A DNA stretch of 64,000 bases from Cohaesibacter celericrescens (GTDB taxonomy: Bacteria > Pseudomonadota > Alphaproteobacteria > Rhizobiales > Cohaesibacteraceae), in the NCBI RefSeq assembly GCF_002866925.1, contig NZ_PKUQ01000022.1, forward strand, positions 352,402 through 416,401. The letters run 5' to 3'. A program made the position numbers and the translations under genes. Under the pieces are notes generated by a model. It saw only the letters and a program-made list of their open reading frames with translations. It had not been told where the DNA came from and did no database searches. Below are positions 1 to 64,000 of the stretch, in pieces. Within the stretch, counting starts at the first letter, position 1. Every line of letters begins with the position of its first letter.

Positions 1-771
1 TTCTACAAAGCGGGCAGCCCAAGCTGTAATAACCTCGGCAGCGTAGATGGCATCATCCTTATTGGTCAGCAGATGATCTGCAGTATCGAGCGAGACAAAA
101 CTCTTGGGGTGTTTTGCAGCAGTAAAAATCTCGGCAGCATTCTCGATTCCGACAGTGTCATCAATCGGAGAATGAAGCACCATTAGTGCCTTGTTCATAT
201 TGCCTATCTGATCGGCAAGGCTGTGTTGATCCAAATCTTCGAGGAACTGTTTTTTGATTGTAAACGGCCGCCCCGCCAAACTGACCTCAGCTTCGCCATT
301 GGCTTCAATCTCATTCAATTGGCATTTGAAGGAATGCTCGATGTGATTGACGTCAGCGGGAGCACCGATCGTTGCCACGGCCTGAACTTCTGGAATTTTC
401 GCTGCAGCAGCCAGAACGGCAGCTCCACCCAATGAGTGGCCGACCAGAAGACTAGGGCCAGCAATGGCTTCACGCAAGGTATCGGCTGCGCGGACGAGAT
501 CATCAATATTGGAAGAAAAATTGGTATCGGCAAAGTCGCCTTCAGAGGTCCCTAGTCCGGTGAAGTCAAACCGCATCACCGCAAACCCTTTGCTTGCCAA
601 TTGTGTGGCAATGTGTTTGGCAGCAAAAATATCTTTGGAACAGGTGAAACAATGCGCAAAAATAGCAGTTGCGCGAATTGGACCAGTTGGCAATTCCAAA
701 CGTGCCTGAAGCGCATCGCCCAATGCGCCTTCAAAGCTCAATCTTTGTGTCGACGTTGCGTTTTTCGCCAT
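1..771 (-). CDS. Alpha/beta hydrolase, N-terminal part (probable hydrolase-OsmC fusion), cut by the window edge
   Basis: An open frame of 257 codons runs from ATG at 771 to the window edge without a stop. The translation is a serine hydrolase of the alpha/beta fold: GHSLGG with nucleophile Ser113, an acidic residue in SPIDD (about 204-205) and His233 in TADHLL form the triad, and an [12 protein letters not shown] stretch lies at about 67-78. This type of hydrolase is commonly the N-terminal half of a bifunctional alpha/beta hydrolase-OsmC protein of about 400 residues. The OsmC half would lie outside the window, so the fusion is inferred. It is probably a cytoplasmic enzyme of unknown substrate. 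It faces the end of the ccm operon on the same strand, about 97 bp downstream of ccmH. Confidence 0.85.
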
Positions 772-867
772 ACTTCCACCCCTATCTCACATATAGAATT
801 CAAATAGAAACAGAGGCTATCCGGACCCTGTCGAATACTATTTAGGGGTATTGATCTGAATTACCAA

Positions 868-1380
868 TCAAGCATTGCTCTCGTCAGATAATATTTTCTT
901 GAGGCGGCTTCGTTCTTCGTCACTAAGGGTTTCGGAGCCGGCCTCTTTGGCTTTGTCTGCCACTTGCTTGTTTTTGCGATAAAGGCGGAAAATACCAAAA
1001 ATGCCAAGTATCAAAACAAGCGGACCAAAGCTCCACAATATCAAATTCTTTGACGAAAATGTCGGTTTGAGCAGCACGAATTCACCGTACCGACTAACGA
1101 GAAAGCTTTTGGCCTCTGCGTCCGTATCCCCCGCCACCAAACGCTCTCGCACAAGAATTCGCAAATCTTTAGCCAGTGGCGCATCAGAATCATCGATCGA
1201 CTGGTTCTGACAGACCAAGCAGCGCAGCCCTGTTGAAATTTCTCTGGCTCTTGCTTCCAGCGCAGGGTCATCCAAAACCTCATCTGGGTTCACAGCATAA
1301 GCCTGCGATACAGTTAGTGCTGCCGCAAACATCAAAAAAACTGCAATCAAGAAACGAGGCAACCACATCGATTTCATCAT
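868..1380 (-). CDS. ccmH: Cytochrome c maturation protein CcmH (CycL)
   Basis: The protein is a membrane-anchored thiol-disulfide protein that keeps apocytochrome c CXXCH cysteines reduced for haem ligation in the periplasm. About 170 residues hold a signal/anchor, then LRCLVCQNQS with the redox CXXC, and a C-terminal membrane segment (LILWSFGPLVLILGIFGIF). This is the usual short CcmH layout. A TTG further upstream (1392) could also open the frame, but the ATG at 1380 follows GGGAAC and gives a normal signal peptide. It is the last gene of ccmI-ccmE-ccmF-ccmH, 33 bp after ccmF. Confidence 0.93.
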   Translation of the reverse strand: MMKSMWLPRFLIAVFLMFAAALTVSQAYAVNPDEVLDDPALEARAREISTGLRCLVCQNQSIDDSDAPLAKDLRILVRERLVAGDTDAEAKSFLVSRYGEFVLLKPTFSSKNLILWSFGPLVLILGIFGIFRLYRKNKQVADKAKEAGSETLSDEERSRLKKILSDESNA

Positions 1381-1413
1381 ATTTGTTCCCAATAAAGTGA
1401 CAAGCCTGTCATC

Positions 1414-3399
1414 CTAAGCCGTGCTCGCGGCATGCTTGGCTCGACCTTTACGAGCTGGTGCACCAATGCGCAGTCTTCGGTCGGTCAAGGAAATACAGCC
1501 ACCCAAGAACATAACAACGGAGCCAAGCCAAATGAATGTCACCCAGGGTTTGTAATATACACGCACGGCAATGCCACCATCTTTTTGCTTGTCACCTAAT
1601 GACATGTAAAGTTGTGTCACGCCCCAATTGGTGTAGATCGCCGTTTCCGTAGTGGGCATATTGCGTGTGGTATAGACCCGTTTAGTTGGATGTAATTCTG
1701 TGACAAACTTATCGTCTCGGGTGATATTGAAAGTACCCGCCAAATCAACATAGTTGAACTCAGCACTTTCCTTAAAGCCCTCAAATTCAAATGTGTAACC
1801 CGATAGGGTTTCTTTATCTCCCGGCTTCATCACAACAATGCTTTCTGTTTGATAGGCACTTGCCACAATCAAACCAAGCACAGTCATTCCAAGACCAAAA
1901 TGTCCGAATGCTGTCCCCCAAACAGTGCGTGGAAGCCCAAGCAAACGTGCCAATGATATTTTGAAGGGTAGCTTAAACAGGCCAATTCGGAGCTGAATTT
2001 CAGACAGCGCTCCTATCATGACCCAAACAGCCAGACCGATTCCAAGTGGGGCAAGGGTAGAGCCACCTTCAATCAATGAATAGCAGAGGATGATAGCAAA
2101 CAGCGTGCCCCCGAACGCGATATAAAGGCGCTGGGTTGCTGCAATCAGGTCACCGCGCTTCCACGCCAAGAGCGGTCCAATTGGAACAGCCAGAAGCAAT
2201 GGGATCATCATTGGCCCAAATGTTGCGTTAAAGAATGGTGCGCCAACCGAAATCTTGGCTCCGGTGATTGCTTCTAACGCTAAGGGATAAAGCGTGCCAA
2301 CCAGCACCGCAGCAGTCGCCGCGGACAAAAACAGATTGTTGAGCACCAGCGCCCCTTCACGCGAGATGGGCGCGAATACGCCGCCCTGGCGCAACAAGGG
2401 CGCGCGCCAAGCAAACAAGGTCAACCCACCCCCAATGAATGCAACAAGCAATGCAAGAATAAAAACACCACGCGAAGGATCTGTCGCGAATGCGTGAACC
2501 GATGTCAAGACACCCGAGCGGACAAGGAAAGTACCGAGCAGCGAAAGAGAGAATGTAAGGATCGACAATAGAATTGTCCAAACCTTCAGGGCACCGCGTT
2601 TCTCCATAACAACGGCGGAATGGAGCAATGCTGTTCCACTGAGCCAAGGCATAAAAGAGGCATTTTCTACGGGATCCCAGAACCAGTATCCGCCCCACCC
2701 AAGTTCGTAATAGGCCCAATAGGACCCCATTGCGATGCCAAGGGTTAATAAGCCCCAAGCGACCAACACCCACGGACGCACCCACCGTGCCCACGCAGCA
2801 TCAATGCGGCCTTCAAGCAGAGCCGCAATAGAAAATGCAAATGCGATAGAAAAGCCAACATAACCGAGATACAAAAGCGGTGGGTGTATCGCGAGCCCGA
2901 TATCCTGCAAGATTGGATTAAGGTCGCGCCCTTCAATTGGCGCATTGGCAATGCGGTGAAACGGATTTGAAGTGAACAATACAAACAACAGAAAAGCGGC
3001 CGTAATCCAGCCTTGCACCGCTAGAGTATTTGCTTTCAGTTTTGGTGGCAGATTGCGTCCGAATACTCCGACCATGGCCCCAAAAATCACCAAGATGAAG
3101 ACCCAGAGCAACATAGAGCCTTCATGATTGCCCCAAACTGATGTGTATTTAAACAATAACGGCATCGATGAATGGCTGTTTTCATAAACATTCTGAACGG
3201 AAAAATCAGATGTAACATACGCGTGGGTTAGAGCTGCAAATGCAAGGCCCACAAAAAGAAACTGGGTTACAGCAATTGGACTTGCGACGGCCATCATCCG
3301 TGAGTCGTTCACTCGGGCTCCCCAAAGTGGAACAACAGACTGAACAAGGGCCAAGGCAAACGCCAGCACAAGCATGTAATGGCCTAGTTCAATGATCAT
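1414..3399 (-). CDS. ccmF: Cytochrome c haem lyase subunit CcmF (CycK)
   Basis: CcmF is the polytopic haem lyase of system I cytochrome c maturation, joining haem delivered by CcmE to apocytochrome. About 661 residues contain many membrane helices and the WWD-type haem-handling loop, seen as WGGYWFWDPVENASFMPWL. The frame is open upstream to 3438, but the family normally starts at the M-I-I-E-L-G-H motif. That ATG (3399) has a GGGAGAG ribosome site 7 bp before it, so I chose it. It lies between ccmE and ccmH in a single operon. Confidence 0.95.
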   Translation of the reverse strand: MIIELGHYMLVLAFALALVQSVVPLWGARVNDSRMMAVASPIAVTQFLFVGLAFAALTHAYVTSDFSVQNVYENSHSSMPLLFKYTSVWGNHEGSMLLWVFILVIFGAMVGVFGRNLPPKLKANTLAVQGWITAAFLLFVLFTSNPFHRIANAPIEGRDLNPILQDIGLAIHPPLLYLGYVGFSIAFAFSIAALLEGRIDAAWARWVRPWVLVAWGLLTLGIAMGSYWAYYELGWGGYWFWDPVENASFMPWLSGTALLHSAVVMEKRGALKVWTILLSILTFSLSLLGTFLVRSGVLTSVHAFATDPSRGVFILALLVAFIGGGLTLFAWRAPLLRQGGVFAPISREGALVLNNLFLSAATAAVLVGTLYPLALEAITGAKISVGAPFFNATFGPMMIPLLLAVPIGPLLAWKRGDLIAATQRLYIAFGGTLFAIILCYSLIEGGSTLAPLGIGLAVWVMIGALSEIQLRIGLFKLPFKISLARLLGLPRTVWGTAFGHFGLGMTVLGLIVASAYQTESIVVMKPGDKETLSGYTFEFEGFKESAEFNYVDLAGTFNITRDDKFVTELHPTKRVYTTRNMPTTETAIYTNWGVTQLYMSLGDKQKDGGIAVRVYYKPWVTFIWLGSVVMFLGGCISLTDRRLRIGAPARKGRAKHAASTA

Positions 3400-3495
3400 T
3401 GCGTCTCTCCCATTCTGGGCAATATCGCTTGGTTTCAAGCTGTGGATATTTCGTCAATAATTCAAGTTTCAAAACTTGGTACAATAGCTTTTTGC

Positions 3496-3951
3496 TTAGT
3501 TGGCTTTTACTTCGCCTTCTTCACCCTGCCAATGCCCCTGCTCTTTCAGAGCATCTGCAACTTCTTTTGGCATATAAGTTTCATCATGTTTGGCAAGCAC
3601 TGTGTCTGCAGCAAACGTACCATCTGAACTAAGAGTTCCTTCGGTAACGACCCCTTGCCCTTCTCGAAACAAATCGGGCAGAATGCCTGTGTATGCGACT
3701 TTCACATCAGCACCACCATCTGTAACCACAAAAGATACCTCTGTACCTTCCCCACGAACCACAGTTTCCTCTTTAACCAACCCTCCCAAGCGAATACGCT
3801 GGCCTGGTTTCACACCTTTTTCCACCACATCAGAGGGGCTGTTGAAGAATACGATCTGGTCCTGAAGTGCAAAAAGAATGAGACCGACGGCTGCGAAAAG
3901 AACCGCGCCTGCACCGCCAATCATTATCATACGGCGTTGTTTTCTGGTCAT
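3496..3951 (-). CDS. ccmE: Haem chaperone CcmE (CycJ)
   Basis: CcmE carries haem covalently in the periplasm and passes it to CcmF. The 151-residue protein has one N-terminal anchor (about 8-28), a beta-barrel OB-fold domain, and the haem-binding HXXXY motif with His122 and Tyr126. Length and layout are normal. It lies 78 bp after ccmI and 96 bp before ccmF on the same strand. Confidence 0.95.
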
Positions 3952-4029
3952 GAGGAGTGATCCTTTTTTCGTCTCTTACTATTGTGAGCGACTAAATACT
4001 CATCGAGATGATTTGATGTCGCATGCGTC

Positions 4030-5277
4030 TTACTGATTAATCGATACACCCAATGACCGCGCGGCCGCTTTGACTTTTTCTAATCCACCAACATCTGACT
4101 GAAGAGCGCTAAGCGCCTTGGTTACGGTTTTTACAGCCATATCCGGGCGGTTTAGAACCAGTTCTGCGCGGATTAGTTTAACCCATTCATCAGCAGTTCC
4201 GCCTTCATCATTCAAACGATCAGCAAGCCGAGACACCATATCTTCGACCATTTGCATTCGATCCTCAGACGTCATCTCTGCAGCGGCTTTGATATCTTCA
4301 CTCGAAGGCCCAAGAGAGCTCTCGCCAGACTCGGAACCAGGGCTCAACTCATTCGATTTCTGCGATGTTTCTGAGCTTTCAAGCTCATCAAAATTTTGAA
4401 GCCGTTTGTTCAACGTAGAAATTTGGTTTTTGGCAAAGGGAACCCATGGCGCCTCTGCTTCAGAATCCTGTATCAAAGCATTCCAAGCATCAATCGCATC
4501 TCGTTCACGGCCTTGCTGCCCCAAGGCGATGGCCAAAAAGAAACGGGGCTTGGGTGCATTTGCATCAAGCTGATTGGCACGCTGAAACAAGCTGAATGCG
4601 TTTTTAGAGACCACACCGGCTTCTCGAACAACGATGGCCTCACCAAGATTTGCCAAGTTATCGACCGTTTCACCTTCCAATCGCACAACATTTCCAAATG
4701 CTTGGACTGCTTCATCGGACCGACGCATTGACAGGTAAATTGGAGCCAATTTCTTCCAGCCTTGGAGATCATCCGGATTTTGCTTTAGCTTTAACTCAGC
4801 CGACGCCACTAATTCCGTTAAACTCTGCTCTTCGGGTGCTTTTTGTAGACGTGACGCCAATGGTTGGCTTTGGATCGAAGGAGACCCAAGTACAAAATAC
4901 AAACCAGCAGAAACGAACGGGATAACCAACAAAACAATGATGACGGCGATTCTCGTATTGGCAGAAATCTTACCAGCTGTAAGTTTGGGGCTTTTTTTAT
5001 ATTTTCCATCGCGTGCGGACGACGCCTCTGAGGCCTCTTGATCAATAACCGATTGCGCGTTCAACATTCGGCGAGCAACTTCAGCCCGCGCGGCTTCAGC
5101 TTCTTTTTCCTCTATCAAACCACGTTCCACGTCGCCGTCGATTTCTTTGAGTTGTGATTTGTAAATCGTCAAATCATATTCATCGGCACTCGCATTCGCA
5201 CGCGCTTTACGCGTCAATGGAATAATAACTACGGAGACAGAAATAGCGGTCAAAACAGCCGCAATAATCCAAAACAT
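4030..5277 (-). CDS. ccmI: Cytochrome c maturation protein CcmI (CycH)
   Basis: CcmI holds apocytochrome c for the haem lyase. The protein (about 415 residues from the ATG at 5277) starts MFWIIAAVLTAISV, as the family does, with a first membrane helix, a cytoplasmic leucine/charged stretch (QLKEIDGDVERGLIEEKEA), a second helix at about 112-132, then a periplasmic TPR region. The C-terminal part is rich in Ser and Glu before a last helical segment. An upstream in-frame ATG at 5313 adds 12 residues that do not look family-like. It is the first gene of the ccm operon. Confidence 0.93.
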   Translation of the reverse strand: MFWIIAAVLTAISVSVVIIPLTRKARANASADEYDLTIYKSQLKEIDGDVERGLIEEKEAEAARAEVARRMLNAQSVIDQEASEASSARDGKYKKSPKLTAGKISANTRIAVIIVLLVIPFVSAGLYFVLGSPSIQSQPLASRLQKAPEEQSLTELVASAELKLKQNPDDLQGWKKLAPIYLSMRRSDEAVQAFGNVVRLEGETVDNLANLGEAIVVREAGVVSKNAFSLFQRANQLDANAPKPRFFLAIALGQQGRERDAIDAWNALIQDSEAEAPWVPFAKNQISTLNKRLQNFDELESSETSQKSNELSPGSESGESSLGPSSEDIKAAAEMTSEDRMQMVEDMVSRLADRLNDEGGTADEWVKLIRAELVLNRPDMAVKTVTKALSALQSDVGGLEKVKAAARSLGVSINQ

Positions 5278-5625
5278 ATAGGTCCAACTCTCACTCAGGT
5301 CTGGCCAAAGCATTTATCTTTTCGCAGAGAAGTCAAATTAACTCATGTTCATCTGCAAAAAGAATGCTCTTTTTCTGTCAAATTCACTATTTCTAATATT
5401 TGATGTTTATTCAGTCTTGCACTCACGAACCTTGCCTACCCTCCGATTGTGACTAAGATCAGACCGAGTAATGCATATTTCAAAAGTGCTAAATTTGAGA
5501 ACCGTGTAGAGGAAAAACCGAGATAAACACGCGTCCATACTCAATCGACAGCTTGTCAAAGCTTCGGTAGTTTACTGTAGGGCGGTTATATTTGAGATGA
5601 AAAGAGAATCGTTAGCACACTAAAA
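5278..5625. other. Intergenic region upstream of the ccm operon
   Basis: This 348-bp AT-rich stretch separates the start of ccmI from the end of the next same-strand gene. On the minus strand a TTGACA hexamer occurs at 5381-5376, but the matching -10 is weak, so a ccm promoter here is only likely from position. I see no RNA gene, repeat or convincing small ORF. Confidence 0.4.
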
Positions 5626-7023
5626 CTAGGCTTCAGCAGCGCGCATTTCCTGAACCGACGCAGCAGCTTTTAATTGTCTGCGGAATGCAGCAGCATATGC
5701 GTCGTCGAATAAATTCTTTGCGAAAATCACAGCCGTTTCGCCAAGTACCTTACAGATCTCGGCATCAGATCCAACGGCCAACCTTGTGCGTTCGATTAAA
5801 GACGTCGTTAAAATTTCAAACGACTGATCGAGTTCTTTACGAATACGACCGATAGGGCCATTCAAAGCAATGCAGTCTTTCATCCGTTCGGCATTATGGA
5901 ACAGTAAAACGGCGCGCTCCGCGTCCTGCAACAGGTTTTGATCAGCAAATTCCTGTGCACCATTTTTAGGCGCACGTAGGGCCTTTCTTACAAGGCCAGG
6001 GGTCGATTCTATCTCAGTTTCCAGTAATTCCGAAAGCTTGGTTTTCATGCTCGTAATCGCTTTGCCCCAAGCACATTGAACAGAAATGTCCATTTCCGCA
6101 TCCATATATTTGGCAAGCGAGCGCCAGGTCGATAGATGTCTCAAGCAAGTTTCGAACTCGGATGGTTGGCTTAAACATTTTTCAAACTGTGCAAGATTTG
6201 CTTCCATGTCGGCCAAAACCTGCACTATGGCCGGGGCATACACTGTAGCAGCAACCTGAATGGCGTCATCCGACCCCCCCAATTTAGTCGCCAGTTGAAT
6301 CTTGAGTTTTTGACTGCTCAAACGTTTGGAAATTGCTGAAAATAGCCAACAAGCTTTCATCGGTGCTTGCTGGGTATATTTCGACACCAACTTGTAAATT
6401 TCCTCACCCTCTGGTGTGGACCAACTACTCAACTGGGCAGGCATTCTGGATAGTATTGGTGCCAATGGTGAGAGTTGCTCCCCACAAGCAAGGATATCAA
6501 TCAGATCGTGATAGACATGGACGCCACCAAGATGATTTGCGATCTTCTGTTCTCCACCCATCTCATTCAGAACGGATTTAAGGTATTTTGAGATTGCAGG
6601 AACTAATTCATCCCGAAGCGCCGTCCCCTGCTTCACCAATTCATCATCACTTAAGCCATTGCACGCTTTCTGCAATTTAGCTTTCTGCTCAGCAGTAACA
6701 ATGTCTCTCATGACCCATGCCCAAATCACATCGTGGGATGAGGGGCTTATGCAAGCTTGCGTTTTTCGAACATGATCAATACCTGAGGTGAAGACCGCAG
6801 CTGCTCGAAAAAACTCTTTTTTTGCATATTTTTCTAGAGGAATGTCCGGCGTATTTTCTTTCAAAATGTCGTTGAGCGCAGCCAGTATCATATCCGAAGC
6901 CGCATCGCTTGTGCCGTCGCGCTGGCTCTTCTCCAGACTCCGCAAGAGCAAACCCTGCGCACTATCAGACAAAGTTGAAAGATATAGAGACAGTTTCTCT
7001 CTCAGCTTTTCAATGCCCGCCAT
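5626..7023 (-). CDS. Conserved-looking helical protein of unknown function
   Basis: I do not recognise this protein. About 465 residues, mostly helical by composition, without signal peptide, membrane segments or a known catalytic motif, so probably cytoplasmic. An N-terminal heptad-like region (EKLREKLSLYLSTLSDSAQ) and several Cys and His residues are visible. ATG at 7023 is preceded by GGAGTGA; an ATG 18 bp upstream (7041) is less well placed. The coding frame is long with normal composition, so the gene is real. It stands alone between the lipoprotein gene and the ccm operon, giving no contextual clue. Confidence 0.75.
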   Translation of the reverse strand: MAGIEKLREKLSLYLSTLSDSAQGLLLRSLEKSQRDGTSDAASDMILAALNDILKENTPDIPLEKYAKKEFFRAAAVFTSGIDHVRKTQACISPSSHDVIWAWVMRDIVTAEQKAKLQKACNGLSDDELVKQGTALRDELVPAISKYLKSVLNEMGGEQKIANHLGGVHVYHDLIDILACGEQLSPLAPILSRMPAQLSSWSTPEGEEIYKLVSKYTQQAPMKACWLFSAISKRLSSQKLKIQLATKLGGSDDAIQVAATVYAPAIVQVLADMEANLAQFEKCLSQPSEFETCLRHLSTWRSLAKYMDAEMDISVQCAWGKAITSMKTKLSELLETEIESTPGLVRKALRAPKNGAQEFADQNLLQDAERAVLLFHNAERMKDCIALNGPIGRIRKELDQSFEILTTSLIERTRLAVGSDAEICKVLGETAVIFAKNLFDDAYAAAFRRQLKAAASVQEMRAAEA

Positions 7024-7138
7024 TCGGTCACTCCGAACCATAATTCCAAACCTTTATTTCAATCTCTATTTAAGGCTTGTAAACTCTTAAAATTTTCTAT
7101 CTTACGTCAATTTTTTACGAATTATTTGCAATGTTTAA

Positions 7139-7170
7139 ACAAAAAAGGAGCCCTCAAGAAGAGAGCTCCT
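7139..7170 (-). terminator. Rho-independent terminator of the glycine-zipper lipoprotein gene
   Basis: An inverted repeat (AGGAGC-C-CTC / GAG-A-GCTCCT) is followed on the minus strand by a run of T (A-run at 7141-7146 on the plus strand). It begins about 28 bp after the stop of the lipoprotein gene. Confidence 0.8.
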
Positions 7171-7198
7171 AATCCAATAACCAAATCTAATTTGATAA

Positions 7199-7672
7199 CT
7201 AGCCAACGGGTTTCCAAGTGCCATCGCTCTGGCGACAAGCTTGACCGCGTGCGGTCTCTGGTTGACCATCGATATAGATTGTGTGTGTGTAGTCGCGACA
7301 TGTAAGATTATTGGTCGTGTAGGCTTGTGTTGGAACAATCTGACCACGGTTGCCCGTGTCTGGGTTGTTCCATGTTACAGGTGAACCTGCACGCCCATAT
7401 TCCAATGCGTTGTTCTGCGCCTGATAAGCGTACCGCTGATCATTTTCGTCCATCATTTTACCGATAGAGGATCCTGCAAGAGCGCCCAGAGCCGAACCCG
7501 CAGCAATGGCAAGAATCCGGCCGTCGCCACCTCCGATTTGGCTCCCGAGCACACCACCAGCAACAGCACCCGTTAAACCACCAAAGGTTTGCTTTGGACC
7601 CATGCCTGTGCCCTGACATCCAGCCAGAGCCAAGCCCATGACGGTGACGATTGCGATTGAATTCATTTTCAT
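7199..7672 (-). CDS. Glycine-zipper outer-membrane lipoprotein, 17-kDa surface antigen type
   Basis: The 157-residue protein starts with a lipoprotein signal ending in LALAGC (acylated Cys about residue 19), followed by a glycine-zipper membrane segment (GLTGAVAGGVLGSQIGGG, then GSALGALAGSSIGKMMDEND). The C-terminal domain has QNNALEYGRAGSPVTWNNP and a C-R-D-Y-T-H-T segment typical of RT0821/17-kDa antigen-like proteins. It probably sits in the outer membrane with a structural or stress role. It is monocistronic, with its own terminator. Confidence 0.85.
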   Translation of the reverse strand: MKMNSIAIVTVMGLALAGCQGTGMGPKQTFGGLTGAVAGGVLGSQIGGGDGRILAIAAGSALGALAGSSIGKMMDENDQRYAYQAQNNALEYGRAGSPVTWNNPDTGNRGQIVPTQAYTTNNLTCRDYTHTIYIDGQPETARGQACRQSDGTWKPVG

Positions 7673-7943
7673 TAGTAGCCCCTATTTCTTTCCGCGAGGA
7701 TCTGCAAAGATCCATATATTACGTTGTTTCTGCCCTGCAAGATACATCCTAGGGCTGCGGATCAATGATTGTTAGATGGATAAGGTCAGGCACCAACCAA
7801 GGATCAAATTTATCCGCACCAATTCTATTATCTCAGAACTAGCCATTCAATCTAAACATTTAGACATTTTAATAGCTCTTGATCATGTCGAAATTTTGTC
7901 AAGAAAACCGATACTGCTTGATGCTTTTCGCATACGATAAAGA

Positions 7944-9353
7944 TTAAACATCCAATGCTGGCAATATTAGAGTTGCGCAAATGCCGCCCAAGTCCGAGCG
8001 TTCCAAGGTGAATTGGCCTTGATAGAGCACGGCCATTTCCTCAACAATAGAAAGCCCTAGTCCAGTCCCAGGTTTGCTTTCGTCAAGGCGTTGTCCCCGT
8101 TGCATTGCAACATCCATATGCACATCACTCATACCTGCACCATCATCTTCCACCAAAATTGTAAACCAACCATTTTTGTCTGAAGCTGTTGTATGGTGTG
8201 ATTTGGATAATGTCTTTGGTCTGCCACGCAACAGTGTCACCTTGACTGCGGTGTCAGCCCATTTGCATCCATTGTCGATAAGGTTGCCAACCAGTTCCTC
8301 TAAATCCTGTTTTTCCCCGCGAAAACTGATATCCTCGGTATCTTCACAAAGAAGTTCAATTTTCTGAGACCCATGAATTTTGCGCATCACTTCCACCAGC
8401 TTATCCAAGACAGGATAGGCAGGAGTAACGCTCCCGATAACATTTCGGCGCGCAGCCATTCTTGCTCTCTCGAGATACATTTGAATTTGATCTCGCATAA
8501 CATCGGCCTGCTCGCTGAGCATTTTGCCTTTTGGTCCGTCTAAATGACGAACCTCATTGGTGATTACGGAGAGAGGAGTCTTCAGAGCGTGCGCTAGATT
8601 GCCAACTTGTGTCCGCGCCCGTTCCAATGTGTCCTTGTTTGACGCAATCAAAATATTGGCTTCATTGACCAATCCGGAAACTTCATCCGGATAGCTCCCT
8701 TCTATCGATGAAGCTTGACCTTCGGCTACATATCGGACCTGTTGCCTTAATATATTCAACGGGCGTAATGCAGTGCGTACCAGAAAAAAGGTAACAGCAA
8801 GGAGCGTGGCCCCGAAAGCCACCATAATCAACCAGGCTTTTTTCTGAAAATCGGCAACCTGATCATTCAAGTCTTCAGCGTTACCTGTTACCCGCATTAT
8901 ATAGTTTTCGGTTTGAGAAAATGATATCCTTCGCTCCAGAATACGAAGTCTTTTATCACCCGGGCCATAACCGTAAACACGCAAACCAGAACCGATGTCG
9001 CCTGCTTTTGACTTTTCGGCATCTAGTTTTAAGCCCCCACCGACCAATGATGCAGAGGCCAGCAGAATTTCACCAGAAGAGGCATTGCTCAGAGTCCAAT
9101 ACCACCCGGATAGTGGCAACTCATACCGCGGTTCCCCCAGATTTTTGGGGGCGACAAGAGGGTCGGAAGATAAAAGTTGACCCGCCAGCTCGCCAACGAG
9201 GATCTTTAGCACTATATCCAACTGTTCATCAAAACCCTGCTCAGCAGATGTGCGAAAAAAGGATGTCAAAACGAGGCCTGACGCAAAAGCGACTGCAATT
9301 GCCCAGATAGACGCGTTGAGTAGCAGATATCGAGTGATAGACTTCATTTTCAC
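7944..9353 (-). CDS. Membrane sensor histidine kinase, FeuQ/PhoQ-like
   Basis: The 469-residue kinase has helices at about 10-30 and 172-192 around a periplasmic sensor, a HAMP-like segment, the phospho-acceptor motif NLAHALKTPLSV with His255, an N-box (LIDNGCKWA), and G-boxes DDGAGM and GTGLGL. This is the PhoQ/FeuQ layout. Its start overlaps the stop of the response regulator by 4 bp, showing co-translation. In rhizobia FeuQ controls FeuP in the envelope/osmotic response and is itself inhibited by a small periplasmic protein; that role here is inferred. Confidence 0.88.
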   Translation of the reverse strand: MKMKSITRYLLLNASIWAIAVAFASGLVLTSFFRTSAEQGFDEQLDIVLKILVGELAGQLLSSDPLVAPKNLGEPRYELPLSGWYWTLSNASSGEILLASASLVGGGLKLDAEKSKAGDIGSGLRVYGYGPGDKRLRILERRISFSQTENYIMRVTGNAEDLNDQVADFQKKAWLIMVAFGATLLAVTFFLVRTALRPLNILRQQVRYVAEGQASSIEGSYPDEVSGLVNEANILIASNKDTLERARTQVGNLAHALKTPLSVITNEVRHLDGPKGKMLSEQADVMRDQIQMYLERARMAARRNVIGSVTPAYPVLDKLVEVMRKIHGSQKIELLCEDTEDISFRGEKQDLEELVGNLIDNGCKWADTAVKVTLLRGRPKTLSKSHHTTASDKNGWFTILVEDDGAGMSDVHMDVAMQRGQRLDESKPGTGLGLSIVEEMAVLYQGQFTLERSDLGGICATLILPALDV

Positions 9354-10018
9354 GACTTGCTCGGAGCAACCATATTGTAACCCAAGCCTCGCACAGTCTG
9401 AATGACATCAACACCCAGTTTTTTACGTAGCCGACCGATGAAAACTTCAATCGTGTTTGAATCACGATCAAAATCTTGATCATAAAGGTGCTCAACCAAT
9501 TCTGTACGAGAGATTATCTTACCCTGATGATGCATTAAGTAGGAAAGCAGTCGGTATTCATGAGAAGTAAGCTTCATCGTCTGCCCATCAACGGTCACCC
9601 GTCCGGAACGCGCATCAAGGCGCACAGGGCCGCACGTAATTTCGTTTGAAGCCAAACCGACAGATCGTCTGACAAGAGCCCTCAATCGGGCAACCACTTC
9701 TTCAATATGAAAGGGCTTGGCAACATAGTCATCGGCACCAGCGTCAATTCCCTGAACCTTATCGCTCCAACGATCTCTTGCTGTCAAAATGAGCACCGGC
9801 ATAGTGCGCCCGTTGCGTCGCCATGCCTCAAGAACGCTTATGCCATCCATGTTTGGGAGGCCGATGTCCAGTACGACAGCGTCATAAGGCTCTGTATCAC
9901 CCAAAAAGTGGCCTTCTTCACCATCGAAAGCACAATCAACAACATAGCCGTTGTCTTCCAATTCTTCTTTGAGCTGGCGATTCAGCTCTGTATCATCTTC
10001 TACAACCAGTATCCGCAT
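9350..10018 (-). CDS. OmpR/PhoB-family response regulator, FeuP-like
   Basis: The 222-residue protein has an N-terminal receiver (acidic pair EDD at 7-9, phospho-acceptor Asp51 in VVLDIGLPNMDG, K at about 101 in the VAKPFH segment) and a C-terminal winged-helix DNA-binding domain (LTSHEYRLLSYLM ... EVFIGRLRKKLG). It is the partner of the overlapping kinase gene. FeuP is the closest named rhizobial protein by gene order and type, but sequence alone does not settle orthology. Confidence 0.9.
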   Translation of the reverse strand: MRILVVEDDTELNRQLKEELEDNGYVVDCAFDGEEGHFLGDTEPYDAVVLDIGLPNMDGISVLEAWRRNGRTMPVLILTARDRWSDKVQGIDAGADDYVAKPFHIEEVVARLRALVRRSVGLASNEITCGPVRLDARSGRVTVDGQTMKLTSHEYRLLSYLMHHQGKIISRTELVEHLYDQDFDRDSNTIEVFIGRLRKKLGVDVIQTVRGLGYNMVAPSKS

Positions 10019-10076
10019 TTCGCACCCTTTAAATTACCATCCGTTTGAACGACAAAATCGTTCCCTTTCTTTTTAA

Positions 10077-10403
10077 TCAGCGCCCTCCTTTACTTAGGAG
10101 TTTTCCGGACCGCGCATCGAGTGAAAGACGAGAAACAGCCCCCTGCCGAGACAGGGTTACCAGTTGATAGACCAGTCCAGCTTCACCTTGACACAATTTA
10201 ACATTGATTACATCTCCACGCACAACCTTGCCTGCCGCTGCCTTTATAGCAGAGAGGTGTTTGGCTTTACCGGCTTCTATCGCCTGTCTGGTTTCTTGCG
10301 ATGATAAACAATCCGCAGCCAGAGCCGAGTTTGTCTGATAGGCAAAGAAATCCATCAGGAAGACCAAAGCGCACAAAGCATAGATGTTGGTCCGGAGTTT
10401 CAT
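10077..10403 (-). CDS. Small secreted PepSY-like protein
   Basis: The 108-residue protein has a signal peptide (about 1-29), then a small periplasmic domain that resembles PepSY: helix (TRQAIEAGKAKHLSAIK) followed by strands ending in LSLDARSGKLLSKG. Two Cys remain after processing and may pair. It is 58 bp upstream of the response regulator on the same strand. A small exported protein beside a FeuPQ-type system recalls FeuN, the periplasmic inhibitor of FeuQ, but it is longer, and a PepSY signature is what I see. A modulator of the kinase is a reasonable inference. Confidence 0.75.
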   Translation of the reverse strand: MKLRTNIYALCALVFLMDFFAYQTNSALAADCLSSQETRQAIEAGKAKHLSAIKAAAGKVVRGDVINVKLCQGEAGLVYQLVTLSRQGAVSRLSLDARSGKLLSKGGR

Positions 10404-10495
10404 GCTGGCAATTTAGTCGCCAACGACTGAACCGAACATGAACATGATGAATTCCCCGAAATCAAAATGCCAGCAGCCATTGATATTGCAACGTC

Positions 10496-10765
10496 TCACA
10501 AGCCCTTACAATAACTCAGTAATTTTTGATTGTGGCGTTTTATTTCAAAGATAGTTTGTTTACTATCCTGACGAGACCACCGAATTGGATCAAAAAGAAG
10601 GCAGGAAAGCGCTTGGGATGATTTTAATGTGTCGTGCAAATTGCACTTGGAGCTATTTGGTATCATGTTTTTAGTCTCGGCGAAAACCGTCGGACTCGCG
10701 CAAGCTGTCAACAACATTGGTACTAAAAAGATCATCACTCCTGCTCTTCTGAGTTTCCGGTTCAT
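10496..10765 (-). CDS. Small lipoprotein, o-spanin (Rz1-like) candidate of the GTA lysis cassette
   Basis: The ATG at 10765 gives 89 residues with a short basic N-terminus, a hydrophobic core and a lipobox LLTAC, so it should be lipidated. The C-terminal part (FDPIRWSRQDSKQTIFEI followed by a K-R-H-N stretch and a late Cys) has the pattern of phage lysis lipoproteins, with P-I-x-W-S, an Asp, T-I and H-N. The first 95 bp lie out of frame inside the preceding membrane-protein gene, the classic Rz/Rz1 arrangement. It would be the outer-membrane half of a spanin that fuses the two membranes at lysis. An upstream ATG (10804) gives a worse signal. No biochemical motif proves the role. Confidence 0.62.
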   Translation of the reverse strand: MNRKLRRAGVMIFLVPMLLTACASPTVFAETKNMIPNSSKCNLHDTLKSSQALSCLLFDPIRWSRQDSKQTIFEIKRHNQKLLSYCKGL

Positions 10766-10970
10766 TTTGTTTTTCTTTCGTCGCCCATTTAGCCTTTGTT
10801 GCAAGAGTGATCGAGTTTTCTTGTTCGGTCATTTGGTCGCTTCGGCCATCCCTATGATTGTTGAGCGATGCATCCCGGTCTTGATTGGATCGCGCTAAAA
10901 CACCAGATAAGGAAGCCAGCAATGGAGCCAGCTTCACAACAAGTTTCAGTATTTGGAGAAGAATAGTCAT
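10671..10970 (-). CDS. Small membrane-anchored protein, i-spanin (Rz-like) candidate
   Basis: The 99-residue protein has one N-terminal membrane segment (about 3-25, MTILLQILKLVVKLAPLLAS) and a long, charged, hydrophilic tail ending in DSLRESDGFRRD, as expected for an inner-membrane spanin projecting into the periplasm. The ATG follows GAGGG at a good distance. It starts 24 bp after the holin-like gene, and the lipoprotein gene begins inside its 3' end in another frame. Similarity to known Rz proteins is by layout only; coiled-coil content is modest. Confidence 0.6.
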   Translation of the reverse strand: MTILLQILKLVVKLAPLLASLSGVLARSNQDRDASLNNHRDGRSDQMTEQENSITLATKAKWATKEKQNEPETQKSRSDDLFSTNVVDSLRESDGFRRD

Positions 10971-10994
10971 ATTTCCCTCGGCTTAATGCAGGCA

Positions 10995-11192
10995 CTAATT
11001 TGTAAACCAGGTCCGCCAAACAATCGTGACTGCGGCAGCCAAACTGGAAATCGACACGGCAAGTCGCTCTTGAAGGTCTGGATCAAGATCAAAGCCAAAC
11101 ATCGTCAGTCCCATGGCAAATACGGAAATGAGCTGGGTCCAGTTGATCTTGGATTCCCATGATGGCTTCGAAGATGGGTTGGAAATTGACAT
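10995..11192 (-). CDS. Holin-like small membrane protein
   Basis: The 65-residue protein has two membrane segments (about 18-34 and 44-60) joined by an acidic turn (GFDLDPDLQERL), and a short N-terminus with the W-x-S-K-x-x-W pattern common in small phage holins. AAGGGTG stands about 9 bp before its ATG. It lies 75 bp downstream of the GTA host-specificity gene on the same strand, and is followed at once by the two spanin-like genes. A holin would permeabilise the inner membrane to release particles. Function is inferred from size, topology and context. Confidence 0.65.
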   Translation of the reverse strand: MSISNPSSKPSWESKINWTQLISVFAMGLTMFGFDLDPDLQERLAVSISSLAAAVTIVWRTWFTN

Positions 11193-11267
11193 AGAAATTC
11201 ACCCTTATGTTGACATTGAAGTGGAGAGTTGGTTGAAGAAAATGTATCGATTGGATTTAGCTTGCGA

Positions 11268-14200
11268 TTAGGAAGGGTCCCAAACCCGCAAACTTAACAA
11301 ATCAATCCGGCGGGTAAGGAGGTCACCAGCGCCAATTTTGTTGCTTAGTTGCGCAATCTCGACGGTTAGTTCGTTAAGTGCAGAAACCCCATCAACAATT
11401 TGCTCACTGGCCGGGTAAACCAAAATTGCAGCATCTGTCTCGATCTGCTTGATGATCAGGCCGGAAGATGGATGCCTAAGGGTAGTCTGATAGATTAGTT
11501 TTTCTTCGTCCAATGGAATGGACGCGCCAACCCAGCTGTCGGCATCAAGACGACCTCTACGAAGCCAAGTCAGATGCAAATCGTTGCTGCCAGTAAGCCT
11601 TTGGGCGCGCAAATGAACGGGTGACAATGGCTTCAAAGCGCGTCCTGGCACATCGATCACTGTATCGGCATTATCTGGACCTGACAGATTGCCACCTATC
11701 GGGACCAAACGATGAGGCAACTGTTTTTGCAACTGACTGATATCGATTTCTAATGCGTCAACCGCCTCATCCAAGAGGACAAATTGCGCCCCTTGATGTG
11801 CACCAGCCAAGGCAGCATTTTCAGTGCCTAATTGCCCGCGCAAAAATCCCTTCAACCGCCAAAGGTGGGACCCGATCAATTCGGCCGAGGAAAATTGTAG
11901 AACTTCCCATTCGTTGTTGGAGGCTTTGATCGCCGCGGCGTTGCTTCCTGATAACAAAACACCCTCGTCAACCGATGCAAGGTCGCCGTGATAGAGGGTC
12001 ACGTCCACGAAACTTGTTCTATCAAAAATGAAATTCTGTCTTGCAGAAAGATCACTGGCAAGTTCACCAACAATGGCCGCAACATCCAAAGACTGCTGCA
12101 GGCGGAATCCACTTTGGGTGGTTCCAGCATATAGAGCCACCCCACCAGCCCAAGGTTGTCCAAAGGCTGCCAAATAGGGCGCGTGTGGCCGTTCGGTTTT
12201 TCCCGGTAACAATGGTAAGTCGAGGCTCAACAATTGGGGCAGGATTTTTGTCGGGTTTTGTGTGGATCCATTTCTAAGGCTCAACGACAAAGGTGCTGTG
12301 TTTCTCGGAGCAGACAAACTGGCGGTCACCGTGCGCAATACGCCGTCTTCAATCTCGTCAATACGATAGAATGTTCCTGTTTCATCTTCATCAAGGGATA
12401 GTTGATCGCCAGCTTCCAGCGCCAGCAGCGAAGGTGGCAGTGCAAAACGGATGGTATGCCGCGCATAATTTTTGCTTCGGAGCCAATTTTTTGCAGCCTC
12501 AACCATCACCGGTTGAGTGGATACTGCCGCTAGCGACACGGAGCTGTCTTGCCGCGTGCGGGCAGCCGGTTGATCATAGCGGGCCACCGACTGGCGATAA
12601 TCTTGGAACAGTTCCTTGAAACCGAATGTAACACTGGAGACTTCAGATTCCCATGGCTCCAGCTGCCTTGCAATCAAGGGCGTGTCTCGTTCTTCCGCCA
12701 AGGCGTTGCTATCGAGTGCAATGGCAGAGCGGCGCTTAGAGGACTGGATGGTGAGATGATTGCCGCTAGCGATAAATGAAAGTCCGAATGCGTCGCATAA
12801 TCCTTCCAATGCCGCACGAGCAGACATTCGCCGGTCAATAACAAAGCCGTCCAGAACAGGCGCGGGAGAGGGGAAATTCGGCTCAGGCAACCCGTAGTCG
12901 GCGAGTATCGTTCGTACAATACCCTCCAGAGGGGCGCTGCCCAAACGACCATTAAGCCAATGCCCCGTCTGCCAGTTCGAACCGTCGGACCAAATATCGA
13001 GACTTGAAGGAAACGCAGGAAAAGGCCTTGCATCCCAAGCCCAAAGAAAGATCTGATCGGGGTCAACCATTGGGCGGTTGTAAACACTCGACACTGGGTT
13101 CCCGACATTGATCTGTGTAGCCCAATAGTCAAGACTGGCAGTCAGCATCTGCCTCTGAGCCGCATCGTCTCGTGATCCGGTGGAATGATATGGCAATCCG
13201 CCTTCTGCCGATTTTGGATCTGGAAAGACATTGGGCTGATTGGGGCCCAAGTGCACGGCAGGACAGCCGATTTCGGTGAACCATATCGGTTTGGACTGTG
13301 GCTGCCAGTCTGTCGGTAAGCCCGCTTCCTGCCCATTATCGCGATCATAATGGGTGTTGGACCACCAATTGACCAAATCCTTGTAACGGTAAACCCAAGG
13401 CTTCTGTGCGCCTCCATCGGTAATCTCGGTACGAATTTGAGCATCGCGATCTGCAGGCGAGGCATAATACCAATCAAAGCCTTCGCCACCTGCGATGTTT
13501 GCTTGGAGATAATCTTTATCCAGCCCGTTGTCAGACAAAGATGCGTCAGTATGTTGATATCCGGACCGCCAGTCAGACAGGGGCATATAATTGTCGATGC
13601 CAACAGCATCAATGTTTGCATCTGCCCAGAGCGCATCGAGGTGATACCGAACAACGCCCGATTCACCGCTTGGATGGTGGCCAAAATACTCCGACCAATC
13701 TGCACCGTAGGTGAGCATACAGTCTTGGCCGACCAGAGTGCGCACGTCTGCGGCCATTGTTTTCAAATGCGATACAAAGGGATAGGCCCCTTCCCCGTCT
13801 CGCACAGTTGTTAAGCCGCGCAACTCAGACCCGAGCAAAAAGGCATCAACGCCGCCCGACTCAAGAGCCAATTGCGCATAATGCAGGATAAACCGCTGAT
13901 AGCTCCAGTCTTGGGTTTGGACAAACTGATCGATCTGTGCAGCAGCAAGGCTGGTTTTGTCGGCACTGATCGGCTGATCAGCTGCAGGGGAACAGGTTAT
14001 CCGACCACGCCAAGGATATGCGGTCTGGCTCGAGTGCCCATATGGGTCAGCCAAACTGTTATCAGGCGGAATATCCATCATCAAAAATGGATACAGAACA
14101 ACCTCAAGGCCCTTTGCCTTGATCGCAGTAATCGCATTTTTCACCGAAGCGTCAGACGGTGTGCCACCGTAAGCAGGACGTCCGTCCAATTGGCTGACCG

Positions 14201-15158
14201 CTTGTGCGGTAGACCGAGATACGCCCGCCACCGACCAGCTATCCCCCTGAGTTTCCTTTGAGGAGCCGTCCACGCACGGTCTGATTTGGCAATGTTCGGC
14301 CCGCAAATCAGAACCAAACCAGCTCACCACCAAGGCAATACGCTGTAAATTGGGACAGGTTGCAACCAGATGATCAAGAGAGACATCAAAATTGGTGCCT
14401 GGTTCGAAGGAATGTCGATTTTCACTTTCCCATTCCCCAACGGCCACTTTGCGTGTGATTTCTTGCGTATCGTAGCCGAATTCTGTTGCCCCGGGTATCA
14501 TGACGATGGAGCGCACTTGTTGTTCCAGCTCTCCCACGGGCCGGATCACCTCAAAGCTCAGTTGTGGAATGCGGTTACCAAAATCGGCCAAAGGCAAATC
14601 TTCAAAAACCACATACGCCAAACCACGGTAGGCCGGACATTTGTTAGTCCCTTGTTTGGCCTCAATCAAGCTATCGGGTTGCTGGTCATTGGTGCCGCGA
14701 TAGACACGATAGGTAATATCCTGCAAATCCAAAACGCTGCCATTAGCCCAGATCCGGCCCACATAACCGATCTCGCCTTCGCAAAGGCCAACAGCAAAGT
14801 TGGCAAAATAGCTGTAGGTTGTTTGCTCCACCGTAGAACCGCCGCCCCCGCCTTTCGAGGCTCCTGTTTTTTGCTCTCTACGTGTTACCTTCTCGGTATA
14901 GTGGGTGGCCCAGAAGATCTCGCCGTTCAAACGGGCCCGGCCATAAAGACGCGCAATTGGAGCACCTTCGGTTGAGGTTTGGACTTGAAGATCCGACAAT
15001 CGAGGACCTTCCGTTTTGCTTGTCGAACCGCCAAATAACGATTGGTCGATAGCATAGCCTGCGCTTGCACCCAAGGCACCGCCCAAAGCTGCACCAAATG
15101 GGCCCAACAAAGCACCGCCGATCATGCTGCCTGCTGTTTTAAGAACAAGAGTGGTCAT
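11268..15158 (-). CDS. GTA host-specificity/baseplate megatron protein (gp15-type)
   Basis: At 1296 residues this is the longest GTA gene and matches RcGTA gp15 in size and position. The N-terminus is glycine-rich and hydrophobic (LGPFGAALGGALGASAG). A GTA TIM-barrel-like region lies at about 400-760 (GVDAFLLGSELRGLTTVRDG, DAVGIDNYMPLSDW, PIWFTEIGCPAVHLGPNQPN), followed by a phage-tail domain that forms the central hub and fibre-bearing region. It would contact the recipient cell surface. The ATG at 15158 gives the expected family start. It ends the structural operon and directly precedes the holin-like gene. Confidence 0.95.
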   Translation of the reverse strand: MTTLVLKTAGSMIGGALLGPFGAALGGALGASAGYAIDQSLFGGSTSKTEGPRLSDLQVQTSTEGAPIARLYGRARLNGEIFWATHYTEKVTRREQKTGASKGGGGGSTVEQTTYSYFANFAVGLCEGEIGYVGRIWANGSVLDLQDITYRVYRGTNDQQPDSLIEAKQGTNKCPAYRGLAYVVFEDLPLADFGNRIPQLSFEVIRPVGELEQQVRSIVMIPGATEFGYDTQEITRKVAVGEWESENRHSFEPGTNFDVSLDHLVATCPNLQRIALVVSWFGSDLRAEHCQIRPCVDGSSKETQGDSWSVAGVSRSTAQAVSQLDGRPAYGGTPSDASVKNAITAIKAKGLEVVLYPFLMMDIPPDNSLADPYGHSSQTAYPWRGRITCSPAADQPISADKTSLAAAQIDQFVQTQDWSYQRFILHYAQLALESGGVDAFLLGSELRGLTTVRDGEGAYPFVSHLKTMAADVRTLVGQDCMLTYGADWSEYFGHHPSGESGVVRYHLDALWADANIDAVGIDNYMPLSDWRSGYQHTDASLSDNGLDKDYLQANIAGGEGFDWYYASPADRDAQIRTEITDGGAQKPWVYRYKDLVNWWSNTHYDRDNGQEAGLPTDWQPQSKPIWFTEIGCPAVHLGPNQPNVFPDPKSAEGGLPYHSTGSRDDAAQRQMLTASLDYWATQINVGNPVSSVYNRPMVDPDQIFLWAWDARPFPAFPSSLDIWSDGSNWQTGHWLNGRLGSAPLEGIVRTILADYGLPEPNFPSPAPVLDGFVIDRRMSARAALEGLCDAFGLSFIASGNHLTIQSSKRRSAIALDSNALAEERDTPLIARQLEPWESEVSSVTFGFKELFQDYRQSVARYDQPAARTRQDSSVSLAAVSTQPVMVEAAKNWLRSKNYARHTIRFALPPSLLALEAGDQLSLDEDETGTFYRIDEIEDGVLRTVTASLSAPRNTAPLSLSLRNGSTQNPTKILPQLLSLDLPLLPGKTERPHAPYLAAFGQPWAGGVALYAGTTQSGFRLQQSLDVAAIVGELASDLSARQNFIFDRTSFVDVTLYHGDLASVDEGVLLSGSNAAAIKASNNEWEVLQFSSAELIGSHLWRLKGFLRGQLGTENAALAGAHQGAQFVLLDEAVDALEIDISQLQKQLPHRLVPIGGNLSGPDNADTVIDVPGRALKPLSPVHLRAQRLTGSNDLHLTWLRRGRLDADSWVGASIPLDEEKLIYQTTLRHPSSGLIIKQIETDAAILVYPASEQIVDGVSALNELTVEIAQLSNKIGAGDLLTRRIDLLSLRVWDPS

Positions 15159-15185
15159 AATTTAAATTCCATTTGGTGGAGAGGA

Positions 15186-15638
15186 TCAGCGCAGCGATAG
15201 CGGGAACGAAAAGGCATAAGCGATGTGTCGCCGCCACCAGTCGTTCAGAGAAACGAGCACAACGCCGCTTCCGTGCTGGGCATGCAGAAACCGGTCAGCG
15301 TTGATAAGGATGCCCGCATGTTTGGCGGGGTGGTTTGCTCGATAGCGGAAAAGCATCACATTGCCGGCCTGCAAATGCTCAATTTCTATGGGCTGCAAAT
15401 AACGATTTGCGGCGTTGGCAAAAGTTTCCTCCCCCCCTGCATCGGCCCAATCGGGGCTATATGAGGGAGGCAATTCTGGTTCAGCCCAAAAACAACGATA
15501 GACGCCTCGGATCAAACCGAGGCAATCGCAACCGGCGCCCTTGCAACTGGCTTGATGCTTATAAGGAGTGCCTTGCCAACTCATCGCTTCTTCAATGATC
15601 TGAGGAACACCAATTTTTTCACTTTGATGGTGCGTCAT
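15186..15638 (-). CDS. GTA NlpC/P60-family cell-wall peptidase (gp14-type)
   Basis: About 150 residues with the NlpC/P60 fold: catalytic Cys in GCDCLGLIRG and His in the HPAKHAGIL segment. In RcGTA this enzyme sits in the baseplate and cuts recipient peptidoglycan for DNA entry. The frame is open much further upstream, but that part overlaps the DUF2163 gene. The ATG at 15638, just beyond the DUF2163 stop (15640), gives the family start. It lies between the hub gene and the megatron gene. Confidence 0.9.
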   Translation of the reverse strand: MTHHQSEKIGVPQIIEEAMSWQGTPYKHQASCKGAGCDCLGLIRGVYRCFWAEPELPPSYSPDWADAGGEETFANAANRYLQPIEIEHLQAGNVMLFRYRANHPAKHAGILINADRFLHAQHGSGVVLVSLNDWWRRHIAYAFSFPLSLR

Positions 15639-15639
15639 C

Positions 15640-16536
15640 TCATTGCTCCACCACGATGGCGGAGCCGTCGCGTGTGAGGCCTTGTTCGGGATAACTGAGA
15701 ATGAAGTCATTGCCAGGTATATGGGGAAATCCGCGAAAATTGAGCTGATTACCAAATTGATTGCGACATGTCGCAAAGGTCTTATCGCAACCAACCGTAA
15801 CGCACACAGCATCTCCAACCGCCACTCCAACATGAATAGGCAGCCATAATTCCAAGCGTTCTTGCGTACCATCAATGTGATGAGACAGGATATCAAAACG
15901 CATCGCATTGGCCTCGCCAGACAGCATTTCCAAACATCCCATCGTCAGCTGACCCGAGGCAGGCCGACTGCTAAGTACAACGGTGATTTCAGTCGGTGAT
16001 AAGCGGGAGGCGACAGTGCCTTCAAACCCTAGACCTGCGAGACTGAGATCAATCCCGCACCGTGCATCGCCTAACGACGCATCGCATCCATATTGATAAA
16101 TACGCCCACGCTCTTGCTCCAATTCGACGGATAGACTTCGAATTTCGGCCTGAAAGCTCTGGGAATCGCGCTTGATTTCGCCCAAATAGCCAGTGCGAAG
16201 CATTATCGCCTGTTCAGGCACTTGCCAATTGACCCGCCAAGTCTCAATCACCGCAGCATCATATCGGCCACTCATCAAATCGGCTTCAGAGATACGATCA
16301 GACGTCAGGATTCCGCTTATATCCTGATCGTCACTGGCGAAGCCGTCGCTTTGTCTAATTTCCGAACCCGTCAAACCAGAAGCAGGCTCACAAGATATGC
16401 CTTGCAGTTCGAGCGTTTTGTCGTGGTCCGTAAATCCGAGCGCACAACCGTCTGTTCGGCGCAAGATCCAGCAGGTTGCCAGCGTGGTTACACCAGACTT
16501 CAAATGGGCCTCAAAATCATCTGATAGGGTTTTCAT
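15640..16536 (-). CDS. GTA DUF2163/phage BR0599-family hub protein (gp13-type)
   Basis: The 298-residue protein has the DUF2163 start (LATCWILRRTDGCALGFTDHD) and the C-terminal BR0599-like domain with Cys residues (YGCDASLGDARCGIDL, CDKTFATCRNQFGN), which in RcGTA gp13 bind an iron-sulfur cluster in the tail hub. The ATG overlaps the stop of the DUF2460 gene by 4 bp, showing translational coupling. Confidence 0.93.
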   Translation of the reverse strand: MKTLSDDFEAHLKSGVTTLATCWILRRTDGCALGFTDHDKTLELQGISCEPASGLTGSEIRQSDGFASDDQDISGILTSDRISEADLMSGRYDAAVIETWRVNWQVPEQAIMLRTGYLGEIKRDSQSFQAEIRSLSVELEQERGRIYQYGCDASLGDARCGIDLSLAGLGFEGTVASRLSPTEITVVLSSRPASGQLTMGCLEMLSGEANAMRFDILSHHIDGTQERLELWLPIHVGVAVGDAVCVTVGCDKTFATCRNQFGNQLNFRGFPHIPGNDFILSYPEQGLTRDGSAIVVEQ

Positions 16537-17159
16537 ACTCGGATCTCCACCAAAGGGATCGAAGGGATGTCTCCCGCTTCGAACGCGCTTAAAGAAAACT
16601 CCAATTTATCGGTGTCGAAGCGGACAGGTACATCGAACAAGAACCCGGCACTGATGACCGCACCATCAGCAGGCGCTGTGTCAAACGTCACGGTCCCCGT
16701 CACCTCATTGACGGAATATGCTGTTACGTCTGCTCCGTTGAGCGCGATAGCGACCGAGCCGGCAACAGGTTTTGAAATGGTGCGGTAATAGGGCGCATGC
16801 AGCCCGCCGTAGGTTTTGATCAGCACAAATGAACACGAAGTTCCATCTCCAATAGCGATGGTTTGATCGTTAGCTGACGGAGATTTACCAAAACCGCAAG
16901 ACGCATGATCTAGCGGGTCTCGAAAACGGAACCCGTAAAGCTTGCCGCGCCGTTCTTCAAAAAAGGACAAAACGGCTTGCAGGTCAGCAAAAGACCGCAC
17001 CCCAAGGCCTGCATCAAATGTCCGGCGTGACGACGCCCAGCGGGCATTGCGTTCTTCGAACCCGGAAGCAAGCGTTGCGACGTCAGTCCGGCGCTCCGGC
17101 CCTCCGGAGGCGCCAAATCCGACATCCAGCGGGAATAGAATTTCATGAAAACCGTTCAT
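16533..17159 (-). CDS. GTA DUF2460 distal tail protein (gp12-type)
   Basis: About 208 residues of the TIGR02217/DUF2460 family: FHEILFPLDVGFGASGGPER near the start and FFEERRGKLYGFRFRDPLDH in the first third are characteristic. It forms the distal tail ring joining tail tube and hub. GAGG stands just before the ATG at 17159; an ATG 9 bp upstream (17168) is also possible. It overlaps the DUF2163 gene by 4 bp. Upstream lies the only sizeable gap of the structural operon. Confidence 0.92.
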   Translation of the reverse strand: MNGFHEILFPLDVGFGASGGPERRTDVATLASGFEERNARWASSRRTFDAGLGVRSFADLQAVLSFFEERRGKLYGFRFRDPLDHASCGFGKSPSANDQTIAIGDGTSCSFVLIKTYGGLHAPYYRTISKPVAGSVAIALNGADVTAYSVNEVTGTVTFDTAPADGAVISAGFLFDVPVRFDTDKLEFSLSAFEAGDIPSIPLVEIRV

Positions 17160-17200
17160 ATGCCTCATCCGGCTAAGTGTTTATAACAGAAGGGATATCT

Positions 17201-17214
17201 TTGACTTCGATCAA
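17201..17214. promoter_or_regulatory. FNR/FixK-like palindrome inside the GTA operon
   Basis: TTGAC-TTCG-ATCAA matches the FNR/FixK consensus TTGAT-N4-ATCAA at 9 of 10 positions. It lies in the 194-bp gap (17169-17362) between the tape-measure and DUF2460 genes, about 40-55 bp before the latter's start. A TTATAA follows downstream at 17186-17181. A match of this quality can arise by chance, so the site is a weak candidate. Confidence 0.25.
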
Positions 17215-17362
17215 GGAGCGCCCATAGGCCCCATGTCATGGTAATTTTGCGATGCAGAGGGTTATTTGCGTGAAGCTCCGGGGGCTGATCACTTATGACC
17301 AGAAGGCGTTCCTTCCTGCTAGCCCGTTGGTGGTCGAGCCCCTCCTCGTCGTACGCCAGCAA

Positions 17363-17965
17363 TTATAGCCCGCGTCGTCCCCGTCCGACGGCGCGGGTTA
17401 ATTTTGTCGCAATCTGATTTTCCGATTTAGTGAAAGAGTTCGCATCTGTTGTGGTGACATTCATCACGATGGATACCGGCTGCCCTGACGCATTGGGCGC
17501 CGCAACGCCAAGGCTACCGTCTGCGCCTCGCCTTAGAGGAAGGATCGCTTCGGCACCGGCTTCCCCCATCAACCCTGTTCCCGATTGCAAGGGAAACAGC
17601 GATGGCGAAGAAACAACGCCTCCCTTGGCAAAAGGCATCAAGGATCCAAACAATGAGGTCCCCCCGGAAGACGCAGACGACCCCAGCGCTGAAAACAAGC
17701 CCGATGCCATATTCGACACCGTGCCCGAAACCATTTGCTTGAGGGGCGCCATGCCAGCGGCTAGAAAACTCTTACTCATATCAAGCGCAAGATTTTTGAA
17801 AATTTGTTCGAGGCTTTTGCCACTCACCAGCGCCTGCTCCATAGCGCCGGCCACTTTGTTCCCCAGCATATCAGCCTGCTTTTGTGCAGAACTCATTTCC
17901 TTGGAAAAGGATCTGATGTCCGCCTCCACTTGAATCACGGCGGTCTCAACTACTTCTGCGGCCAT
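17363..17965 (-). CDS. GTA short tail tape-measure protein (gp11-type)
   Basis: At 200 residues it is very short for a tape measure, as in RcGTA, and fits a short tail. It contains a helical N-terminus (ADIRSFSKEMSSAQKQADML), a middle hydrophobic Gly/Ser/Ala region, and the family signature FAKGGVVSSPSLFPL followed by GLMGEAGAEAILPLRRG. The C-terminus is basic (TRAVGRGRRGL). It follows the tail assembly chaperone genes. Confidence 0.93.
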   Translation of the reverse strand: MAAEVVETAVIQVEADIRSFSKEMSSAQKQADMLGNKVAGAMEQALVSGKSLEQIFKNLALDMSKSFLAAGMAPLKQMVSGTVSNMASGLFSALGSSASSGGTSLFGSLMPFAKGGVVSSPSLFPLQSGTGLMGEAGAEAILPLRRGADGSLGVAAPNASGQPVSIVMNVTTTDANSFTKSENQIATKLTRAVGRGRRGL

Positions 17966-17985
17966 GACACTGTCCTTTCATTATT

Positions 17986-18207
17986 TTAGAAACTGTTTGT
18001 GGTGGAAGCCCCTGTACTGTGGCTATCCGGGAAAGCCTCACACAGCTGTGCAAGCGCATTGCGGCTTGGTTGTGCGCTGGTTGCAGGACTTGCCCCGATC
18101 GCTGACAACAGCTCTTTGGGAGTTACACCCCAGACGGTCTGCGGTGCCCAGCCCAAAGACTGCATGCCCAAGCACAAAATGGTATCCCATGGAAACGCGT
18201 CGATCAC
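17986..18207 (-). CDS. GTA tail assembly chaperone, Rcc01693-type (gp10.1)
   Basis: A 73-residue ORF of the Rcc01693-like family: FPWDTILCLGMQSLGWAP and VWGVTPKELLSAIG match the compact family motif (a hydrophobic start, then F/VW-x-x-TP-x-E-L). The start is a GTG at 18207 with no strong ribosome site; a nearby alternative start is possible. It lies between the gp10-type gene and the tape measure, the position of the second chaperone in GTAs and siphophages. Confidence 0.8.
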   Translation of the reverse strand: MIDAFPWDTILCLGMQSLGWAPQTVWGVTPKELLSAIGASPATSAQPSRNALAQLCEAFPDSHSTGASTTNSF

Positions 18208-18236
18208 ATTGGCCGACCTGTCAGGGTCAGATCGGC

Positions 18237-18608
18237 CTAGATGGGGTTTGCAGTTGGAGCAGCCCCCTCTCCCTCAAAAGAGACACCCGCAGCATCGGCA
18301 TGAGGATCAAAGGTTAATCGCAAAACATCAACCAACGCTTTGGTGAGGGCAATTGCTCCGCCTTCGCATCGCATGGCGGCAGCTTCTTTATCACAAATGT
18401 CTGCACCACCGGCACGCAAAGCGGCCCCCAGTATTTTGACCAAATCCACGCTTCGGACTTTGCCTTGTGCAAACCGATCGGCCAGCTGGCCGATATTTTC
18501 AAGTCCCATACTGTCCTCCAGCTCGGCAAGCGCGCCAAGGGTTAGGCACAATCGATATGGTTTTTCATTGAGTTCGAGCGATATCTCGCCACGTCTTCGG
18601 TTTGCCAT
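18237..18608 (-). CDS. GTA family tail assembly chaperone (gp10-type, GTA_gp10)
   Basis: About 123 residues with the gp10 family core: LELNEKPYRLCLTLGALAELEDSMG, then a helical region and CDKEAAAMRCEGGAIALTKAL. It probably coats the tape measure during tail assembly. Two ATGs (18614 and 18608) are possible; the second gives the usual M-A-N-R start. It follows the major tail gene by a short gap. Confidence 0.88.
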   Translation of the reverse strand: MANRRRGEISLELNEKPYRLCLTLGALAELEDSMGLENIGQLADRFAQGKVRSVDLVKILGAALRAGGADICDKEAAAMRCEGGAIALTKALVDVLRLTFDPHADAAGVSFEGEGAAPTANPI

Positions 18609-18625
18609 GAGCATTTTGCTTTCGC

Positions 18626-19039
18626 TTACAGAGCAGTGAAGGTGAGCAGGCCGGCGGATTCCAGCGCCAATTCAAACGCCAGTTCATTGTCGTGATTGCC
18701 GGAATATTCCAACGCAGTGATTTGAAACGGGCCTTCAAGGATACCAAAGTCCGGTATAATGACCTGCCAATTGATGATTGCTCCATCAAAAAACAATGTG
18801 CGCAGGCGCTCATCACTGTCCCCGTCTTTGAAAAGCCCACTGCCAGACAGGCTGGCCCGACGCATTCCTGCGCCGGATAGTAACTCGCGCCATCGTCCGG
18901 CTGATTCAGAGTGGCTGATGTCAACACTCTCGGCGTTGAAGGACAGAGAACGTGCACGCAGGCCAGCGACGGTGACAAAGGCATCATCGGCAGCGTTGCG
19001 AACTTTCAAAAGCAGGTCTTTGCCTCGTTGTGCAGTCAT
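18626..19039 (-). CDS. GTA major tail tube protein (gp9-type)
   Basis: About 137 residues of the phage major tail protein TP901-1/GTA family: MTAQRGKDLLLKVRNAADD at the start, the tube-fold strand segment LSFNAESVDISHSES, and a C-terminal ELALESAGLLTFTAL. AAGGAG stands before the ATG at 19039; the frame is open upstream to 19156 but overlaps the DUF3168 gene. It polymerises into the tail tube. Confidence 0.9.
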   Translation of the reverse strand: MTAQRGKDLLLKVRNAADDAFVTVAGLRARSLSFNAESVDISHSESAGRWRELLSGAGMRRASLSGSGLFKDGDSDERLRTLFFDGAIINWQVIIPDFGILEGPFQITALEYSGNHDNELAFELALESAGLLTFTAL

Positions 19040-19071
19040 TGTTGGATCTCCTTGTAGAATTAAACTGTTGC

Positions 19072-19485
19072 CTATTGTGCGTATTCTTCCGTTACGGCAC
19101 GGATCTGCATCACGCCTTGAAGCAACCGGTTCTTGCGGTCTGGGCGGATTTCGCAACGCTCAATCTGAAGGTTGACAAGATGGTGATCTGTCAGGCTCAG
19201 GGCCGGATCTGTGAGAGACGCGCGCAAACAGGCCAAAATCTCCTGTTGCAGCATGCGATCATTAGACCCGGCCCAGACGGTAATCATCAGGCGGTGTTCG
19301 TCGCCTGCTTCGCTGCCTGTGCTCCAGTCACGCGTATAACTGGTCGTCACTGTAAGGTAGGGGAATACGCTGTCGCGTCTGGGTTCGTCATAGATACGAA
19401 CGCCACCCAAAAATTCGATCAGGGTATTATCGGCTTTAAGCGCGTTAAAAATCGCCTGTTCCAGGCTGCGAGATGCCAGCATCAT
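19072..19485 (-). CDS. GTA DUF3168 tail terminator (gp8-type)
   Basis: The 137-residue DUF3168 protein shows FNALKADNTLIEFLGG, RIYDEPRRDSVFPYLTV and the HRLMITVWAGSNDR segment. It forms the ring that ends tail growth and joins the head. The start overlaps the preceding small gene by 4 bp. Confidence 0.9.
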   Translation of the reverse strand: MMLASRSLEQAIFNALKADNTLIEFLGGVRIYDEPRRDSVFPYLTVTTSYTRDWSTGSEAGDEHRLMITVWAGSNDRMLQQEILACLRASLTDPALSLTDHHLVNLQIERCEIRPDRKNRLLQGVMQIRAVTEEYAQ

Positions 19486-19742
19486 GAAGACTGTCTCCCG
19501 ATCTGAGCCAAGGATTGCAATAGACGGCTGATCGAAGCTGAGGCTTGCGTTTCCCTATCCCCAAACTGCTGGCTCATGATGTTCGGGCCACTCATAGCCA
19601 GTTGAGCAGTCTCTCCTCCTATCTCAGGGGTAATGTCGATCTTTAGACTCTGCTGTTCGGCCAGTTCTTGCAATTGCGCGGCAATGCGGGGTAGACGGTC
19701 TGCGATGAGCTGATGCGCGAGAGTTTTGTTACGCATGACCAA
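19482..19742 (-). CDS. Small GTA-operon protein, possibly HK97 gp10-like
   Basis: An 86-residue protein coupled on both sides: it overlaps the stopper gene by 14 bp and the DUF3168 gene by 4 bp, so it is translated. The C-terminal part (MSGPNIMSQQFGDRET) resembles the G-P-x-x-x-x-x-E/Q-F-G element of HK97 gp10-type tail-completion proteins, but it is shorter than those. RcGTA has no gene in this slot as far as I recall. The family assignment is tentative. Confidence 0.6.
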   Translation of the reverse strand: MVMRNKTLAHQLIADRLPRIAAQLQELAEQQSLKIDITPEIGGETAQLAMSGPNIMSQQFGDRETQASASISRLLQSLAQIGRQSS

Positions 19743-20085
19743 GGGTGCTCCGCGCTTGAATGATGAGCCATCTTTTGCTGAAGTCAGGGTCGCTCATAGA
19801 CAGCAGGTCAAAAGATTGACCGTCGAAGGTGATCATGGTGACTGTCCCTAAATCAGTGCGATGACGCATTATCAGCTCAATCGAGCGGCTGTTGGCGGCT
19901 TGCTCAGCATCCAGTTTTTCTTGGGCAGATACGTTCAGAACCCCTGCCCAAACTTGTGCAACCAGCTGGGTCGATGTCGCCCCTTGCCAAGGCGAGATGG
20001 CGTCGAAGTCTGGCGCACGTAGCTCTATTTGATGCTTCAAACCGGCAGGATCGAAATTGAAGGCTTTCAAGGCTCTTTCAGGCAT
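19729..20085 (-). CDS. GTA head-tail adaptor/stopper (gp7-type, SPP1 gp16-like)
   Basis: The 118-residue protein has the head-closure beta-barrel pattern (VAQVWAGVLNVSAQEK, SIELIMRHRTDLGTVTMI, WLIIQARS). A perfect AGGAGG precedes the ATG. It closes the connector below the gp6-type protein. Confidence 0.88.
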   Translation of the reverse strand: MPERALKAFNFDPAGLKHQIELRAPDFDAISPWQGATSTQLVAQVWAGVLNVSAQEKLDAEQAANSRSIELIMRHRTDLGTVTMITFDGQSFDLLSMSDPDFSKRWLIIQARSTLGHA

Positions 20086-20094
20086 AGAGACCTC

Positions 20095-20655
20095 CTACAA
20101 TCGAATGGTTTTGTAGGGATTGACCAAAGGCTGCAATGCTTTTGCAAGCGTTGGCAATTGAGTGGGATCTGCGATCAGGCGCCGCTCATACCACTCTGCA
20201 ACAATCATTTTCAGAGCCTGCTTGAGCGGCATTGGCACATCTTCGTCTGACGGTCCGTATCCGGTTTCCAAGTCCAGTTGCAGACGCTGGCCAGCGGTTA
20301 GCAGCATGCCCCCCGAGTTAACAATCAGCGCCGGATTGTGGGATTGGTAGAGCGCAAAGCTCTCGGTCGCCAAAGACAACAAATCACCGTCTTCGGAGAG
20401 AATGGCCGCAGAAACGATATTCGAGACCGGCTGTAACGGTAACGAAATTCTCCGGCCCAAATCACCATCAAGCAGAACGCGCCATGTCTGTGTGATGAAC
20501 TGGCGGCCCGTCAAATGCTCAAGATGCACTCGAGCCGAACTGATGAAGGCCCGCAATAGATCGTCTTCCGCGTCGCTGTCCAGTTTCAAAAAGGCCTTGA
20601 TGTCGGCAAGGCTAACCGGTTCCACCATCGGCGGAGACAAAAGATTGGCTGTCAT
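20095..20655 (-). CDS. GTA head-tail connector (gp6-type)
   Basis: About 186 residues from the ATG at 20655; the frame is open upstream to 20781 but that part does not look family-like. The core VSLADIKAFLKLDSDAED, then LLRAFISSARVHLEHLTGRQF and a C-terminal PLKQALKMIVAEWYERR, is characteristic of the connector-adaptor family (YqbG/gp6, TIGR02215). It attaches beneath the portal. It follows the capsid gene. Confidence 0.9.
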   Translation of the reverse strand: MTANLLSPPMVEPVSLADIKAFLKLDSDAEDDLLRAFISSARVHLEHLTGRQFITQTWRVLLDGDLGRRISLPLQPVSNIVSAAILSEDGDLLSLATESFALYQSHNPALIVNSGGMLLTAGQRLQLDLETGYGPSDEDVPMPLKQALKMIVAEWYERRLIADPTQLPTLAKALQPLVNPYKTIRL

Positions 20656-20796
20656 ATTTGTACCATTGCAAATGAAATCATAAGCCGGAGGATTGGCCAT
20701 TGAGAAAGAAATGGATGCCTTTGCTAGCCGGGAGGAAAACCAGCAAAGGCACCCAATGAGGCGACGAAAATTTCGCCCCATTGGAGTTTGTTGGGG

Positions 20797-22068
20797 TCAG
20801 ACTGAGAACTGCATCAGTTTGATGGCGTCGAAGTCCTGCACACCGCCACCTACACGTTTGGTGGTGTAGAAGAGGACGTAGGGTTTGGCCGAGAATGGGT
20901 CACGCAAAATGCGCAGCCCCAAACGGTCAACCACCAGATACCCACGTTTGAAATCGCCAAAGGCAATGGCGTTGGCATCGGCTGCGATGTCAGGCATGTC
21001 TTCAGCTTCCGTGATGGCAAAGTTCAACAAAGACGCCTTGCCACCGACTGCTGTTGGTGGCTGCCAGAGATAACTGCCATCGGAGTCTTTGAGCTTGCGA
21101 ATGGCCGCTTGCGAGCGACGGTTCATGACAAACTGGGCGTTCTGGCGATAGCCGGCCTTGAGGCTGTAGACCAGATCAATCAGAGCGTCATCCGGGTCAG
21201 AGGATGCAAACGCTCCGGCAGCACCTGATTTGACGCGGCCGATGTTACCCCAGGTCCAACTGTCTTCATCAACCGCTGTTTCACTCATAAAGCCTTTAGG
21301 TTGGTTGACGCCATCTCCATTGACAAAGGCCGCCCCTTCTTGAGCGGCAAAGGCAGCCTCGACCTCGGAAGCGATCCATTCTTCAATGTTGACTGCAGCA
21401 TCATCGAGCAAGCTCGGCGTGGCTGCAGGCATGGCGTAGAGCTCCATCGTAGGGAAAGAAAGCTCCGCCAAGGTTGAGCCGTCTGTTTGTGGGCGGGAGG
21501 CAGTTTCGCCGACCCAGCCGACCTGCGGACCAGAAACAGCAAAAGGCTTCTTCAGGGTGGAGCCCGAGACCTCGCGTATATCGGCAATGGCGCGGATAGG
21601 CGAGATCGCGGCCAGTCGCTTGCCGACTTCGGCTTCGATTTGCTCGGGCACCAAATAGCCGCCATCTGGATCAGACCCGACCGACATGGCTTTTGCCTCC
21701 AGCTGGTGCAGATCTTGCTCGACACCGGCCCGAATGTAACGATCAAATGCGGTTTTGTGCTGCATGGCTCCCGCTGAAAGCAAGGCGCCATGGGCATGGC
21801 GGCCGTTATGCGTTTCACCAAGACCGGGGCGACGGGCTTTGAGGATCAGAGTATCCAATGCCGACTGTTGGTCGTCCAATGCTTTTGAGATGCGATCGAC
21901 CTTGTGGTCGGTCAACACATCGGCAGAGCGCTTTTCAATCTGGTCAAGGCGTTCGTCATTGGCTTGTTTGAAAGCCTCGAACGAGCCTAGAAAATCGTCA
22001 AACGCGCTGCCCAAGTCGGCATCGGTGAGAGATTTTATCTCGGGAGAAGAGTGAATCTGTTTGTTCAT
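20797..22068 (-). CDS. GTA HK97-type major capsid protein (gp5-type)
   Basis: About 423 residues with an N-terminal coiled delta domain (AFKQANDERLDQIEKRSADV) removed by the protease, then the HK97 fold with GGYLVPEQIEAEVGKRL, IRAIADIREVSGST, EGAAFVNGDGVNQPKGF and a C-terminal AIAFGDFKRGYLVVDRLG. ATG at 22068 follows AAGG; a further ATG at 22095 gives an atypical extension. It assembles the GTA head. Confidence 0.95.
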   Translation of the reverse strand: MNKQIHSSPEIKSLTDADLGSAFDDFLGSFEAFKQANDERLDQIEKRSADVLTDHKVDRISKALDDQQSALDTLILKARRPGLGETHNGRHAHGALLSAGAMQHKTAFDRYIRAGVEQDLHQLEAKAMSVGSDPDGGYLVPEQIEAEVGKRLAAISPIRAIADIREVSGSTLKKPFAVSGPQVGWVGETASRPQTDGSTLAELSFPTMELYAMPAATPSLLDDAAVNIEEWIASEVEAAFAAQEGAAFVNGDGVNQPKGFMSETAVDEDSWTWGNIGRVKSGAAGAFASSDPDDALIDLVYSLKAGYRQNAQFVMNRRSQAAIRKLKDSDGSYLWQPPTAVGGKASLLNFAITEAEDMPDIAADANAIAFGDFKRGYLVVDRLGLRILRDPFSAKPYVLFYTTKRVGGGVQDFDAIKLMQFSV

Positions 22069-22104
22069 CAGAATTGCCTTATGAGTGAGAAACATTGATT
22101 GGTT

Positions 22105-22833
22105 TTACGTCCCGGAACCCAAGGTGCGGGTCGCCTGATGCAGCGTGTTTGTCAGGCGATGCAAACTGGTTAGCGGGTGGATTGGCCGAGAGGAGGCAGC
22201 GTCCTGCATGCCGGTCAGACCAGAGAAGCCACGGGTCAAAAGACCGCGGGCTTGAGAACGCGTTAGCCCAGCGTCATGCATGAGCTTGCGTTCCAATTCA
22301 CGTTTACTGAAGGGAGGATTAAAGGCAGGAGTTACGGCTCTCCTCCCGCCCTCGGCTTTGATGGAAGAGATGCGCGCATCGGGCTGCATCGGGAATGTAA
22401 CGATCGAAATTTCCCAAAGATCAAGCTCGACGAGATATCGCACGCCTGCCTTTTTGTCGGAGTGCCCACGCACAGTGCGAAAGCCGATAGACAATCCATC
22501 CAGAATGCCAGCTTTCATCATAGAATGGATCTCGCGCGCTTTTTCGACATCGAGCGCCAATTGGCCACGCACAAAGAGGCCTTTTGCGTCTTCTCGAATG
22601 CTCAGCCACTGACCAATCGGCTGAGCGGGGTCATGCTGATACAGCAGTTTGATACCCTGTTGACCGCGTTGCTTGAGGCTTTTTGAAAAAGCACCGGGGC
22701 GAATAAGGTCATGGCCGAGATCTTCTTTGTCAAACAGACAAGCGTAGCCTTCAAACAAGCCGTCTTTGCCGACCGAACTCAGCGTCGCGGACATGGCTTT
22801 CATTTCCCGCCGCAAGGCGTGATCACGATCCAT
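22105..22833 (-). CDS. GTA HK97-family prohead protease (gp4-type)
   Basis: The 242-residue protein belongs to peptidase family U35 (HK97 prohead protease): FEGYACLFDKEDLGHDLIRP, GAFSKSLKQRG, IKLLYQHDPAQPIGQW with the catalytic His, and GILDGLSIGFR with the conserved Ser. It trims the capsid delta domain during maturation. The C-terminal third is basic and variable. It precedes the capsid gene. Confidence 0.92.
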   Translation of the reverse strand: MDRDHALRREMKAMSATLSSVGKDGLFEGYACLFDKEDLGHDLIRPGAFSKSLKQRGQQGIKLLYQHDPAQPIGQWLSIREDAKGLFVRGQLALDVEKAREIHSMMKAGILDGLSIGFRTVRGHSDKKAGVRYLVELDLWEISIVTFPMQPDARISSIKAEGGRRAVTPAFNPPFSKRELERKLMHDAGLTRSQARGLLTRGFSGLTGMQDAASSRPIHPLTSLHRLTNTLHQATRTLGSGT

Positions 22834-22881
22834 GGGTATTTTCCTTTTTGAAGAATTTCAGGGGGAGCAACAGTGGTCTGG

Positions 22882-23019
22882 TTACAGTGCCGAGACGAGG
22901 CGTATGCGTGCCTTGGGCTGGTCTTTGAGATGTGTCTCCAGACACAGGGCAAATCGGGAGAAAATCTCTTTATGAGCCGCTACAGATGATGCGACAGCAG
23001 GAGCCGTGTGGTCATCCAT
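22882..23019 (-). CDS. Very small GTA-operon ORF of unknown function (45 residues)
   Basis: The ORF starts with an ATG embedded in the DUF6127 gene's end as ATGGATGA, so that the two genes overlap by 8 bp, and it fills the space to the protease gene. The product (MDDHTAPAVASSVAAHKEIF and on) is amphipathic, without a recognised domain. The tight coupling supports translation, while its size and lack of known family leave it tentative. Confidence 0.4.
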   Translation of the reverse strand: MDDHTAPAVASSVAAHKEIFSRFALCLETHLKDQPKARIRLVSAL

Positions 23020-23212
23020 CCAAAAGACGGGTGATGCGGGCGATTTCTTCAACAAAATCCTGAAACCTTTGATTGGAGGCAGCTTGTTCACGCAAGCTCC
23101 AGACCAGCAACGCACTTGATGCACTGGCCCAAAGAAACAGCGCCACATGAGCGAGATCGCCTTTGGTTGAAAAGATTTGCAAAGCTTCCGACACATCAGC
23201 TCCCTCCCCCAT
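23012..23212 (-). CDS. GTA DUF6127 small membrane protein (gp3.5-type)
   Basis: About 66 residues with one membrane segment (AHVALFLWASASSALLVW) followed by a basic helical tail (REQAASNQRFQDFVEEIARI), a layout seen in the small gene between portal and protease in many GTAs. AGGGG precedes the ATG at 23212, and the gene overlaps the portal gene by 17 bp. Other in-frame ATGs (23254, 23278) are possible. Its role is not known to me. Confidence 0.75.
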   Translation of the reverse strand: MGEGADVSEALQIFSTKGDLAHVALFLWASASSALLVWSLREQAASNQRFQDFVEEIARITRLLDG

Positions 23213-24452
23213 TGCCCCTGTCTGGGTCCCTTTGTTCTGGGTTATGGGGGGCATATCCGACGGCGATGCGTTTTTCATCTTCGCTAAGGAATGATGCATC
23301 GCCGACGCGCCGCCACAGCGCCTCACGTTCACCGGCCAGCGCAGAGATATGATCAAGATCGATTTTCAAATCGAATGGCGCATCATAGGCAGGCGACAAC
23401 CACAAAGCCAAACTGTGCAAACAGCGCGATGTAAGCGGCAGAACCGTTTGTCGCCAAAAAGCACGATTGGCTTCAGCATAATTGGCATAGGTGTTGTCGC
23501 CAGGAATGCCCAACAACATGGGTGGTACACCGAAGGCCAGAGCGATCTCGCGCGCGGCGCTGTTCTTGGCGTCGATAAAGTCCATATCGCGTGGCGACAT
23601 ACTCATGCTTTTCCAGTCGAGCCCGCCCTCGAGCAAAAGCGGACGACCGGCATTCATGGCACCTTGATAGCCGTCTTCCAGTTCCTTTTTGAGGCGTTCG
23701 AATTGCTCGTCTGACAGGTTGCCTGCTTCTGATGCGGCATAGACAAGCGCGCCGGACGGACGGGCAGAATTATCCAAAAGCGCCTTGTTCCAACTGGCGG
23801 CGGCGTTGTGCACATCCAGACTGGTTTGGGCGGCTTCCAGCGGGCTGAGGCCGTAGTGATCGTCCAGAGGATGGAACAAGGTCAAATGCAGGATCGGCGG
23901 CACGGGATGGCGATCTTCATTTTGATCAAACCGCACAGATTTGCCACCGACCGTATAGTCGAAGGCCTCTGGCCAGCCATCTGGTCCGGGCACCACCTTC
24001 ATTCGATCGGGCCGCAGGCTGTGCAATTCTCGCAGGGTGTTTGCTCCATAGACAGCCTCGACATAAGCATTGCCAGACACCAACAAATGCCCAAACAGGC
24101 TCTCCAGCCAGTCCGCTCCTGCCTGTCGGGCATTGGGGTGGGCCAGCAGCGATAAGGCGGGGTGGTCGCTCAACCGCTGGCCTCCCATTTGGCACAGCAT
24201 GGGCACCGAAGCTGCGGCCTCGGAAATCATGCGGATTGAACGATAGACGATCGGGTTGCGCGCATAGCCCTGATGGGCAAGCGCAGCATAATCCCGAGGG
24301 GTCCAACGTGGCCGACCCGTTTGGTGAACCGCCAACAATGCACCGGTTTGTGAGCTTTTACGCTCCACCGGTTGCGCACTGCTGGGTGTTTGATCTTGGT
24401 GGGGTTGGGGCGTGCGGGAACGCACCGGCCCCTTCCAGGTCCAGTGAAGCAT
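23196..24452 (-). CDS. GTA portal protein, HK97 family (gp3-type)
   Basis: About 418 residues of the HK97 portal family: YARNPIVYRSIRMISEAAASV, then LLVSGNAYVEAVYG, LSPLEAAQTSLDVHNAAASW, the DNSARPSGALVY segment and FGVPPMLLGIPGDNTYANY. A strong AAGGAAGGAAG precedes the ATG at 24452; an open frame to 24539 overlaps the terminase gene and is unlikely. It is the dodecameric DNA channel of the head. Confidence 0.95.
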   Translation of the reverse strand: MLHWTWKGPVRSRTPQPHQDQTPSSAQPVERKSSQTGALLAVHQTGRPRWTPRDYAALAHQGYARNPIVYRSIRMISEAAASVPMLCQMGGQRLSDHPALSLLAHPNARQAGADWLESLFGHLLVSGNAYVEAVYGANTLRELHSLRPDRMKVVPGPDGWPEAFDYTVGGKSVRFDQNEDRHPVPPILHLTLFHPLDDHYGLSPLEAAQTSLDVHNAAASWNKALLDNSARPSGALVYAASEAGNLSDEQFERLKKELEDGYQGAMNAGRPLLLEGGLDWKSMSMSPRDMDFIDAKNSAAREIALAFGVPPMLLGIPGDNTYANYAEANRAFWRQTVLPLTSRCLHSLALWLSPAYDAPFDLKIDLDHISALAGEREALWRRVGDASFLSEDEKRIAVGYAPHNPEQRDPDRGNGGGS

Positions 24453-24478
24453 GCGCTTCTTCCTTCCTTTGAGAATTG

Positions 24479-25843
24479 TCAGAATGAGCGAACTTTGGGT
24501 TCGGCTTGTTCGCCCAAACACAGGTTGGTCACGGCCCAAACCATGGCATCAAGTCGGTCAGGGCTTTTGCCGGACGACAGGCCATCCAAGCCGAAATCGC
24601 ACATTTCATCTTCCAGTTCGGCAAAATTGCCAACATGGCGCACACGGCCTTGCTCATAGAGCGCAGACACAGGCTCTGCACGGAGATATTTGCCGCGATT
24701 GGCCCGTACAGAACGAACAGGAACGTTGGCGTCGATGCCGGCCAAAATTGTTGTCACCATTTCGCCGCCCTGATTGACTTCGGCAATCACGCAATCCGCC
24801 TCCAAGCGGTGAAACAACGCGATGGCTTTTGTCGCCCATCCTGTCGGACTGACCTCGGACAAAGACTTGTCCTTGAGAATGTAGCAATTGCCGTCACCAT
24901 CCAACCCAGCTGCCACAATGCCGCAAGCATCGGCTCCTTTGGTTGATGTCGCAGGTGGATCAATTGCCACCACGATGCGGACCAGATGAACGGGCGCCTC
25001 TTCTACACGCAGCAAATCAAGTTGTTGGCGTCGCCACAAAGCATCGGAGCGTTCTTCAATCAATTCTCCATCCAGCTCCTGCCGCCCAAGGCGCGTCCCC
25101 TGATAGCGGCGTACGATAGTGTCGAGAAACCCAGGTGCCAGATTGGCCAGATTGGCCCGTGTCGGCGCATGTGTTGTTACGGTGCGCGGCTCTTTCAGCA
25201 AGCGTTTGAGTAGCGCTGTTGGACGCGGGGTCGTGGTTACGATTTGCCGCGGCTGCACACCCAATCGCAAGCCGAACTGCAACATATCCCAAGTGGCTTC
25301 CGCATGTTTCCATTTTGCCAGCTCATCGCCCCAAGCGGCATCGAACTGCGGTCCACGCAGGCTTTCGGGGTCTTCGGCCGAAAAGATTTGCGCAATGGCG
25401 CCGTTGGGCCACACCAGCCGCTTGCGCGACGGTTGCCAGTTGGGTCGTTCATCCTTGGAATGCACCGACAGCAAACCAGATACCCCCTCCACCATGACAT
25501 CCCGTGCATCGCCCAGTGTTTCACCAATGAGGGCAATTCGGCCGTAAGATTGATGTGTAAATGGGGCTTTGCCGAATACCATTGCTTTGACCCATTCGGC
25601 TCCGGTTCGTGTTTTACCAGCACCACGCCCGCCCATAACCAGCCATGTGGTCCAATCTTGCGCGGGAGGCAGCTGGTCCGGTCGCGCCCAGATTTCCCAA
25701 TCACCCATCAATGCGGTCAACTCAGGACCGCTCAACGTCGCCAGAAAGCTTGCTCTTTGTTCCTTGCTGCAATCGATCAAGGCGGAGCGCAAGTTCTTGG
25801 CGGAGGGTGTCAAGATTGGGCTGGTCTTGGCCTGTGTCGTCAC
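24479..25843 (-). CDS. GTA terminase large subunit (gp2-type)
   Basis: The 454-residue packaging ATPase/nuclease has the Walker A motif GGRGAGKTRTGAEW (71-84), a FDAAWGDELAKWKH segment near the Walker B position, and the RNase H-like nuclease start VVAIDPPATSTKGADACG. It begins with GTG at 25843, inside the small-subunit gene. It drives headful packaging of host DNA in GTAs. Confidence 0.95.
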   Translation of the reverse strand: MTTQAKTSPILTPSAKNLRSALIDCSKEQRASFLATLSGPELTALMGDWEIWARPDQLPPAQDWTTWLVMGGRGAGKTRTGAEWVKAMVFGKAPFTHQSYGRIALIGETLGDARDVMVEGVSGLLSVHSKDERPNWQPSRKRLVWPNGAIAQIFSAEDPESLRGPQFDAAWGDELAKWKHAEATWDMLQFGLRLGVQPRQIVTTTPRPTALLKRLLKEPRTVTTHAPTRANLANLAPGFLDTIVRRYQGTRLGRQELDGELIEERSDALWRRQQLDLLRVEEAPVHLVRIVVAIDPPATSTKGADACGIVAAGLDGDGNCYILKDKSLSEVSPTGWATKAIALFHRLEADCVIAEVNQGGEMVTTILAGIDANVPVRSVRANRGKYLRAEPVSALYEQGRVRHVGNFAELEDEMCDFGLDGLSSGKSPDRLDAMVWAVTNLCLGEQAEPKVRSF

Positions 25844-26273
25844 TATTCACTTCCTCATGAGCCTGTCGGCTGGTTGGCTTTTTTGAACCAAGCTCGGCTA
25901 ACGGCTTTTTGCTTGGGGCTTTGGGAACCAGTTCCATGATCTTGTCCAGCGTACGGGCGATTGTGCCCAACATGCGGGCTTCTTTTTCGTCAAAAGCCGC
26001 GTCACCATTTTCAAGACGTGTTTCCAAATGACGGATCTGCCGGTCTGTGGCGTGATATAGCCGTTTGACCATCGCACGGTGTTCCGCAAACTCTTGCTCG
26101 GGGCTTTGATCGCCACTTGCCTCTTGTTCAGCTCTCCATTCGCTGCGCTTGGAATACAGGTAAGAAGCGCTTAAGCCGTGCGCATTGGCGATGGCTCGAA
26201 TGCTTTGGTCGCCCGCATCACACTGCCGACGGATGGCCAACCAATCATGGGCCGTGGGCTTTTTCTGTTTCAT
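25722..26273 (-). CDS. GTA terminase small subunit-like protein (gp1-type)
   Basis: The 183-residue protein has an N-terminal helix-turn-helix (DWLAIRRQCDAGDQSIRAI then LSASYLYSKRSEWR) and a central helical region (YHATDRQIRHLETRLENGD), the layout of small terminases and of RcGTA gp1. AAGGAAA stands before the ATG. Its 3' end overlaps the large-subunit gene by 122 bp. It is the first gene of the GTA operon; the basic, low-complexity C-terminus fits the overlap zone. Confidence 0.85.
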   Translation of the reverse strand: MKQKKPTAHDWLAIRRQCDAGDQSIRAIANAHGLSASYLYSKRSEWRAEQEASGDQSPEQEFAEHRAMVKRLYHATDRQIRHLETRLENGDAAFDEKEARMLGTIARTLDKIMELVPKAPSKKPLAELGSKKPTSRQAHEEVNSDDTGQDQPNLDTLRQELALRLDRLQQGTKSKLSGDVERS

Positions 26274-26358
26274 ACGATTTCCTTGGCAATATCCCTGGCT
26301 TTATCCTGAGCATGGCCAGCCATAGACACTGCCCCGAAGGCCAGTTTCGAGCGGACAC

Positions 26359-26386
26359 AAAAAAACCGCATCGGCGAACCGAGCGG
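26359..26386 (-). terminator. Terminator hairpin (H2) before the GTA operon
   Basis: On the minus strand a CCGC-T-CGG / CCG-AT-GCGG stem with a TTCG loop is directly followed by seven T. It lies 86 bp before the first GTA gene and 220 bp after the YcgN gene stop. Confidence 0.75.
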
Positions 26387-26425
26387 CTGAAACAGGATGG
26401 ACGGCGTCTTGATTGGATTAGATAC

Positions 26426-26471
26426 AAAAACAGCCGGACTGCGAGAAGTTTACTCACACCATTCCGACTGT
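26426..26471 (-). terminator. Tandem terminator-like hairpin (H1)
   Basis: A nine-pair stem (one G-U) with an inner six-pair stem, followed on the minus strand by TTTTT. It could end the YcgN transcript, 135 bp after the stop, or be the 5' hairpin of a small RNA. Confidence 0.6.
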
Positions 26472-26477
26472 ATCGAA

Positions 26478-26506
26478 TATGTACCGCAGGACCGTTCGCA
26501 GGTCAA
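26478..26506 (-). promoter_or_regulatory. Possible sigma-70 promoter of the candidate small RNA
   Basis: TTGACC (26506-26501), 17-bp spacer and TACATA (26483-26478) lie immediately before hairpin H1. The -35 is close to the alphaproteobacterial CTTGAC form and the -10 is weak. Confidence 0.35.
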
Positions 26507-26605
26507 GAAAAATAATCGTTTAAGTTGTATTTTTCTTGTTAAAATTGCAATTTATGCAAGAGTATCAACATCCTACGCGCATATAATTTGTGAAGAAGTC
26601 GGACT

Positions 26606-27136
26606 TCATTCAGCATTGAGAAGCTTGGGCACGTCATCTTCCTCGGCTCCTGGCCAAAATACGATGTGGTTTTCATAGTCTTCCACTTGCATGCCCTCTT
26701 CCGAAATCACCTTGCCTTGCACCGAAATTCCGGCTTGATGGATGGTGTTCGGATCGCCGGACACCAACGGGTGCCACCAATAGAGGTCATACCCTTCATC
26801 CAACAAACGATAAGCGCAGGTCGGAGGCAGCCATGTGAGCGATTGAACTTTGGCAACATCCAGAGGCACACAGTCGGGAATGGTCTCAAGCCGATTGTGA
26901 TAATCCTTGCAGCGGCAACTTTTATCATCGAGCAAGCTACAGGCGACGTTCGTCCAAATGATTTCGCCAGTGTCCCAGTCTTCCAGTTTGTTCAAGCAGC
27001 AGCGAGCACAGCCGTCGCAGAGGGACTCCCATTCAGAGCGGGACATTTCATCGAGACGCTTCACCTGCCAAAAAGGTTTTTCCGATTTATCATGTTCAGC
27101 ATGCGCATCGGACGGTCTGTATGTTTCACTGGTCAT
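26606..27136 (-). CDS. YcgN-family cysteine cluster protein
   Basis: The 176-residue protein matches UPF0260/Ycg[21 protein letters not shown], the cysteine cluster [14 protein letters not shown], a further [11 protein letters not shown] segment, and [14 protein letters not shown] followed by WHPLVSGD. It probably binds a metal or Fe-S cluster; function is unknown. It is divergent from the penicillin-binding protein gene and is followed by hairpin H1. Confidence 0.9.
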
Positions 27137-27345
27137 GTGTGGATCACCGATTCCCGTTCACTTTAATGGAACAAACCCGTCAACGATTTTGCCGGTGCTT
27201 GTCAAGGCGTCGACCATAGAGTAGGCCAATTTTTCTAATAAAAGAAAAGTTTGCTTAAACTTTGGCTTAGTACTTGCTTCTTGACTGGTAAGCCCTAACA
27301 AAGTCATAACAGACATTCCACATCTGGACAGAGACAGTAATCATA

Positions 27346-29586
27346 GTGCGCGATCCGTATCAAAATAGGACAAAGATCAAGTTAAAATCGAGGCTTTTGG
27401 CTTTGGATGCCTCGTTCGATACCGGTCTTTATCAACTTCGAGGCCTTTTGGCCCGAACGCTGGACACAGCCAACTCCTTCATGCGTCGCTTCACTGTGAC
27501 CGGTTGGCGATACTGGCTGGTGCAGATGCTGTCGGGTGGGCTGACGCTGACGGTCTTTGGGTCCATATTTGCTTTGTCGCTGGCTCTGTCCAACTTTGAT
27601 TTGACAGAAGGCGGTTTGCCCGAACAAGAAGATTATGCCGTCACTTTTCTTGACCGGTTTGGCAATGAAATCGGCCAACGCGGTATTTTGCAGGATGATT
27701 CCTTTGAATTGCAGGACCTGCCCGATCACTTTATCAAGGCTGTTTTGGCCACCGAAGATCGTCGTTTTTTCGAGCATTTTGGCATCGATTTTTTTGGCCT
27801 CACCCGTGCGATGATTGAAAATGCGCGTGCAGGCGGCGTGGTTCAGGGCGGATCAACGCTGACACAGCAATTGGCGAAGAATCTGTTTCTCACCAATGAA
27901 CGCACACTCAAGCGAAAAATTGACGAAGCCTTTCTATCATTGTGGCTGGAAGCGCGCTTGACCAAACGGCAGATCCTGAAACTCTATTTAGACCGCGCCT
28001 ATATGGGCGGTGGCACCTATGGTATTGCGGCAGCCGCAAAATATTATTTTGGCAAATCCGCGAAAGATATAAATTTGGCTGAAGCAGCCATGCTGGCGGG
28101 GCTTTTCAAGGCGCCAACCAACTATGCGCCGCATGTGAATCTGCCAAAGGCACGCGCCCGCGCCAAGGAAGTCCTCGTCAATATGGTGCAAGGCGGCTTT
28201 ATGACCGAAGGTCAGATTGTCGGCGCCTTACGCAATCCAGCGACACCGATTGATAAAACAGACAGCGCCATTCCTAACTATTTTCTTGATTGGGCCTTTG
28301 AAGAAGTCAAGCTTCTTGCTGGCGGCAAACATCGCGTTTTGACGGTCAAAACCTCAATTGACATGACGCTGCAAAAACAGTCAGAGCAAGCTGTTGAACG
28401 CCATTTGCGGGACTATGGCAAACAATATGGGGTGAGCGAGGCTGCTGCGGTTCTTATGGAGCCAGACGGTGCCGTCATCGCAATTGTTGGTGGACGCGAC
28501 TATGGCAAAAGCCAGTTTAACCGCGCGACAGACGCCAAACGACAGCCCGGATCTTCCTTCAAGCCCTTTGTTTATACAACCGCAATGATGAATGGCTACA
28601 CGCCAAAATCAGTGGTTCCCGATGCACCGATTACCATCGGCAATTGGTCACCCAAAAACTATGGTCGGTCCTACTCTGGCCCAGTTACGCTGACCAATGC
28701 TCTGAAACGCTCGATCAACACCATTCCCGTGCGCCTTGCCCAAGCCATCGGGCGGGACAAGATCGTCGAGACCGCCTACAAAATGGGGGTAAAAACAGAA
28801 TTGATGATAACGCGCTCTCTGCCATTGGGCGCTTCTGAAGTGACCGTAATGGACATGGCAACCGGCTATGCCGTGTTTGCATCTGGCGGCAAAAAGGCCG
28901 AAGCACACGCCGTTCTGCAGATGATAGATTCAAAGGGACGGGTGATTTTTGACCGAAAACGCGACGTCAAAGTTGAACAGGTCATTCCTGAAAAAGCAAT
29001 CGGCTACATGAATGAGATGTTGGTGACCGTTATCGAAGCTGGCACAGGCAGGCGCGCGCGATTGCCGGGCATCAAAGCAGCAGGCAAAACCGGCACGACA
29101 TCAGCCTATAAAGATGCATGGTTCTGTGGTTTCACCGGCAACTATTCTGCTGCAGTCTGGTTCGGTAATGACAATAGCACGCCCACGAGACGCCTGACAG
29201 GCGGCAACCTGCCTGCCATGACATGGCAGGCCATCATGAACTCGGCCCATCAACAAGTTGCGCTTAAACCAATGCCCTTTGTGGAAGATCCCGTTGCTTT
29301 TGCAAAGCTGCACTCGCCCAGTCAAGCCGCCGAGGGTGGACGGATCAAGGACCTGAAGGCAAACCGCGGCATTCAACGCCTGACGCCCGAAGTGGTAGTG
29401 CAACTGGACAAGCTATCTGGATTGATACGGGTGCCACAAAGCGAACCACGTGTGCAACCATTGCGCCCTTCAGTAGATCAAAACACTGGAGAGAAAAAAC
29501 CACAAATAGTCTCTGGGCTTATTCCAATGCAACGCCCAGAGAACTCGGGCCTTTTGGACATTACAAAAAACTGGCGCAACAATTAG
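27346..29586 (+). CDS. Class A penicillin-binding protein 1A (bifunctional transglycosylase/transpeptidase)
   Basis: The 746-residue protein begins with GTG and has a basic cytoplasmic tail, a membrane segment (about 58-82), then a GT51 domain with catalytic Glu137 in ATEDRRFFEHFG and GGSTLTQQLAKNL, and a transpeptidase domain with Ser403 in PGSSFKPF and a KTGTT motif near 581. It makes and crosslinks peptidoglycan in the periplasm. The gene is monocistronic and divergent from the YcgN gene. Confidence 0.93.
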   Translation: MRDPYQNRTKIKLKSRLLALDASFDTGLYQLRGLLARTLDTANSFMRRFTVTGWRYWLVQMLSGGLTLTVFGSIFALSLALSNFDLTEGGLPEQEDYAVTFLDRFGNEIGQRGILQDDSFELQDLPDHFIKAVLATEDRRFFEHFGIDFFGLTRAMIENARAGGVVQGGSTLTQQLAKNLFLTNERTLKRKIDEAFLSLWLEARLTKRQILKLYLDRAYMGGGTYGIAAAAKYYFGKSAKDINLAEAAMLAGLFKAPTNYAPHVNLPKARARAKEVLVNMVQGGFMTEGQIVGALRNPATPIDKTDSAIPNYFLDWAFEEVKLLAGGKHRVLTVKTSIDMTLQKQSEQAVERHLRDYGKQYGVSEAAAVLMEPDGAVIAIVGGRDYGKSQFNRATDAKRQPGSSFKPFVYTTAMMNGYTPKSVVPDAPITIGNWSPKNYGRSYSGPVTLTNALKRSINTIPVRLAQAIGRDKIVETAYKMGVKTELMITRSLPLGASEVTVMDMATGYAVFASGGKKAEAHAVLQMIDSKGRVIFDRKRDVKVEQVIPEKAIGYMNEMLVTVIEAGTGRRARLPGIKAAGKTGTTSAYKDAWFCGFTGNYSAAVWFGNDNSTPTRRLTGGNLPAMTWQAIMNSAHQQVALKPMPFVEDPVAFAKLHSPSQAAEGGRIKDLKANRGIQRLTPEVVVQLDKLSGLIRVPQSEPRVQPLRPSVDQNTGEKKPQIVSGLIPMQRPENSGLLDITKNWRNN

Positions 29587-29715
29587 CAGCGACAATCTCC
29601 GCTTAATGCGTCCCGTATGTGACTTATTTAACTGTAATTCGCGTCAGAAAGGCCAAAAACAACAATCTGCAATTGACCTTTAGTAAAATCCCTGTACGGA
29701 TTGTCATGGTATAGA

Positions 29716-29735
29716 TCGTTAGATGGTCGTTAGAT
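29716..29735. repeat. Direct repeat with 11-bp period before the DUF1214 gene
   Basis: TCGTTAGAT occurs at 29716-29724 and again at 29727-29735, separated by GG. An 11-bp spacing is what OmpR-family regulators often use. It lies about 85-105 bp before the DUF1214 gene. The repeat is seen; the binding is inferred. Confidence 0.4.
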
Positions 29736-29819
29736 TGCACTTTAATTCAGCATATTCAGCGGGATATTTTCATGTATCAAGCGGGTCTTACTGAAGAACA
29801 GATCCAAGGGCTATAACGC

Positions 29820-30395
29820 GTGCTCCTGTTAAGAGATATCATTCTTTTCATTGTTATCGCAGCGGGTCTGGGCATCGGCAGTGCCTATGTCGCAGTGAAT
29901 AATGCCGACCGTCTCGAATTGTTCGAAGTGGGGCCGTGGCGCGCATGGCCAAATGCCTCTGGACCGAATGCCAATCCCTATTCAAAAGCAGATCACGCAC
30001 GCAAAGGGGCGTTACCGTTCGGCTCGGGAGAAGGCTTGGCCTTTGTGGCTATTACGGACGACAACGGCACCCCCCTCGATGGTGCCTGTCAATATCGTGT
30101 GCATGGAACAGACCTACCAACGCGGCTTTGGACGCTGTCTTTGATCACCCTTAATGGCAAATTGGTCGACAATCCATCGGCGCGTTACGGCTTTCACAGT
30201 CGCAACATCGCAAGGCTTGGTGGCAGTGGCTATGAAATTGTCACGGGGCCAGAAGCGATGGGTGGTAATTGGCTCAGCAGTGAAGTCTCTTCGTCCTTTA
30301 AACTTGTTTTACGGTTGTATGAAACACCATTGACCAGTGGTGGAGGCTTTGGTGAGGTCCGCCTTCCCGAAATAGAATGGGTGAGTTGCGAATGA
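29820..30395 (+). CDS. DUF1214-domain membrane-anchored protein
   Basis: The 191-residue protein starts with GTG, has one N-terminal membrane segment (about 4-28), and a periplasmic DUF1214 domain: WTLSLITLNGKLVDN, then RYGFHSRNIARL and FKLVLRLYETPLTSGG. Its stop overlaps the next gene's ATG as ATGA. The pairing with DUF1254 is common in rhizobia; function is unknown. Confidence 0.85.
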   Translation: MLLLRDIILFIVIAAGLGIGSAYVAVNNADRLELFEVGPWRAWPNASGPNANPYSKADHARKGALPFGSGEGLAFVAITDDNGTPLDGACQYRVHGTDLPTRLWTLSLITLNGKLVDNPSARYGFHSRNIARLGGSGYEIVTGPEAMGGNWLSSEVSSSFKLVLRLYETPLTSGGGFGEVRLPEIEWVSCE

Positions 30396-30949
30396 TCCGC
30401 TTGGCTTTCATACTCGGCGCGGCACTTTTGATGGCGGTCATCATCCATATTGCGACCATTTTTGCGATTCCGTATAATTCCCAGAATGATGTCTGGCATC
30501 GTATGCTTTCACTGGGCCCTTTGCATCGCATCCATACGGTATCAGATCCCAAGGAAGCGATTGCATTGTCACAAGATCTGGACCCTGCGTTTGCCTATGG
30601 CATTTGTCGGGTGGATTTGACAGATGCGCCCATTCTGCTCAAAGGTAATTTGACAGGGGACTTTTGGAGCCTCAATTACCTAGACCGTCAGGGCCGCAGC
30701 CAGTTTAGCGTCACAAACCAGATTTCCGGACCTGTGATTAACGTCGTCTTGGCGACCAGAGGTCAGCAAAGGCTATTGTCTGAACGGCCCGATCTTATTG
30801 AGGACACAACGATCATCATCTCCGCGACAGAAAATCAGGGCTTGCTTTTGCTCCGCGCCTTTGTTGCGTCGGAGAGAAATAGAAGCGCGACAGCAGACGC
30901 GATCAGCGCCCTCTCCTGTGGACCCTTGTGGCGACAAGACACCCTATAG
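30392..30949 (+). CDS. DUF1254-domain membrane-anchored protein
   Basis: About 185 residues from the ATG at 30392, with one N-terminal membrane segment and a DUF1254-like domain (DPAFAYGICRVDLTD, GDFWSLNYLDRQGR). Coupled to the DUF1214 gene by a 4-bp overlap, so the two likely form one unit. Many other bacteria carry both domains in one polypeptide. Confidence 0.85.
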   Translation: MIRLAFILGAALLMAVIIHIATIFAIPYNSQNDVWHRMLSLGPLHRIHTVSDPKEAIALSQDLDPAFAYGICRVDLTDAPILLKGNLTGDFWSLNYLDRQGRSQFSVTNQISGPVINVVLATRGQQRLLSERPDLIEDTTIIISATENQGLLLLRAFVASERNRSATADAISALSCGPLWRQDTL

Positions 30950-31024
30950 AATCTGCACCAACAGACAATCAAGAGCGATGAACTGCAGATTGGGCGGCAT
31001 TGGCAAGGGTATCAATCGGCAGGC

Positions 31025-31942
31025 TTATTTTACAAGATTGGGGTCTTCCTTGGCCCATTGCCGCCGTGTGTAGCGGGACCGTTTGACATCGCCCTCTGTG
31101 TCATCTGTACGAGCATCGCCAAGAGTTCCATTCTGCGCTTCGAATTCGCGAGAAAGCTCTTTCAGCGCCCTGTTGGCTTCTAGCACCTTGGGCGAAGGCG
31201 TTTCGATCTCAAGACGTTTTATGGCGTAAGCATAAGCACGCATGCGGAACTGTACCGCACGCCAAACCCAGCCAATAAAACGTCGATTTTCATCGACGCG
31301 CGCATAGGCATCCTTCATTTGTCTTGGATCCATATCGGCCAAGCGCCCTAGAGCAGCCATGCGCTCGGCATCCATAGTAACCACGCGTTCTGCCGTTGGA
31401 ATGAATGCAGCGAAGGCTTCCCGATCCTCATTTATGTCTGTTGTCACTCGGTCGTATCGTACATGGTGGGAGGCGTAACGAGAGGCCCTTAAGGCGCGAT
31501 AGTAGTATTTGGGTTCAAATGCGGTATCGATGACAGGCGTCAGGCGCGTTCGTTGAGTTTCCGTTAAAACATGCAATCCAACATTGCGAATAGACGGAAA
31601 AAACTCCCAAAGGTCAGATGAAATCCAATCCTGAGCGTGAGGCGGCCTGATCAAAACCCATGCCTTGTTGCGCATGGTGGTTTCTTCATCTGTTACATTG
31701 AAGTTGGAATATAGTTCGCCATTGAGTTTTGATCGGACTTCCCCGCCAAATTCGAACAAAGAACTTGTTGTACTGCCCCGTTCAGGACGTCCCAAATCCC
31801 CATCCATGGATGTGCAAGAGGCAAGCAACACGAGGGCGAGCCCAAAGGGAACCAGAGGCCACGCAAAGGGTCGCTTCAAAGGGTTCTGTAAAATCGGACA
31901 TTGTTTGTTACTTTCCAATGGCCTGACGGTCCTATCTTGCAT
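31025..31942 (-). CDS. Lipoprotein of unknown function
   Basis: The C-terminal domain is hydrophilic and helical (RRFIGWVWRAVQFRMRAYAY, ANRALKELSREFEA), preceded by a signal with lipobox LLASC, so it should be an anchored lipoprotein. The start is uncertain: the ATG at 31942 gives 305 residues with a long n-region, and a TTG nearer the hydrophobic core is possible. The frame is open up to 32071. It resembles a rhizobial conserved protein family of unknown role. Confidence 0.7.
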   Translation of the reverse strand: MQDRTVRPLESNKQCPILQNPLKRPFAWPLVPFGLALVLLASCTSMDGDLGRPERGSTTSSLFEFGGEVRSKLNGELYSNFNVTDEETTMRNKAWVLIRPPHAQDWISSDLWEFFPSIRNVGLHVLTETQRTRLTPVIDTAFEPKYYYRALRASRYASHHVRYDRVTTDINEDREAFAAFIPTAERVVTMDAERMAALGRLADMDPRQMKDAYARVDENRRFIGWVWRAVQFRMRAYAYAIKRLEIETPSPKVLEANRALKELSREFEAQNGTLGDARTDDTEGDVKRSRYTRRQWAKEDPNLVK

Positions 31943-32117
31943 GTGCGGAGTTGATCCCCAGGGGGCAACGCGATAAACATTTGGTATCTTATTTCGAATC
32001 AAACAAGTGCGATTGTTCCGCAGTTGGCTGCAGAAGCCAAGCAAGTTTGTCTGATGGCTGTTGTTCTGCAAAAAATTGACATGGAGCTGGTGGATAATGC
32101 ACCCCTCGCCTTTATGG

Positions 32118-32132
32118 TTAACAACTAATTAA
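32118..32132. promoter_or_regulatory. Full CtrA box upstream of the DUF2336-like gene
   Basis: TTAA-CAACTAA-TTAA is a perfect TTAA-N7-TTAA site. The overlapping ATGGTTAA (32114-32121) is the reverse complement of the extended half-site TTAACCAT. It ends 58 bp before the start of the DUF2336-like gene, a usual position for activation. Confidence 0.65.
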
Positions 32133-32189
32133 AGTTTGCAGACGAGGATAGCCAGACAAACTCTGCCTGGCGGTAGATTATCAGGGTAA

Positions 32190-35171
32190 ATGCAAGTGGA
32201 TGCCAAGGCCAATTCATCATTCCACGACAAGATCCAAGAAGGCATCCAAGTGCAGATAGCCCCAACAACGTCAATGCTCGTCGAGGTGACAGAAAATTAT
32301 CTGGCGTCTCAACAGTTCAATCAACACGCTCAGAAGCGTTTTTCGACGCTCTTTCGTAGCCATCATTCAGCGGCCGATCTTGAGGATCGCATTGCGGCTG
32401 CGCACCTTCTGGCTCGTGCAAAGGGTGCTCCGCTTGATGTGTTGATATTGCTATGTTGTGATAACCCCATGGTTTCGTCGCCAATTCTAAAACAGTCTGC
32501 AGTGCTGACATGTTCGGAATTGACGACACAGATTTTGCAAGGAACACTGGCTGATCGGCAAGCGATTGCCCAACGGACAGATCTCACACCGGTTTTGATT
32601 TCCCATTTGTTGTCTTTTGGCGAAAAACTGGTGGCACAGACTCTGCTTGGCAATAGGGAAACCTTGCCCGGCATTTCAGAAAATCTACTTGGTCGCATGA
32701 CGCGACTCAGCGAAGCTGATCAAGAGAGAACGGGGCTGAATGTGATGACGCAAGACAAAGGCAAGCTAGACGCATTGGTTTCTTCCATGGAACAAGGCTG
32801 GTATGAGCATTACCAACCTGAAGCGAAGGCTGTTGCAACAGCGGAACAGAAAGTCATCGCGACCGCTAACCCAGCCGTTGAACCTGCCTCTCATGACACT
32901 GCCCCCGTTGCCGATGCCCATCAGGATTTTCTGGATTCTGAAGACATTGCGTTACTGGAAAAGCTCGGTGGAGCTGACTGGGAACAGCTAGATGATGAAG
33001 CCATAGAAGCATTGGCCAGTTCCTTGGCAATAGAAGCCATCTCAGACGCTCAGGACAATGAGCGCCGCTTCGCTTTCACCATTGGTGCCAATGACGCCGA
33101 CAATGCACGCATTCCGCCACTGGAAGTGCTTGACGAGCATACGCGCCCCGCGACGATATCCTTTGTTGGACAAGACCGAAGCGCCGATGACGATTTGGCA
33201 GCCACGGTTGACGCTAAGACAGGTGCAGTCCCAGAGGCTCAAGCCCACGAACTGACTGCCACCGTGTTGGAGCCCACAAATGATGCGTTGCCAGCTGCAC
33301 ATGTTGGAGCCGGCAAAATAGACGCTCTTGATGATGCCTTAGTACAATCACAAGATGCCCTAGTACAGACCGCGCTTAATCGTCCGCTGGATCAACAAGA
33401 AGCTGCGGTGCTTTCTGAAAAGTTACAGACAAATCCCAAGTCAGAGCCGACACCCTCTCAGTCCGCGACCAAGCCCGTAGACTCTGATAAAGACAAAACA
33501 GAAGACAGAAAACCTCAGATCAAGCTGACCATTCGCAAACGCACCAGCGACGTGGTGAATAAAGAAAAAACATCGGTCACGGACGCTTTGCCAAGCATTG
33601 AGCTTTGTTCGGCAACAGAAGACGACTGGCACAAAGCCTTGGATCGTTTGAACCGAGATTTTGATCCGCTTAGCGCTGAGCGCGCAACCACGGGCTTCAC
33701 CGAAGCAAGTCAGGTGGCAGCAGCCAAACCATCAGCAACCGTTAGCGTCCAATCCCTTCCTGCCCAGACCAATTCTGTCGCAATGCCTACCGCCAAGGTT
33801 TTATCGTCCGAAACCACGCTGACCGAACCACGCACTGCGCCCTCACCTGCAAGCGACACCCTTGTTGCTGCCGTTGTTGAGCCACCCAAAAAGTCTATTC
33901 AGCTGGAAGTCACCCCCGTTGTTGATGTGACACAGATAGATAAGGCTCCAGTCAAAACTGAGGTCGAAAGTCAGTCCGTCAAACAGGGAACACACGCCCA
34001 AGACCACGCCACAGCGGGCTTCATGCCAGACATGGTGTCGTTTGAGGGGCTGGATTTGGTAGAGGCTGTGCCCGATCTACCGTCCGCAACAGAATTGTTG
34101 ATGAAACAACAGAAAAGCGCGGCCCCCTTTGTCGAAATGGTCGAACCTGTTGAATTGGCCTATATCGAAAATGGCAAAATGGTCTCTATCGATGAGATGC
34201 AGTTCGCACCCATGCAGGTGGTGGTCGAACAACTTGCAGCAGAACGTGAGACCAAACGGGAACATCAAACAGCACCGCAGCACATCTCGGCCGATATAGC
34301 AGACGTCGATGCTATGTATAAGGCCGAGTTCGGATCTGACAACCAGACGAATAAAATGGCGGATGACATGACAGATCTGCCAGCACTGTCCGGACATCGT
34401 GTGGTGGATGTTGAAGAGTTTGCCGAACTCAAAGCGGCGGCGAATATTGATCAAAGCAAACTGACACCAGAAAATGCAGCCGGGCTTGCCCCAATGCCGC
34501 CAGCAACACATGCCGCTCCCGCCGGCTGGCATGGCCCCAATAGTTTGCTTGAAACAGCAAATGCATCAGGGCGTGTGACGGGCGTTGCTGATCAATTCTA
34601 TCAGTATGACGAGGCAACACGACTGGAGCTACTACAGAGTATTTTGGCTGACACATTGGCAACGATGTCGCATCAGAATGACGATACCAAACACAGAGTT
34701 ATGCTTGAAGAAACCATTGCTCAACAGTTGGTTATGGCCCGATTTGGCAACGACCGCATTCATGTTGCAGACATGATGCACGAGATCTCCGGGCATCGGC
34801 GGCTAGACATGACCCGACTGTTGCAGGACAGCGGTGGAGAAGCTCTGGTGGTGTATCTTTATTATATCGGACTGGACGAGAGCAACACTTTGTCAATTTT
34901 GCTGCACGGCCCTGATGCGGTGTCACACAGCTATGCCAAGATTGAACAATTGATGACTCTTTATAATCAACTCTATCCGACTGCTGCGGCTAAAATCGTT
35001 GAACAATTGTTTGGTGCAGGACGCTTGGTTAAAGCAACGCATATCCCTATCCATGATGATGGAGCGGGGCAATTGTCGCCTCGTTTGCGCGGTGTGGACC
35101 GTTCAGACTTTAACAGCAAGGCCAATACCGCCGCACCAGAGTTTGGTCGCCGCACATCGATGCACGACTAA
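32190..35171 (+). CDS. Large DUF2336-like protein with a disordered centre
   Basis: The 993-residue protein has a helical repeat-like N-terminal domain (about 30-190; LEDRIAAAHLLARAKGAPLD, LLSFGEKLVAQTLLG) as in DUF2336 proteins. A long acidic and Ala/Pro/Thr-rich central part (about 210-760) looks disordered. A second helical domain is C-terminal (about 800-960; RLELLQSILADTLATMSHQN, LQDSGGEALVVYLYYIGLD). No signal or membrane segment is clear. Function is unknown; a perfect CtrA box upstream suggests cell-cycle control. Confidence 0.8.
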   Translation: MQVDAKANSSFHDKIQEGIQVQIAPTTSMLVEVTENYLASQQFNQHAQKRFSTLFRSHHSAADLEDRIAAAHLLARAKGAPLDVLILLCCDNPMVSSPILKQSAVLTCSELTTQILQGTLADRQAIAQRTDLTPVLISHLLSFGEKLVAQTLLGNRETLPGISENLLGRMTRLSEADQERTGLNVMTQDKGKLDALVSSMEQGWYEHYQPEAKAVATAEQKVIATANPAVEPASHDTAPVADAHQDFLDSEDIALLEKLGGADWEQLDDEAIEALASSLAIEAISDAQDNERRFAFTIGANDADNARIPPLEVLDEHTRPATISFVGQDRSADDDLAATVDAKTGAVPEAQAHELTATVLEPTNDALPAAHVGAGKIDALDDALVQSQDALVQTALNRPLDQQEAAVLSEKLQTNPKSEPTPSQSATKPVDSDKDKTEDRKPQIKLTIRKRTSDVVNKEKTSVTDALPSIELCSATEDDWHKALDRLNRDFDPLSAERATTGFTEASQVAAAKPSATVSVQSLPAQTNSVAMPTAKVLSSETTLTEPRTAPSPASDTLVAAVVEPPKKSIQLEVTPVVDVTQIDKAPVKTEVESQSVKQGTHAQDHATAGFMPDMVSFEGLDLVEAVPDLPSATELLMKQQKSAAPFVEMVEPVELAYIENGKMVSIDEMQFAPMQVVVEQLAAERETKREHQTAPQHISADIADVDAMYKAEFGSDNQTNKMADDMTDLPALSGHRVVDVEEFAELKAAANIDQSKLTPENAAGLAPMPPATHAAPAGWHGPNSLLETANASGRVTGVADQFYQYDEATRLELLQSILADTLATMSHQNDDTKHRVMLEETIAQQLVMARFGNDRIHVADMMHEISGHRRLDMTRLLQDSGGEALVVYLYYIGLDESNTLSILLHGPDAVSHSYAKIEQLMTLYNQLYPTAAAKIVEQLFGAGRLVKATHIPIHDDGAGQLSPRLRGVDRSDFNSKANTAAPEFGRRTSMHD

Positions 35172-35199
35172 TCAACCGGATTTTTTTTAAAAAAACGAG

Positions 35200-35547
35200 C
35201 TATTCTTCGATCACTTGAAGATCGTGAGAGCCGTCAGCGCATTCGGTATCGACAACCCAGAAATCCGCGTCAAATTTTTCTTCTGCCTCCAGTTTATCCA
35301 TGATGTCAAAGGTGGAGACACCTCGCAAACTGATACAAAAGAGCCGATCCCCATTTTCAACATTGTCTTGCGTGTAAGAGAATTGGCTCGCTGGTTGGTA
35401 GAGATCGTGCGTGCCGTCCAGTCTGTCAACACGCACATAGATAGCGCCTGCTTCACGTGCACCTCGACGCATCAGTGCCGAAGGCTTGTTTTTGCCATTT
35501 CTCGCACGCAAATAGGCCGATACCCAGATTTCTGATGTTAAACGCAT
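35200..35547 (-). CDS. DUF1491 family protein
   Basis: The 115-residue protein fits DUF1491: MRLTSEIWVSAYLRARNG, GAREAGAIYVRVDRLDG, and FDADFWVVDTECADG near the end. Family function is unknown. It is convergent with the DUF2336-like gene and lies downstream of the peptidoglycan-binding gene on the same strand, probably as one operon. Confidence 0.92.
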   Translation of the reverse strand: MRLTSEIWVSAYLRARNGKNKPSALMRRGAREAGAIYVRVDRLDGTHDLYQPASQFSYTQDNVENGDRLFCISLRGVSTFDIMDKLEAEEKFDADFWVVDTECADGSHDLQVIEE

Positions 35548-35574
35548 TGGGGTCCTTGATTGTTCCGGTATGGT

Positions 35575-36456
35575 TTAACCAAGATCGAGATATCCCATGA
35601 TCATCATTTCCTGAAGCAAGCGATCATTGACCGCACCGGTAACAGGATGGCCGCGACTGCGCTGGAAATCAGCTATGGCAGACCGCGTGCGACTTCCCAT
35701 CAAACCATCAACACTGAGATTTCCGTAGCCAAAGCGCTGTAAAGCCGACTGGACCTTGGCTAAAATCGGGTCCGCCTTAGGGGCTGCAGGAATGCGTTCA
35801 GGTGGAATCGGTCCACTTGCAAGTTGCAGGTTGGTTTCCACAACAGGAGGCTTGACCGCGATTCTTGGCGCGGGAGCTTGGTCAATCTGAGGAGAAGCAG
35901 GCTTGGCGCGTGGCAAAATGGCCATCACACGCTTGGCCTCTTGGTCAGTGGTGCCTGAAGCTTCAAGTGCGGTTGTCGCAACCCTATTGGCGGCACTGTC
36001 ACCGATATATTGTTTGCGCCCAATCAGAATGTCATGCAAGGCAAGACTAACGCGACCTGTGGCCGGCATGCCCATCGCGTCTTGATAGGCAAGGATCGCT
36101 TCACGTGTCTGGCTGCCTTCCATGCCATCGAGGGGTCCAACATAATAGCCGGACATTGTCAGCTGGCGTTGAACAGCCAATGTCATTGCTACTTGATCCG
36201 CTTGCAGAGCGGCGGCAGGAGTTTTGTTGTTCTGAGCACTTTGATTGGCGGAGATGGTGCCTGTGTTTTGCTGACTGATTGACGATTTCGAGGCGCGATT
36301 GATCAATTCGATTTCTGCAGATTTAGGCTGCATAAACAGAGCATTGGCGATGATCGCGGCACTGGTGAGCACCATGACCAATATGCCAACGAGAGCGATT
36401 GGGCTGTCCTGCCCCTCATCTTCCCAGCTTTCATAATCGTCATATGTCTCAGACAT
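35575..36456 (-). CDS. Membrane-anchored protein with two peptidoglycan-binding domains
   Basis: About 293 residues from ATG 36456 (GAGG before it): an acidic cytoplasmic N-terminus (SETYDDYESWEDEGQD), one membrane segment (about 20-42), a linker, and two PG_binding_1 modules. The first has YVGPLDGMEGSQTREAILAY, the second has SVDGLMGSRTRSAIADFQRS. It would attach the cell wall to the inner membrane. It lies between the sensor kinase and DUF1491 genes on one strand. Confidence 0.85.
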   Translation of the reverse strand: MSETYDDYESWEDEGQDSPIALVGILVMVLTSAAIIANALFMQPKSAEIELINRASKSSISQQNTGTISANQSAQNNKTPAAALQADQVAMTLAVQRQLTMSGYYVGPLDGMEGSQTREAILAYQDAMGMPATGRVSLALHDILIGRKQYIGDSAANRVATTALEASGTTDQEAKRVMAILPRAKPASPQIDQAPAPRIAVKPPVVETNLQLASGPIPPERIPAAPKADPILAKVQSALQRFGYGNLSVDGLMGSRTRSAIADFQRSRGHPVTGAVNDRLLQEMMIMGYLDLG

Positions 36457-36541
36457 TGAGTTCAGCCTCATTTTACAGTGTTCCGGACGCGAAAATCATT
36501 CAGGTCGACCGGTCATCGATCTTGGTAGTCTATTCTAACAA

Positions 36542-38461
36542 TCAAGCCACTTTGTTACCAGACGCTGCCATTTTGGATGCATCTGTTGGCTCTGATGTAT
36601 GGTCGATTGTGACCACGGATTCTGGCTCCATTGTGTCCGATATGTCGCCTGGCTTTGTCATATCCAGAGGAAGCGTAACGGAGACCGTTGTTCCCTTGCC
36701 GAGCTCACTTTCGATTTCCATGAAGCCATGTTGCAATTCGGCAAGCCCGCGCACGATGGAGAGACCAATTCCTGCCCCTTCATACCGGCGCTGCAAACTA
36801 TTCTCGGCCTGAACGAATGGCATTCCTAATTTAGGGATGTCTTTCTTGTCAATGCCGATGCCGGTATCACGCACGGTTAGCCGCAAATTTTTGCGATCAA
36901 CGATGCCGTGGCTATTTTTGGCCCAACCGAGCGTAACAGAAACCTGATCGTCCTTGTCGCTAAACTTGAGCGCATTGGAAATCAGATTTAACAGAATCTG
37001 TCGACAAGCCCGTGGATCAACATGCATGTCAGGCACGTCTTCTTCACAGTGGCTATAAAGCGTAATGCCACGCTGATCTGCGTCTGTCTGCATCATTTTG
37101 CAGCAGCCCTTGGTCAATTCACCCATGTCAAAATGCTGCGCACTGACCTCGAAATTACCGGATTCAATGCGAGACATGTCCAACAAGGCATTGACCAACT
37201 GAAGCAGGTGATGCCCGCCTTTGTGGATCAATTCAGCATACTCACGATTGCGCTCTTCATTGCCAGATGAAAACTCGGGATGGCAGAGGATTTCTGAAAA
37301 TCCGATAATTGTATTCAATGGTGTGCGCAGTTCGTGCGTGACGTTGGCAAGAAAACGGGTTTTACTTTCGTTGGCTTTTTCCGCTTCTTGTCTTGCCTGT
37401 TCGAGCACGAATTGTTGCTTTTTGCGGATCGCAATATCACGCGTCGCCGCAATTGCACCAATCACGTTGCCTTCGTTGTCACACTCTGGTGCGCACTTCA
37501 TTTCAACCCAACGAAGGGATCCCGTCGTGCGGCTATGTTCCACGTTGGAAAAATTATTTCCAACGCGGGCTGATGAGGCCATACACCGCAATTCGACGGT
37601 CACCGTTTCGCGTTGACCCTCTTCCTGATTCATACACTCGGACAAAGCCCGCAGATAAGCTGGTCGGTCCTGTATATGAATGTGATGGAATAACTTATTT
37701 CCCAGCATTTGCTGAGGTTGAACTTCAAATAGCGTTTGCACCGCGGCAGAGGCAAATGTCACATCGCCGGAACGGTCATGCCGCGTGATCATATCGGACA
37801 CCGAATTTGCAAGCGACCGATAGTGAATTTCTTCTGCTTCAATGGTGTGCATGCGGCCACGATGTAGGGATTCAATCCGTATCGCCAACGAACCCGCGTA
37901 AACAATCGCCAGAACCACAGAAAGGCTTGCAATCAGCGAGGCGCCCTCAGAATTCTGCTGCATTGGTATCAGCCAACCGGCCATTTCGAACAAACCCACC
38001 AAACCCAAGGCTGCCAAACAAATACACAATGCCTGTTTTATAATTCTGCTGTTGCCGGCAAGAGCAACTTCAAGCGGCACAACACCAAGCCAGATTAAAT
38101 GTGGCGACGTCATGCCACCGGTCAGGCTCGCAATCCAAATGATAAAGGCTGCCGTGAGGCTAGCCGTTAGCAAAAAGGCGTTTGCCAGTTTGCCCGTTTG
38201 CGTAAGATACGCGACAGAGAGCAGCGGTGCCAGCATCCAGACAGGCAATATAGAAAGAGACGACGTCCAAGCGGCATCCCCTTCTTCAGCCAGCAATATG
38301 ATCAATGGCAGCGAGGCAAGCGCTAATAGTCCAACGAGCAAATGCACACCAATGAACACGCTGTGGCGTTTTCGTTCAATGACATTCGCTCTGCACGACT
38401 TATGGAGCAAGCCTTCGATGACAAATTGAAATGGAGCGTTTGCTCCAATTGCTTCTTGCAC
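36542..38461 (-). CDS. Polytopic PAS sensor histidine kinase (PleC/PdhS-like type)
   Basis: The 639-residue protein starts with GTG (GAGG before it). It has about six membrane helices (about 35-195), a PAS domain (DMITRHDRSGDVTFASAAVQ onward), the HisKA motif FLANVTHELRTPLNTIIGFS, and HATPase boxes (NLISNALKFS, DTGIGI, GAGIGLSIVRGL). No receiver domain is fused. The NVTHELRTPLN box is that of PdhS-family kinases such as PleC, but orthology is not certain. Confidence 0.88.
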   Translation of the reverse strand: MQEAIGANAPFQFVIEGLLHKSCRANVIERKRHSVFIGVHLLVGLLALASLPLIILLAEEGDAAWTSSLSILPVWMLAPLLSVAYLTQTGKLANAFLLTASLTAAFIIWIASLTGGMTSPHLIWLGVVPLEVALAGNSRIIKQALCICLAALGLVGLFEMAGWLIPMQQNSEGASLIASLSVVLAIVYAGSLAIRIESLHRGRMHTIEAEEIHYRSLANSVSDMITRHDRSGDVTFASAAVQTLFEVQPQQMLGNKLFHHIHIQDRPAYLRALSECMNQEEGQRETVTVELRCMASSARVGNNFSNVEHSRTTGSLRWVEMKCAPECDNEGNVIGAIAATRDIAIRKKQQFVLEQARQEAEKANESKTRFLANVTHELRTPLNTIIGFSEILCHPEFSSGNEERNREYAELIHKGGHHLLQLVNALLDMSRIESGNFEVSAQHFDMGELTKGCCKMMQTDADQRGITLYSHCEEDVPDMHVDPRACRQILLNLISNALKFSDKDDQVSVTLGWAKNSHGIVDRKNLRLTVRDTGIGIDKKDIPKLGMPFVQAENSLQRRYEGAGIGLSIVRGLAELQHGFMEIESELGKGTTVSVTLPLDMTKPGDISDTMEPESVVTIDHTSEPTDASKMAASGNKVA

Positions 38462-39087
38462 GGTTTAACCTCACCTGACTTGTGACCCGATAGATGAAAC
38501 CGGCAGGTCACAAAAAATACGCAATACAAACACAGGTTTTCAGCGAGAGCGCCAAAAGGTATTGTTGAGAGTAACTTTGCCATGCAGACTTTTAAGGAAC
38601 GCTAAAAAATTCGGGCCTCCAACGTCAATCTTGATAGGAAGAAACGTTTTTTGGGGTTTTAGAGCCGGAAAGCCGTTTTATGGTTAACAAACCCCTTCAA
38701 AAATATTTCCACGGATCCAATTTCTATAGTTTTTCAGTCTTTTAGAGCTCCATTGTCGCTGTGTGCATTGTTTTTGAGGGTCGCAGAAATGGCAAATAGG
38801 CACCATCGAATCCAAACCATGTTCGGTCTGAATCCGCAGAAAACAGCGGCATTTCGACTATGGTTACCGAAGACTTATCAATTGCATTGGATTTGATCCT
38901 AATTTGAATCTTTCTTGCAATCGGCTTTTGACATCCTTGCTCTAGTTTCAAATCAACACCGGATGACACGCCACTGCGGCACAAGACGTTCCATCAAGAG
39001 ATCGCGTCATCTGAACGAACAAACGAAACGGATCCGCGGCAAACCCAAGTGTTGGTGGTTTTAACCGGATTTTGAAAGGGCAATAGC
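38462..39087. other. Long intergenic region between sensor kinase and DUF5330 genes
   Basis: The 626-bp stretch holds the divergent starts of the kinase and DUF5330 genes. A CtrA half-site (ATGGTTAA, 38680-38687) is visible. Short open frames here lack family-like content or ribosome sites. I see no tRNA or other RNA gene. Confidence 0.5.
38680..38687. promoter_or_regulatory. CtrA half-site upstream of the PAS kinase gene
   Basis: ATGGTTAA, reading TTAACCAT on the minus strand, lies 219 bp before the kinase start. The partner half-site (TTAA at N7 spacing) is degenerate, so it is only a half-site. The surrounding TTTATGGTTAACAA is identical to that at the full box before the DUF2336-like gene. 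Confidence 0.35.
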
Positions 39088-39462
39088 ATGTCATTCTTGA
39101 TCAGAGCAGCGTTTTGGCTCTCCCTGGTCATCCTCATCCTCCCTGCTGATCCAGGGACCGAGGCCAACAAAGAGAGTCTGTCAACAACAGACGCCTTTAT
39201 CGCAGCGCAGGCAACACTGAGTGATTTCACATCATTCTGTGCTCGCCAACCGGATGTTTGCGCCGCAGGGGAAGTGGCAATCGATAGTTTTTCAGCCAAA
39301 GCACGCTATGGCGCAAAACAACTGTATGTCTACTTGGACGGGCAGTCCGAAGACATTGCATCTACAAGCGAAACGGGACTGACTCAAACAGCCGATATTT
39401 CGCAAGACCAGACTCTGGATCAACAGCAACTCACGGCACTGGTCCAGGATCTAAAACAATAA
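39088..39462 (+). CDS. DUF5330 family exported protein
   Basis: The 124-residue protein starts MSFLIRAAFWLSLVILILP, the typical DUF5330 start, with a signal/anchor, then the family core TLSDFTSFCARQPDVCAAGE and AIDSFSAKARYGAKQLYVYL. Function is unknown. GAAAGG precedes the start. It is followed at 180 bp by a strong terminator. Confidence 0.88.
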   Translation: MSFLIRAAFWLSLVILILPADPGTEANKESLSTTDAFIAAQATLSDFTSFCARQPDVCAAGEVAIDSFSAKARYGAKQLYVYLDGQSEDIASTSETGLTQTADISQDQTLDQQQLTALVQDLKQ

Positions 39463-39639
39463 TTTGAAAAGCCGTCGCACGCTTTTCATCCATTCTTCGG
39501 ATTTTGCCTCCCAAACGGCATGATCCGATCCCAAGGTCAGAAATTTGAAGCGGTTCCAATTGTCAATCTAATGACAACCACCTCATCACCCGGAACCCTT
39601 CATATCCCTGACCGTACTCGTAAGACTAGGCCTGTGGCC

Positions 39640-39673
39640 GCGCCGAAATGAAATTGCCCTTTCATTTCGGCGC
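39640..39673 (+). terminator. Strong rho-independent terminator
   Basis: A 14-bp perfect inverted repeat (GCGCCGAAATGAAA / TTTCATTTCGGCGC) with a 6-nt loop is followed by ATTCTTTTTT. It ends transcription from the DUF5330 side and isolates sufE. The remaining 39463-39782 gap shows nothing else. Confidence 0.9.
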
Positions 39674-39782
39674 ATTCTTTTTTCTTCCCTTTAAGTTTTC
39701 TCGACAAGTCTTGCCCCAACACCATCGCTTCGTTAGTGTTCCGCCTGCACAGTAGGCTATCCTGAGAAGCGAGCGAGCAAAT

Positions 39783-40205
39783 ATGTCTATATCCATTGAC
39801 GAAATCATCGACAATTTCTCATATATTGATGACTGGGAAGAACGCTATCGTTATGTGATTGAACTGGGGCGTGACCTAAAGGGATTGTCACCAGAGGCCA
39901 TGACAGAAGCCAACAAAGTGCAAGGCTGCGTCTCACAGGTTTGGCTAACGACCGAATTATCTGGGGATTCCGACAACCCGACGCTTATCTTCCAAGGCGA
40001 TAGCGATGCTCATATCGTCAAAGGACTTGTGGCGATTGCTCTCATCACATTTTCTGGCAAAAGCGCCAAGGAAATCCTTGCGACCGATGCTGATGCCATT
40101 TTTAACAAGATTGGCCTGCATGACCATTTAACGCCTCAAAGATCCAATGGTCTTCAGGCAATGATTGGCCGCATCAAAACTGATGCGCAAAATGCCTTGT
40201 CATAG
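39783..40205 (+). CDS. sufE: Cysteine desulfuration protein SufE
   Basis: The 140-residue SufE stimulates the cysteine desulfurase SufS and takes up sulfur for Fe-S cluster assembly. The catalytic Cys49 lies in KVQGCVSQVWL, and the C-terminal part contains SNGLQAMIGRIKTDA. Length and motifs are normal. It stands alone, away from a suf operon, and converges on the DUF6456 gene. Confidence 0.92.
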   Translation: MSISIDEIIDNFSYIDDWEERYRYVIELGRDLKGLSPEAMTEANKVQGCVSQVWLTTELSGDSDNPTLIFQGDSDAHIVKGLVAIALITFSGKSAKEILATDADAIFNKIGLHDHLTPQRSNGLQAMIGRIKTDAQNALS

Positions 40206-40220
40206 ACAGCCACCTTGGCA

Positions 40221-41108
40221 TTAGAGTTTTGGACGATAGTCATCGGCGCCCCAGTGACGCATGGGCCCGCCTACCGGACCTGAGGCCATATCGGACAGAC
40301 CATAATGACGAGCCAAACGAGAGAGAGCGAGGGCCAAGATCTGCTTTGCCGAACGTGCGGGCCATTGTCTGGTTCGCTCAATCTCTTCCAGACCTTTCAA
40401 AAAGCAGCAAAAGTCGATCAAAGCGCCAGCAAACTCCTCACCGACATAATCAATAGCCTTACGAAATCTGTACTGCGCGCCAAGCGCACTGTCTGAAAGG
40501 TCATTGCCGCTTTTCTGTATGCGCGCATTTTTGGAGACACTGCCAACCACCTCCCCCAACCGGTCCCAATTGATCCCCATAGACGGGGCCACCCTGCCCC
40601 GCTCAAATTCAGACCGCAAGCGTTCTCCCGCTTCATACTGGCTTGGCGACAGGTAAGCACTGCCATCGCTGCGCTTTTTGCTTGCTAACAAAGCCAAAGG
40701 GCTTTCAGCACGGTTCATCATGCGCACGGAGCTCGGCGCTCGATTGCTCTTCACATCACCAGTGGCGGCCAGGGCCTTTATATTTGGTCCATCATGTTCA
40801 TGGCATGGCGTGGTGATTGTCTCGCGCCTTTGATGTTGTGAGGCATAAATTTGCTCCTCATCTCGGGCCAGTTTCATACGGCGTAACGCTTGCTTGCCAG
40901 CAGAGGTTATCCTGATTTGGTTTGCTTTTTGCTCAACAGCGCCGCGTTTGAGCAATCGAGTGAGCAGGTGTGCATCGACATCAACCGGTTTGAGTGTCCG
41001 GTTTCTTGCCACCTGCTTCAACAAATGCATCTCTTGCGATGCCAACTCATGGCTCGAGTTGGCGTTGTTTGCCCCTCTCTTGCTTGTCGTCGCTTTGCTC
41101 TTGATCAT
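40221..41108 (-). CDS. DUF6456 domain protein
   Basis: The 295-residue protein carries a DUF6456-like C-terminal region: YLSPSQYEAGERLRSEFERG, then NWDRLGEVV, IDFCCFLKGLEEIERTRQWP and the terminal RHWGADDYRP. The N-terminal half is basic and helical (DVDAHLLTRLLKRGAVEQ), resembling a winged helix. It probably binds DNA or a DNA-associated partner. The start overlaps the DnaA-domain-IV-like gene by 4 bp, so the two are co-translated. Confidence 0.85.
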   Translation of the reverse strand: MIKSKATTSKRGANNANSSHELASQEMHLLKQVARNRTLKPVDVDAHLLTRLLKRGAVEQKANQIRITSAGKQALRRMKLARDEEQIYASQHQRRETITTPCHEHDGPNIKALAATGDVKSNRAPSSVRMMNRAESPLALLASKKRSDGSAYLSPSQYEAGERLRSEFERGRVAPSMGINWDRLGEVVGSVSKNARIQKSGNDLSDSALGAQYRFRKAIDYVGEEFAGALIDFCCFLKGLEEIERTRQWPARSAKQILALALSRLARHYGLSDMASGPVGGPMRHWGADDYRPKL

Positions 41109-41512
41109 GATGACCTCTTACAAGTGAGAGGTGTTAGCAACATCATGGTCTCCAGAGCGCTTTCCAGACTATTCAGCAGGAGTTCTGTTTCTTCCTTTTC
41201 GCGCCTGTCTTCAACAACACCACAAGCATAGGCCACTGTGGTTCTGTCTCTGCAGTAATGCTCCGCTACGTCCTTGAGCGGATAGCTCAGACACACATGC
41301 CCGAGATACATGGCAACCTGCCGTGCGAAAGCCACTGTTTTTCGACACCTCGTCCCGGCATGCAGCGCCGAACGCGGCATCCTAAATGTTCGAGCCACCA
41401 GTTCATCAACAACAGTTAATGCAGTCAGCGGCATTCCAATCGATTGATCCACGCCTTTTATCGGGGTTGGTCCGCCCTCAAAGGTCTCATTCATTTCAAC
41501 ACCCACATCCAT
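41105..41512 (-). CDS. Small DnaA domain IV-like helix-turn-helix protein
   Basis: The 135-residue protein contains the DnaA C-terminal HTH: AFARQVAMYLGHVCLSYPLK then VAEHYCRDRTTVAYACGVVE, where DnaA has D/H-H/R-T-T-V-x-x-A. There is no AAA+ domain or oligomerisation region, so it cannot act as an initiator by itself. It may bind DnaA-box-like DNA or act as a transcription factor. A second ATG at 41494 is possible. It is coupled to the DUF6456 gene. Confidence 0.85.
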   Translation of the reverse strand: MDVGVEMNETFEGGPTPIKGVDQSIGMPLTALTVVDELVARTFRMPRSALHAGTRCRKTVAFARQVAMYLGHVCLSYPLKDVAEHYCRDRTTVAYACGVVEDRREKEETELLLNSLESALETMMLLTPLTCKRSS

Positions 41513-41756
41513 TTTATCACTCCCTCAGCAATACGCCCTTAAGTTGAAATAGGAAAACATACCTCTATCATTACAACCTATGAGGGATTTGAGGATAAAT
41601 TGATGCTTAAAATTTTGACTTCATTTTGAATATGGCCAACCAAGAACGTTAATATTCGGCTGCTTTTAGCCACTTCCATATTCAAAATTTTGCACACATG
41701 CAAATATTGCCATTGCAACTTATGCTCGAGTTTCTTGGCCACGTCATACTGGCACC

Positions 41757-42224
41757 ATGGCTAAGAAAACGATAGCGCTTGAGAAGAGCGCCGGTTTGAG
41801 AGTTTCGGCGCGATGCCAAGCTCATCAGACACCCTCCGCAAAAAGTTACAAGCGATCCATCTCCAGCTATAGCGCCAAACCCGATGATTATGGCGGTATC
41901 GGATTCGATGAGCAGCCAGAGCGTCCAACCAGGCATGGAGAAAAAGTCTATGACCGAAGGCGTGATCTACCCGGGTTGTTGCATCTATTCCCGGCAGAAA
42001 TCGACAAATTGGAACAATTGCATTCCAACGCCATCCTAAAACGAATTGTTCTCGCTCTACGAGGAGAAAGAAGTCGCGGCAGAACTGGCCACTGGCGATA
42101 TTCTCTCGCCCGCCATATCGGCCTCAAACAAGCATTTATGTGGGAAAAAATGCGGCATACCTGCTCCCAACCACCGGCGGCAGGAGTATGCAATAAAAAA
42201 GGCAGCCAAAAAGCTGCCTTCTAA
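41757..42224 (+). CDS. Conserved-looking basic protein of unknown function
   Basis: The 155-residue ORF is open to a stop inside the mucR terminator region. The segment DLPGLLHLFPAEIDKLEQLH and then LKRIVLALRGERSRGRTGHW looks like a real folded domain, and a similar basic G-R-x-G-H-W pattern is familiar from small rhizobial proteins. The terminal 25 residues come from terminator sequence and are atypical. I do not know the function. The antisense frame here is less convincing. Confidence 0.5.
   Translation: MAKKTIALEKSAGLRVSARCQAHQTPSAKSYKRSISSYSAKPDDYGGIGFDEQPERPTRHGEKVYDRRRDLPGLLHLFPAEIDKLEQLHSNAILKRIVLALRGERSRGRTGHWRYSLARHIGLKQAFMWEKMRHTCSQPPAAGVCNKKGSQKAAF
42193..42220 (-). terminator. 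Terminator of mucR
   Basis: An AAGGCAGC / GCTGCCTT inverted repeat (42199-42220) is followed on the minus strand by TTTTTTATT. It lies 30 bp after the mucR stop. The facing plus-strand ORF runs into it. Confidence 0.85.
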
Positions 42225-42249
42225 ATAAATCATCCAAAGAGTGGACACA

Positions 42250-42663
42250 TTAGGCCTTGCGGCGCTGTTGCCCAAGGCCCATTTTTTTGGCCAAATTAGA
42301 GCGCGCTTCCGCGTAGCTAGGCGCGACCATTGGATAGTCCGTTGGCAGGCCCCATTTCTCACGATATTCTTCAGGTGAGAGATTATAGTGGGTACGCAGA
42401 TGGCGTTTTAATGATTTAAATTTCTTACCGTCTTCCAGACAGATAATATAATCTGGCGTAATGGACTTTTTGACGGTCACGGCCGGTTTAGGGGCTTCGA
42501 CCACTTCTTCAGCAACAGGCTTCTTGGTATCTTCCAGTGCTTTAAAAATGTCACCAATAAGCCCAGACAGATCGTTCACTGGTACTGCATTATTGCTTAC
42601 GTAGGCAGAAACGATATCGGCGGTCAATTCAATCAACAGGTTGTTGTCTGCATTCTCTGACAT
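42250..42663 (-). CDS. mucR: MucR/Ros family zinc-finger transcriptional regulator
   Basis: The 137-residue protein is a typical rhizobial MucR: a leading helical oligomerisation part, then [20 protein letters not shown], followed by [20 protein letters not shown] and [10 protein letters not shown]-like C-terminal basic residues. These regulators bind AT-rich DNA with TpA steps and often repress themselves and exopolysaccharide or motility genes. Its own upstream region is AT-rich, as expected. Confidence 0.93.
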
Positions 42664-42979
42664 TTTGGGGTTGTTCTTTCTAGTTAAATCTCTAGCAAAT
42701 TATAACCGGGTTTGAGAAACCAGCCGGATTAAGCTCCCGATCTGATTTTTCGGACTCCGTATGCTTTGGCAACAGTGGTAAATGATGTGGCTTTTTACTT
42801 CAAGGAGGAATGTAATTTTCTATCAATCCTTGTGGGAAAACGTTAATTTTTAAAAAACTCAGTATTAATACACCGTTCATTCCCAAAATATCTATCTTCA
42901 GAAATAAAAGGGGAGTGCGAATTATCGCCCTCCCCTTGAATTTTGTCATACAATCAACTCTGCGCCCGTAAAGGAAGCT
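42664..42979. other. AT-rich region between mucR and the mrp operon end
   Basis: The 316 bp hold the mucR promoter region and the mrp terminator (42908-42937). TpA-rich stretches such as GTTAATTTTTAA and GTATTAATA fit MucR autoregulatory binding, an inference from family behaviour. No gene is visible. Confidence 0.5.
42908..42937 (-). terminator. Terminator of the mrp operon
   Basis: AAGGGGAG / CTCCCCTT inverted repeat, with an inner GCGA/TCGC pair, followed on the minus strand by TTTTATTTC. It lies about 43 bp after the mrpG stop. Confidence 0.8.
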
Positions 42980-43327
42980 CTAATCCTGCTTCGTGCTTGC
43001 TCCATATTCATCGATTACTGTGCCCTTCCAAGGCCTTGTGCCTGTAAGATAGGCAACCCGCGCTATTAAGTGGGCAGATACAGGCGCTGTCAGCAAGAAA
43101 AAGACAATCCCCGCCAAGGCACGGGTTACGATGCTCAACTCCCCTGAATAAAGAGCCAAAGCAAGAAGAGCGACCCCTGAACCGAGTGTGCCAGCCTTGG
43201 ATGCAGAATGCATACGGGTGTACACATCGGGAAACCGCATCACTCCGATTGAGGCTGTGAGGACAAATGTCGCGCTAATCAAAAGCAAAATACCAACAAG
43301 AATATCGGAAAACATCTCGAACATCAT
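42980..43327 (-). CDS. mrpG: Mrp antiporter subunit G (MnhG/PhaG)
   Basis: The 115-residue protein has three membrane segments and the subunit G signature [36 protein letters not shown]. It is the last gene of the mrp operon, overlapping mrpF by 4 bp. Confidence 0.93.
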
Positions 43328-43677
43328 TTGTTCCCTTCGCGTGCTTTTCGGGCATCGGCATCGGCTTGCGCTGCCTGTTTTTTGTCTACGAATTCGGAAT
43401 CGTCACCATGGTGCAAAACAAACCGAGCAAAGGCGACGGTAGACAAAAACCCGACCAACCCCAATGCGATCGCGATGTCTATATAGAGATAATAGTTGGT
43501 TTTAACACCAATGACCGCGATGAAGCCAATCCCGACAGCGACCAGCATATCAAGAGCAACGATGCGATCTGCCAGACTTGGACCTCTGATGATGCGTATG
43601 GCTGTTAAGAAGAACGACAGAGCGAGAATAGCCAACGTCACAAGGATGGCCATATCAAGGAAAGAAACAATTTCCAT
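43324..43677 (-). CDS. mrpF: Mrp antiporter subunit F (MnhF/PhaF)
   Basis: The 117-residue protein has three membrane helices with [18 protein letters not shown], the conserved Asp in subunit F helix 2, and a charged tail rich in Ala, Asp and Lys. Its ATG overlaps the mrpE stop (TAATG). Confidence 0.93.
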
Positions 43678-44153
43678 TATCGAAAAGCCTCCATGATTTT
43701 ACGCTCAAAGCCATTTGCGATGTCGGCGCGCATTTTTTCTACGTCATCAATGGTGACCGCATGAACATAGAGGATCTTTTTGTCCTCAGACACATCCACC
43801 GACAATGTACCGGGAGTCAAGGTTATGAGATTGGCCAGTATGGTGATTTCAAAATCCCGATCGGTATTGAGGTGATAGGCGAAGAAACCCGGCTTAAGGT
43901 TCAGATTGCGACTGACCGCCAATTTGGCGACTTTGATCGCCGATTTGGCTAGTTCTACCAAGAATAGTCCAATAAGCGATAATATTCGTTTTGCTCTGAA
44001 CAAATAGCTCATCGTGCCAACCTGTTCGCGGATGACGAACAGGACGATCATTCCCAACACAAAACCGAACAAAAGGTTGGGCTCTGAAAAAGACCCACTC
44101 ACCGCAGCCCATATCAACGCAAGAAGGATATTGACGAGAAAGAGGTTATTCAT
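43677..44153 (-). CDS. mrpE: Mrp antiporter subunit E (MnhE/PhaE)
   Basis: The 158-residue protein has three N-terminal membrane segments and the MnhE region [29 protein letters not shown]. Its start overlaps the mrpD stop by one base. Confidence 0.93.
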
Positions 44154-45877
44154 CAGCGCGCTCCTTCAGGTTTGGTCTCGGGAAGATCGACAACACCCTC
44201 AAGTGAGGTCGGCTCACCTTCCGCGTGTGAATCTTGCTCCTTACCCTCGCCTATATGTGTTTGGCCCTGCATCTGGCTTTGTTTTTGTTCAATCGCCGCA
44301 CCAAAGACAGAGTCAATGTATTTGTCCGGTTTCAACAAACCGGACGCGCTAGTTTGAGCGATAGAAAACATGGGAGACGGGAATATGCCAATTAATGCGC
44401 TCATCAAAACCAGAACTGTCACTGGTACAAAGAGCTTACCTTGGATAGATCTCGCCATTCTATTGAGGGGCGCAGCATCATGGCCGTCTTGTGTGCCAAT
44501 GGGCCCGCCACGCCAGAAGGCGTGTGTCCAAACCCGCCCCATCGCGATGGTGGTTAAAAAGCCTGAGAGCAAGATCGTGAAGGCGAGCCAATTGTGGTCT
44601 TCCCGCAGGCTGGATTCAACCAATGCAAACTTAGCCCAAAATCCCGAGAAGGGAGGCAATCCGGATGCCGCGAAGACCAAAATCAGAAACAGAATGGACA
44701 ATAGACTGGAGGCTTTGTAGCCCCCACCAAGCTCTGAAAGACGGCTTTTGCCCCCATTCATGCGCATCAAGATGCCTAGGGCCAGATAGAGTGCCGCAAT
44801 CACCAGGATGGAATGCACCGCATATAAAATAGTGCCGATAAGGGCCGTTTCTGTGCCGACAGCTACTCCGACCAACATAGCGCCGATCCCTGCGACAACC
44901 AGATAACCAAGCATACGACGCACATCATTTTGCGCTAGCGCACCCAAAGCCCCAACAATCATCGTTACAGCGGCGATCCAAGCAATGACATCGGTGAGTA
45001 TTGCCCAGCTTTCCGGCATCAACATCACCAGCGTCCGGATCAAGGCAAAGATTCCAACCTTGGTTAGCAATCCCGCAAAGATGGCAGAGACGACAATATT
45101 TGGTGTGTGATAGGACGCAGGAAGCCAGAAATTAACCGGAAATGCCGCCGCTTTCATAGCAAATGCAAGAAAATACAGAGCACCGATGGTTGCCATTGGC
45201 GCACTGCCTTCTGGCAGGCTGCGAATTTTGAGGGTAATGTCCGCCATATTCAGCGACCCGAGCGTTCCATATAGATAGCCGGTTGCGATGAGAAACAACG
45301 TTGTTGCCATCAAATTGAGCACAGCATATTTGAGAGCACCGTCTATCTGAATGCTTTTGCCACCCAAGATCAGAAGACCGAAGGAAGAAATCAGTAGAAC
45401 CTCGAACCAAACATAGAGGTTGAAGATATCCCCTGTCAGGAATGATCCACTAACACCAGCCATCAGCAGCATGAACAGTGGATAAAAGCCATATCGCCGG
45501 CCTGTATTGGTGATATCGACCAAAGAATAGATACACACCAAAAGTGCCACGATACCGGCAATGGTGGTAAGTGAAGCGCCGAATGCATCCACGGAAAAGG
45601 AAATTCCAAAGGGTGGCAACCAGCGCCCCATGGTCATGGTGATAGGCCCCTTTTCGAGCACCTGAGCAAGCAGCAAAAAATCTGCTATCACCAAAAGGGA
45701 CAAGAAGAAGACAGCAAAATACCCATGGTGTTTGGGCCGCTCTCGGAGCATGAGAATAAACGCACCACCCAAAATCGTAATGATGATCGGTGCGATGACG
45801 AGCCAGTCTGACAATTGCGTCGGAGCAACCAGCATTCCTGCAGAAAAATCGACGGCATGTTCGGCATTTCCAGCCAT
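44153..45877 (-). CDS. mrpD: Mrp antiporter subunit D (MnhD/PhaD), complex I ND2/4/5-like
   Basis: The 574-residue protein has about 14 membrane helices, with the antiporter motif FNLYVWFEVLLISSFGLLIL, FAMKAAAFPVNFWLPASYHT and the KVGIFALIRTL helix. It forms one proton channel half. About 60 residues at the C-terminus are hydrophilic and acidic and go beyond the usual core. It starts 12 bp after mrpC. Confidence 0.95.
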   Translation of the reverse strand: MAGNAEHAVDFSAGMLVAPTQLSDWLVIAPIIITILGGAFILMLRERPKHHGYFAVFFLSLLVIADFLLLAQVLEKGPITMTMGRWLPPFGISFSVDAFGASLTTIAGIVALLVCIYSLVDITNTGRRYGFYPLFMLLMAGVSGSFLTGDIFNLYVWFEVLLISSFGLLILGGKSIQIDGALKYAVLNLMATTLFLIATGYLYGTLGSLNMADITLKIRSLPEGSAPMATIGALYFLAFAMKAAAFPVNFWLPASYHTPNIVVSAIFAGLLTKVGIFALIRTLVMLMPESWAILTDVIAWIAAVTMIVGALGALAQNDVRRMLGYLVVAGIGAMLVGVAVGTETALIGTILYAVHSILVIAALYLALGILMRMNGGKSRLSELGGGYKASSLLSILFLILVFAASGLPPFSGFWAKFALVESSLREDHNWLAFTILLSGFLTTIAMGRVWTHAFWRGGPIGTQDGHDAAPLNRMARSIQGKLFVPVTVLVLMSALIGIFPSPMFSIAQTSASGLLKPDKYIDSVFGAAIEQKQSQMQGQTHIGEGKEQDSHAEGEPTSLEGVVDLPETKPEGAR

Positions 45878-45889
45878 AGTATTCTCCCC

Positions 45890-46267
45890 TTAATAGCTGA
45901 CAGGCGGCAGTATCTCGTCCACCGGCTCGGCGACACGCATTTGAACCGTATCGTCCGTACCCAGCTCCTGATAGGCGCGATAGGCCAAAACAAGGAGGAA
46001 GGCTAGAAATGAGAAGGAAATCACGATTGCCGTCAAGATGAGTGCTTGGGGCAAAGGATTGGCGGTGATACCGGCTGGGGTCATGGCCTCTGGAGGAATG
46101 ATAGGCGGCACTTCACGCATTAAGCGACCGGCAGTAAAAATCAGCAGATTTACTGCATTGCCCAGCACAGCAATACCCAAGAGAATGCGGATGATATAAC
46201 GTGACATCATCAAATAGACACTGACGGCGAAAAAGATACCGACAACAATGGAGAGCATATTTTCCAT
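45890..46267 (-). CDS. mrpC: Mrp antiporter subunit C (MnhC/PhaC), NuoK-like
   Basis: The 125-residue protein has three membrane segments and the NuoK-like GIAVLGNAVNLLIFTAGRL followed by DPLPQALILTAIVI-type helix (PLPQALILTAIVISFSFLAF). It starts 8 bp after mrpB. Confidence 0.94.
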   Translation of the reverse strand: MENMLSIVVGIFFAVSVYLMMSRYIIRILLGIAVLGNAVNLLIFTAGRLMREVPPIIPPEAMTPAGITANPLPQALILTAIVISFSFLAFLLVLAYRAYQELGTDDTVQMRVAEPVDEILPPVSY

Positions 46268-46275
46268 AATCGTAT

Positions 46276-46683
46276 CTACTCCTCCAGTTTCAGCGCAATA
46301 GATGCCAGCGCACCCAGCACAACAAAATAGACACCAAGGTCAAAGAATAACGGAGTGGAGAGCGCAACCTCAACACCCAACAAGGTTGGGAAAGCCCATT
46401 GGCTTGTCAGAAAGGGCATGCCTTGCGTGAGCGACACAAGTCCACTGAGCATGGACACTATCAGTCCAAAAGCCGCCAAGCCCAGAGGATGGAAATAAAG
46501 AGCCCGCCGGACATTTTGGGGGCCCGCTGCAATGCCATACATAGCAAAGGCTGACGCAGCGATCAGACCTCCGATAAAGCCGCCGCCTGGGTCATTATGC
46601 CCGCGTAAGGTGACAAAAATCGAGAAAAGGATCATCAAAGCCGCTAGAAACGGTGCGATAGTCCGGAAAATTAGCGTTCTCAT
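46276..46683 (-). CDS. mrpB: Mrp antiporter subunit B (MnhB/PhaB)
   Basis: The 135-residue protein has four membrane segments with the signature [20 protein letters not shown]. The ATG overlaps the mrpA stop by 4 bp. MrpB is encoded separately, rather than fused with MrpA as in rhizobial phaAB. Confidence 0.94.
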
Positions 46684-49079
46684 TGTTCCGTTCCTTTCTC
46701 ACCGCGGCTCGCTCCAGGAAGACCTCTGGTCTCGCCACCATCGCCATCCGCGCTACGGAACCGTTTTGCCGTACCGCGGGTAAGCGTGAGCACAGAAAGT
46801 CCGGCAATCATGACCACGGCAATTTCGCCCAAGGTATCCAGACCACGGAAGTCAACAATGATGACGTTGACGATGTTTCTGCCGTGCGCGATGACCCGAC
46901 TGTAAGATGTGAAGAAATCAGACACATGCCGATCAAAGGCCCCTTGCGTCACCGACATAAGCAGCAATCCAAAGCCTGCTCCAACCAAAACAGCGATGGT
47001 TGCGTCTCCCACCATCTGCAATTTTGGGCGACCATCGCGCTCTGCGAGGGAAAGGCGGCTCATCACCAATGCGATAATGACAACGGACAGGGTCTCCACC
47101 ATAAACTGCGTGAAGCTCAAATCTGGAGCACCAAACAGCAAGAAAATCAACGCCACCGAAAACCCTTGAATGCCCAGAGAAATGATTGCAGTTAGCCTAG
47201 AGCGCGCAACGAGAATGGCAAAGAGCCCCACCACAGCAAGGCCTAGAACGGCCCATTCATAGAAATGCATACTCGGAATAGACGGCCAATCTGGCAATTC
47301 GTCAAACAGGATCATCGGGGTGAGTAATGTTGCGGCGACGATGGTGAAAGTTACGGCAAGATAGACTTCGAGATTCCCGCCTTGCACCAAACGCGTAAAG
47401 CGCGCTGAAACACGGATCAAGCCTGAGATGAAGGTATCAAAGAAGCGATCAGGCCCCTCGCCCATCATACGAATAAAGGTGCCCTTGGTGTTGCGTATTG
47501 TTTCAACTTTCAAAAACAAACCTACGCCAAGAACGACGGTAACCAATGACAGCAGCAGCGGCAGATTGAAGTGAACCACCCCCAAGCCAATTGCCAGATG
47601 TGTTTCTTGCCCCGTTACGGCATTTGCCATAGGTGACAACAAGCCATGAGCGGTAAAGCTGCCAAAAAGCATAGCCAAGAAACCAAGCAAAGATAGAACC
47701 ACCGGTCCAAAAATGAGCAAGACCGGCCCCTCATGGGCTTTCTTCGGGGCTTTTTCTTCGCCTAAGAACGGTTTCAGCGCAACCACGAAAGCGGCCGCGA
47801 GAAGCATTCCATTGCCAACTACAACCGTTATAGTCAGAATTACGCTCTGAAAATCTGTGCCAATGATGCCTGCGTAGATCTCTTCCTTGGCGATAAACCC
47901 GATCATCGGATATATGCCGCTCATTGAAAGAGCACACAGTATCGCTGCATAGAAAGTGATCGGCATCACTTTACGCAACCCGCCCAATTGAGTGACATCT
48001 CTGGAGCCGGCTTCATGATCAACCGTTCCGACAATCATGAACAGACCGCCTTTGAACAAGGCATGCGCAAAGAGATAAAGAACAGCGCCAGTGATGGCCG
48101 TTTGATTTGATGTACCGACAAGCAAGACCAAAAGCCCCAGAGAAGCGACTGTGGTGTAGGCCAGCGTCAGCTTTAAATCAGTCTGACGCAAGCTCATCCA
48201 AGTGCCCATGATCAGGGTCACGCCGCCAACAATTGGCAGAATGGTCATCCAAAGGGTCGTATCACCCAGCACAGGGTGGACGCGCATAAGCAGATACACA
48301 CCGGCCTTGACCATCGTCGCAGAATGGAGATAGGCAGAAACCGGTGTTGGCGCTTCCATAGCGTTGCGCAGCCAGAAATGAAACGGGAATTGGGCGGATT
48401 TTGTAAAGGCGCCACCCAGAACCAACAGCAACATTGCCGTATAGGCAGGATTGTCGCGGAGAACATCCCCGCTGGTCAACAATTGGCTCAATTCCATTGA
48501 GCCACCGACTTGGCTCATCAAGATCAAACCGGCAAGCAACGCCAGTCCGCCGCCACCAGTGACCACCAAAGCCTGAAGGGCTGCACGGCGCGACGCTTCA
48601 TAGCGATGATTGAACCCAATCAGCAAGAAGGACGTGATCGACGTTAACTCCCAATAAAAGAACAACGTGATCAGATTGTCGGCAACGACCACTCCCAGCA
48701 TAGACCCCATAAACAGAAACATAAAGCTTAGAAAGCGCCCTTGCTCAGGGTGGCCCTTGAGATAGCCACCTGAATATAAAATCACGCATGTGCCGATCCC
48801 TGAGATCAGCAAGGCAAAGACCAGACTGAGGCCATCTACAAACAGCGAATACTGGATGTTATATTGCGGCAGCCATGCCAGAGGTGTTGAACGCACAACA
48901 TTGCCTGCGGCGACGGCTTCGATAAAGCCGCATAAATGAACAAAAATAGCGGCGGGAACCAGAGCTAACAGCCAAGCTGCATTGTGCCCTAACATCCTCT
49001 TGGCGAAAGGAGCCACCAATGCAGCAGCAAAGGGGGCGGCCATTGCCCAGTTTAGTCCGTCACTGAATTCAAACGCCAT
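46680..49079 (-). CDS. mrpA: Mrp antiporter subunit A (MnhA/PhaA), NuoL-like
   Basis: The 799-residue protein has about 20 membrane helices; the NuoL-like motifs [40 protein letters not shown] and [20 protein letters not shown] are present, and a DUF4040/MbhD-MbhE-like C-terminus ([19 protein letters not shown]). The seven-gene complex exchanges Na+ or K+ for protons in alkaline or salt stress. It is the first gene of the operon, with 489 bp of non-coding DNA upstream. Confidence 0.95.
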
Positions 49080-49586
49080 GCGTCAAACCTCATTCAGCTG
49101 GTAAGAAAGCCTCTTGGCGCGGGCAGACTCCGCCACAATGGCTGTAATTGGGGTGAACTTAGTCTGGTGGCAGCAAACATCAGGATCAGCGAACCCATTT
49201 CATCAAAAGAATATTATGTTCCATCCACTTACCTAAGGGTAAATTATTCTCTATTTTTCCGATATTTATAGCCATATGGGTCTGATTAACCTAAAGCACA
49301 ATGAATATTATTGTTTATCCAATTGATCACGGAGTATTCTGACGAAAATATTCGGTTAAACGTCACATTTTCACTTACAGACCAGCGCTATTTTGGCTAA
49401 CTAGATTGTGAATTTGTGTGTAATGACACAACGCATGGCCGCTGATATATCCCATTCATCACATTGACAAATGCATTGTTCTTCTAAACGATTCCGCGTC
49501 TTGGGACCATACTCTATCGGTCGTATAGATCATCGTGAGCGCCATCTCTGCATTACTGTTGTTGTTCTATGAGAAAAGAGGACGTT
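49080..49586. other. Intergenic region between mrpA and msrB
   Basis: The 507-bp region divides the divergently read mrp operon and msrB. It is AT-rich, and I see no clear terminator, tRNA or conserved repeat. Promoters for both sides must be here, but none stands out. Confidence 0.4.
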
Positions 49587-49985
49587 ATGGTCAAAATAGA
49601 AAAAAGTGAAGACGAATGGAAAGCACTTCTCTCCGAGGAGCAATATCGCATCCTGCGTAAACACGGCACCGAACGGGCAGGATCCTCGGCACTCAACAAT
49701 GAGAAGCGGGCTGGAAAATATTTCTGTGCTGCTTGCGGCAACTTGCTTTATCAGTCTGATACAAAATATGAATCTGGTAGCGGATGGCCCAGCTTCTATG
49801 CTCCAGCAAGGGCAGATGCCGTGAGCGAGCATGTCGATCGCAAATTGTTTACAAAGCGCACAGAAATCCGCTGTGCCAAATGCGATTCACATACGGGACA
49901 CGTTTTTGATGATGGTCCGACCCCTACCGGGTTGCGCTATTGCATGAATGGTGTGGCTTTGCGATTTGAAGCTGACGAAACATAG
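49587..49985 (+). CDS. msrB: Peptide-methionine (R)-S-oxide reductase MsrB
   Basis: About 132 residues reduce methionine-R-sulfoxide. It shows two zinc CXXC pairs (CAACG, CAKCDSHTGH) and the active-site segment RYCMNGVALRF with the catalytic Cys, as well as SGSGWPSFYAP. Start ATG 49587; the preceding ATG (49569) would add six residues. A terminator follows at 50028-50058. Confidence 0.94.
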   Translation: MVKIEKSEDEWKALLSEEQYRILRKHGTERAGSSALNNEKRAGKYFCAACGNLLYQSDTKYESGSGWPSFYAPARADAVSEHVDRKLFTKRTEIRCAKCDSHTGHVFDDGPTPTGLRYCMNGVALRFEADET

Positions 49986-50027
49986 CGCTCCTGTTGCGCA
50001 GGGAGGCTCATCCCTAAAAAATTTGAG

Positions 50028-50058
50028 ATCGCGCCATCCCAATAGATGGTGCGATTTT
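50028..50058 (+). terminator. Terminator of msrB
   Basis: An ATCGCGCCATC / GATGGTGCGAT stem (one G-U) with a 6-nt loop is followed by TTTTTGGCTTTT, about 43 bp after the msrB stop. Confidence 0.8.
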
Positions 50059-50136
50059 TGGCTTTTACCCTTTGCATTTAAAAGCCTTGAGCGTATGGTC
50101 GCCATCGTCTGAAATGTGACGGATATGGCGATACTT

Positions 50137-50667
50137 ATGACAGATCAAACGACGTCTAAACGCGGCTTATTCAGCCCGATTGCTTTTTTATTTCTCGCGA
50201 TTGCTTTGGGCGGCTTCGTCTATGCCGGACTGGGATTTGTAGGACTGCATGAAGCTCAAATTCCTGACTCTTGGCAACAGGCGCCCGGGCAGATTGTTGA
50301 CACTGGCATAACTGTTGGCAGTCAGGACATGGCCGATGGCAGCAAGCTTGAGGTCTTCCAGCCCAAGGTTCGCTATCGTTATGAGGTGGGCGGGAAATTT
50401 TTGCTTGGGGAACAATTGAGCCGTCACCACCCGATGCGCTCGTTGCGAGGCGTGGCTGAGACAGAAATTGAAGACCTGCATCAAGGCACCAATGTTACGG
50501 TTTATTTTGATCCCGAAAATCCTGCGGATGCGGTCTTGCGCAAATCCGATACGATTGGACCGATGCAGGCAATTTCATCTGGACTTGCCATTGGCCTGAC
50601 CTGCTTTGCAATCTTTGTCGTATCCTTACGCCGTTGGCGGAAGGTCACGCCCAAGATGACTGCTTGA
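50137..50667 (+). CDS. DUF3592 membrane protein
   Basis: About 176 residues with two membrane helices (near the N-terminus and at about 148-168) around an extracytoplasmic beta domain: WQQAPGQIVDTGITVGSQ, then VRYRYEVGGKFLLGEQLS and VTVYFDPENPADAVL. These features fit DUF3592. ATG 50137 is my choice; an upstream GTG (50116) is in frame. Function is unknown. Confidence 0.82.
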   Translation: MTDQTTSKRGLFSPIAFLFLAIALGGFVYAGLGFVGLHEAQIPDSWQQAPGQIVDTGITVGSQDMADGSKLEVFQPKVRYRYEVGGKFLLGEQLSRHHPMRSLRGVAETEIEDLHQGTNVTVYFDPENPADAVLRKSDTIGPMQAISSGLAIGLTCFAIFVVSLRRWRKVTPKMTA

Positions 50668-50697
50668 GCGGCACAAGCCACGTCACCAGACAAGACA

Positions 50698-50731
50698 AAC
50701 GTTCGAAATTGCGTTTCCGAACGTTCGAAAT
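50698..50731. repeat. 12-bp direct repeat with 22-bp period (candidate operator)
   Basis: AACGTTCGAAAT occurs at 50698-50709 and 50720-50731. The 22-bp spacing is two turns of DNA, the spacing of AraC-type half-sites. It lies 98-131 bp before the secreted-protein gene, whose 3' neighbour encodes an AraC-family regulator. The link is inferred. Confidence 0.55.
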
Positions 50732-50828
50732 CACGCTTCAAGGCGCAGATACACCAGGTTTCCCCTTATTGATGAATATCGCCGCACTGACCAAAGCGGC
50801 CAAGCATTCATTAAAAGGAAACCCGATT

Positions 50829-51416
50829 ATGCGTCTTCTCTCCCAACATTCTGTGCCAAAGCTGGCTGCTTTCGCTGTCTTTGGTGGCCTGCTAGTGGCT
50901 TTTGGTGCAAACGCCAGCAACGGTTGGTTTCAGCCAACCCACCCCGTTGAAGAAACCGTTCAGACCCGCTCGGGAGTGACCCTGCCATCAGGCAGTTGGG
51001 GCGTGGTTTATCTCAATAATGCCCGCGAGGGCAATCTATTGCACCTGCGTGGCATTGCTGGAGCTGGAACATTGGTGCTGCGCTCTGATGCGCCAAACGA
51101 ATGTTTGCAAAGCTCAATCGAACTTGTGGCCGGTGATTTTGGTGGGCGCAGCATCCGGTTCGGATCAACCGGCCCCATTCGTCTGGCCATTAACAGTCGT
51201 GCGGTTGCCAAAACTCTGTATCATGGTGATGAAATTGTCAGTGCTGACATCAAAGTCGGTTACGGGCCGTCCCAAACAGATGCGGATATCATATTGTTAG
51301 AAGGTCTGTCACAAAGCCACGGCTTCGTGCTCGATCCCGGCCATTCATTCTGGGACGATCTGTTTGGCGTTGCGTTCAAAAAAGTAACCTGCCTCGGCAT
51401 TTCACAGGCACGTTAG
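50829..51416 (+). CDS. Secreted protein of unknown function
   Basis: About 195 residues with a cleavable signal (KLAAFAVFGGLLVAFGANAS). The mature part is mostly beta strands (SGSWGVVYLNNAREGNLLHL, GAGTLVLRSDAPNE, GDEIVSADIKVGYG) and is not recognised. AAGGAA precedes the ATG at 50829; longer upstream frames overlap DUF3592 and are not likely. Its stop overlaps the stop of the convergent AraC-type gene by 4 bp. Confidence 0.75.
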   Translation: MRLLSQHSVPKLAAFAVFGGLLVAFGANASNGWFQPTHPVEETVQTRSGVTLPSGSWGVVYLNNAREGNLLHLRGIAGAGTLVLRSDAPNECLQSSIELVAGDFGGRSIRFGSTGPIRLAINSRAVAKTLYHGDEIVSADIKVGYGPSQTDADIILLEGLSQSHGFVLDPGHSFWDDLFGVAFKKVTCLGISQAR

Positions 51417-52444
51417 GTGCTTGGTTGAGAAGCCCTAAACTGTGATGGCGTCTGCCCTACTATGCGTTTGAACTCTGTATTGAAGCTGGATTTGCTTATA
51501 AATCCGGCTTCAAGCATGATTTCCGTAACCGGCAAATCGGACGCTGCCAGCAGCTGTTGCGCGTATTTGACGCGATATTCGTTGATATAGCGCGAAAAAT
51601 TATTGCCAGTGCAGCGATTGATTACGTTGGAGATATCCCGTGACGGCATGCCAAGACGACGTCCCAGCCGCGCCAACGTTATGGCGTTGTCACGATAGAG
51701 TTGCTTGTCGATCAGTGTTTTATCTATTTGTTCCAAAAGCGCTCTGTCTTGGTCTGTCGCGGAGGTCTGTTTGCTGGTGGATGTTTCTTCACGGCTTGTA
51801 TTACGCATGATCATCGGAGTGCCAACCAAGGCAGCCACGACGAAAAACATGGTCATAAATCCCGATGCGCCACTTATGAAGCGCATTGCGGGCCCGTTGC
51901 CACCCAACATACTGGCAACAATGATCACCAAATCTGCAGTGATCATCAACGCAAATAACACCACCGTGCCAATGATCATGGTTCGCAGGGTGCGAAAGGA
52001 ATGCGGCGGTGTGTAAGGAAAATCATCGTCACTCAAACGCAGCAACGCGGCGATCCTGACAAGATAAACGACATTCACCACCATGATGGTAAAGTCGATT
52101 GGCAACGGAAGCCGCAACAGAAACGCCAGCTGAATGCCCAAAATAGGCAGGCCATGCCAAAGCAACAGATTGCCTACTGGCAGGGTCCCTTCCCGCGTCA
52201 GGGATCGAAAGCCCAAGAAGGCAAAGGGTGCGATCATCACTGCGATCACCGGCTGCAGCAGAAAAGCCCAATCCGCCCAACCGGAGAGCCTTAACCCCAG
52301 CAGAGCGGCCAACGTGGCGATACTGACCAGAAAACCAGCCAAAAGCCCCCGCGACAACAAAGGCAAAACCGTGTTTTGCACCAACGTGACGGCGGCGATC
52401 GTTGCCAAAACAGTGACGAGCCACACAACAGGAAATGCGATCAT
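51413..52444 (-). CDS. AraC-family regulator with a membrane-spanning N-terminus
   Basis: The 343-residue protein has about six hydrophobic helices (1-205), then a linker and the AraC HTH pair: DNAITLARLGRRLGMPSRDI, INRCTGNNFSRYINEYRVKY, then LPVTEIMLEAGFISKSSFNT and FKRIVGQTPSQFRAS. Such polytopic AraC regulators may sense membrane or envelope signals. The signal is unknown. It is convergent with the secreted protein and may act on its repeat. Confidence 0.88.
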   Translation of the reverse strand: MIAFPVVWLVTVLATIAAVTLVQNTVLPLLSRGLLAGFLVSIATLAALLGLRLSGWADWAFLLQPVIAVMIAPFAFLGFRSLTREGTLPVGNLLLWHGLPILGIQLAFLLRLPLPIDFTIMVVNVVYLVRIAALLRLSDDDFPYTPPHSFRTLRTMIIGTVVLFALMITADLVIIVASMLGGNGPAMRFISGASGFMTMFFVVAALVGTPMIMRNTSREETSTSKQTSATDQDRALLEQIDKTLIDKQLYRDNAITLARLGRRLGMPSRDISNVINRCTGNNFSRYINEYRVKYAQQLLAASDLPVTEIMLEAGFISKSSFNTEFKRIVGQTPSQFRASQPST

Positions 52445-52493
52445 GTCACTCTCCTGAGAACGAATTGGCCGCTAAAAACCAGTTCATTTGCCT

Positions 52494-52829
52494 CTATCGC
52501 TTCAAATAGTTGCTCTTGGCCAATTCGATGGCCTCAACACTGATAGAGACATCGTCAGCCACGAGGTTGGCGATAACATCAAAATACCCACTGAGCATGC
52601 TCTGTTTCTGCTCAACGGTTCGTCCTTCGAATAATTTTGCGTCAACATGAACAAATGGTTGGTCTGTATTGGCGGTGACATAGTGTTCGACAGGGAATGC
52701 GCGCACTTTGATGGCCTGGGGAGTAAACAAACCGGTTTTGTCCGCGCTGTCCCAAATGGCTTGGGTAAGTTGTTGAATGTCGATTTTCTCAGCGAGTGCT
52801 TTGGAATAGGAAATCACCATATGCGGCAT
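52494..52829 (-). CDS. 5-carboxymethyl-2-hydroxymuconate isomerase family tautomerase
   Basis: The 111-residue protein starts MPHMVISYS, with the catalytic amino-terminal Pro after Met removal, and has KVRAFPVEHYVTAN, FVHVDAKLFEGRTVEQKQ and ISVEAIELAKSNY, all as in CHMI tautomerases. The usual role is in homoprotocatechuate breakdown, but no such pathway is next to it, so the substrate is open. Confidence 0.85.
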   Translation of the reverse strand: MPHMVISYSKALAEKIDIQQLTQAIWDSADKTGLFTPQAIKVRAFPVEHYVTANTDQPFVHVDAKLFEGRTVEQKQSMLSGYFDVIANLVADDVSISVEAIELAKSNYLKR

Positions 52830-52963
52830 TTTGAGAACTCCTTGGGTCGACCTAATGGGCCAAATTTGGTACCGAACCCTATAGCTAACATCTCAAACGC
52901 AATTTGCAATGACTGGAGCAGAGCAAACGCGACATTTGTCCTTATGCATAAAAACAAACATCC

Positions 52964-53521
52964 ATGACGACTAAATCTAGCCGATCAAACAGCCTCCAAC
53001 CGAGCAAGCCGATGCCAGACATTCCATCCATCAAAACCGAACGCCTTTTGCTCCGCCCGATGAATATGGCCGATTGGCCACGCTATGCCGCATTGATGCA
53101 GTCCACGCGCTCCGTCTATATGGGTGGCCCCCATTCCCCCAAAGACGCATGGGGTTTGTTTTGTAGCGATGTGGCCCAATGGGCCTTGATGGGACATGGC
53201 GCCCTGATGCTTGAGAACCAACGCTCCGGCCAGTGCATTGGCCAAGTGGGGATCAATCATGGCCCTTTGTTTCCGGAGCATGAACTGGGTTGGTTTGTCT
53301 ATCCAGAGGCAGAAGGCAGGGGATACGCTTTTGAAGCGGCCTGTGCCTTTCGCGCATGGGCCTATGAAACGCTCGGCATCGAGAGTTTGGTTAGCTATAT
53401 GGATGCTGAAAACCACAGATCACGCCGTCTTGCGGAAAGAATGGGGGCCGTTCTTGATTCAACAGCACCGCGTCCCGATCCAGACGATCTGGTGTTCCGG
53501 CATCCTCACGCAGAAAGATGA
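52964..53521 (+). CDS. GNAT acetyltransferase (RimJ/RimL-like)
   Basis: The protein of up to 185 residues has SIKTERLLLRPMNMADWPRY, the acetyl-CoA loop GRGYAFEAACAFRAWAYE and the SLVSYMDAENHRSRRLAERM region. This is typical for RimJ/RimL-like N-acetyltransferases. Start may be ATG 53012. Substrate unknown. Confidence 0.85.
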   Translation: MTTKSSRSNSLQPSKPMPDIPSIKTERLLLRPMNMADWPRYAALMQSTRSVYMGGPHSPKDAWGLFCSDVAQWALMGHGALMLENQRSGQCIGQVGINHGPLFPEHELGWFVYPEAEGRGYAFEAACAFRAWAYETLGIESLVSYMDAENHRSRRLAERMGAVLDSTAPRPDPDDLVFRHPHAER

Positions 53522-53613
53522 CAGTCCAATTGCGTCGGCATGCCTGCTTGCACATCAGATCTTAACGCCTTACCTGTAGGCCAAATGAAAAGCTTGTTTG
53601 CAAGGTAAATCAT

Positions 53614-55737
53614 ATGTCAAATCAAAACGCTTCGTCCTTCACCAAAGCCGCTTTCAGCTCTGATGCCCCCCGCGCAGAGCAGAGAGACCACCGCACCAGC
53701 AATCACGGCATCGAAATGACCGATGACTATGCCTGGTTGCGGGCGGACAATTGGCAGGAGGTCATGCACAAGGGGCGCGACGTGTTGCCAGACGACATCG
53801 AAGCCTATTTGGAAGCCGAGAATGGCTATACCAACAAAGAAATGGCCGATACCGAAGCGTTGCAAGCCGCTCTCTTTGAAGAGATGAAGGGTCGCATCAA
53901 AGAAGATGACAGCTCGGTGCCCTCTCCTGACGGACCCTATGCCTATAATTCCCGCTTTGTACAAGGGGGGCAATATCCCCTGATCGTTCGCACCCCACGT
54001 GAAGGGGGCGATGAGACCATATTGTTTGATGGCAACAAGGAAGCCGAAGGACAAGCATTCTTCCGCCTTGCAGCCACAGCACACAGCCCCGACCACCGCA
54101 AAATGGCTTGGGCGGTTGATACCAAGGGATCAGAATATTTCACCATTCGGGTGCGCGATCTGGAAACCGGAACTGAGCTGGAAGACCATCTGGAAGAAAC
54201 AACCGGCGGAGCGGTGTGGAGTGCGGACAGCACCCATCTATATTATACATGGCTCGATGAAAATCACCGCCCCTGCAAAGTGTTTCGTCACAAAATAGGG
54301 ACACCGCAAAGCGCGGATGATTTGATTTATGAAGAATCAGACGCAGGCTTTTTTGTCGGCATTGGCAAGAGCCAATCGGGCAACCAGATCATCGTCGACT
54401 GCCATGACCATGAAACCAGTGAAGTTTATTTGATTGATGCAAAAGACAACGCAGCAAAAGCAAAGCTCATCGCCGCGCGTGAAAACGGCGTTGAATATAG
54501 CGTCGATGAGGGCATGGGCGTCCTTTATATCTTGACCAATGCCGATGGTGCTGAAGACTTCAAGCTGGTGACAACCACCCCAACCCAATCGGGTCGGGCA
54601 CATTGGCAGGATCTGGTGCCCCATGAATCGGGTCGTTTGCTCCTCAATCATGGCGTCTTCCAGAATCATCTGGTTTGGATGGAACGCTTGAACGGTCTCC
54701 CACGGATCCAGATCCGCAATCTAACCACCGGTGTGCAGCACGCCATTGCCTTTGAAGAAGAAGCCTATTCCTTGGGGTTTGCCGGCTCATTGGAGTTCGA
54801 AACCGACACCATTCGCTTCACATATTCATCAATGACGACCCCGTCCCGCGTGTATGATTATAATATGTCGAACCGGTCTCGCACCTTGCGCAAGGAACAG
54901 GAAGTCCCATCCGGCCACAATTCCGATGATTATGTCACACGCCGGCTGTTTGCAAAGGGGCATGATGGTGTGGCGGTGCCAGTCACCCTGCTGTATCGCA
55001 AAGACACGCCGCTTGATGGTTCGGCGCCCTGCCTTCTGTATGGCTATGGGTCTTATGGCATCTCCATTCCGGCCAGCTTCTCCACCGTGGCTCTATCCCT
55101 TGTTGACCGTGGTTTTGTTTATGCCATTGCCCATATTCGCGGTGGCAAGGAAAAAGGCTTTGCTTGGTATAAAGACGGCAAGCGCGATAAAAAAACAAAC
55201 ACTTTTAAAGACTTCATTTCGGCTGGAGAATTCCTCGTCGAAGAAGGCTTCACCTCACGCGGAAAGATTGTTGCCGAGGGCGGGTCTGCCGGTGGTATGT
55301 TGATGGGTGCGGTGGCCAATATGGCACCATCTCTGTTCTCCGGTATTCTGGCGCTGGTGCCCTTTGTTGATGTCCTCAACACGATGTTGGATGACACCCT
55401 GCCGCTGACCCCACCGGAGTGGCCAGAATGGGGCAATCCGATTGCGTCTGAAGAAGACTATAAATCCATCGCGGCCTATAGCCCCTATGATCAAGTCTCA
55501 CCCCAAGCCTACCCTGCCATTCTTGCCGTGGGAGGTTTGACCGATCCACGCGTGACCTATTGGGAACCAGCAAAATGGGTTGCCAAATTGCGCGAGCTAA
55601 GGACCGATGACAATCTGTTGCTGCTCAAGATCAACATGGGAAGTGGCCATGGGGGCGCTTCAGGCCGATTTGACCGTCTGAAGGAAACAGCTCTGGAATA
55701 TGCCTTTGCCCTGAAGATCAGCGGCAAACTGAACTGA
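53614..55737 (+). CDS. S9 family oligopeptidase (oligopeptidase B-like, PtrB)
   Basis: The 707-residue enzyme has an N-terminal beta-propeller region (YAWLRADNWQEVM, then the DLIYEESDAGFFVGIGKSQS stretch), and a C-terminal alpha/beta hydrolase with Ser558 in GGSAGGMLMG, Asp644 in GLTDPRVTYWEP and His679 in GSGHGGASGR. It cleaves peptides probably after basic residues. There is no signal peptide. A strong terminator follows it. Confidence 0.92.
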   Translation: MSNQNASSFTKAAFSSDAPRAEQRDHRTSNHGIEMTDDYAWLRADNWQEVMHKGRDVLPDDIEAYLEAENGYTNKEMADTEALQAALFEEMKGRIKEDDSSVPSPDGPYAYNSRFVQGGQYPLIVRTPREGGDETILFDGNKEAEGQAFFRLAATAHSPDHRKMAWAVDTKGSEYFTIRVRDLETGTELEDHLEETTGGAVWSADSTHLYYTWLDENHRPCKVFRHKIGTPQSADDLIYEESDAGFFVGIGKSQSGNQIIVDCHDHETSEVYLIDAKDNAAKAKLIAARENGVEYSVDEGMGVLYILTNADGAEDFKLVTTTPTQSGRAHWQDLVPHESGRLLLNHGVFQNHLVWMERLNGLPRIQIRNLTTGVQHAIAFEEEAYSLGFAGSLEFETDTIRFTYSSMTTPSRVYDYNMSNRSRTLRKEQEVPSGHNSDDYVTRRLFAKGHDGVAVPVTLLYRKDTPLDGSAPCLLYGYGSYGISIPASFSTVALSLVDRGFVYAIAHIRGGKEKGFAWYKDGKRDKKTNTFKDFISAGEFLVEEGFTSRGKIVAEGGSAGGMLMGAVANMAPSLFSGILALVPFVDVLNTMLDDTLPLTPPEWPEWGNPIASEEDYKSIAAYSPYDQVSPQAYPAILAVGGLTDPRVTYWEPAKWVAKLRELRTDDNLLLLKINMGSGHGGASGRFDRLKETALEYAFALKISGKLN

Positions 55738-55754
55738 GCCATGTGCAATACATA

Positions 55755-55782
55755 AAAAAGCCGCCTTTTGGGGCGGCTTTTT
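55755..55782 (+). terminator. Terminator of the oligopeptidase gene
   Basis: AAAAAGCCGCC / GGCGGCTTTTT inverted repeat with a 6-nt loop, with T-run in the stem, 18 bp after the stop. Confidence 0.9.
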
Positions 55783-55935
55783 GTGGCCACATGCAGGAAA
55801 ACACCCCATTGGTGCTGGTTCTACCTGAAATATTGCGACAGCGTTCGAAACCTGTCATAGACTCCTCATTGGAATGCATGGCAGATAGATTCGAGTGTGG
55901 ATCAAACCACCTGCACTTGTTGAGGACTAAGACGA

Positions 55936-57003
55936 ATGCAAGCGATGGATAGCGAAGCAAAAGAAACCATGCCGCGCAAGACACTGGCATTTTTTGCTCC
56001 AGAACATTCCAATAGAACCGTGCTAGACGCATACGATCTTTATTTGCATCATCTTGACCATTCGGGGCGCTTTGACATTACGATCATGGCACCCAATGGA
56101 TCCATCTTTGCCCAAAAAGCGCGAGAGCAAGGCTTCACTCTTCATCCTGTTTCGGATTTTGCCCGAAAACTTTTGCTGCGCACGCCCCAACTTTGGCCTA
56201 TTTTAACAGCAACCCGGCGCTATCGGTTTGATATCGCTTTGTCTCATCAGGCCTTTGCCTGTCGCGGTTTAAACATGATCGCCCGAACCGTAATCGGTGT
56301 TTGCCACGATGACCAATTTGATGGTTTTGAAGCCGCACATCGGGTCATTGCGCTCACATCCGGTGCCGCTGATCTTGCGCAAAATCTACTAGAAGACAAA
56401 GTTACGGTCGATATCCTACCCTATCCCTATCGCTGCCAATTTGACGACATTGTGCCTTTGCCAACTGACAAAGACGGCGCACTGACCATTGGAGCCAGTG
56501 GATCGTTTGAAGAGGGCGATGGTCTGGGGGCATTCATTCATGCCGCACAATTGTTGCATCAGAGTTGTCCGCAAGCGCGCTTTGTGATCGCAGGTGAAGG
56601 CCCTCTGGAGCATGATCTAAAGGAACTTGCCGACCAGATCGCACCATTTATTGATTTTGTTGGACCACTCACCCCTGAAGAGCTGGCTGAACAAATTGAT
56701 ATCTACTGTCTCACAGCTCCCAACGTGCCCTATTCTTTGCCGCTGTGCGAGATGATGGATGCCGGCATCGCCTGTGTATCGACCTGCACTCATGGGCCGA
56801 TGGATATTCTCAAAGGCGGGATGGTGGCACCGTTGGTACCGATTGGCGACGCATTCCTTCTGGCAGTTCAGCTGCAGGAACTGCTGGAGGACCGTGCTTT
56901 CGTTGAACGGATCAAAAAATCCTGTTTTGAACGCATCCGAGAAGAGGATTTTCAACCAGATTTGTTTGAAAAACGCTTGCTCGATCTATGCAACTCAGCC
57001 TAG
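55936..57003 (+). CDS. GT4-like glycosyltransferase
   Basis: The 355-residue protein has two Rossmann-like domains: IALSHQAFACRGLNMIART and the C-terminal ARFVIAGEGPLEHDLKELAD, ENP-like acceptor region replaced by VPYSLPLCEMMDAGIACVST. These are family-4 features, with a Leu-Cys-Glu-Met in place of the common E-x7-E glutamate region. It begins at ATG after GAGG. It may act in envelope polysaccharide or lipid sugar synthesis; specificity cannot be seen. Confidence 0.8.
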   Translation: MQAMDSEAKETMPRKTLAFFAPEHSNRTVLDAYDLYLHHLDHSGRFDITIMAPNGSIFAQKAREQGFTLHPVSDFARKLLLRTPQLWPILTATRRYRFDIALSHQAFACRGLNMIARTVIGVCHDDQFDGFEAAHRVIALTSGAADLAQNLLEDKVTVDILPYPYRCQFDDIVPLPTDKDGALTIGASGSFEEGDGLGAFIHAAQLLHQSCPQARFVIAGEGPLEHDLKELADQIAPFIDFVGPLTPEELAEQIDIYCLTAPNVPYSLPLCEMMDAGIACVSTCTHGPMDILKGGMVAPLVPIGDAFLLAVQLQELLEDRAFVERIKKSCFERIREEDFQPDLFEKRLLDLCNSA

Positions 57004-57151
57004 ATTGATTCGAACAGTTGGAGACTAAACTGTCAAATAGCAAAACAGATCCGTTCTTTCCCCTATTCATTTGTCGATCTTGTGAATTTTCTGCCTGTTC
57101 TCGGAAGAATGGTATTACTACCTCTTGCCGTAGAGACGGTTTACTCCTATT

Positions 57152-57165
57152 TTGACATAAATCAA
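57152..57165. promoter_or_regulatory. FNR/FixK-like box upstream of sodB
   Basis: TTGAC-ATAA-ATCAA matches the TTGAT-N4-ATCAA consensus at 9 of 10 positions. It ends 57 bp before the sodB ATG. An oxygen- or redox-linked effect on sodB would be reasonable, but the match alone is not strong. Confidence 0.4.
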
Positions 57166-57222
57166 AGAAAGAGGCGACCGTTTGTGTCGACCTCCCCGCC
57201 CCTTCAATAAGGAGATTTTTCA

Positions 57223-57822
57223 ATGGCTTTTGAACTTCCCGAACTGCCTTATGCTTATGACGCGCTTGGCGATTTCATGTCTGCAGAGACTTTGGAATTC
57301 CACCATGACAAGCATCACTTGGCTTATGTTACCAACGGCAACAACCTGCTGAAGGATTCCGGTCTTGAAGGCAAAAGCCTGGAAGAGATCATCAAAGCAA
57401 GCCACGGCACAAATGCAGGCCTGTTTAACAATGCAGCCCAGCATTATAACCACGTTCATTTTTGGAAATGGATGAAGCCTGTTGCCACTGATGCTGGCAT
57501 GCCGGGTGCTTTGGCAGCAAAAATCGACGCTGACCTTGGCGGCATGGATAAATTCCGCGCAGACTTCATCAATGCTGGCCTGACACAGTTTGGTTCTGGC
57601 TGGTGCTGGTTGGCTCTGGTTGATGGTAAATTGGCAGTGACCAAAACACCAAATGGCGAAAACCCGTTGGTGCATGGTGGCACACCGCTGCTTGGTTGCG
57701 ATGTTTGGGAACATTCCTATTACATCGACTATCGCAATGCGCGTCCTAAATATCTCGAAGCATGGTTCGACAACCTGATTAATTGGGAATATGTCGCTGA
57801 GCTTCTGGAAGCTGCCTCTTGA
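57223..57822 (+). CDS. sodB: Iron superoxide dismutase
   Basis: The 199-residue enzyme has metal ligands His27, His77, Asp160 and His164 (DVWEHSYY). Gln73 in AAQHYN together with Gly in FGSGWCWL points to the Fe rather than the Mn form. There is no signal peptide, so it is cytoplasmic. AAGGAGA precedes the ATG, a terminator follows. Confidence 0.94.
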   Translation: MAFELPELPYAYDALGDFMSAETLEFHHDKHHLAYVTNGNNLLKDSGLEGKSLEEIIKASHGTNAGLFNNAAQHYNHVHFWKWMKPVATDAGMPGALAAKIDADLGGMDKFRADFINAGLTQFGSGWCWLALVDGKLAVTKTPNGENPLVHGGTPLLGCDVWEHSYYIDYRNARPKYLEAWFDNLINWEYVAELLEAAS

Positions 57823-57875
57823 TTGATGCCAAACTTTGGATCGCAACCATAGCGGTCCATTAGATCACAAGAATC

Positions 57876-57909
57876 AAAAACCCCGTCTCTTATCGAGACG
57901 GGGTTTTTT
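57876..57909. terminator. Bidirectional terminator between sodB and the facing exported-protein gene
   Basis: AAAAACCCCGTCTC / GAGACGGGGTTTTTT inverted repeat with a 5-nt loop. It has T-runs in both directions, 54 bp after sodB and 30 bp after the facing gene. Confidence 0.92.
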
Positions 57910-57938
57910 GTTTGTTTTAAGCAGTGATATAGAGGCTC

Positions 57939-58289
57939 TTACAGGCCACGACGGCATGGTCTGACTGAAGAAAATTCCGGATAATCGGTTCTTTTCCAAT
58001 AGAGCCAGTCTTCACATTCCTTGCGGGTTTTGAAACACCCTATAGAATTGAATACTTCTTTGCTGGGGCCCCATTTAAATAACGGGTCAAGCTCTTTCGA
58101 TCCCACATGACGCCCCCACCAAACATTTGAAGCACCAATTTGCTTGGCCAGCGCTAAACATTTGGATGCTTTGGGATTTGTCCGCTCCATCGCGCTGACG
58201 CTGTTTGGCAGCAACACCACGGGAGCAGACAAAGTGGCCATAAAAATCGAAAGAATCAGAAACGAAAAAAGGCTTCTTTTTGCCACCAT
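57939..58289 (-). CDS. Small exported cysteine-containing protein
   Basis: About 116 residues with a signal peptide (SLFSFLILSIFMATLSAPVV) and a mature domain with conserved-looking Cys and Trp residues: FNSIGCFKTRKECEDWLYWK and EFSSVRPCRRGL. Similar small secreted proteins occur in rhizobia. Function is unknown. Start is ATG 58289 or GTG 58286 after AGGAG; a longer frame to 58364 is unlikely. Confidence 0.72.
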   Translation of the reverse strand: MVAKRSLFSFLILSIFMATLSAPVVLLPNSVSAMERTNPKASKCLALAKQIGASNVWWGRHVGSKELDPLFKWGPSKEVFNSIGCFKTRKECEDWLYWKRTDYPEFSSVRPCRRGL

Positions 58290-58459
58290 ATGCTCCTGAC
58301 AATTAGTGTCCGGATGGTCCGGATAAGTCGATAGTGGTGCCAGATCCATCACATTATCTCTCATTGGAACTGACGCTGAACATCATCTAAGACAGCAAAA
58401 TGTCAAAAGCAGGGCAAGCTCGACGTCTGCGGATTATAATGACCTGCTTCAATTAGGTC

Positions 58460-58479
58460 AGGGGAGCCAACGCTCCCCT
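58460..58479. terminator. Possible hairpin downstream of the aminotransferase gene
   Basis: AGGGGAGC / GCTCCCCT perfect stem with a CAAC loop, 43 bp after the aminotransferase stop. No good T-run follows on the minus strand, so a terminator is uncertain. Confidence 0.35.
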
Positions 58480-58521
58480 TTCCTTATGACAAACAAATAT
58501 GATTAAAGGGCAAGCGCCATG

Positions 58522-59382
58522 TTATTTATGGGCAAATTCCCAATATAATTCTTTTGCTTTGGCGGACATCGGCCCCGCGCCAAACTCTCTGTCATCAAAC
58601 GCGACGATCGGTGCAACTTTGGAATAGTTTCCGGTTGAAAACATTTCGTCTGCATCGCGGCAATCATCAATCGACAGCGTACATTCGACGACCTTAATAC
58701 CTGCGGCTGTCAGCAATTGAATGACCCGTTGGCGGGTAATACCATTGAGGAATGTTCCATTCGGCACAGGTGTTTTGACGATACCGTCTTTGACAATAAA
58801 CACGTTGGCAGTAGCGAGTTCGGCAACATTGCCTAGCATGTCGCACACAATGGCGTTGTCAAATCCCTTGGCGATGGCTTCTTTCAGACACCGAGCATTG
58901 TTGGGATAAAGACATCCGGCTTTGGCGTTGACCGGCATACACTCCACGGTTGGTCGGCGGAAAGATGTGGTGGTGATGCGCATACCGGCAGATTTTTTCA
59001 TTGGTGCTTCAAACATCGTCAAACAAAAATCGATGTCATCGGGATCGGCAGTAATGACACTAAGCCCTTCTCCAACACCCCAATAGGTTGGCCGGACATA
59101 GATCGCGATATCTGGATCGAACTTGTCGGCACCTTCTTTGGTTAACTCCACAATAGCACCGGCTTCCATCGTGGGGTTCATACCCATCGTGCGGGCGGAG
59201 TTGTTTGTGCGAGCGCAGTGTAAATCAAGGTCAGGCATAACCCCTTCAAACACACGGGCACCATCAAACACACTTGATCCCAGCCAGAACGCATGAGCGC
59301 GCGGCCCCATGAGAGGCGGATTGCCTTCGTGCCAGTCGCCTTTGTACCAAGTCCAGGTTTTTGAAAATTCGGTCATTGCCAT
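58522..59382 (-). CDS. Branched-chain amino-acid aminotransferase-like class IV PLP enzyme
   Basis: The 286-residue enzyme belongs to the fold-type IV aminotransferases: SSVFDGARVFEGVMPDLDLH, PLP Lys154 in NAKAGCLYPN, VAELATANVFIVKDG and the GTFLNGITRQRVIQLL phosphate-binding segment. The family includes IlvE and D-amino acid transaminases; branched-chain substrates are the usual call, and exact specificity is not settled by motif. It is monocistronic. Confidence 0.87.
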   Translation of the reverse strand: MAMTEFSKTWTWYKGDWHEGNPPLMGPRAHAFWLGSSVFDGARVFEGVMPDLDLHCARTNNSARTMGMNPTMEAGAIVELTKEGADKFDPDIAIYVRPTYWGVGEGLSVITADPDDIDFCLTMFEAPMKKSAGMRITTTSFRRPTVECMPVNAKAGCLYPNNARCLKEAIAKGFDNAIVCDMLGNVAELATANVFIVKDGIVKTPVPNGTFLNGITRQRVIQLLTAAGIKVVECTLSIDDCRDADEMFSTGNYSKVAPIVAFDDREFGAGPMSAKAKELYWEFAHK

Positions 59383-59763
59383 TTTCCTTGCTTTTCGTCA
59401 CTGCGTCTTCGGCGCAATCGTTTTTTCGTTAGCAATAGGGACGAGCCGAATGGATCAGCACACTGTCTCGAATTGTATGAAAATGATTGAAAACGCGGAT
59501 TGGGCGCGTTGGAGCATGTTGTTAAGTAGATCAGATGAAAACATCTCTATTTAAAATCAGGAAGTTCTCCTGATCTTAAGCTGAAAGACCAATTTCATCC
59601 ATATTCCCGTCGTGGTAGCGAAATAAAATACGATTTGAATGATGAATTCAAGATACTGTTCCCAACAATATAAAAAAACGACCTCTCATACCATTCTATT
59701 GGTGCGCAATTAAGAAAATTGATGTGGTTGGGAGACTAAAAATGACTTTTAAAGGAGACCTGC
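59383..59763. other. Intergenic region between aminotransferase and haloacid dehalogenase genes
   Basis: The 381 bp are AT-rich. A palindromic ATCAGGA / TCCTGAT element (59556-59574) with a 5-bp gap is the only structure I see; it may be an operator. A short ORF (59452-59553) encoding 33 residues has no family pattern. Confidence 0.4.
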
Positions 59764-60435
59764 ATGGCTGGAAATGACGCCTGTTCGATTTATGTGTTTG
59801 ACGCCTACGGCACATTGTTCGATGTGCATGCTGCAGTACGCCAACATGCCGATGCTTTGGGCCCAAATTCTGCTTTGCTTTCCGAAATCTGGCGGTCTAA
59901 ACAGCTAGAATATAGCTGGGTGCGGGCTTTAATGGGTCGCTATGTCGATTTTTGGACCTTGACGGAAGAAGCCCTCGATTTTGCCTTTAGCAAAGTGCCG
60001 GACGCAAACAAATCCACACGTCAGGATCTTCTAGCGGCATACCATAAACTGGCAGCATACGGCGAAGTGCGCATGGTTTTGGATAGCCTGAAAGCACGCG
60101 GAGCACAGTTGGCAATCTTGTCGAATGGTTCACCTGCCATGCTGGAAGCTGCAGTAGCGGGCAATGGGTTGGAAGATCTTTTCGATCATGTTCTGTCGGT
60201 CGACGCAACACGGACCTTTAAAACCAAGTCCGAGACTTATGATCTGGTGACAACAGCCTTTCGCTGTTTTCCAGATGCGGTGTCGTTTCAATCCTCCAAT
60301 CGCTGGGACATCGCAGGAGCAACGGCCTACGGTTTTAACACCGTCTGGATCAATCGCACCGGCCAACCTGACGAGTATCGCGACTTGGCGCCGCTGGCTC
60401 AGTTCAAGGATTTGAATGGATTGCTGAACTTGTGA
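59764..60435 (+). CDS. L-2-haloacid dehalogenase-type HAD hydrolase
   Basis: The 223-residue enzyme fits the haloacid dehalogenase type II subfamily: nucleophile Asp13 in FDAYGTLFDV, LSNGSPAMLEAAV, Lys in RTFKTKSETYDLV and SFQSSNRWDIAGATAYGF. These cover all four HAD motifs. It would hydrolyse (S)-2-haloacids to (R)-2-hydroxyacids. AAAGGAGA precedes the ATG. It has no co-transcribed partner. Confidence 0.9.
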   Translation: MAGNDACSIYVFDAYGTLFDVHAAVRQHADALGPNSALLSEIWRSKQLEYSWVRALMGRYVDFWTLTEEALDFAFSKVPDANKSTRQDLLAAYHKLAAYGEVRMVLDSLKARGAQLAILSNGSPAMLEAAVAGNGLEDLFDHVLSVDATRTFKTKSETYDLVTTAFRCFPDAVSFQSSNRWDIAGATAYGFNTVWINRTGQPDEYRDLAPLAQFKDLNGLLNL

Positions 60436-60446
60436 AGCTCAGGGTT

Positions 60447-60938
60447 TTAATATGCCTTGCCGATCACCCAATGTTCGCGGTTGCCCTTTTCAAAAGACTC
60501 AATTTCGGTGAAACCGAACGCTTTGAAAGGGGCGACATTGTCCGTCTGCATAAAGAGTTGAGCATAGCCCAGATCATGGGTAAGTGCCTCAATGTGACCA
60601 ACCAGCTCATCAGTTATTTTTTGTGTATCACAGTTTGGCGAGACCATAAGGCCACTTAACCATGGCCCAAGATCATCAAAGGCCGTCATTTCTGCTTTGA
60701 GCAATACGGCCATACCAGCGATCTGTCCGGCCTGCTCACCTTGCGCAGCAAAGCACACAATGGCATCTTCTTCTTCGCCGTCAAGCGCCAGCTTTTGAAA
60801 CGCGGCTTTGCGCATTTCAAACCCGTCTTCGCTATCATCTTTACTGATGGATGCATGGAAACGGGCACAAGCTTGTACCTGTTCCGGGATATCAGACAGA
60901 CGAACAAACTCGAATTGATTTTGCGGCTCGGAATCGGT
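60447..60938 (-). CDS. GNAT-like N-acetyltransferase
   Basis: About 163 residues with a GNAT-like fold: GQIAGMAVLLKAEMTAFDDL, a VSPNCDTQKITDELVGHIEA segment in the acetyl-CoA position, and a C-terminal FKAFGFTEIESFEKGNREHW. The start ATG overlaps the LOG stop as TAATGA. Substrate unknown. Confidence 0.75.
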   Translation of the reverse strand, partial: TDSEPQNQFEFVRLSDIPEQVQACARFHASISKDDSEDGFEMRKAAFQKLALDGEEEDAIVCFAAQGEQAGQIAGMAVLLKAEMTAFDDLGPWLSGLMVSPNCDTQKITDELVGHIEALTHDLGYAQLFMQTDNVAPFKAFGFTEIESFEKGNREHWVIGKAY

Positions 60939-60940
60939 CA

Positions 60941-61528
60941 TTACATCTGGCTTTCTTTTTGGATCCATTTGGCTATGTTTTCCGGCGCCTTATAGGCTTC
61001 CATCTGATCAAGCAGCGATGACGCGTCGGTGTCGACAATCAGCATGTCACGATGAGGTTGTTTGACGAAGTCTTCCTGAGACGTTTTGTCTAGAAAGCGG
61101 ATAAGGTCATCATAATAGCCTTCGACATTCATTAAAGCAGACGGTTTGTTGTGCCAGCCTAACATTGCCCATGTCCAGACTTCGAACATTTCATCCATAG
61201 TGCCTGCCCCGCCGGGTAGTGAAATGAAGCCGTCGGACACCTCCACCATCTTGGCTTTGCGCTCATGCATGCTATCGACGACATGCAATTCCGTCAGGCC
61301 GGCATGATCAATTTCCTTGCGCTTCAAAGAATGGGGGAGAATGCCCACCACTTCGCCACCGGCCGCAAGCGCGGCATCGGCACAAGCGCCCATTAGACCG
61401 ACAGAAGATCCGCCATAAACAAGACGGTAGCCACGGCGTGCGATTTCTTGCGACAGCGCAATTGCGGCATTTTCATATTCTTTTCTGCGCCCCCAACTGG
61501 AGCCGCAAAAAACACAAATGCTTTTCAT
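60941..61528 (-). CDS. LOG family protein (cytokinin riboside 5'-monophosphate phosphoribohydrolase type)
   Basis: The 195-residue Rossmann protein has the TIGR00730 signatures: ICVFCGSSWGRRKEYEN, LVYGGSSVGLMGACADAALA and the catalytic PGGAGTMDEMFEVWTWAMLG. It would release adenine-type base from nucleoside monophosphates. Gene is coupled to the GNAT gene downstream. Confidence 0.92.
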   Translation of the reverse strand: MKSICVFCGSSWGRRKEYENAAIALSQEIARRGYRLVYGGSSVGLMGACADAALAAGGEVVGILPHSLKRKEIDHAGLTELHVVDSMHERKAKMVEVSDGFISLPGGAGTMDEMFEVWTWAMLGWHNKPSALMNVEGYYDDLIRFLDKTSQEDFVKQPHRDMLIVDTDASSLLDQMEAYKAPENIAKWIQKESQM

Positions 61529-61578
61529 GATTTCCCGTTCCTGCCTGACAAACCAGTGATCAGGCTATGTCAGAATCT

Positions 61579-61899
61579 TTATTCAATAATGACTGCGGTG
61601 CCTGATGCCGCGACCATTAGCATAGAGCCTTTATCGCCAACAGTCTCATAATCCACGTCTACGCCAATAATAGCGTTGGCGCCAAGACGCTGGGCATATT
61701 CGGTCATTTCTTGAATGGCAATTTCTCGCGCACGCTGAAGTTCGCCCTCATAGGCTCCAGACCGGCCACCTACGATGTCACGGATGCCGGCAAAAAAATC
61801 CTTGAACACGTTGGCACCAAGGATGGCTTCGCCATTTACCATGCCTTTATAGTCTTTGATGGTACGGCCTTCGACAGTGTTGGTGGTCGTAATTAGCAT
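61579..61899 (-). CDS. YbjQ/UPF0145 family protein
   Basis: The 106-residue protein fits the YbjQ family: [40 protein letters not shown] and [17 protein letters not shown]. It probably forms a pentameric metal-binding ring. Function is unknown. It is 50 bp before the LOG gene on the same strand. Confidence 0.93.
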
Positions 61900-62223
61900 A
61901 TTTATACCCCTGCTCAGTACAATCGATTTTACCGGTGGTTTGCGTCAAACGGGTCAAGTCACCAGTCATTTTTTCGAATAGAATTATCAAACTATTTGAA
62001 AAACTTTTCTTGCCCCCCTCAAAACAAAAGGGATTCAAATGGTTTTTCTATCCCCTAGAGAGGTAAGGACTTCTGTTTCAAGGTCAAGAAGCTTTGGGAA
62101 AGAAACCGCTCTTTTGCTGGGGTCATTTGTTTTAATGGACCACGCCCATTAGTGTGGCATAACACAGTGTGGCCGACTGAACGACGACAAACCACATCGA
62201 AATTCAACATCAAAGGCAAGCCA

Positions 62224-63270
62224 ATGAACACGATCCCCGCACACATGAAGGGCGTATTGATGACCGGATATGGAGGTTTTGAACGCCTCGAAATACGCGA
62301 TGATATTGTGGTTCCCTCCCCTGCTCAGGGTGAGGTTTTGGTGCAGGTCAGTGCAGCAGCCGTCAACAACACAGACATCAACACCCGTCTGGGCTGGTAT
62401 GCCAAGGACGACGACAATGATGACAAAGCAAGCTGGTCCGGTAGCTCCCTTCAGTTTCCGCGCATACAGGGGGCCGATGTTTGTGGCCATATCGTCGCTG
62501 TTGGTCAGGATGTGGCACAGTCGCGCATTGGCGAACGCGTATTGATTGAGCCTTGCATCGTCACCGTCGATCAATCGGGGAGCGAGAGCATTCGCTATTT
62601 CGGCTCTGAGATGGATGGTGGATTTGCAGACTATACCGTTATTCCATCCGCCCAGGCGCACAAAATTGAAAGCGATATGACAGCCATTGAGCTGGCATCA
62701 TTCCCCTGCTCCTATTCAACGGCCGAGAATATGCTCACGCGGGCGCGCTTGACATCAGGCGAGACAGTTCTGATCACCGGGGCGTCTGGCGGTGTTGGGT
62801 CAGCGGCGGTGCAATTGGCCAAAGCAAAAGGCGCCGAAGTCATCGCGGTGACAAGCCCTGCCAAATTTGAAACCCTGCGCACAGCTGGGGCAGACCATGT
62901 GCTGGACCGGAATGACGCGATGCTCGATATTCTGGGCACCAACAAAGTCGACGTGGTGATCGATCTTGTTGCTGGTGAAAAATGGCCTGATCTGCTTGAA
63001 GTGTTAAAACCCAAGGGGCGGTATGCCGTCGCGGGCGCTATCGGCGGGGCGTTTGTGACGCTGGATGTTCGCACGCTTTATCTCAAAGATTTGAGCTTTT
63101 TCGGCTGCACAATTCTGGAGCCGGAGGTCTTTCCCAATCTGATCAAACTGATCGAACAGAAAAAGATCAAGCCCCTGGTTTCTGCCACATTCCCGCTTGA
63201 AGAGATCGTTAAGGCACAAGAAGAATTTCTGCGCAAGAACCACACAGGCAAGATTGTTCTGACCCTTTAA
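62224..63270 (+). CDS. Zinc-binding type (MDR) NAD(P)-dependent dehydrogenase/quinone oxidoreductase-like
   Basis: About 348 residues of the medium-chain dehydrogenase family: GEVLVQVSAAAVNNTDINTR, then QGADVCGHIVAVGQDV, cofactor loop VLITGASGGVGSAAVQLAKA and VDVVIDLVAGEKWPDLLEVL. The usual structural-zinc Cys cluster is not visible, so quinone-oxidoreductase-like action is more likely. AAAGG before ATG 62224; the frame upstream is not family-like. Confidence 0.88.
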   Translation: MNTIPAHMKGVLMTGYGGFERLEIRDDIVVPSPAQGEVLVQVSAAAVNNTDINTRLGWYAKDDDNDDKASWSGSSLQFPRIQGADVCGHIVAVGQDVAQSRIGERVLIEPCIVTVDQSGSESIRYFGSEMDGGFADYTVIPSAQAHKIESDMTAIELASFPCSYSTAENMLTRARLTSGETVLITGASGGVGSAAVQLAKAKGAEVIAVTSPAKFETLRTAGADHVLDRNDAMLDILGTNKVDVVIDLVAGEKWPDLLEVLKPKGRYAVAGAIGGAFVTLDVRTLYLKDLSFFGCTILEPEVFPNLIKLIEQKKIKPLVSATFPLEEIVKAQEEFLRKNHTGKIVLTL

Positions 63271-63313
63271 AACAGGTGGCTGCATTTCCATTTCCCCCTG
63301 AAACGCGCACAAA

Positions 63314-63338
63314 AAAACCGGGCCATTGGCCCGGTTTT
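63314..63338. terminator. Bidirectional terminator
   Basis: ACCGGGCCA-T-TGGCCCGGT perfect palindromic stem flanked by seven A on the left and four T on the right. It can end both the dehydrogenase transcript and, more strongly, the facing mutase transcript. Confidence 0.88.
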
Positions 63339-63360
63339 CATTTATCTCAAGCAAGAAAGC

Positions 63361-64000
63361 TTATTCAGCAGTCGTACCGTAACCCAGACGCTTGCTCAGT
63401 TGGTTGAGCAGGTCTACAGCGGCATCAGCGATCACTGTTCCCGGAGGATAGATAGCCGATGCACCAGCGGCATACAAAGCATCATAATCCTGCGGTGGGA
63501 TCACACCACCTGCAACGATCATAATGTCACCGCGGCCTTCATCTTCGAGCACTTTTTTCAAAGCAGGCACCAAGGTCAAGTGACCCGCTGCAAGAGACGA
63601 AGCGGCAACCACATGCACGTCATTTTCGACGGCTTGTCGTCCGGCTTCTTCCGGTGTCTGGAACAACGGCCCGATATCCACATCGAAACCAAGATCAGCA
63701 AAGGCCGAAGCAATCACCTTCTGACCACGATCATGTCCATCCTGCCCCATTTTGGCAATCAGGATACGAGGGCGACGTCCGTCATTTTCTTCGAACGTTT
63801 CGACCAGTTTCTGAACCTTCAGAATCACGTCTGACATTGCACCAACCTCTTTACGATAGACGCCAGAAATGGATTTGATTTCAGCACGGTGACGGCCGAA
63901 GACTTTTTCCATAGCTTCTGTAATCTCACCGACGGTTGCCTTGGCACGTGCGGCTTTAACCGAGAGGTCAAGCAAGTTGCCCTCACCGGTTTTGGCAGAT
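63361..64000 (-). CDS. Methylmalonyl-CoA mutase, C-terminal part (cut by the window edge)
   Basis: About 212 residues are visible in one open frame to the edge: [20 protein letters not shown], the end of the barrel domain, and a B12-binding domain with the DXHXXG motif [34 protein letters not shown] and [17 protein letters not shown]. It matches the large ScpA/MutB-type subunit that isomerises (R)-methylmalonyl-CoA and succinyl-CoA. The N-terminus lies outside. Confidence 0.92.

Follow-up and report, generated by a model that had tools for sequence, protein, structure and literature searches.

Gene organization at the distal end of the GTA cluster

The window, i.e. the whole 64-kb stretch of DNA analyzed here, carries on its minus strand a cluster of gene transfer agent (GTA) genes which spans 11268-26273 and ends with gp15, the GTA baseplate megatron (11268-15158, minus strand; 1625 bits for NF048004 GTA_megatron, cut-off 800, and a match to GTA_TIM). 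It is preceded by gp14, encoding an NlpC/P60 tail peptidase (15186-15629, minus strand; TIGR02219), for which the start was our choice within an open reading frame (ORF) of 15186-15908, and by RcGTA-type genes for gp13, gp12, tape measure, tail protein, capsid, protease, portal and terminase (15640-26273, minus strand). Family matches identify the capsid, the portal and the large terminase, the protease and the small terminase are named by position only, and the RcGTA-like tape measure of 200 amino acids scores 163 bits with NF058675, below the cut-off of 220. By these structural genes, with a megatron gp15 among them, the cluster is assigned as a predicted RcGTA-type gene transfer agent.

Directly 3′ of gp15 and on the same strand lie three small ORFs at 10496-11192, as the first-pass annotation had described: hol (10995-11192, minus strand), encoding a holin-like protein of 65 amino acids with two predicted helices; iSp (10671-10970, minus strand), encoding an i-spanin-like protein of 99 amino acids with one N-terminal anchor; and oSp (10496-10765, minus strand), encoding a putative o-spanin lipoprotein of 89 amino acids. 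The genes are closely packed, with 75 bp between gp15 and hol and 24 bp between hol and iSp; oSp starts inside iSp in the +1 frame (overlap of 95 bp), and the purine-rich motifs AAGGGTG and GAGGGA are found upstream of the hol and iSp starts, respectively. No hydrolase gene is present within the cassette and no endolysin gene was found beside it. The 75-bp gap between gp15 and hol contains no terminator- or promoter-like sites, which is a weak test, and a terminator-like site is located inside hol on the coding strand (11041-11027), in a region with five such sites against 1.9 expected. The trio may be co-expressed with the GTA genes.

At a distance of 92 bp from oSp, on the same strand, begins a gene for a secreted protein of 108 amino acids (10077-10403, minus strand), PepSY-like by eye and with no Pfam or NCBIfam match, which is also located 3′ of the cassette in relatives. 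It is followed by the gene for an OmpR-type response regulator (9350-10018, minus strand). At 40221-41512 (minus strand), between sufE (39783-40205) and mucR/ros (42250-42663), the window encodes a DUF6456 protein and a DnaA-type helix-turn-helix protein; this corresponds to the split gafA (gafY/gafZ) arrangement known from Hyphomicrobiales, as described in the accessible text of PMC9638019, and therefore likely represents the GTA activator, which would lie some 14 kb away from the structural genes.

Predicted products of hol, iSp and oSp

The AlphaFold model of Hol contains helices at residues 18-31 and 38-63, only at moderate confidence (mean pLDDT 65, pTM 0.30). Hydropathy scanning (17 residues, threshold 1.5) detects two segments in 15 of 19 members of the family and a single one, at 43-59, in the protein from the window itself. 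Among 13 chosen rows per family searched at E ≤ 0.1, Hol proteins match the PHROG holin families phrog_34682 (9 of 13 rows, best E 3.9e-5) and phrog_263 (5 of 13 rows). The window's own Hol matches a holin PHROG weakly (E 0.096), has nothing above the cut-off in Pfam and gave no records in a protein search of the phage collection. Of seven named hol loci recovered from genome contigs, four belong to Cohaesibacter (68-77% identity); contigs of C. marisflavi and C. haloalkalitolerans are among those with such loci. Over a 54-codon core from 16 Cohaesibacter the median dN/dS for hol is 0.07 (from the 73 of 120 pairs in which dS is not saturated) and pN/pS over all pairs is 0.17. This low ratio, together with the gp15-hol adjacency kept in 14 species, indicates that the hol ORF is more than a chance reading frame. 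Hol is probably an inner-membrane pore former.

The 99-residue protein has a single hydrophobic segment at the N-terminus, like all 18 of its homologs, and a conserved C-terminus (DGF/Y-K/R-R in most rows of the alignment); no PHROG was matched by any of 13 rows, leaving it without a detectable family. We call it an i-spanin on account of the single N-terminal anchor, the +1 overlap by oSp and its position. The 89-residue lipoprotein matches phrog_1275 ("Rz-like spanin") with an E-value of 3.1e-6, the family being hit by 13 of 13 rows (best 8.8e-8), and a lipobox, scored in the sequence with a loose pattern, is present in 19 of 19 homologs (LTAC in the window). A protein search of the phage collection with OSp returned four records, the best with E 0.1. 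Both genes were found at 18 of 19 loci, and in all 18 the start of oSp falls within iSp in the +1 frame; the overlap lengths across loci are upper bounds, as the first in-frame start codon was used. Both spanin assignments proposed earlier, a single-anchor i-spanin-like protein and a phage-lysis-type lipoprotein, are supported, and the two proteins probably constitute a two-part outer-membrane breaker. Strong matches to unrelated membrane proteins, which had been named as evidence against the proposal, did not appear: each domain search returned either lysis families or no match, and no unrelated family exceeded a curated cut-off. Matches to solved structures stayed at chance level (best E 0.58 and 0.22).

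Spanin gene arrangements have been described for phages (PMC9636201, accessible text). The pair shares with the overlapping spanins (P2-like; Rz/Rz1) the +1 overlap and a lipoprotein OSp frame running past a single-anchor ISp, but differs from phage Rz/Rz1 in that the trio is attached to a GTA, has no endolysin in the cassette and includes an i-spanin without detectable family.

Distribution in Cohaesibacter and other Hyphomicrobiales

Homologs of hol and oSp were found in the same 17 of 61 relatives, namely 16 of 18 Cohaesibacter and one MAG of the same family (G019), where both sit in a prophage. The first-pass annotation had stated that an absence of homologs beside GTA clusters in relatives would count against it; gp15 lies directly upstream of hol in 14 of the 16 trio-bearing Cohaesibacter. 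As to the remaining two, the contig of G005 ends behind hol and the sole megatron match of this genome is a prophage-type copy, while in G017 two fibre-like ORFs (by eye), with no gp15, fill the 3 kb between hol and the edge of the contig, and a gp15 of the window type is found at the start of a different contig. Tail-fibre genes thus seemingly stand between gp15 and hol in G017. In another Cohaesibacter (G013, locus L043) gp15 is split into two frames and the cassette is intact.

Both Cohaesibacter without a megatron (G009 and G011) also lack the trio at the syntenic site (2/2). In these species a CxxCxxCC protein, like the one flanking the start of the GTA in the window, adjoins the gene that otherwise follows the trio, which indicates that the trio is missing together with the GTA as a single block; G011 retains a 19-residue tape-measure match between the two flank genes. 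The gene next to the trio and the response regulator gene are intact in both. In the sister genus (G018) gp15 is followed by a gene for a holin-like protein of 70 amino acids, 15-23% identical to Cohaesibacter Hol, and the oSp profile finds no match in this genome. The downstream genes are the same in Cohaesibacter and in G018, which points to a GTA kept by descent at one fixed site.

In a sample of 397 Hyphomicrobiales genomes the oSp profile matches 55, the 16 Cohaesibacter and 39 others. Among the latter, 32 have a megatron match and 25, representing 10 families, carry oSp on the same strand 0.4-5.8 kb behind gp15 (G062 and G021 with a C-terminal gp15 match only, G278 with gp15 cut by the contig end). 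A same-strand target of 7 kb makes up well below 1% of genomes of at least 2.5 Mb, so this linkage is not attributable to chance. The expectation that gp15-linked homologs would be found elsewhere in the order is thereby confirmed. Seven of the 39 have no megatron, among them the MAG G019 with its prophage copy. As gp15 is present in 274 of the 397 genomes and oSp in 55, this o-spanin was not detected in the majority of genomes with a GTA. Class-wide, the oSp profile finds 7 of 385 genomes, the window's own included; no gp15 was found in the stretches fetched for the six remaining genomes, although three of these stretches are complete contigs shorter than 8 kb.

We fetched 20 of the 25 linked regions (all except those of G219, G197, G202, G355 and G021) and 20 other gp15 regions. 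At E 0.01, the hol profile matches in 10 and the iSp profile in 16 of the linked regions. Among the 20 other regions, only two gave weak oSp matches. The order gp15-holin-o-spanin-regulator seen in the window recurs in G135, G101 and G062; G135 and G062 also match the iSp profile, and G101 has an ORF resembling iSp. In G062 (locus L142) the middle of the GTA is gone: the trio and the regulator are retained, along with terminase genes and some 100 C-terminal residues of gp15; it follows from this partial deletion that the trio can outlast the particle genes.

A putative release cassette and its origin

It is known from phages that lysis proceeds in the sequence holin, hydrolase and spanin. We propose that the trio is a GTA release (lysis) cassette, a reading to which we assign a probability of roughly 0.84 on the strength of gene content, homology, synteny, the joint absence of trio and GTA in two species and selection on hol. 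Transcription running out of the structural operon would yield Hol, whose timed opening of the inner membrane would give a murein hydrolase access to the wall; with the wall gone, ISp and OSp would join up through the periplasm and break the outer membrane, so that GTA particles are set free. Since no hydrolase gene lies in the cassette, this enzyme would have to be encoded elsewhere. The gp15-linked trio may in this way serve in outer-membrane disruption. Its parts are those of an ordinary lysis cassette; its place is unusual and widely shared.

Homologous trios are present, 3′ of a hydrolase-like gene, in prophages of two Cohaesibacter (G002 and G006), of the same-family MAG (G019) and of Pseudovibrio. 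These prophages appear Mu-like, both this label and that of the hydrolase-like genes being given by the look of the ORFs; the hydrolase-like gene of the G006 prophage also matches M15_4. The order holin, i-spanin, o-spanin is the same as in the window, but a hydrolase-like gene precedes the prophage holin where gp15 precedes hol. A hydrolase followed by holin and spanins is a usual order of a lysis module, and the lysis nature of the trio therefore does not depend on topology alone. Cohaesibacter GTA Hol shares 37-51% identity with two prophage holins taken as references, compared with 19-33% for GTA-linked holins of other families. In a holin tree (26 of 31 rows after removal of five near-identical ones, 73 columns, long branches flagged, non-Cohaesibacter GTA rows trimmed to the profile match) the Cohaesibacter GTA and prophage holins are split from 11 other GTA holins with support of 100/99. 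The closer relationship to prophage than to GTA-linked holins suggests a module swap, in which the trio, coming from the lysis module of a transposable prophage, would probably have taken the place of an earlier GTA holin in the ancestor of Cohaesibacter.

The same relationships would be expected if the trio were a transposable-prophage leftover inserted by chance behind gp15 and unrelated to GTA release. This is very unlikely, given that no further prophage gene was seen at the site (by eye), that the gp15-hol adjacency in 14 species and purifying selection on hol speak for retention, that trio and GTA are jointly missing from both GTA-less species, and that lysis genes occupy the same slot in other families.

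Alternatively, the trio could belong to the downstream operon of secreted protein, response regulator and kinase, with a role in envelope stress or signalling and not in the GTA; we give this very little credence. The common strand and the 92-bp spacing agree with it, as does the finding that in 36 of the 40 fetched Hyphomicrobiales regions a homologous regulator with the orientation of gp15 lies 3′ of it (none found in G294, G025, G044 and G041), flanking the GTA slot, and the joint survival of trio and regulator beside the mostly deleted GTA of G062. Against it, G009 and G011 keep the next gene and the regulator without GTA and trio, and the regulator follows gp15 by 165-454 bp in G060, G040 and G026, too near for a trio to fit, and by 702 bp in G038.

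The lack of a linked hydrolase is the main gap in the release mechanism. Two endolysin families, GH108 and M15_4, were searched genome-wide. Neither GH108 nor GTA_holin_3TM, which we take to be the R. capsulatus GTA holin family, was found in any of the 16 Cohaesibacter searched, and we accordingly rejected a lysis pair of the R. capsulatus type at another genomic site. M15_4 occurs in 7 of 13 Cohaesibacter, in one case as the G006 prophage gene; being patchy and absent from the window's genome, it was discarded as the missing endolysin. The gp14 peptidase was set aside as well, because a role in release has been excluded for its R. capsulatus homolog (PMC3423380, accessible text).

The window's genome contains a second gp15 (G000:C15:172759-176700), about 41% identical to that of the window, in an element that is probably a GTA-related prophage. 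Inspection by eye shows in this element an integrase gene, a hydrolase gene and separate small genes of Rz/Rz1-like type. The capsid of the element is 48% like that of the window, compared with 66% for the G018 capsid. It was rejected as the true GTA for the integrase, the lysis-type genes and this capsid comparison. The idea that the trio consists of lysis genes and that release does without a true endolysin, or borrows one from a co-resident prophage, fits the absence of a linked endolysin, of GH108 in 16 Cohaesibacter and the presence of this prophage with its hydrolase-like gene (by eye), but it has a very small chance of being correct, because the endolysin searches covered GH108 and M15_4 only and because a single megatron match in each of the trio-bearing G001, G002, G004, G006, G008 and G015 means that such a prophage is not general.

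Studies of GTA release cover two model systems, and their solutions differ. In R. capsulatus the lysis genes rcc00555/rcc00556 (endolysin, holin) are unlinked to the GTA cluster according to the accessible parts of PMC6854486 and PMC6209664, which agrees with the separate locus stated in the first-pass annotation. The window would share with that system the release of an RcGTA-type particle, but its lysis genes are linked, and the accessible text on R. capsulatus makes no mention of a spanin. In Caulobacter, release depends on the CARD-NLR-like LypABC, and the genome has no canonical holin-endolysin homologs (PMC13236601 and, for LypABC, PMC9632790; accessible text); LypABC and the trio are both tied to an RcGTA-type particle, the latter by contrast being of holin-spanin type. 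The terms lysis, holin and endolysin are absent from the text of a survey (PMC6821227). In a literature search that leaves out most subscription papers, no title or abstract opening described spanins, or lysis cassettes linked to the GTA, in Hyphomicrobiales. If the release reading of the trio is correct, a linked cassette with spanins would be a third arrangement, with a dedicated outer-membrane step for GTAs, and particle production and cell death could be coupled in one transcript. The arrangement also has a bearing on how a costly element under vertical inheritance can retain the capacity for host lysis.

At somewhat better than even odds, Hyphomicrobiales GTAs may possess an exchangeable release slot between gp15 and the regulator operon, in which lysis modules, some from co-resident prophages, are swapped while the particle genes are inherited vertically; Cohaesibacter release would then consist of an endolysin-less holin-spanin module and an unlinked hydrolase. 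The modules in the proposed slot would include GH108, CHAP, M15 and lysozyme-type hydrolases, various holins, i- and o-spanins and tail fibres. GH108 was found in 3 of 26 order genomes searched, in all three with a match just behind gp15 or its C-terminal piece. A Pfam scan of ORFs of at least 130 amino acids behind gp15 (77 of the 91 listed, 45 in linked and 32 in other regions, 14 being left out) gave GH108 in 4 linked versus 5 other ORFs, CHAP in 5 versus 4 and phage lysozyme in 0 versus 2, along with further families. DUF2793, carried by the unlinked tail fibre of R. capsulatus, was detected in 12 of 45 linked versus 7 of 32 other ORFs, i.e. in 19 of the 77 scanned, for example at 1006-2613 of locus L123.
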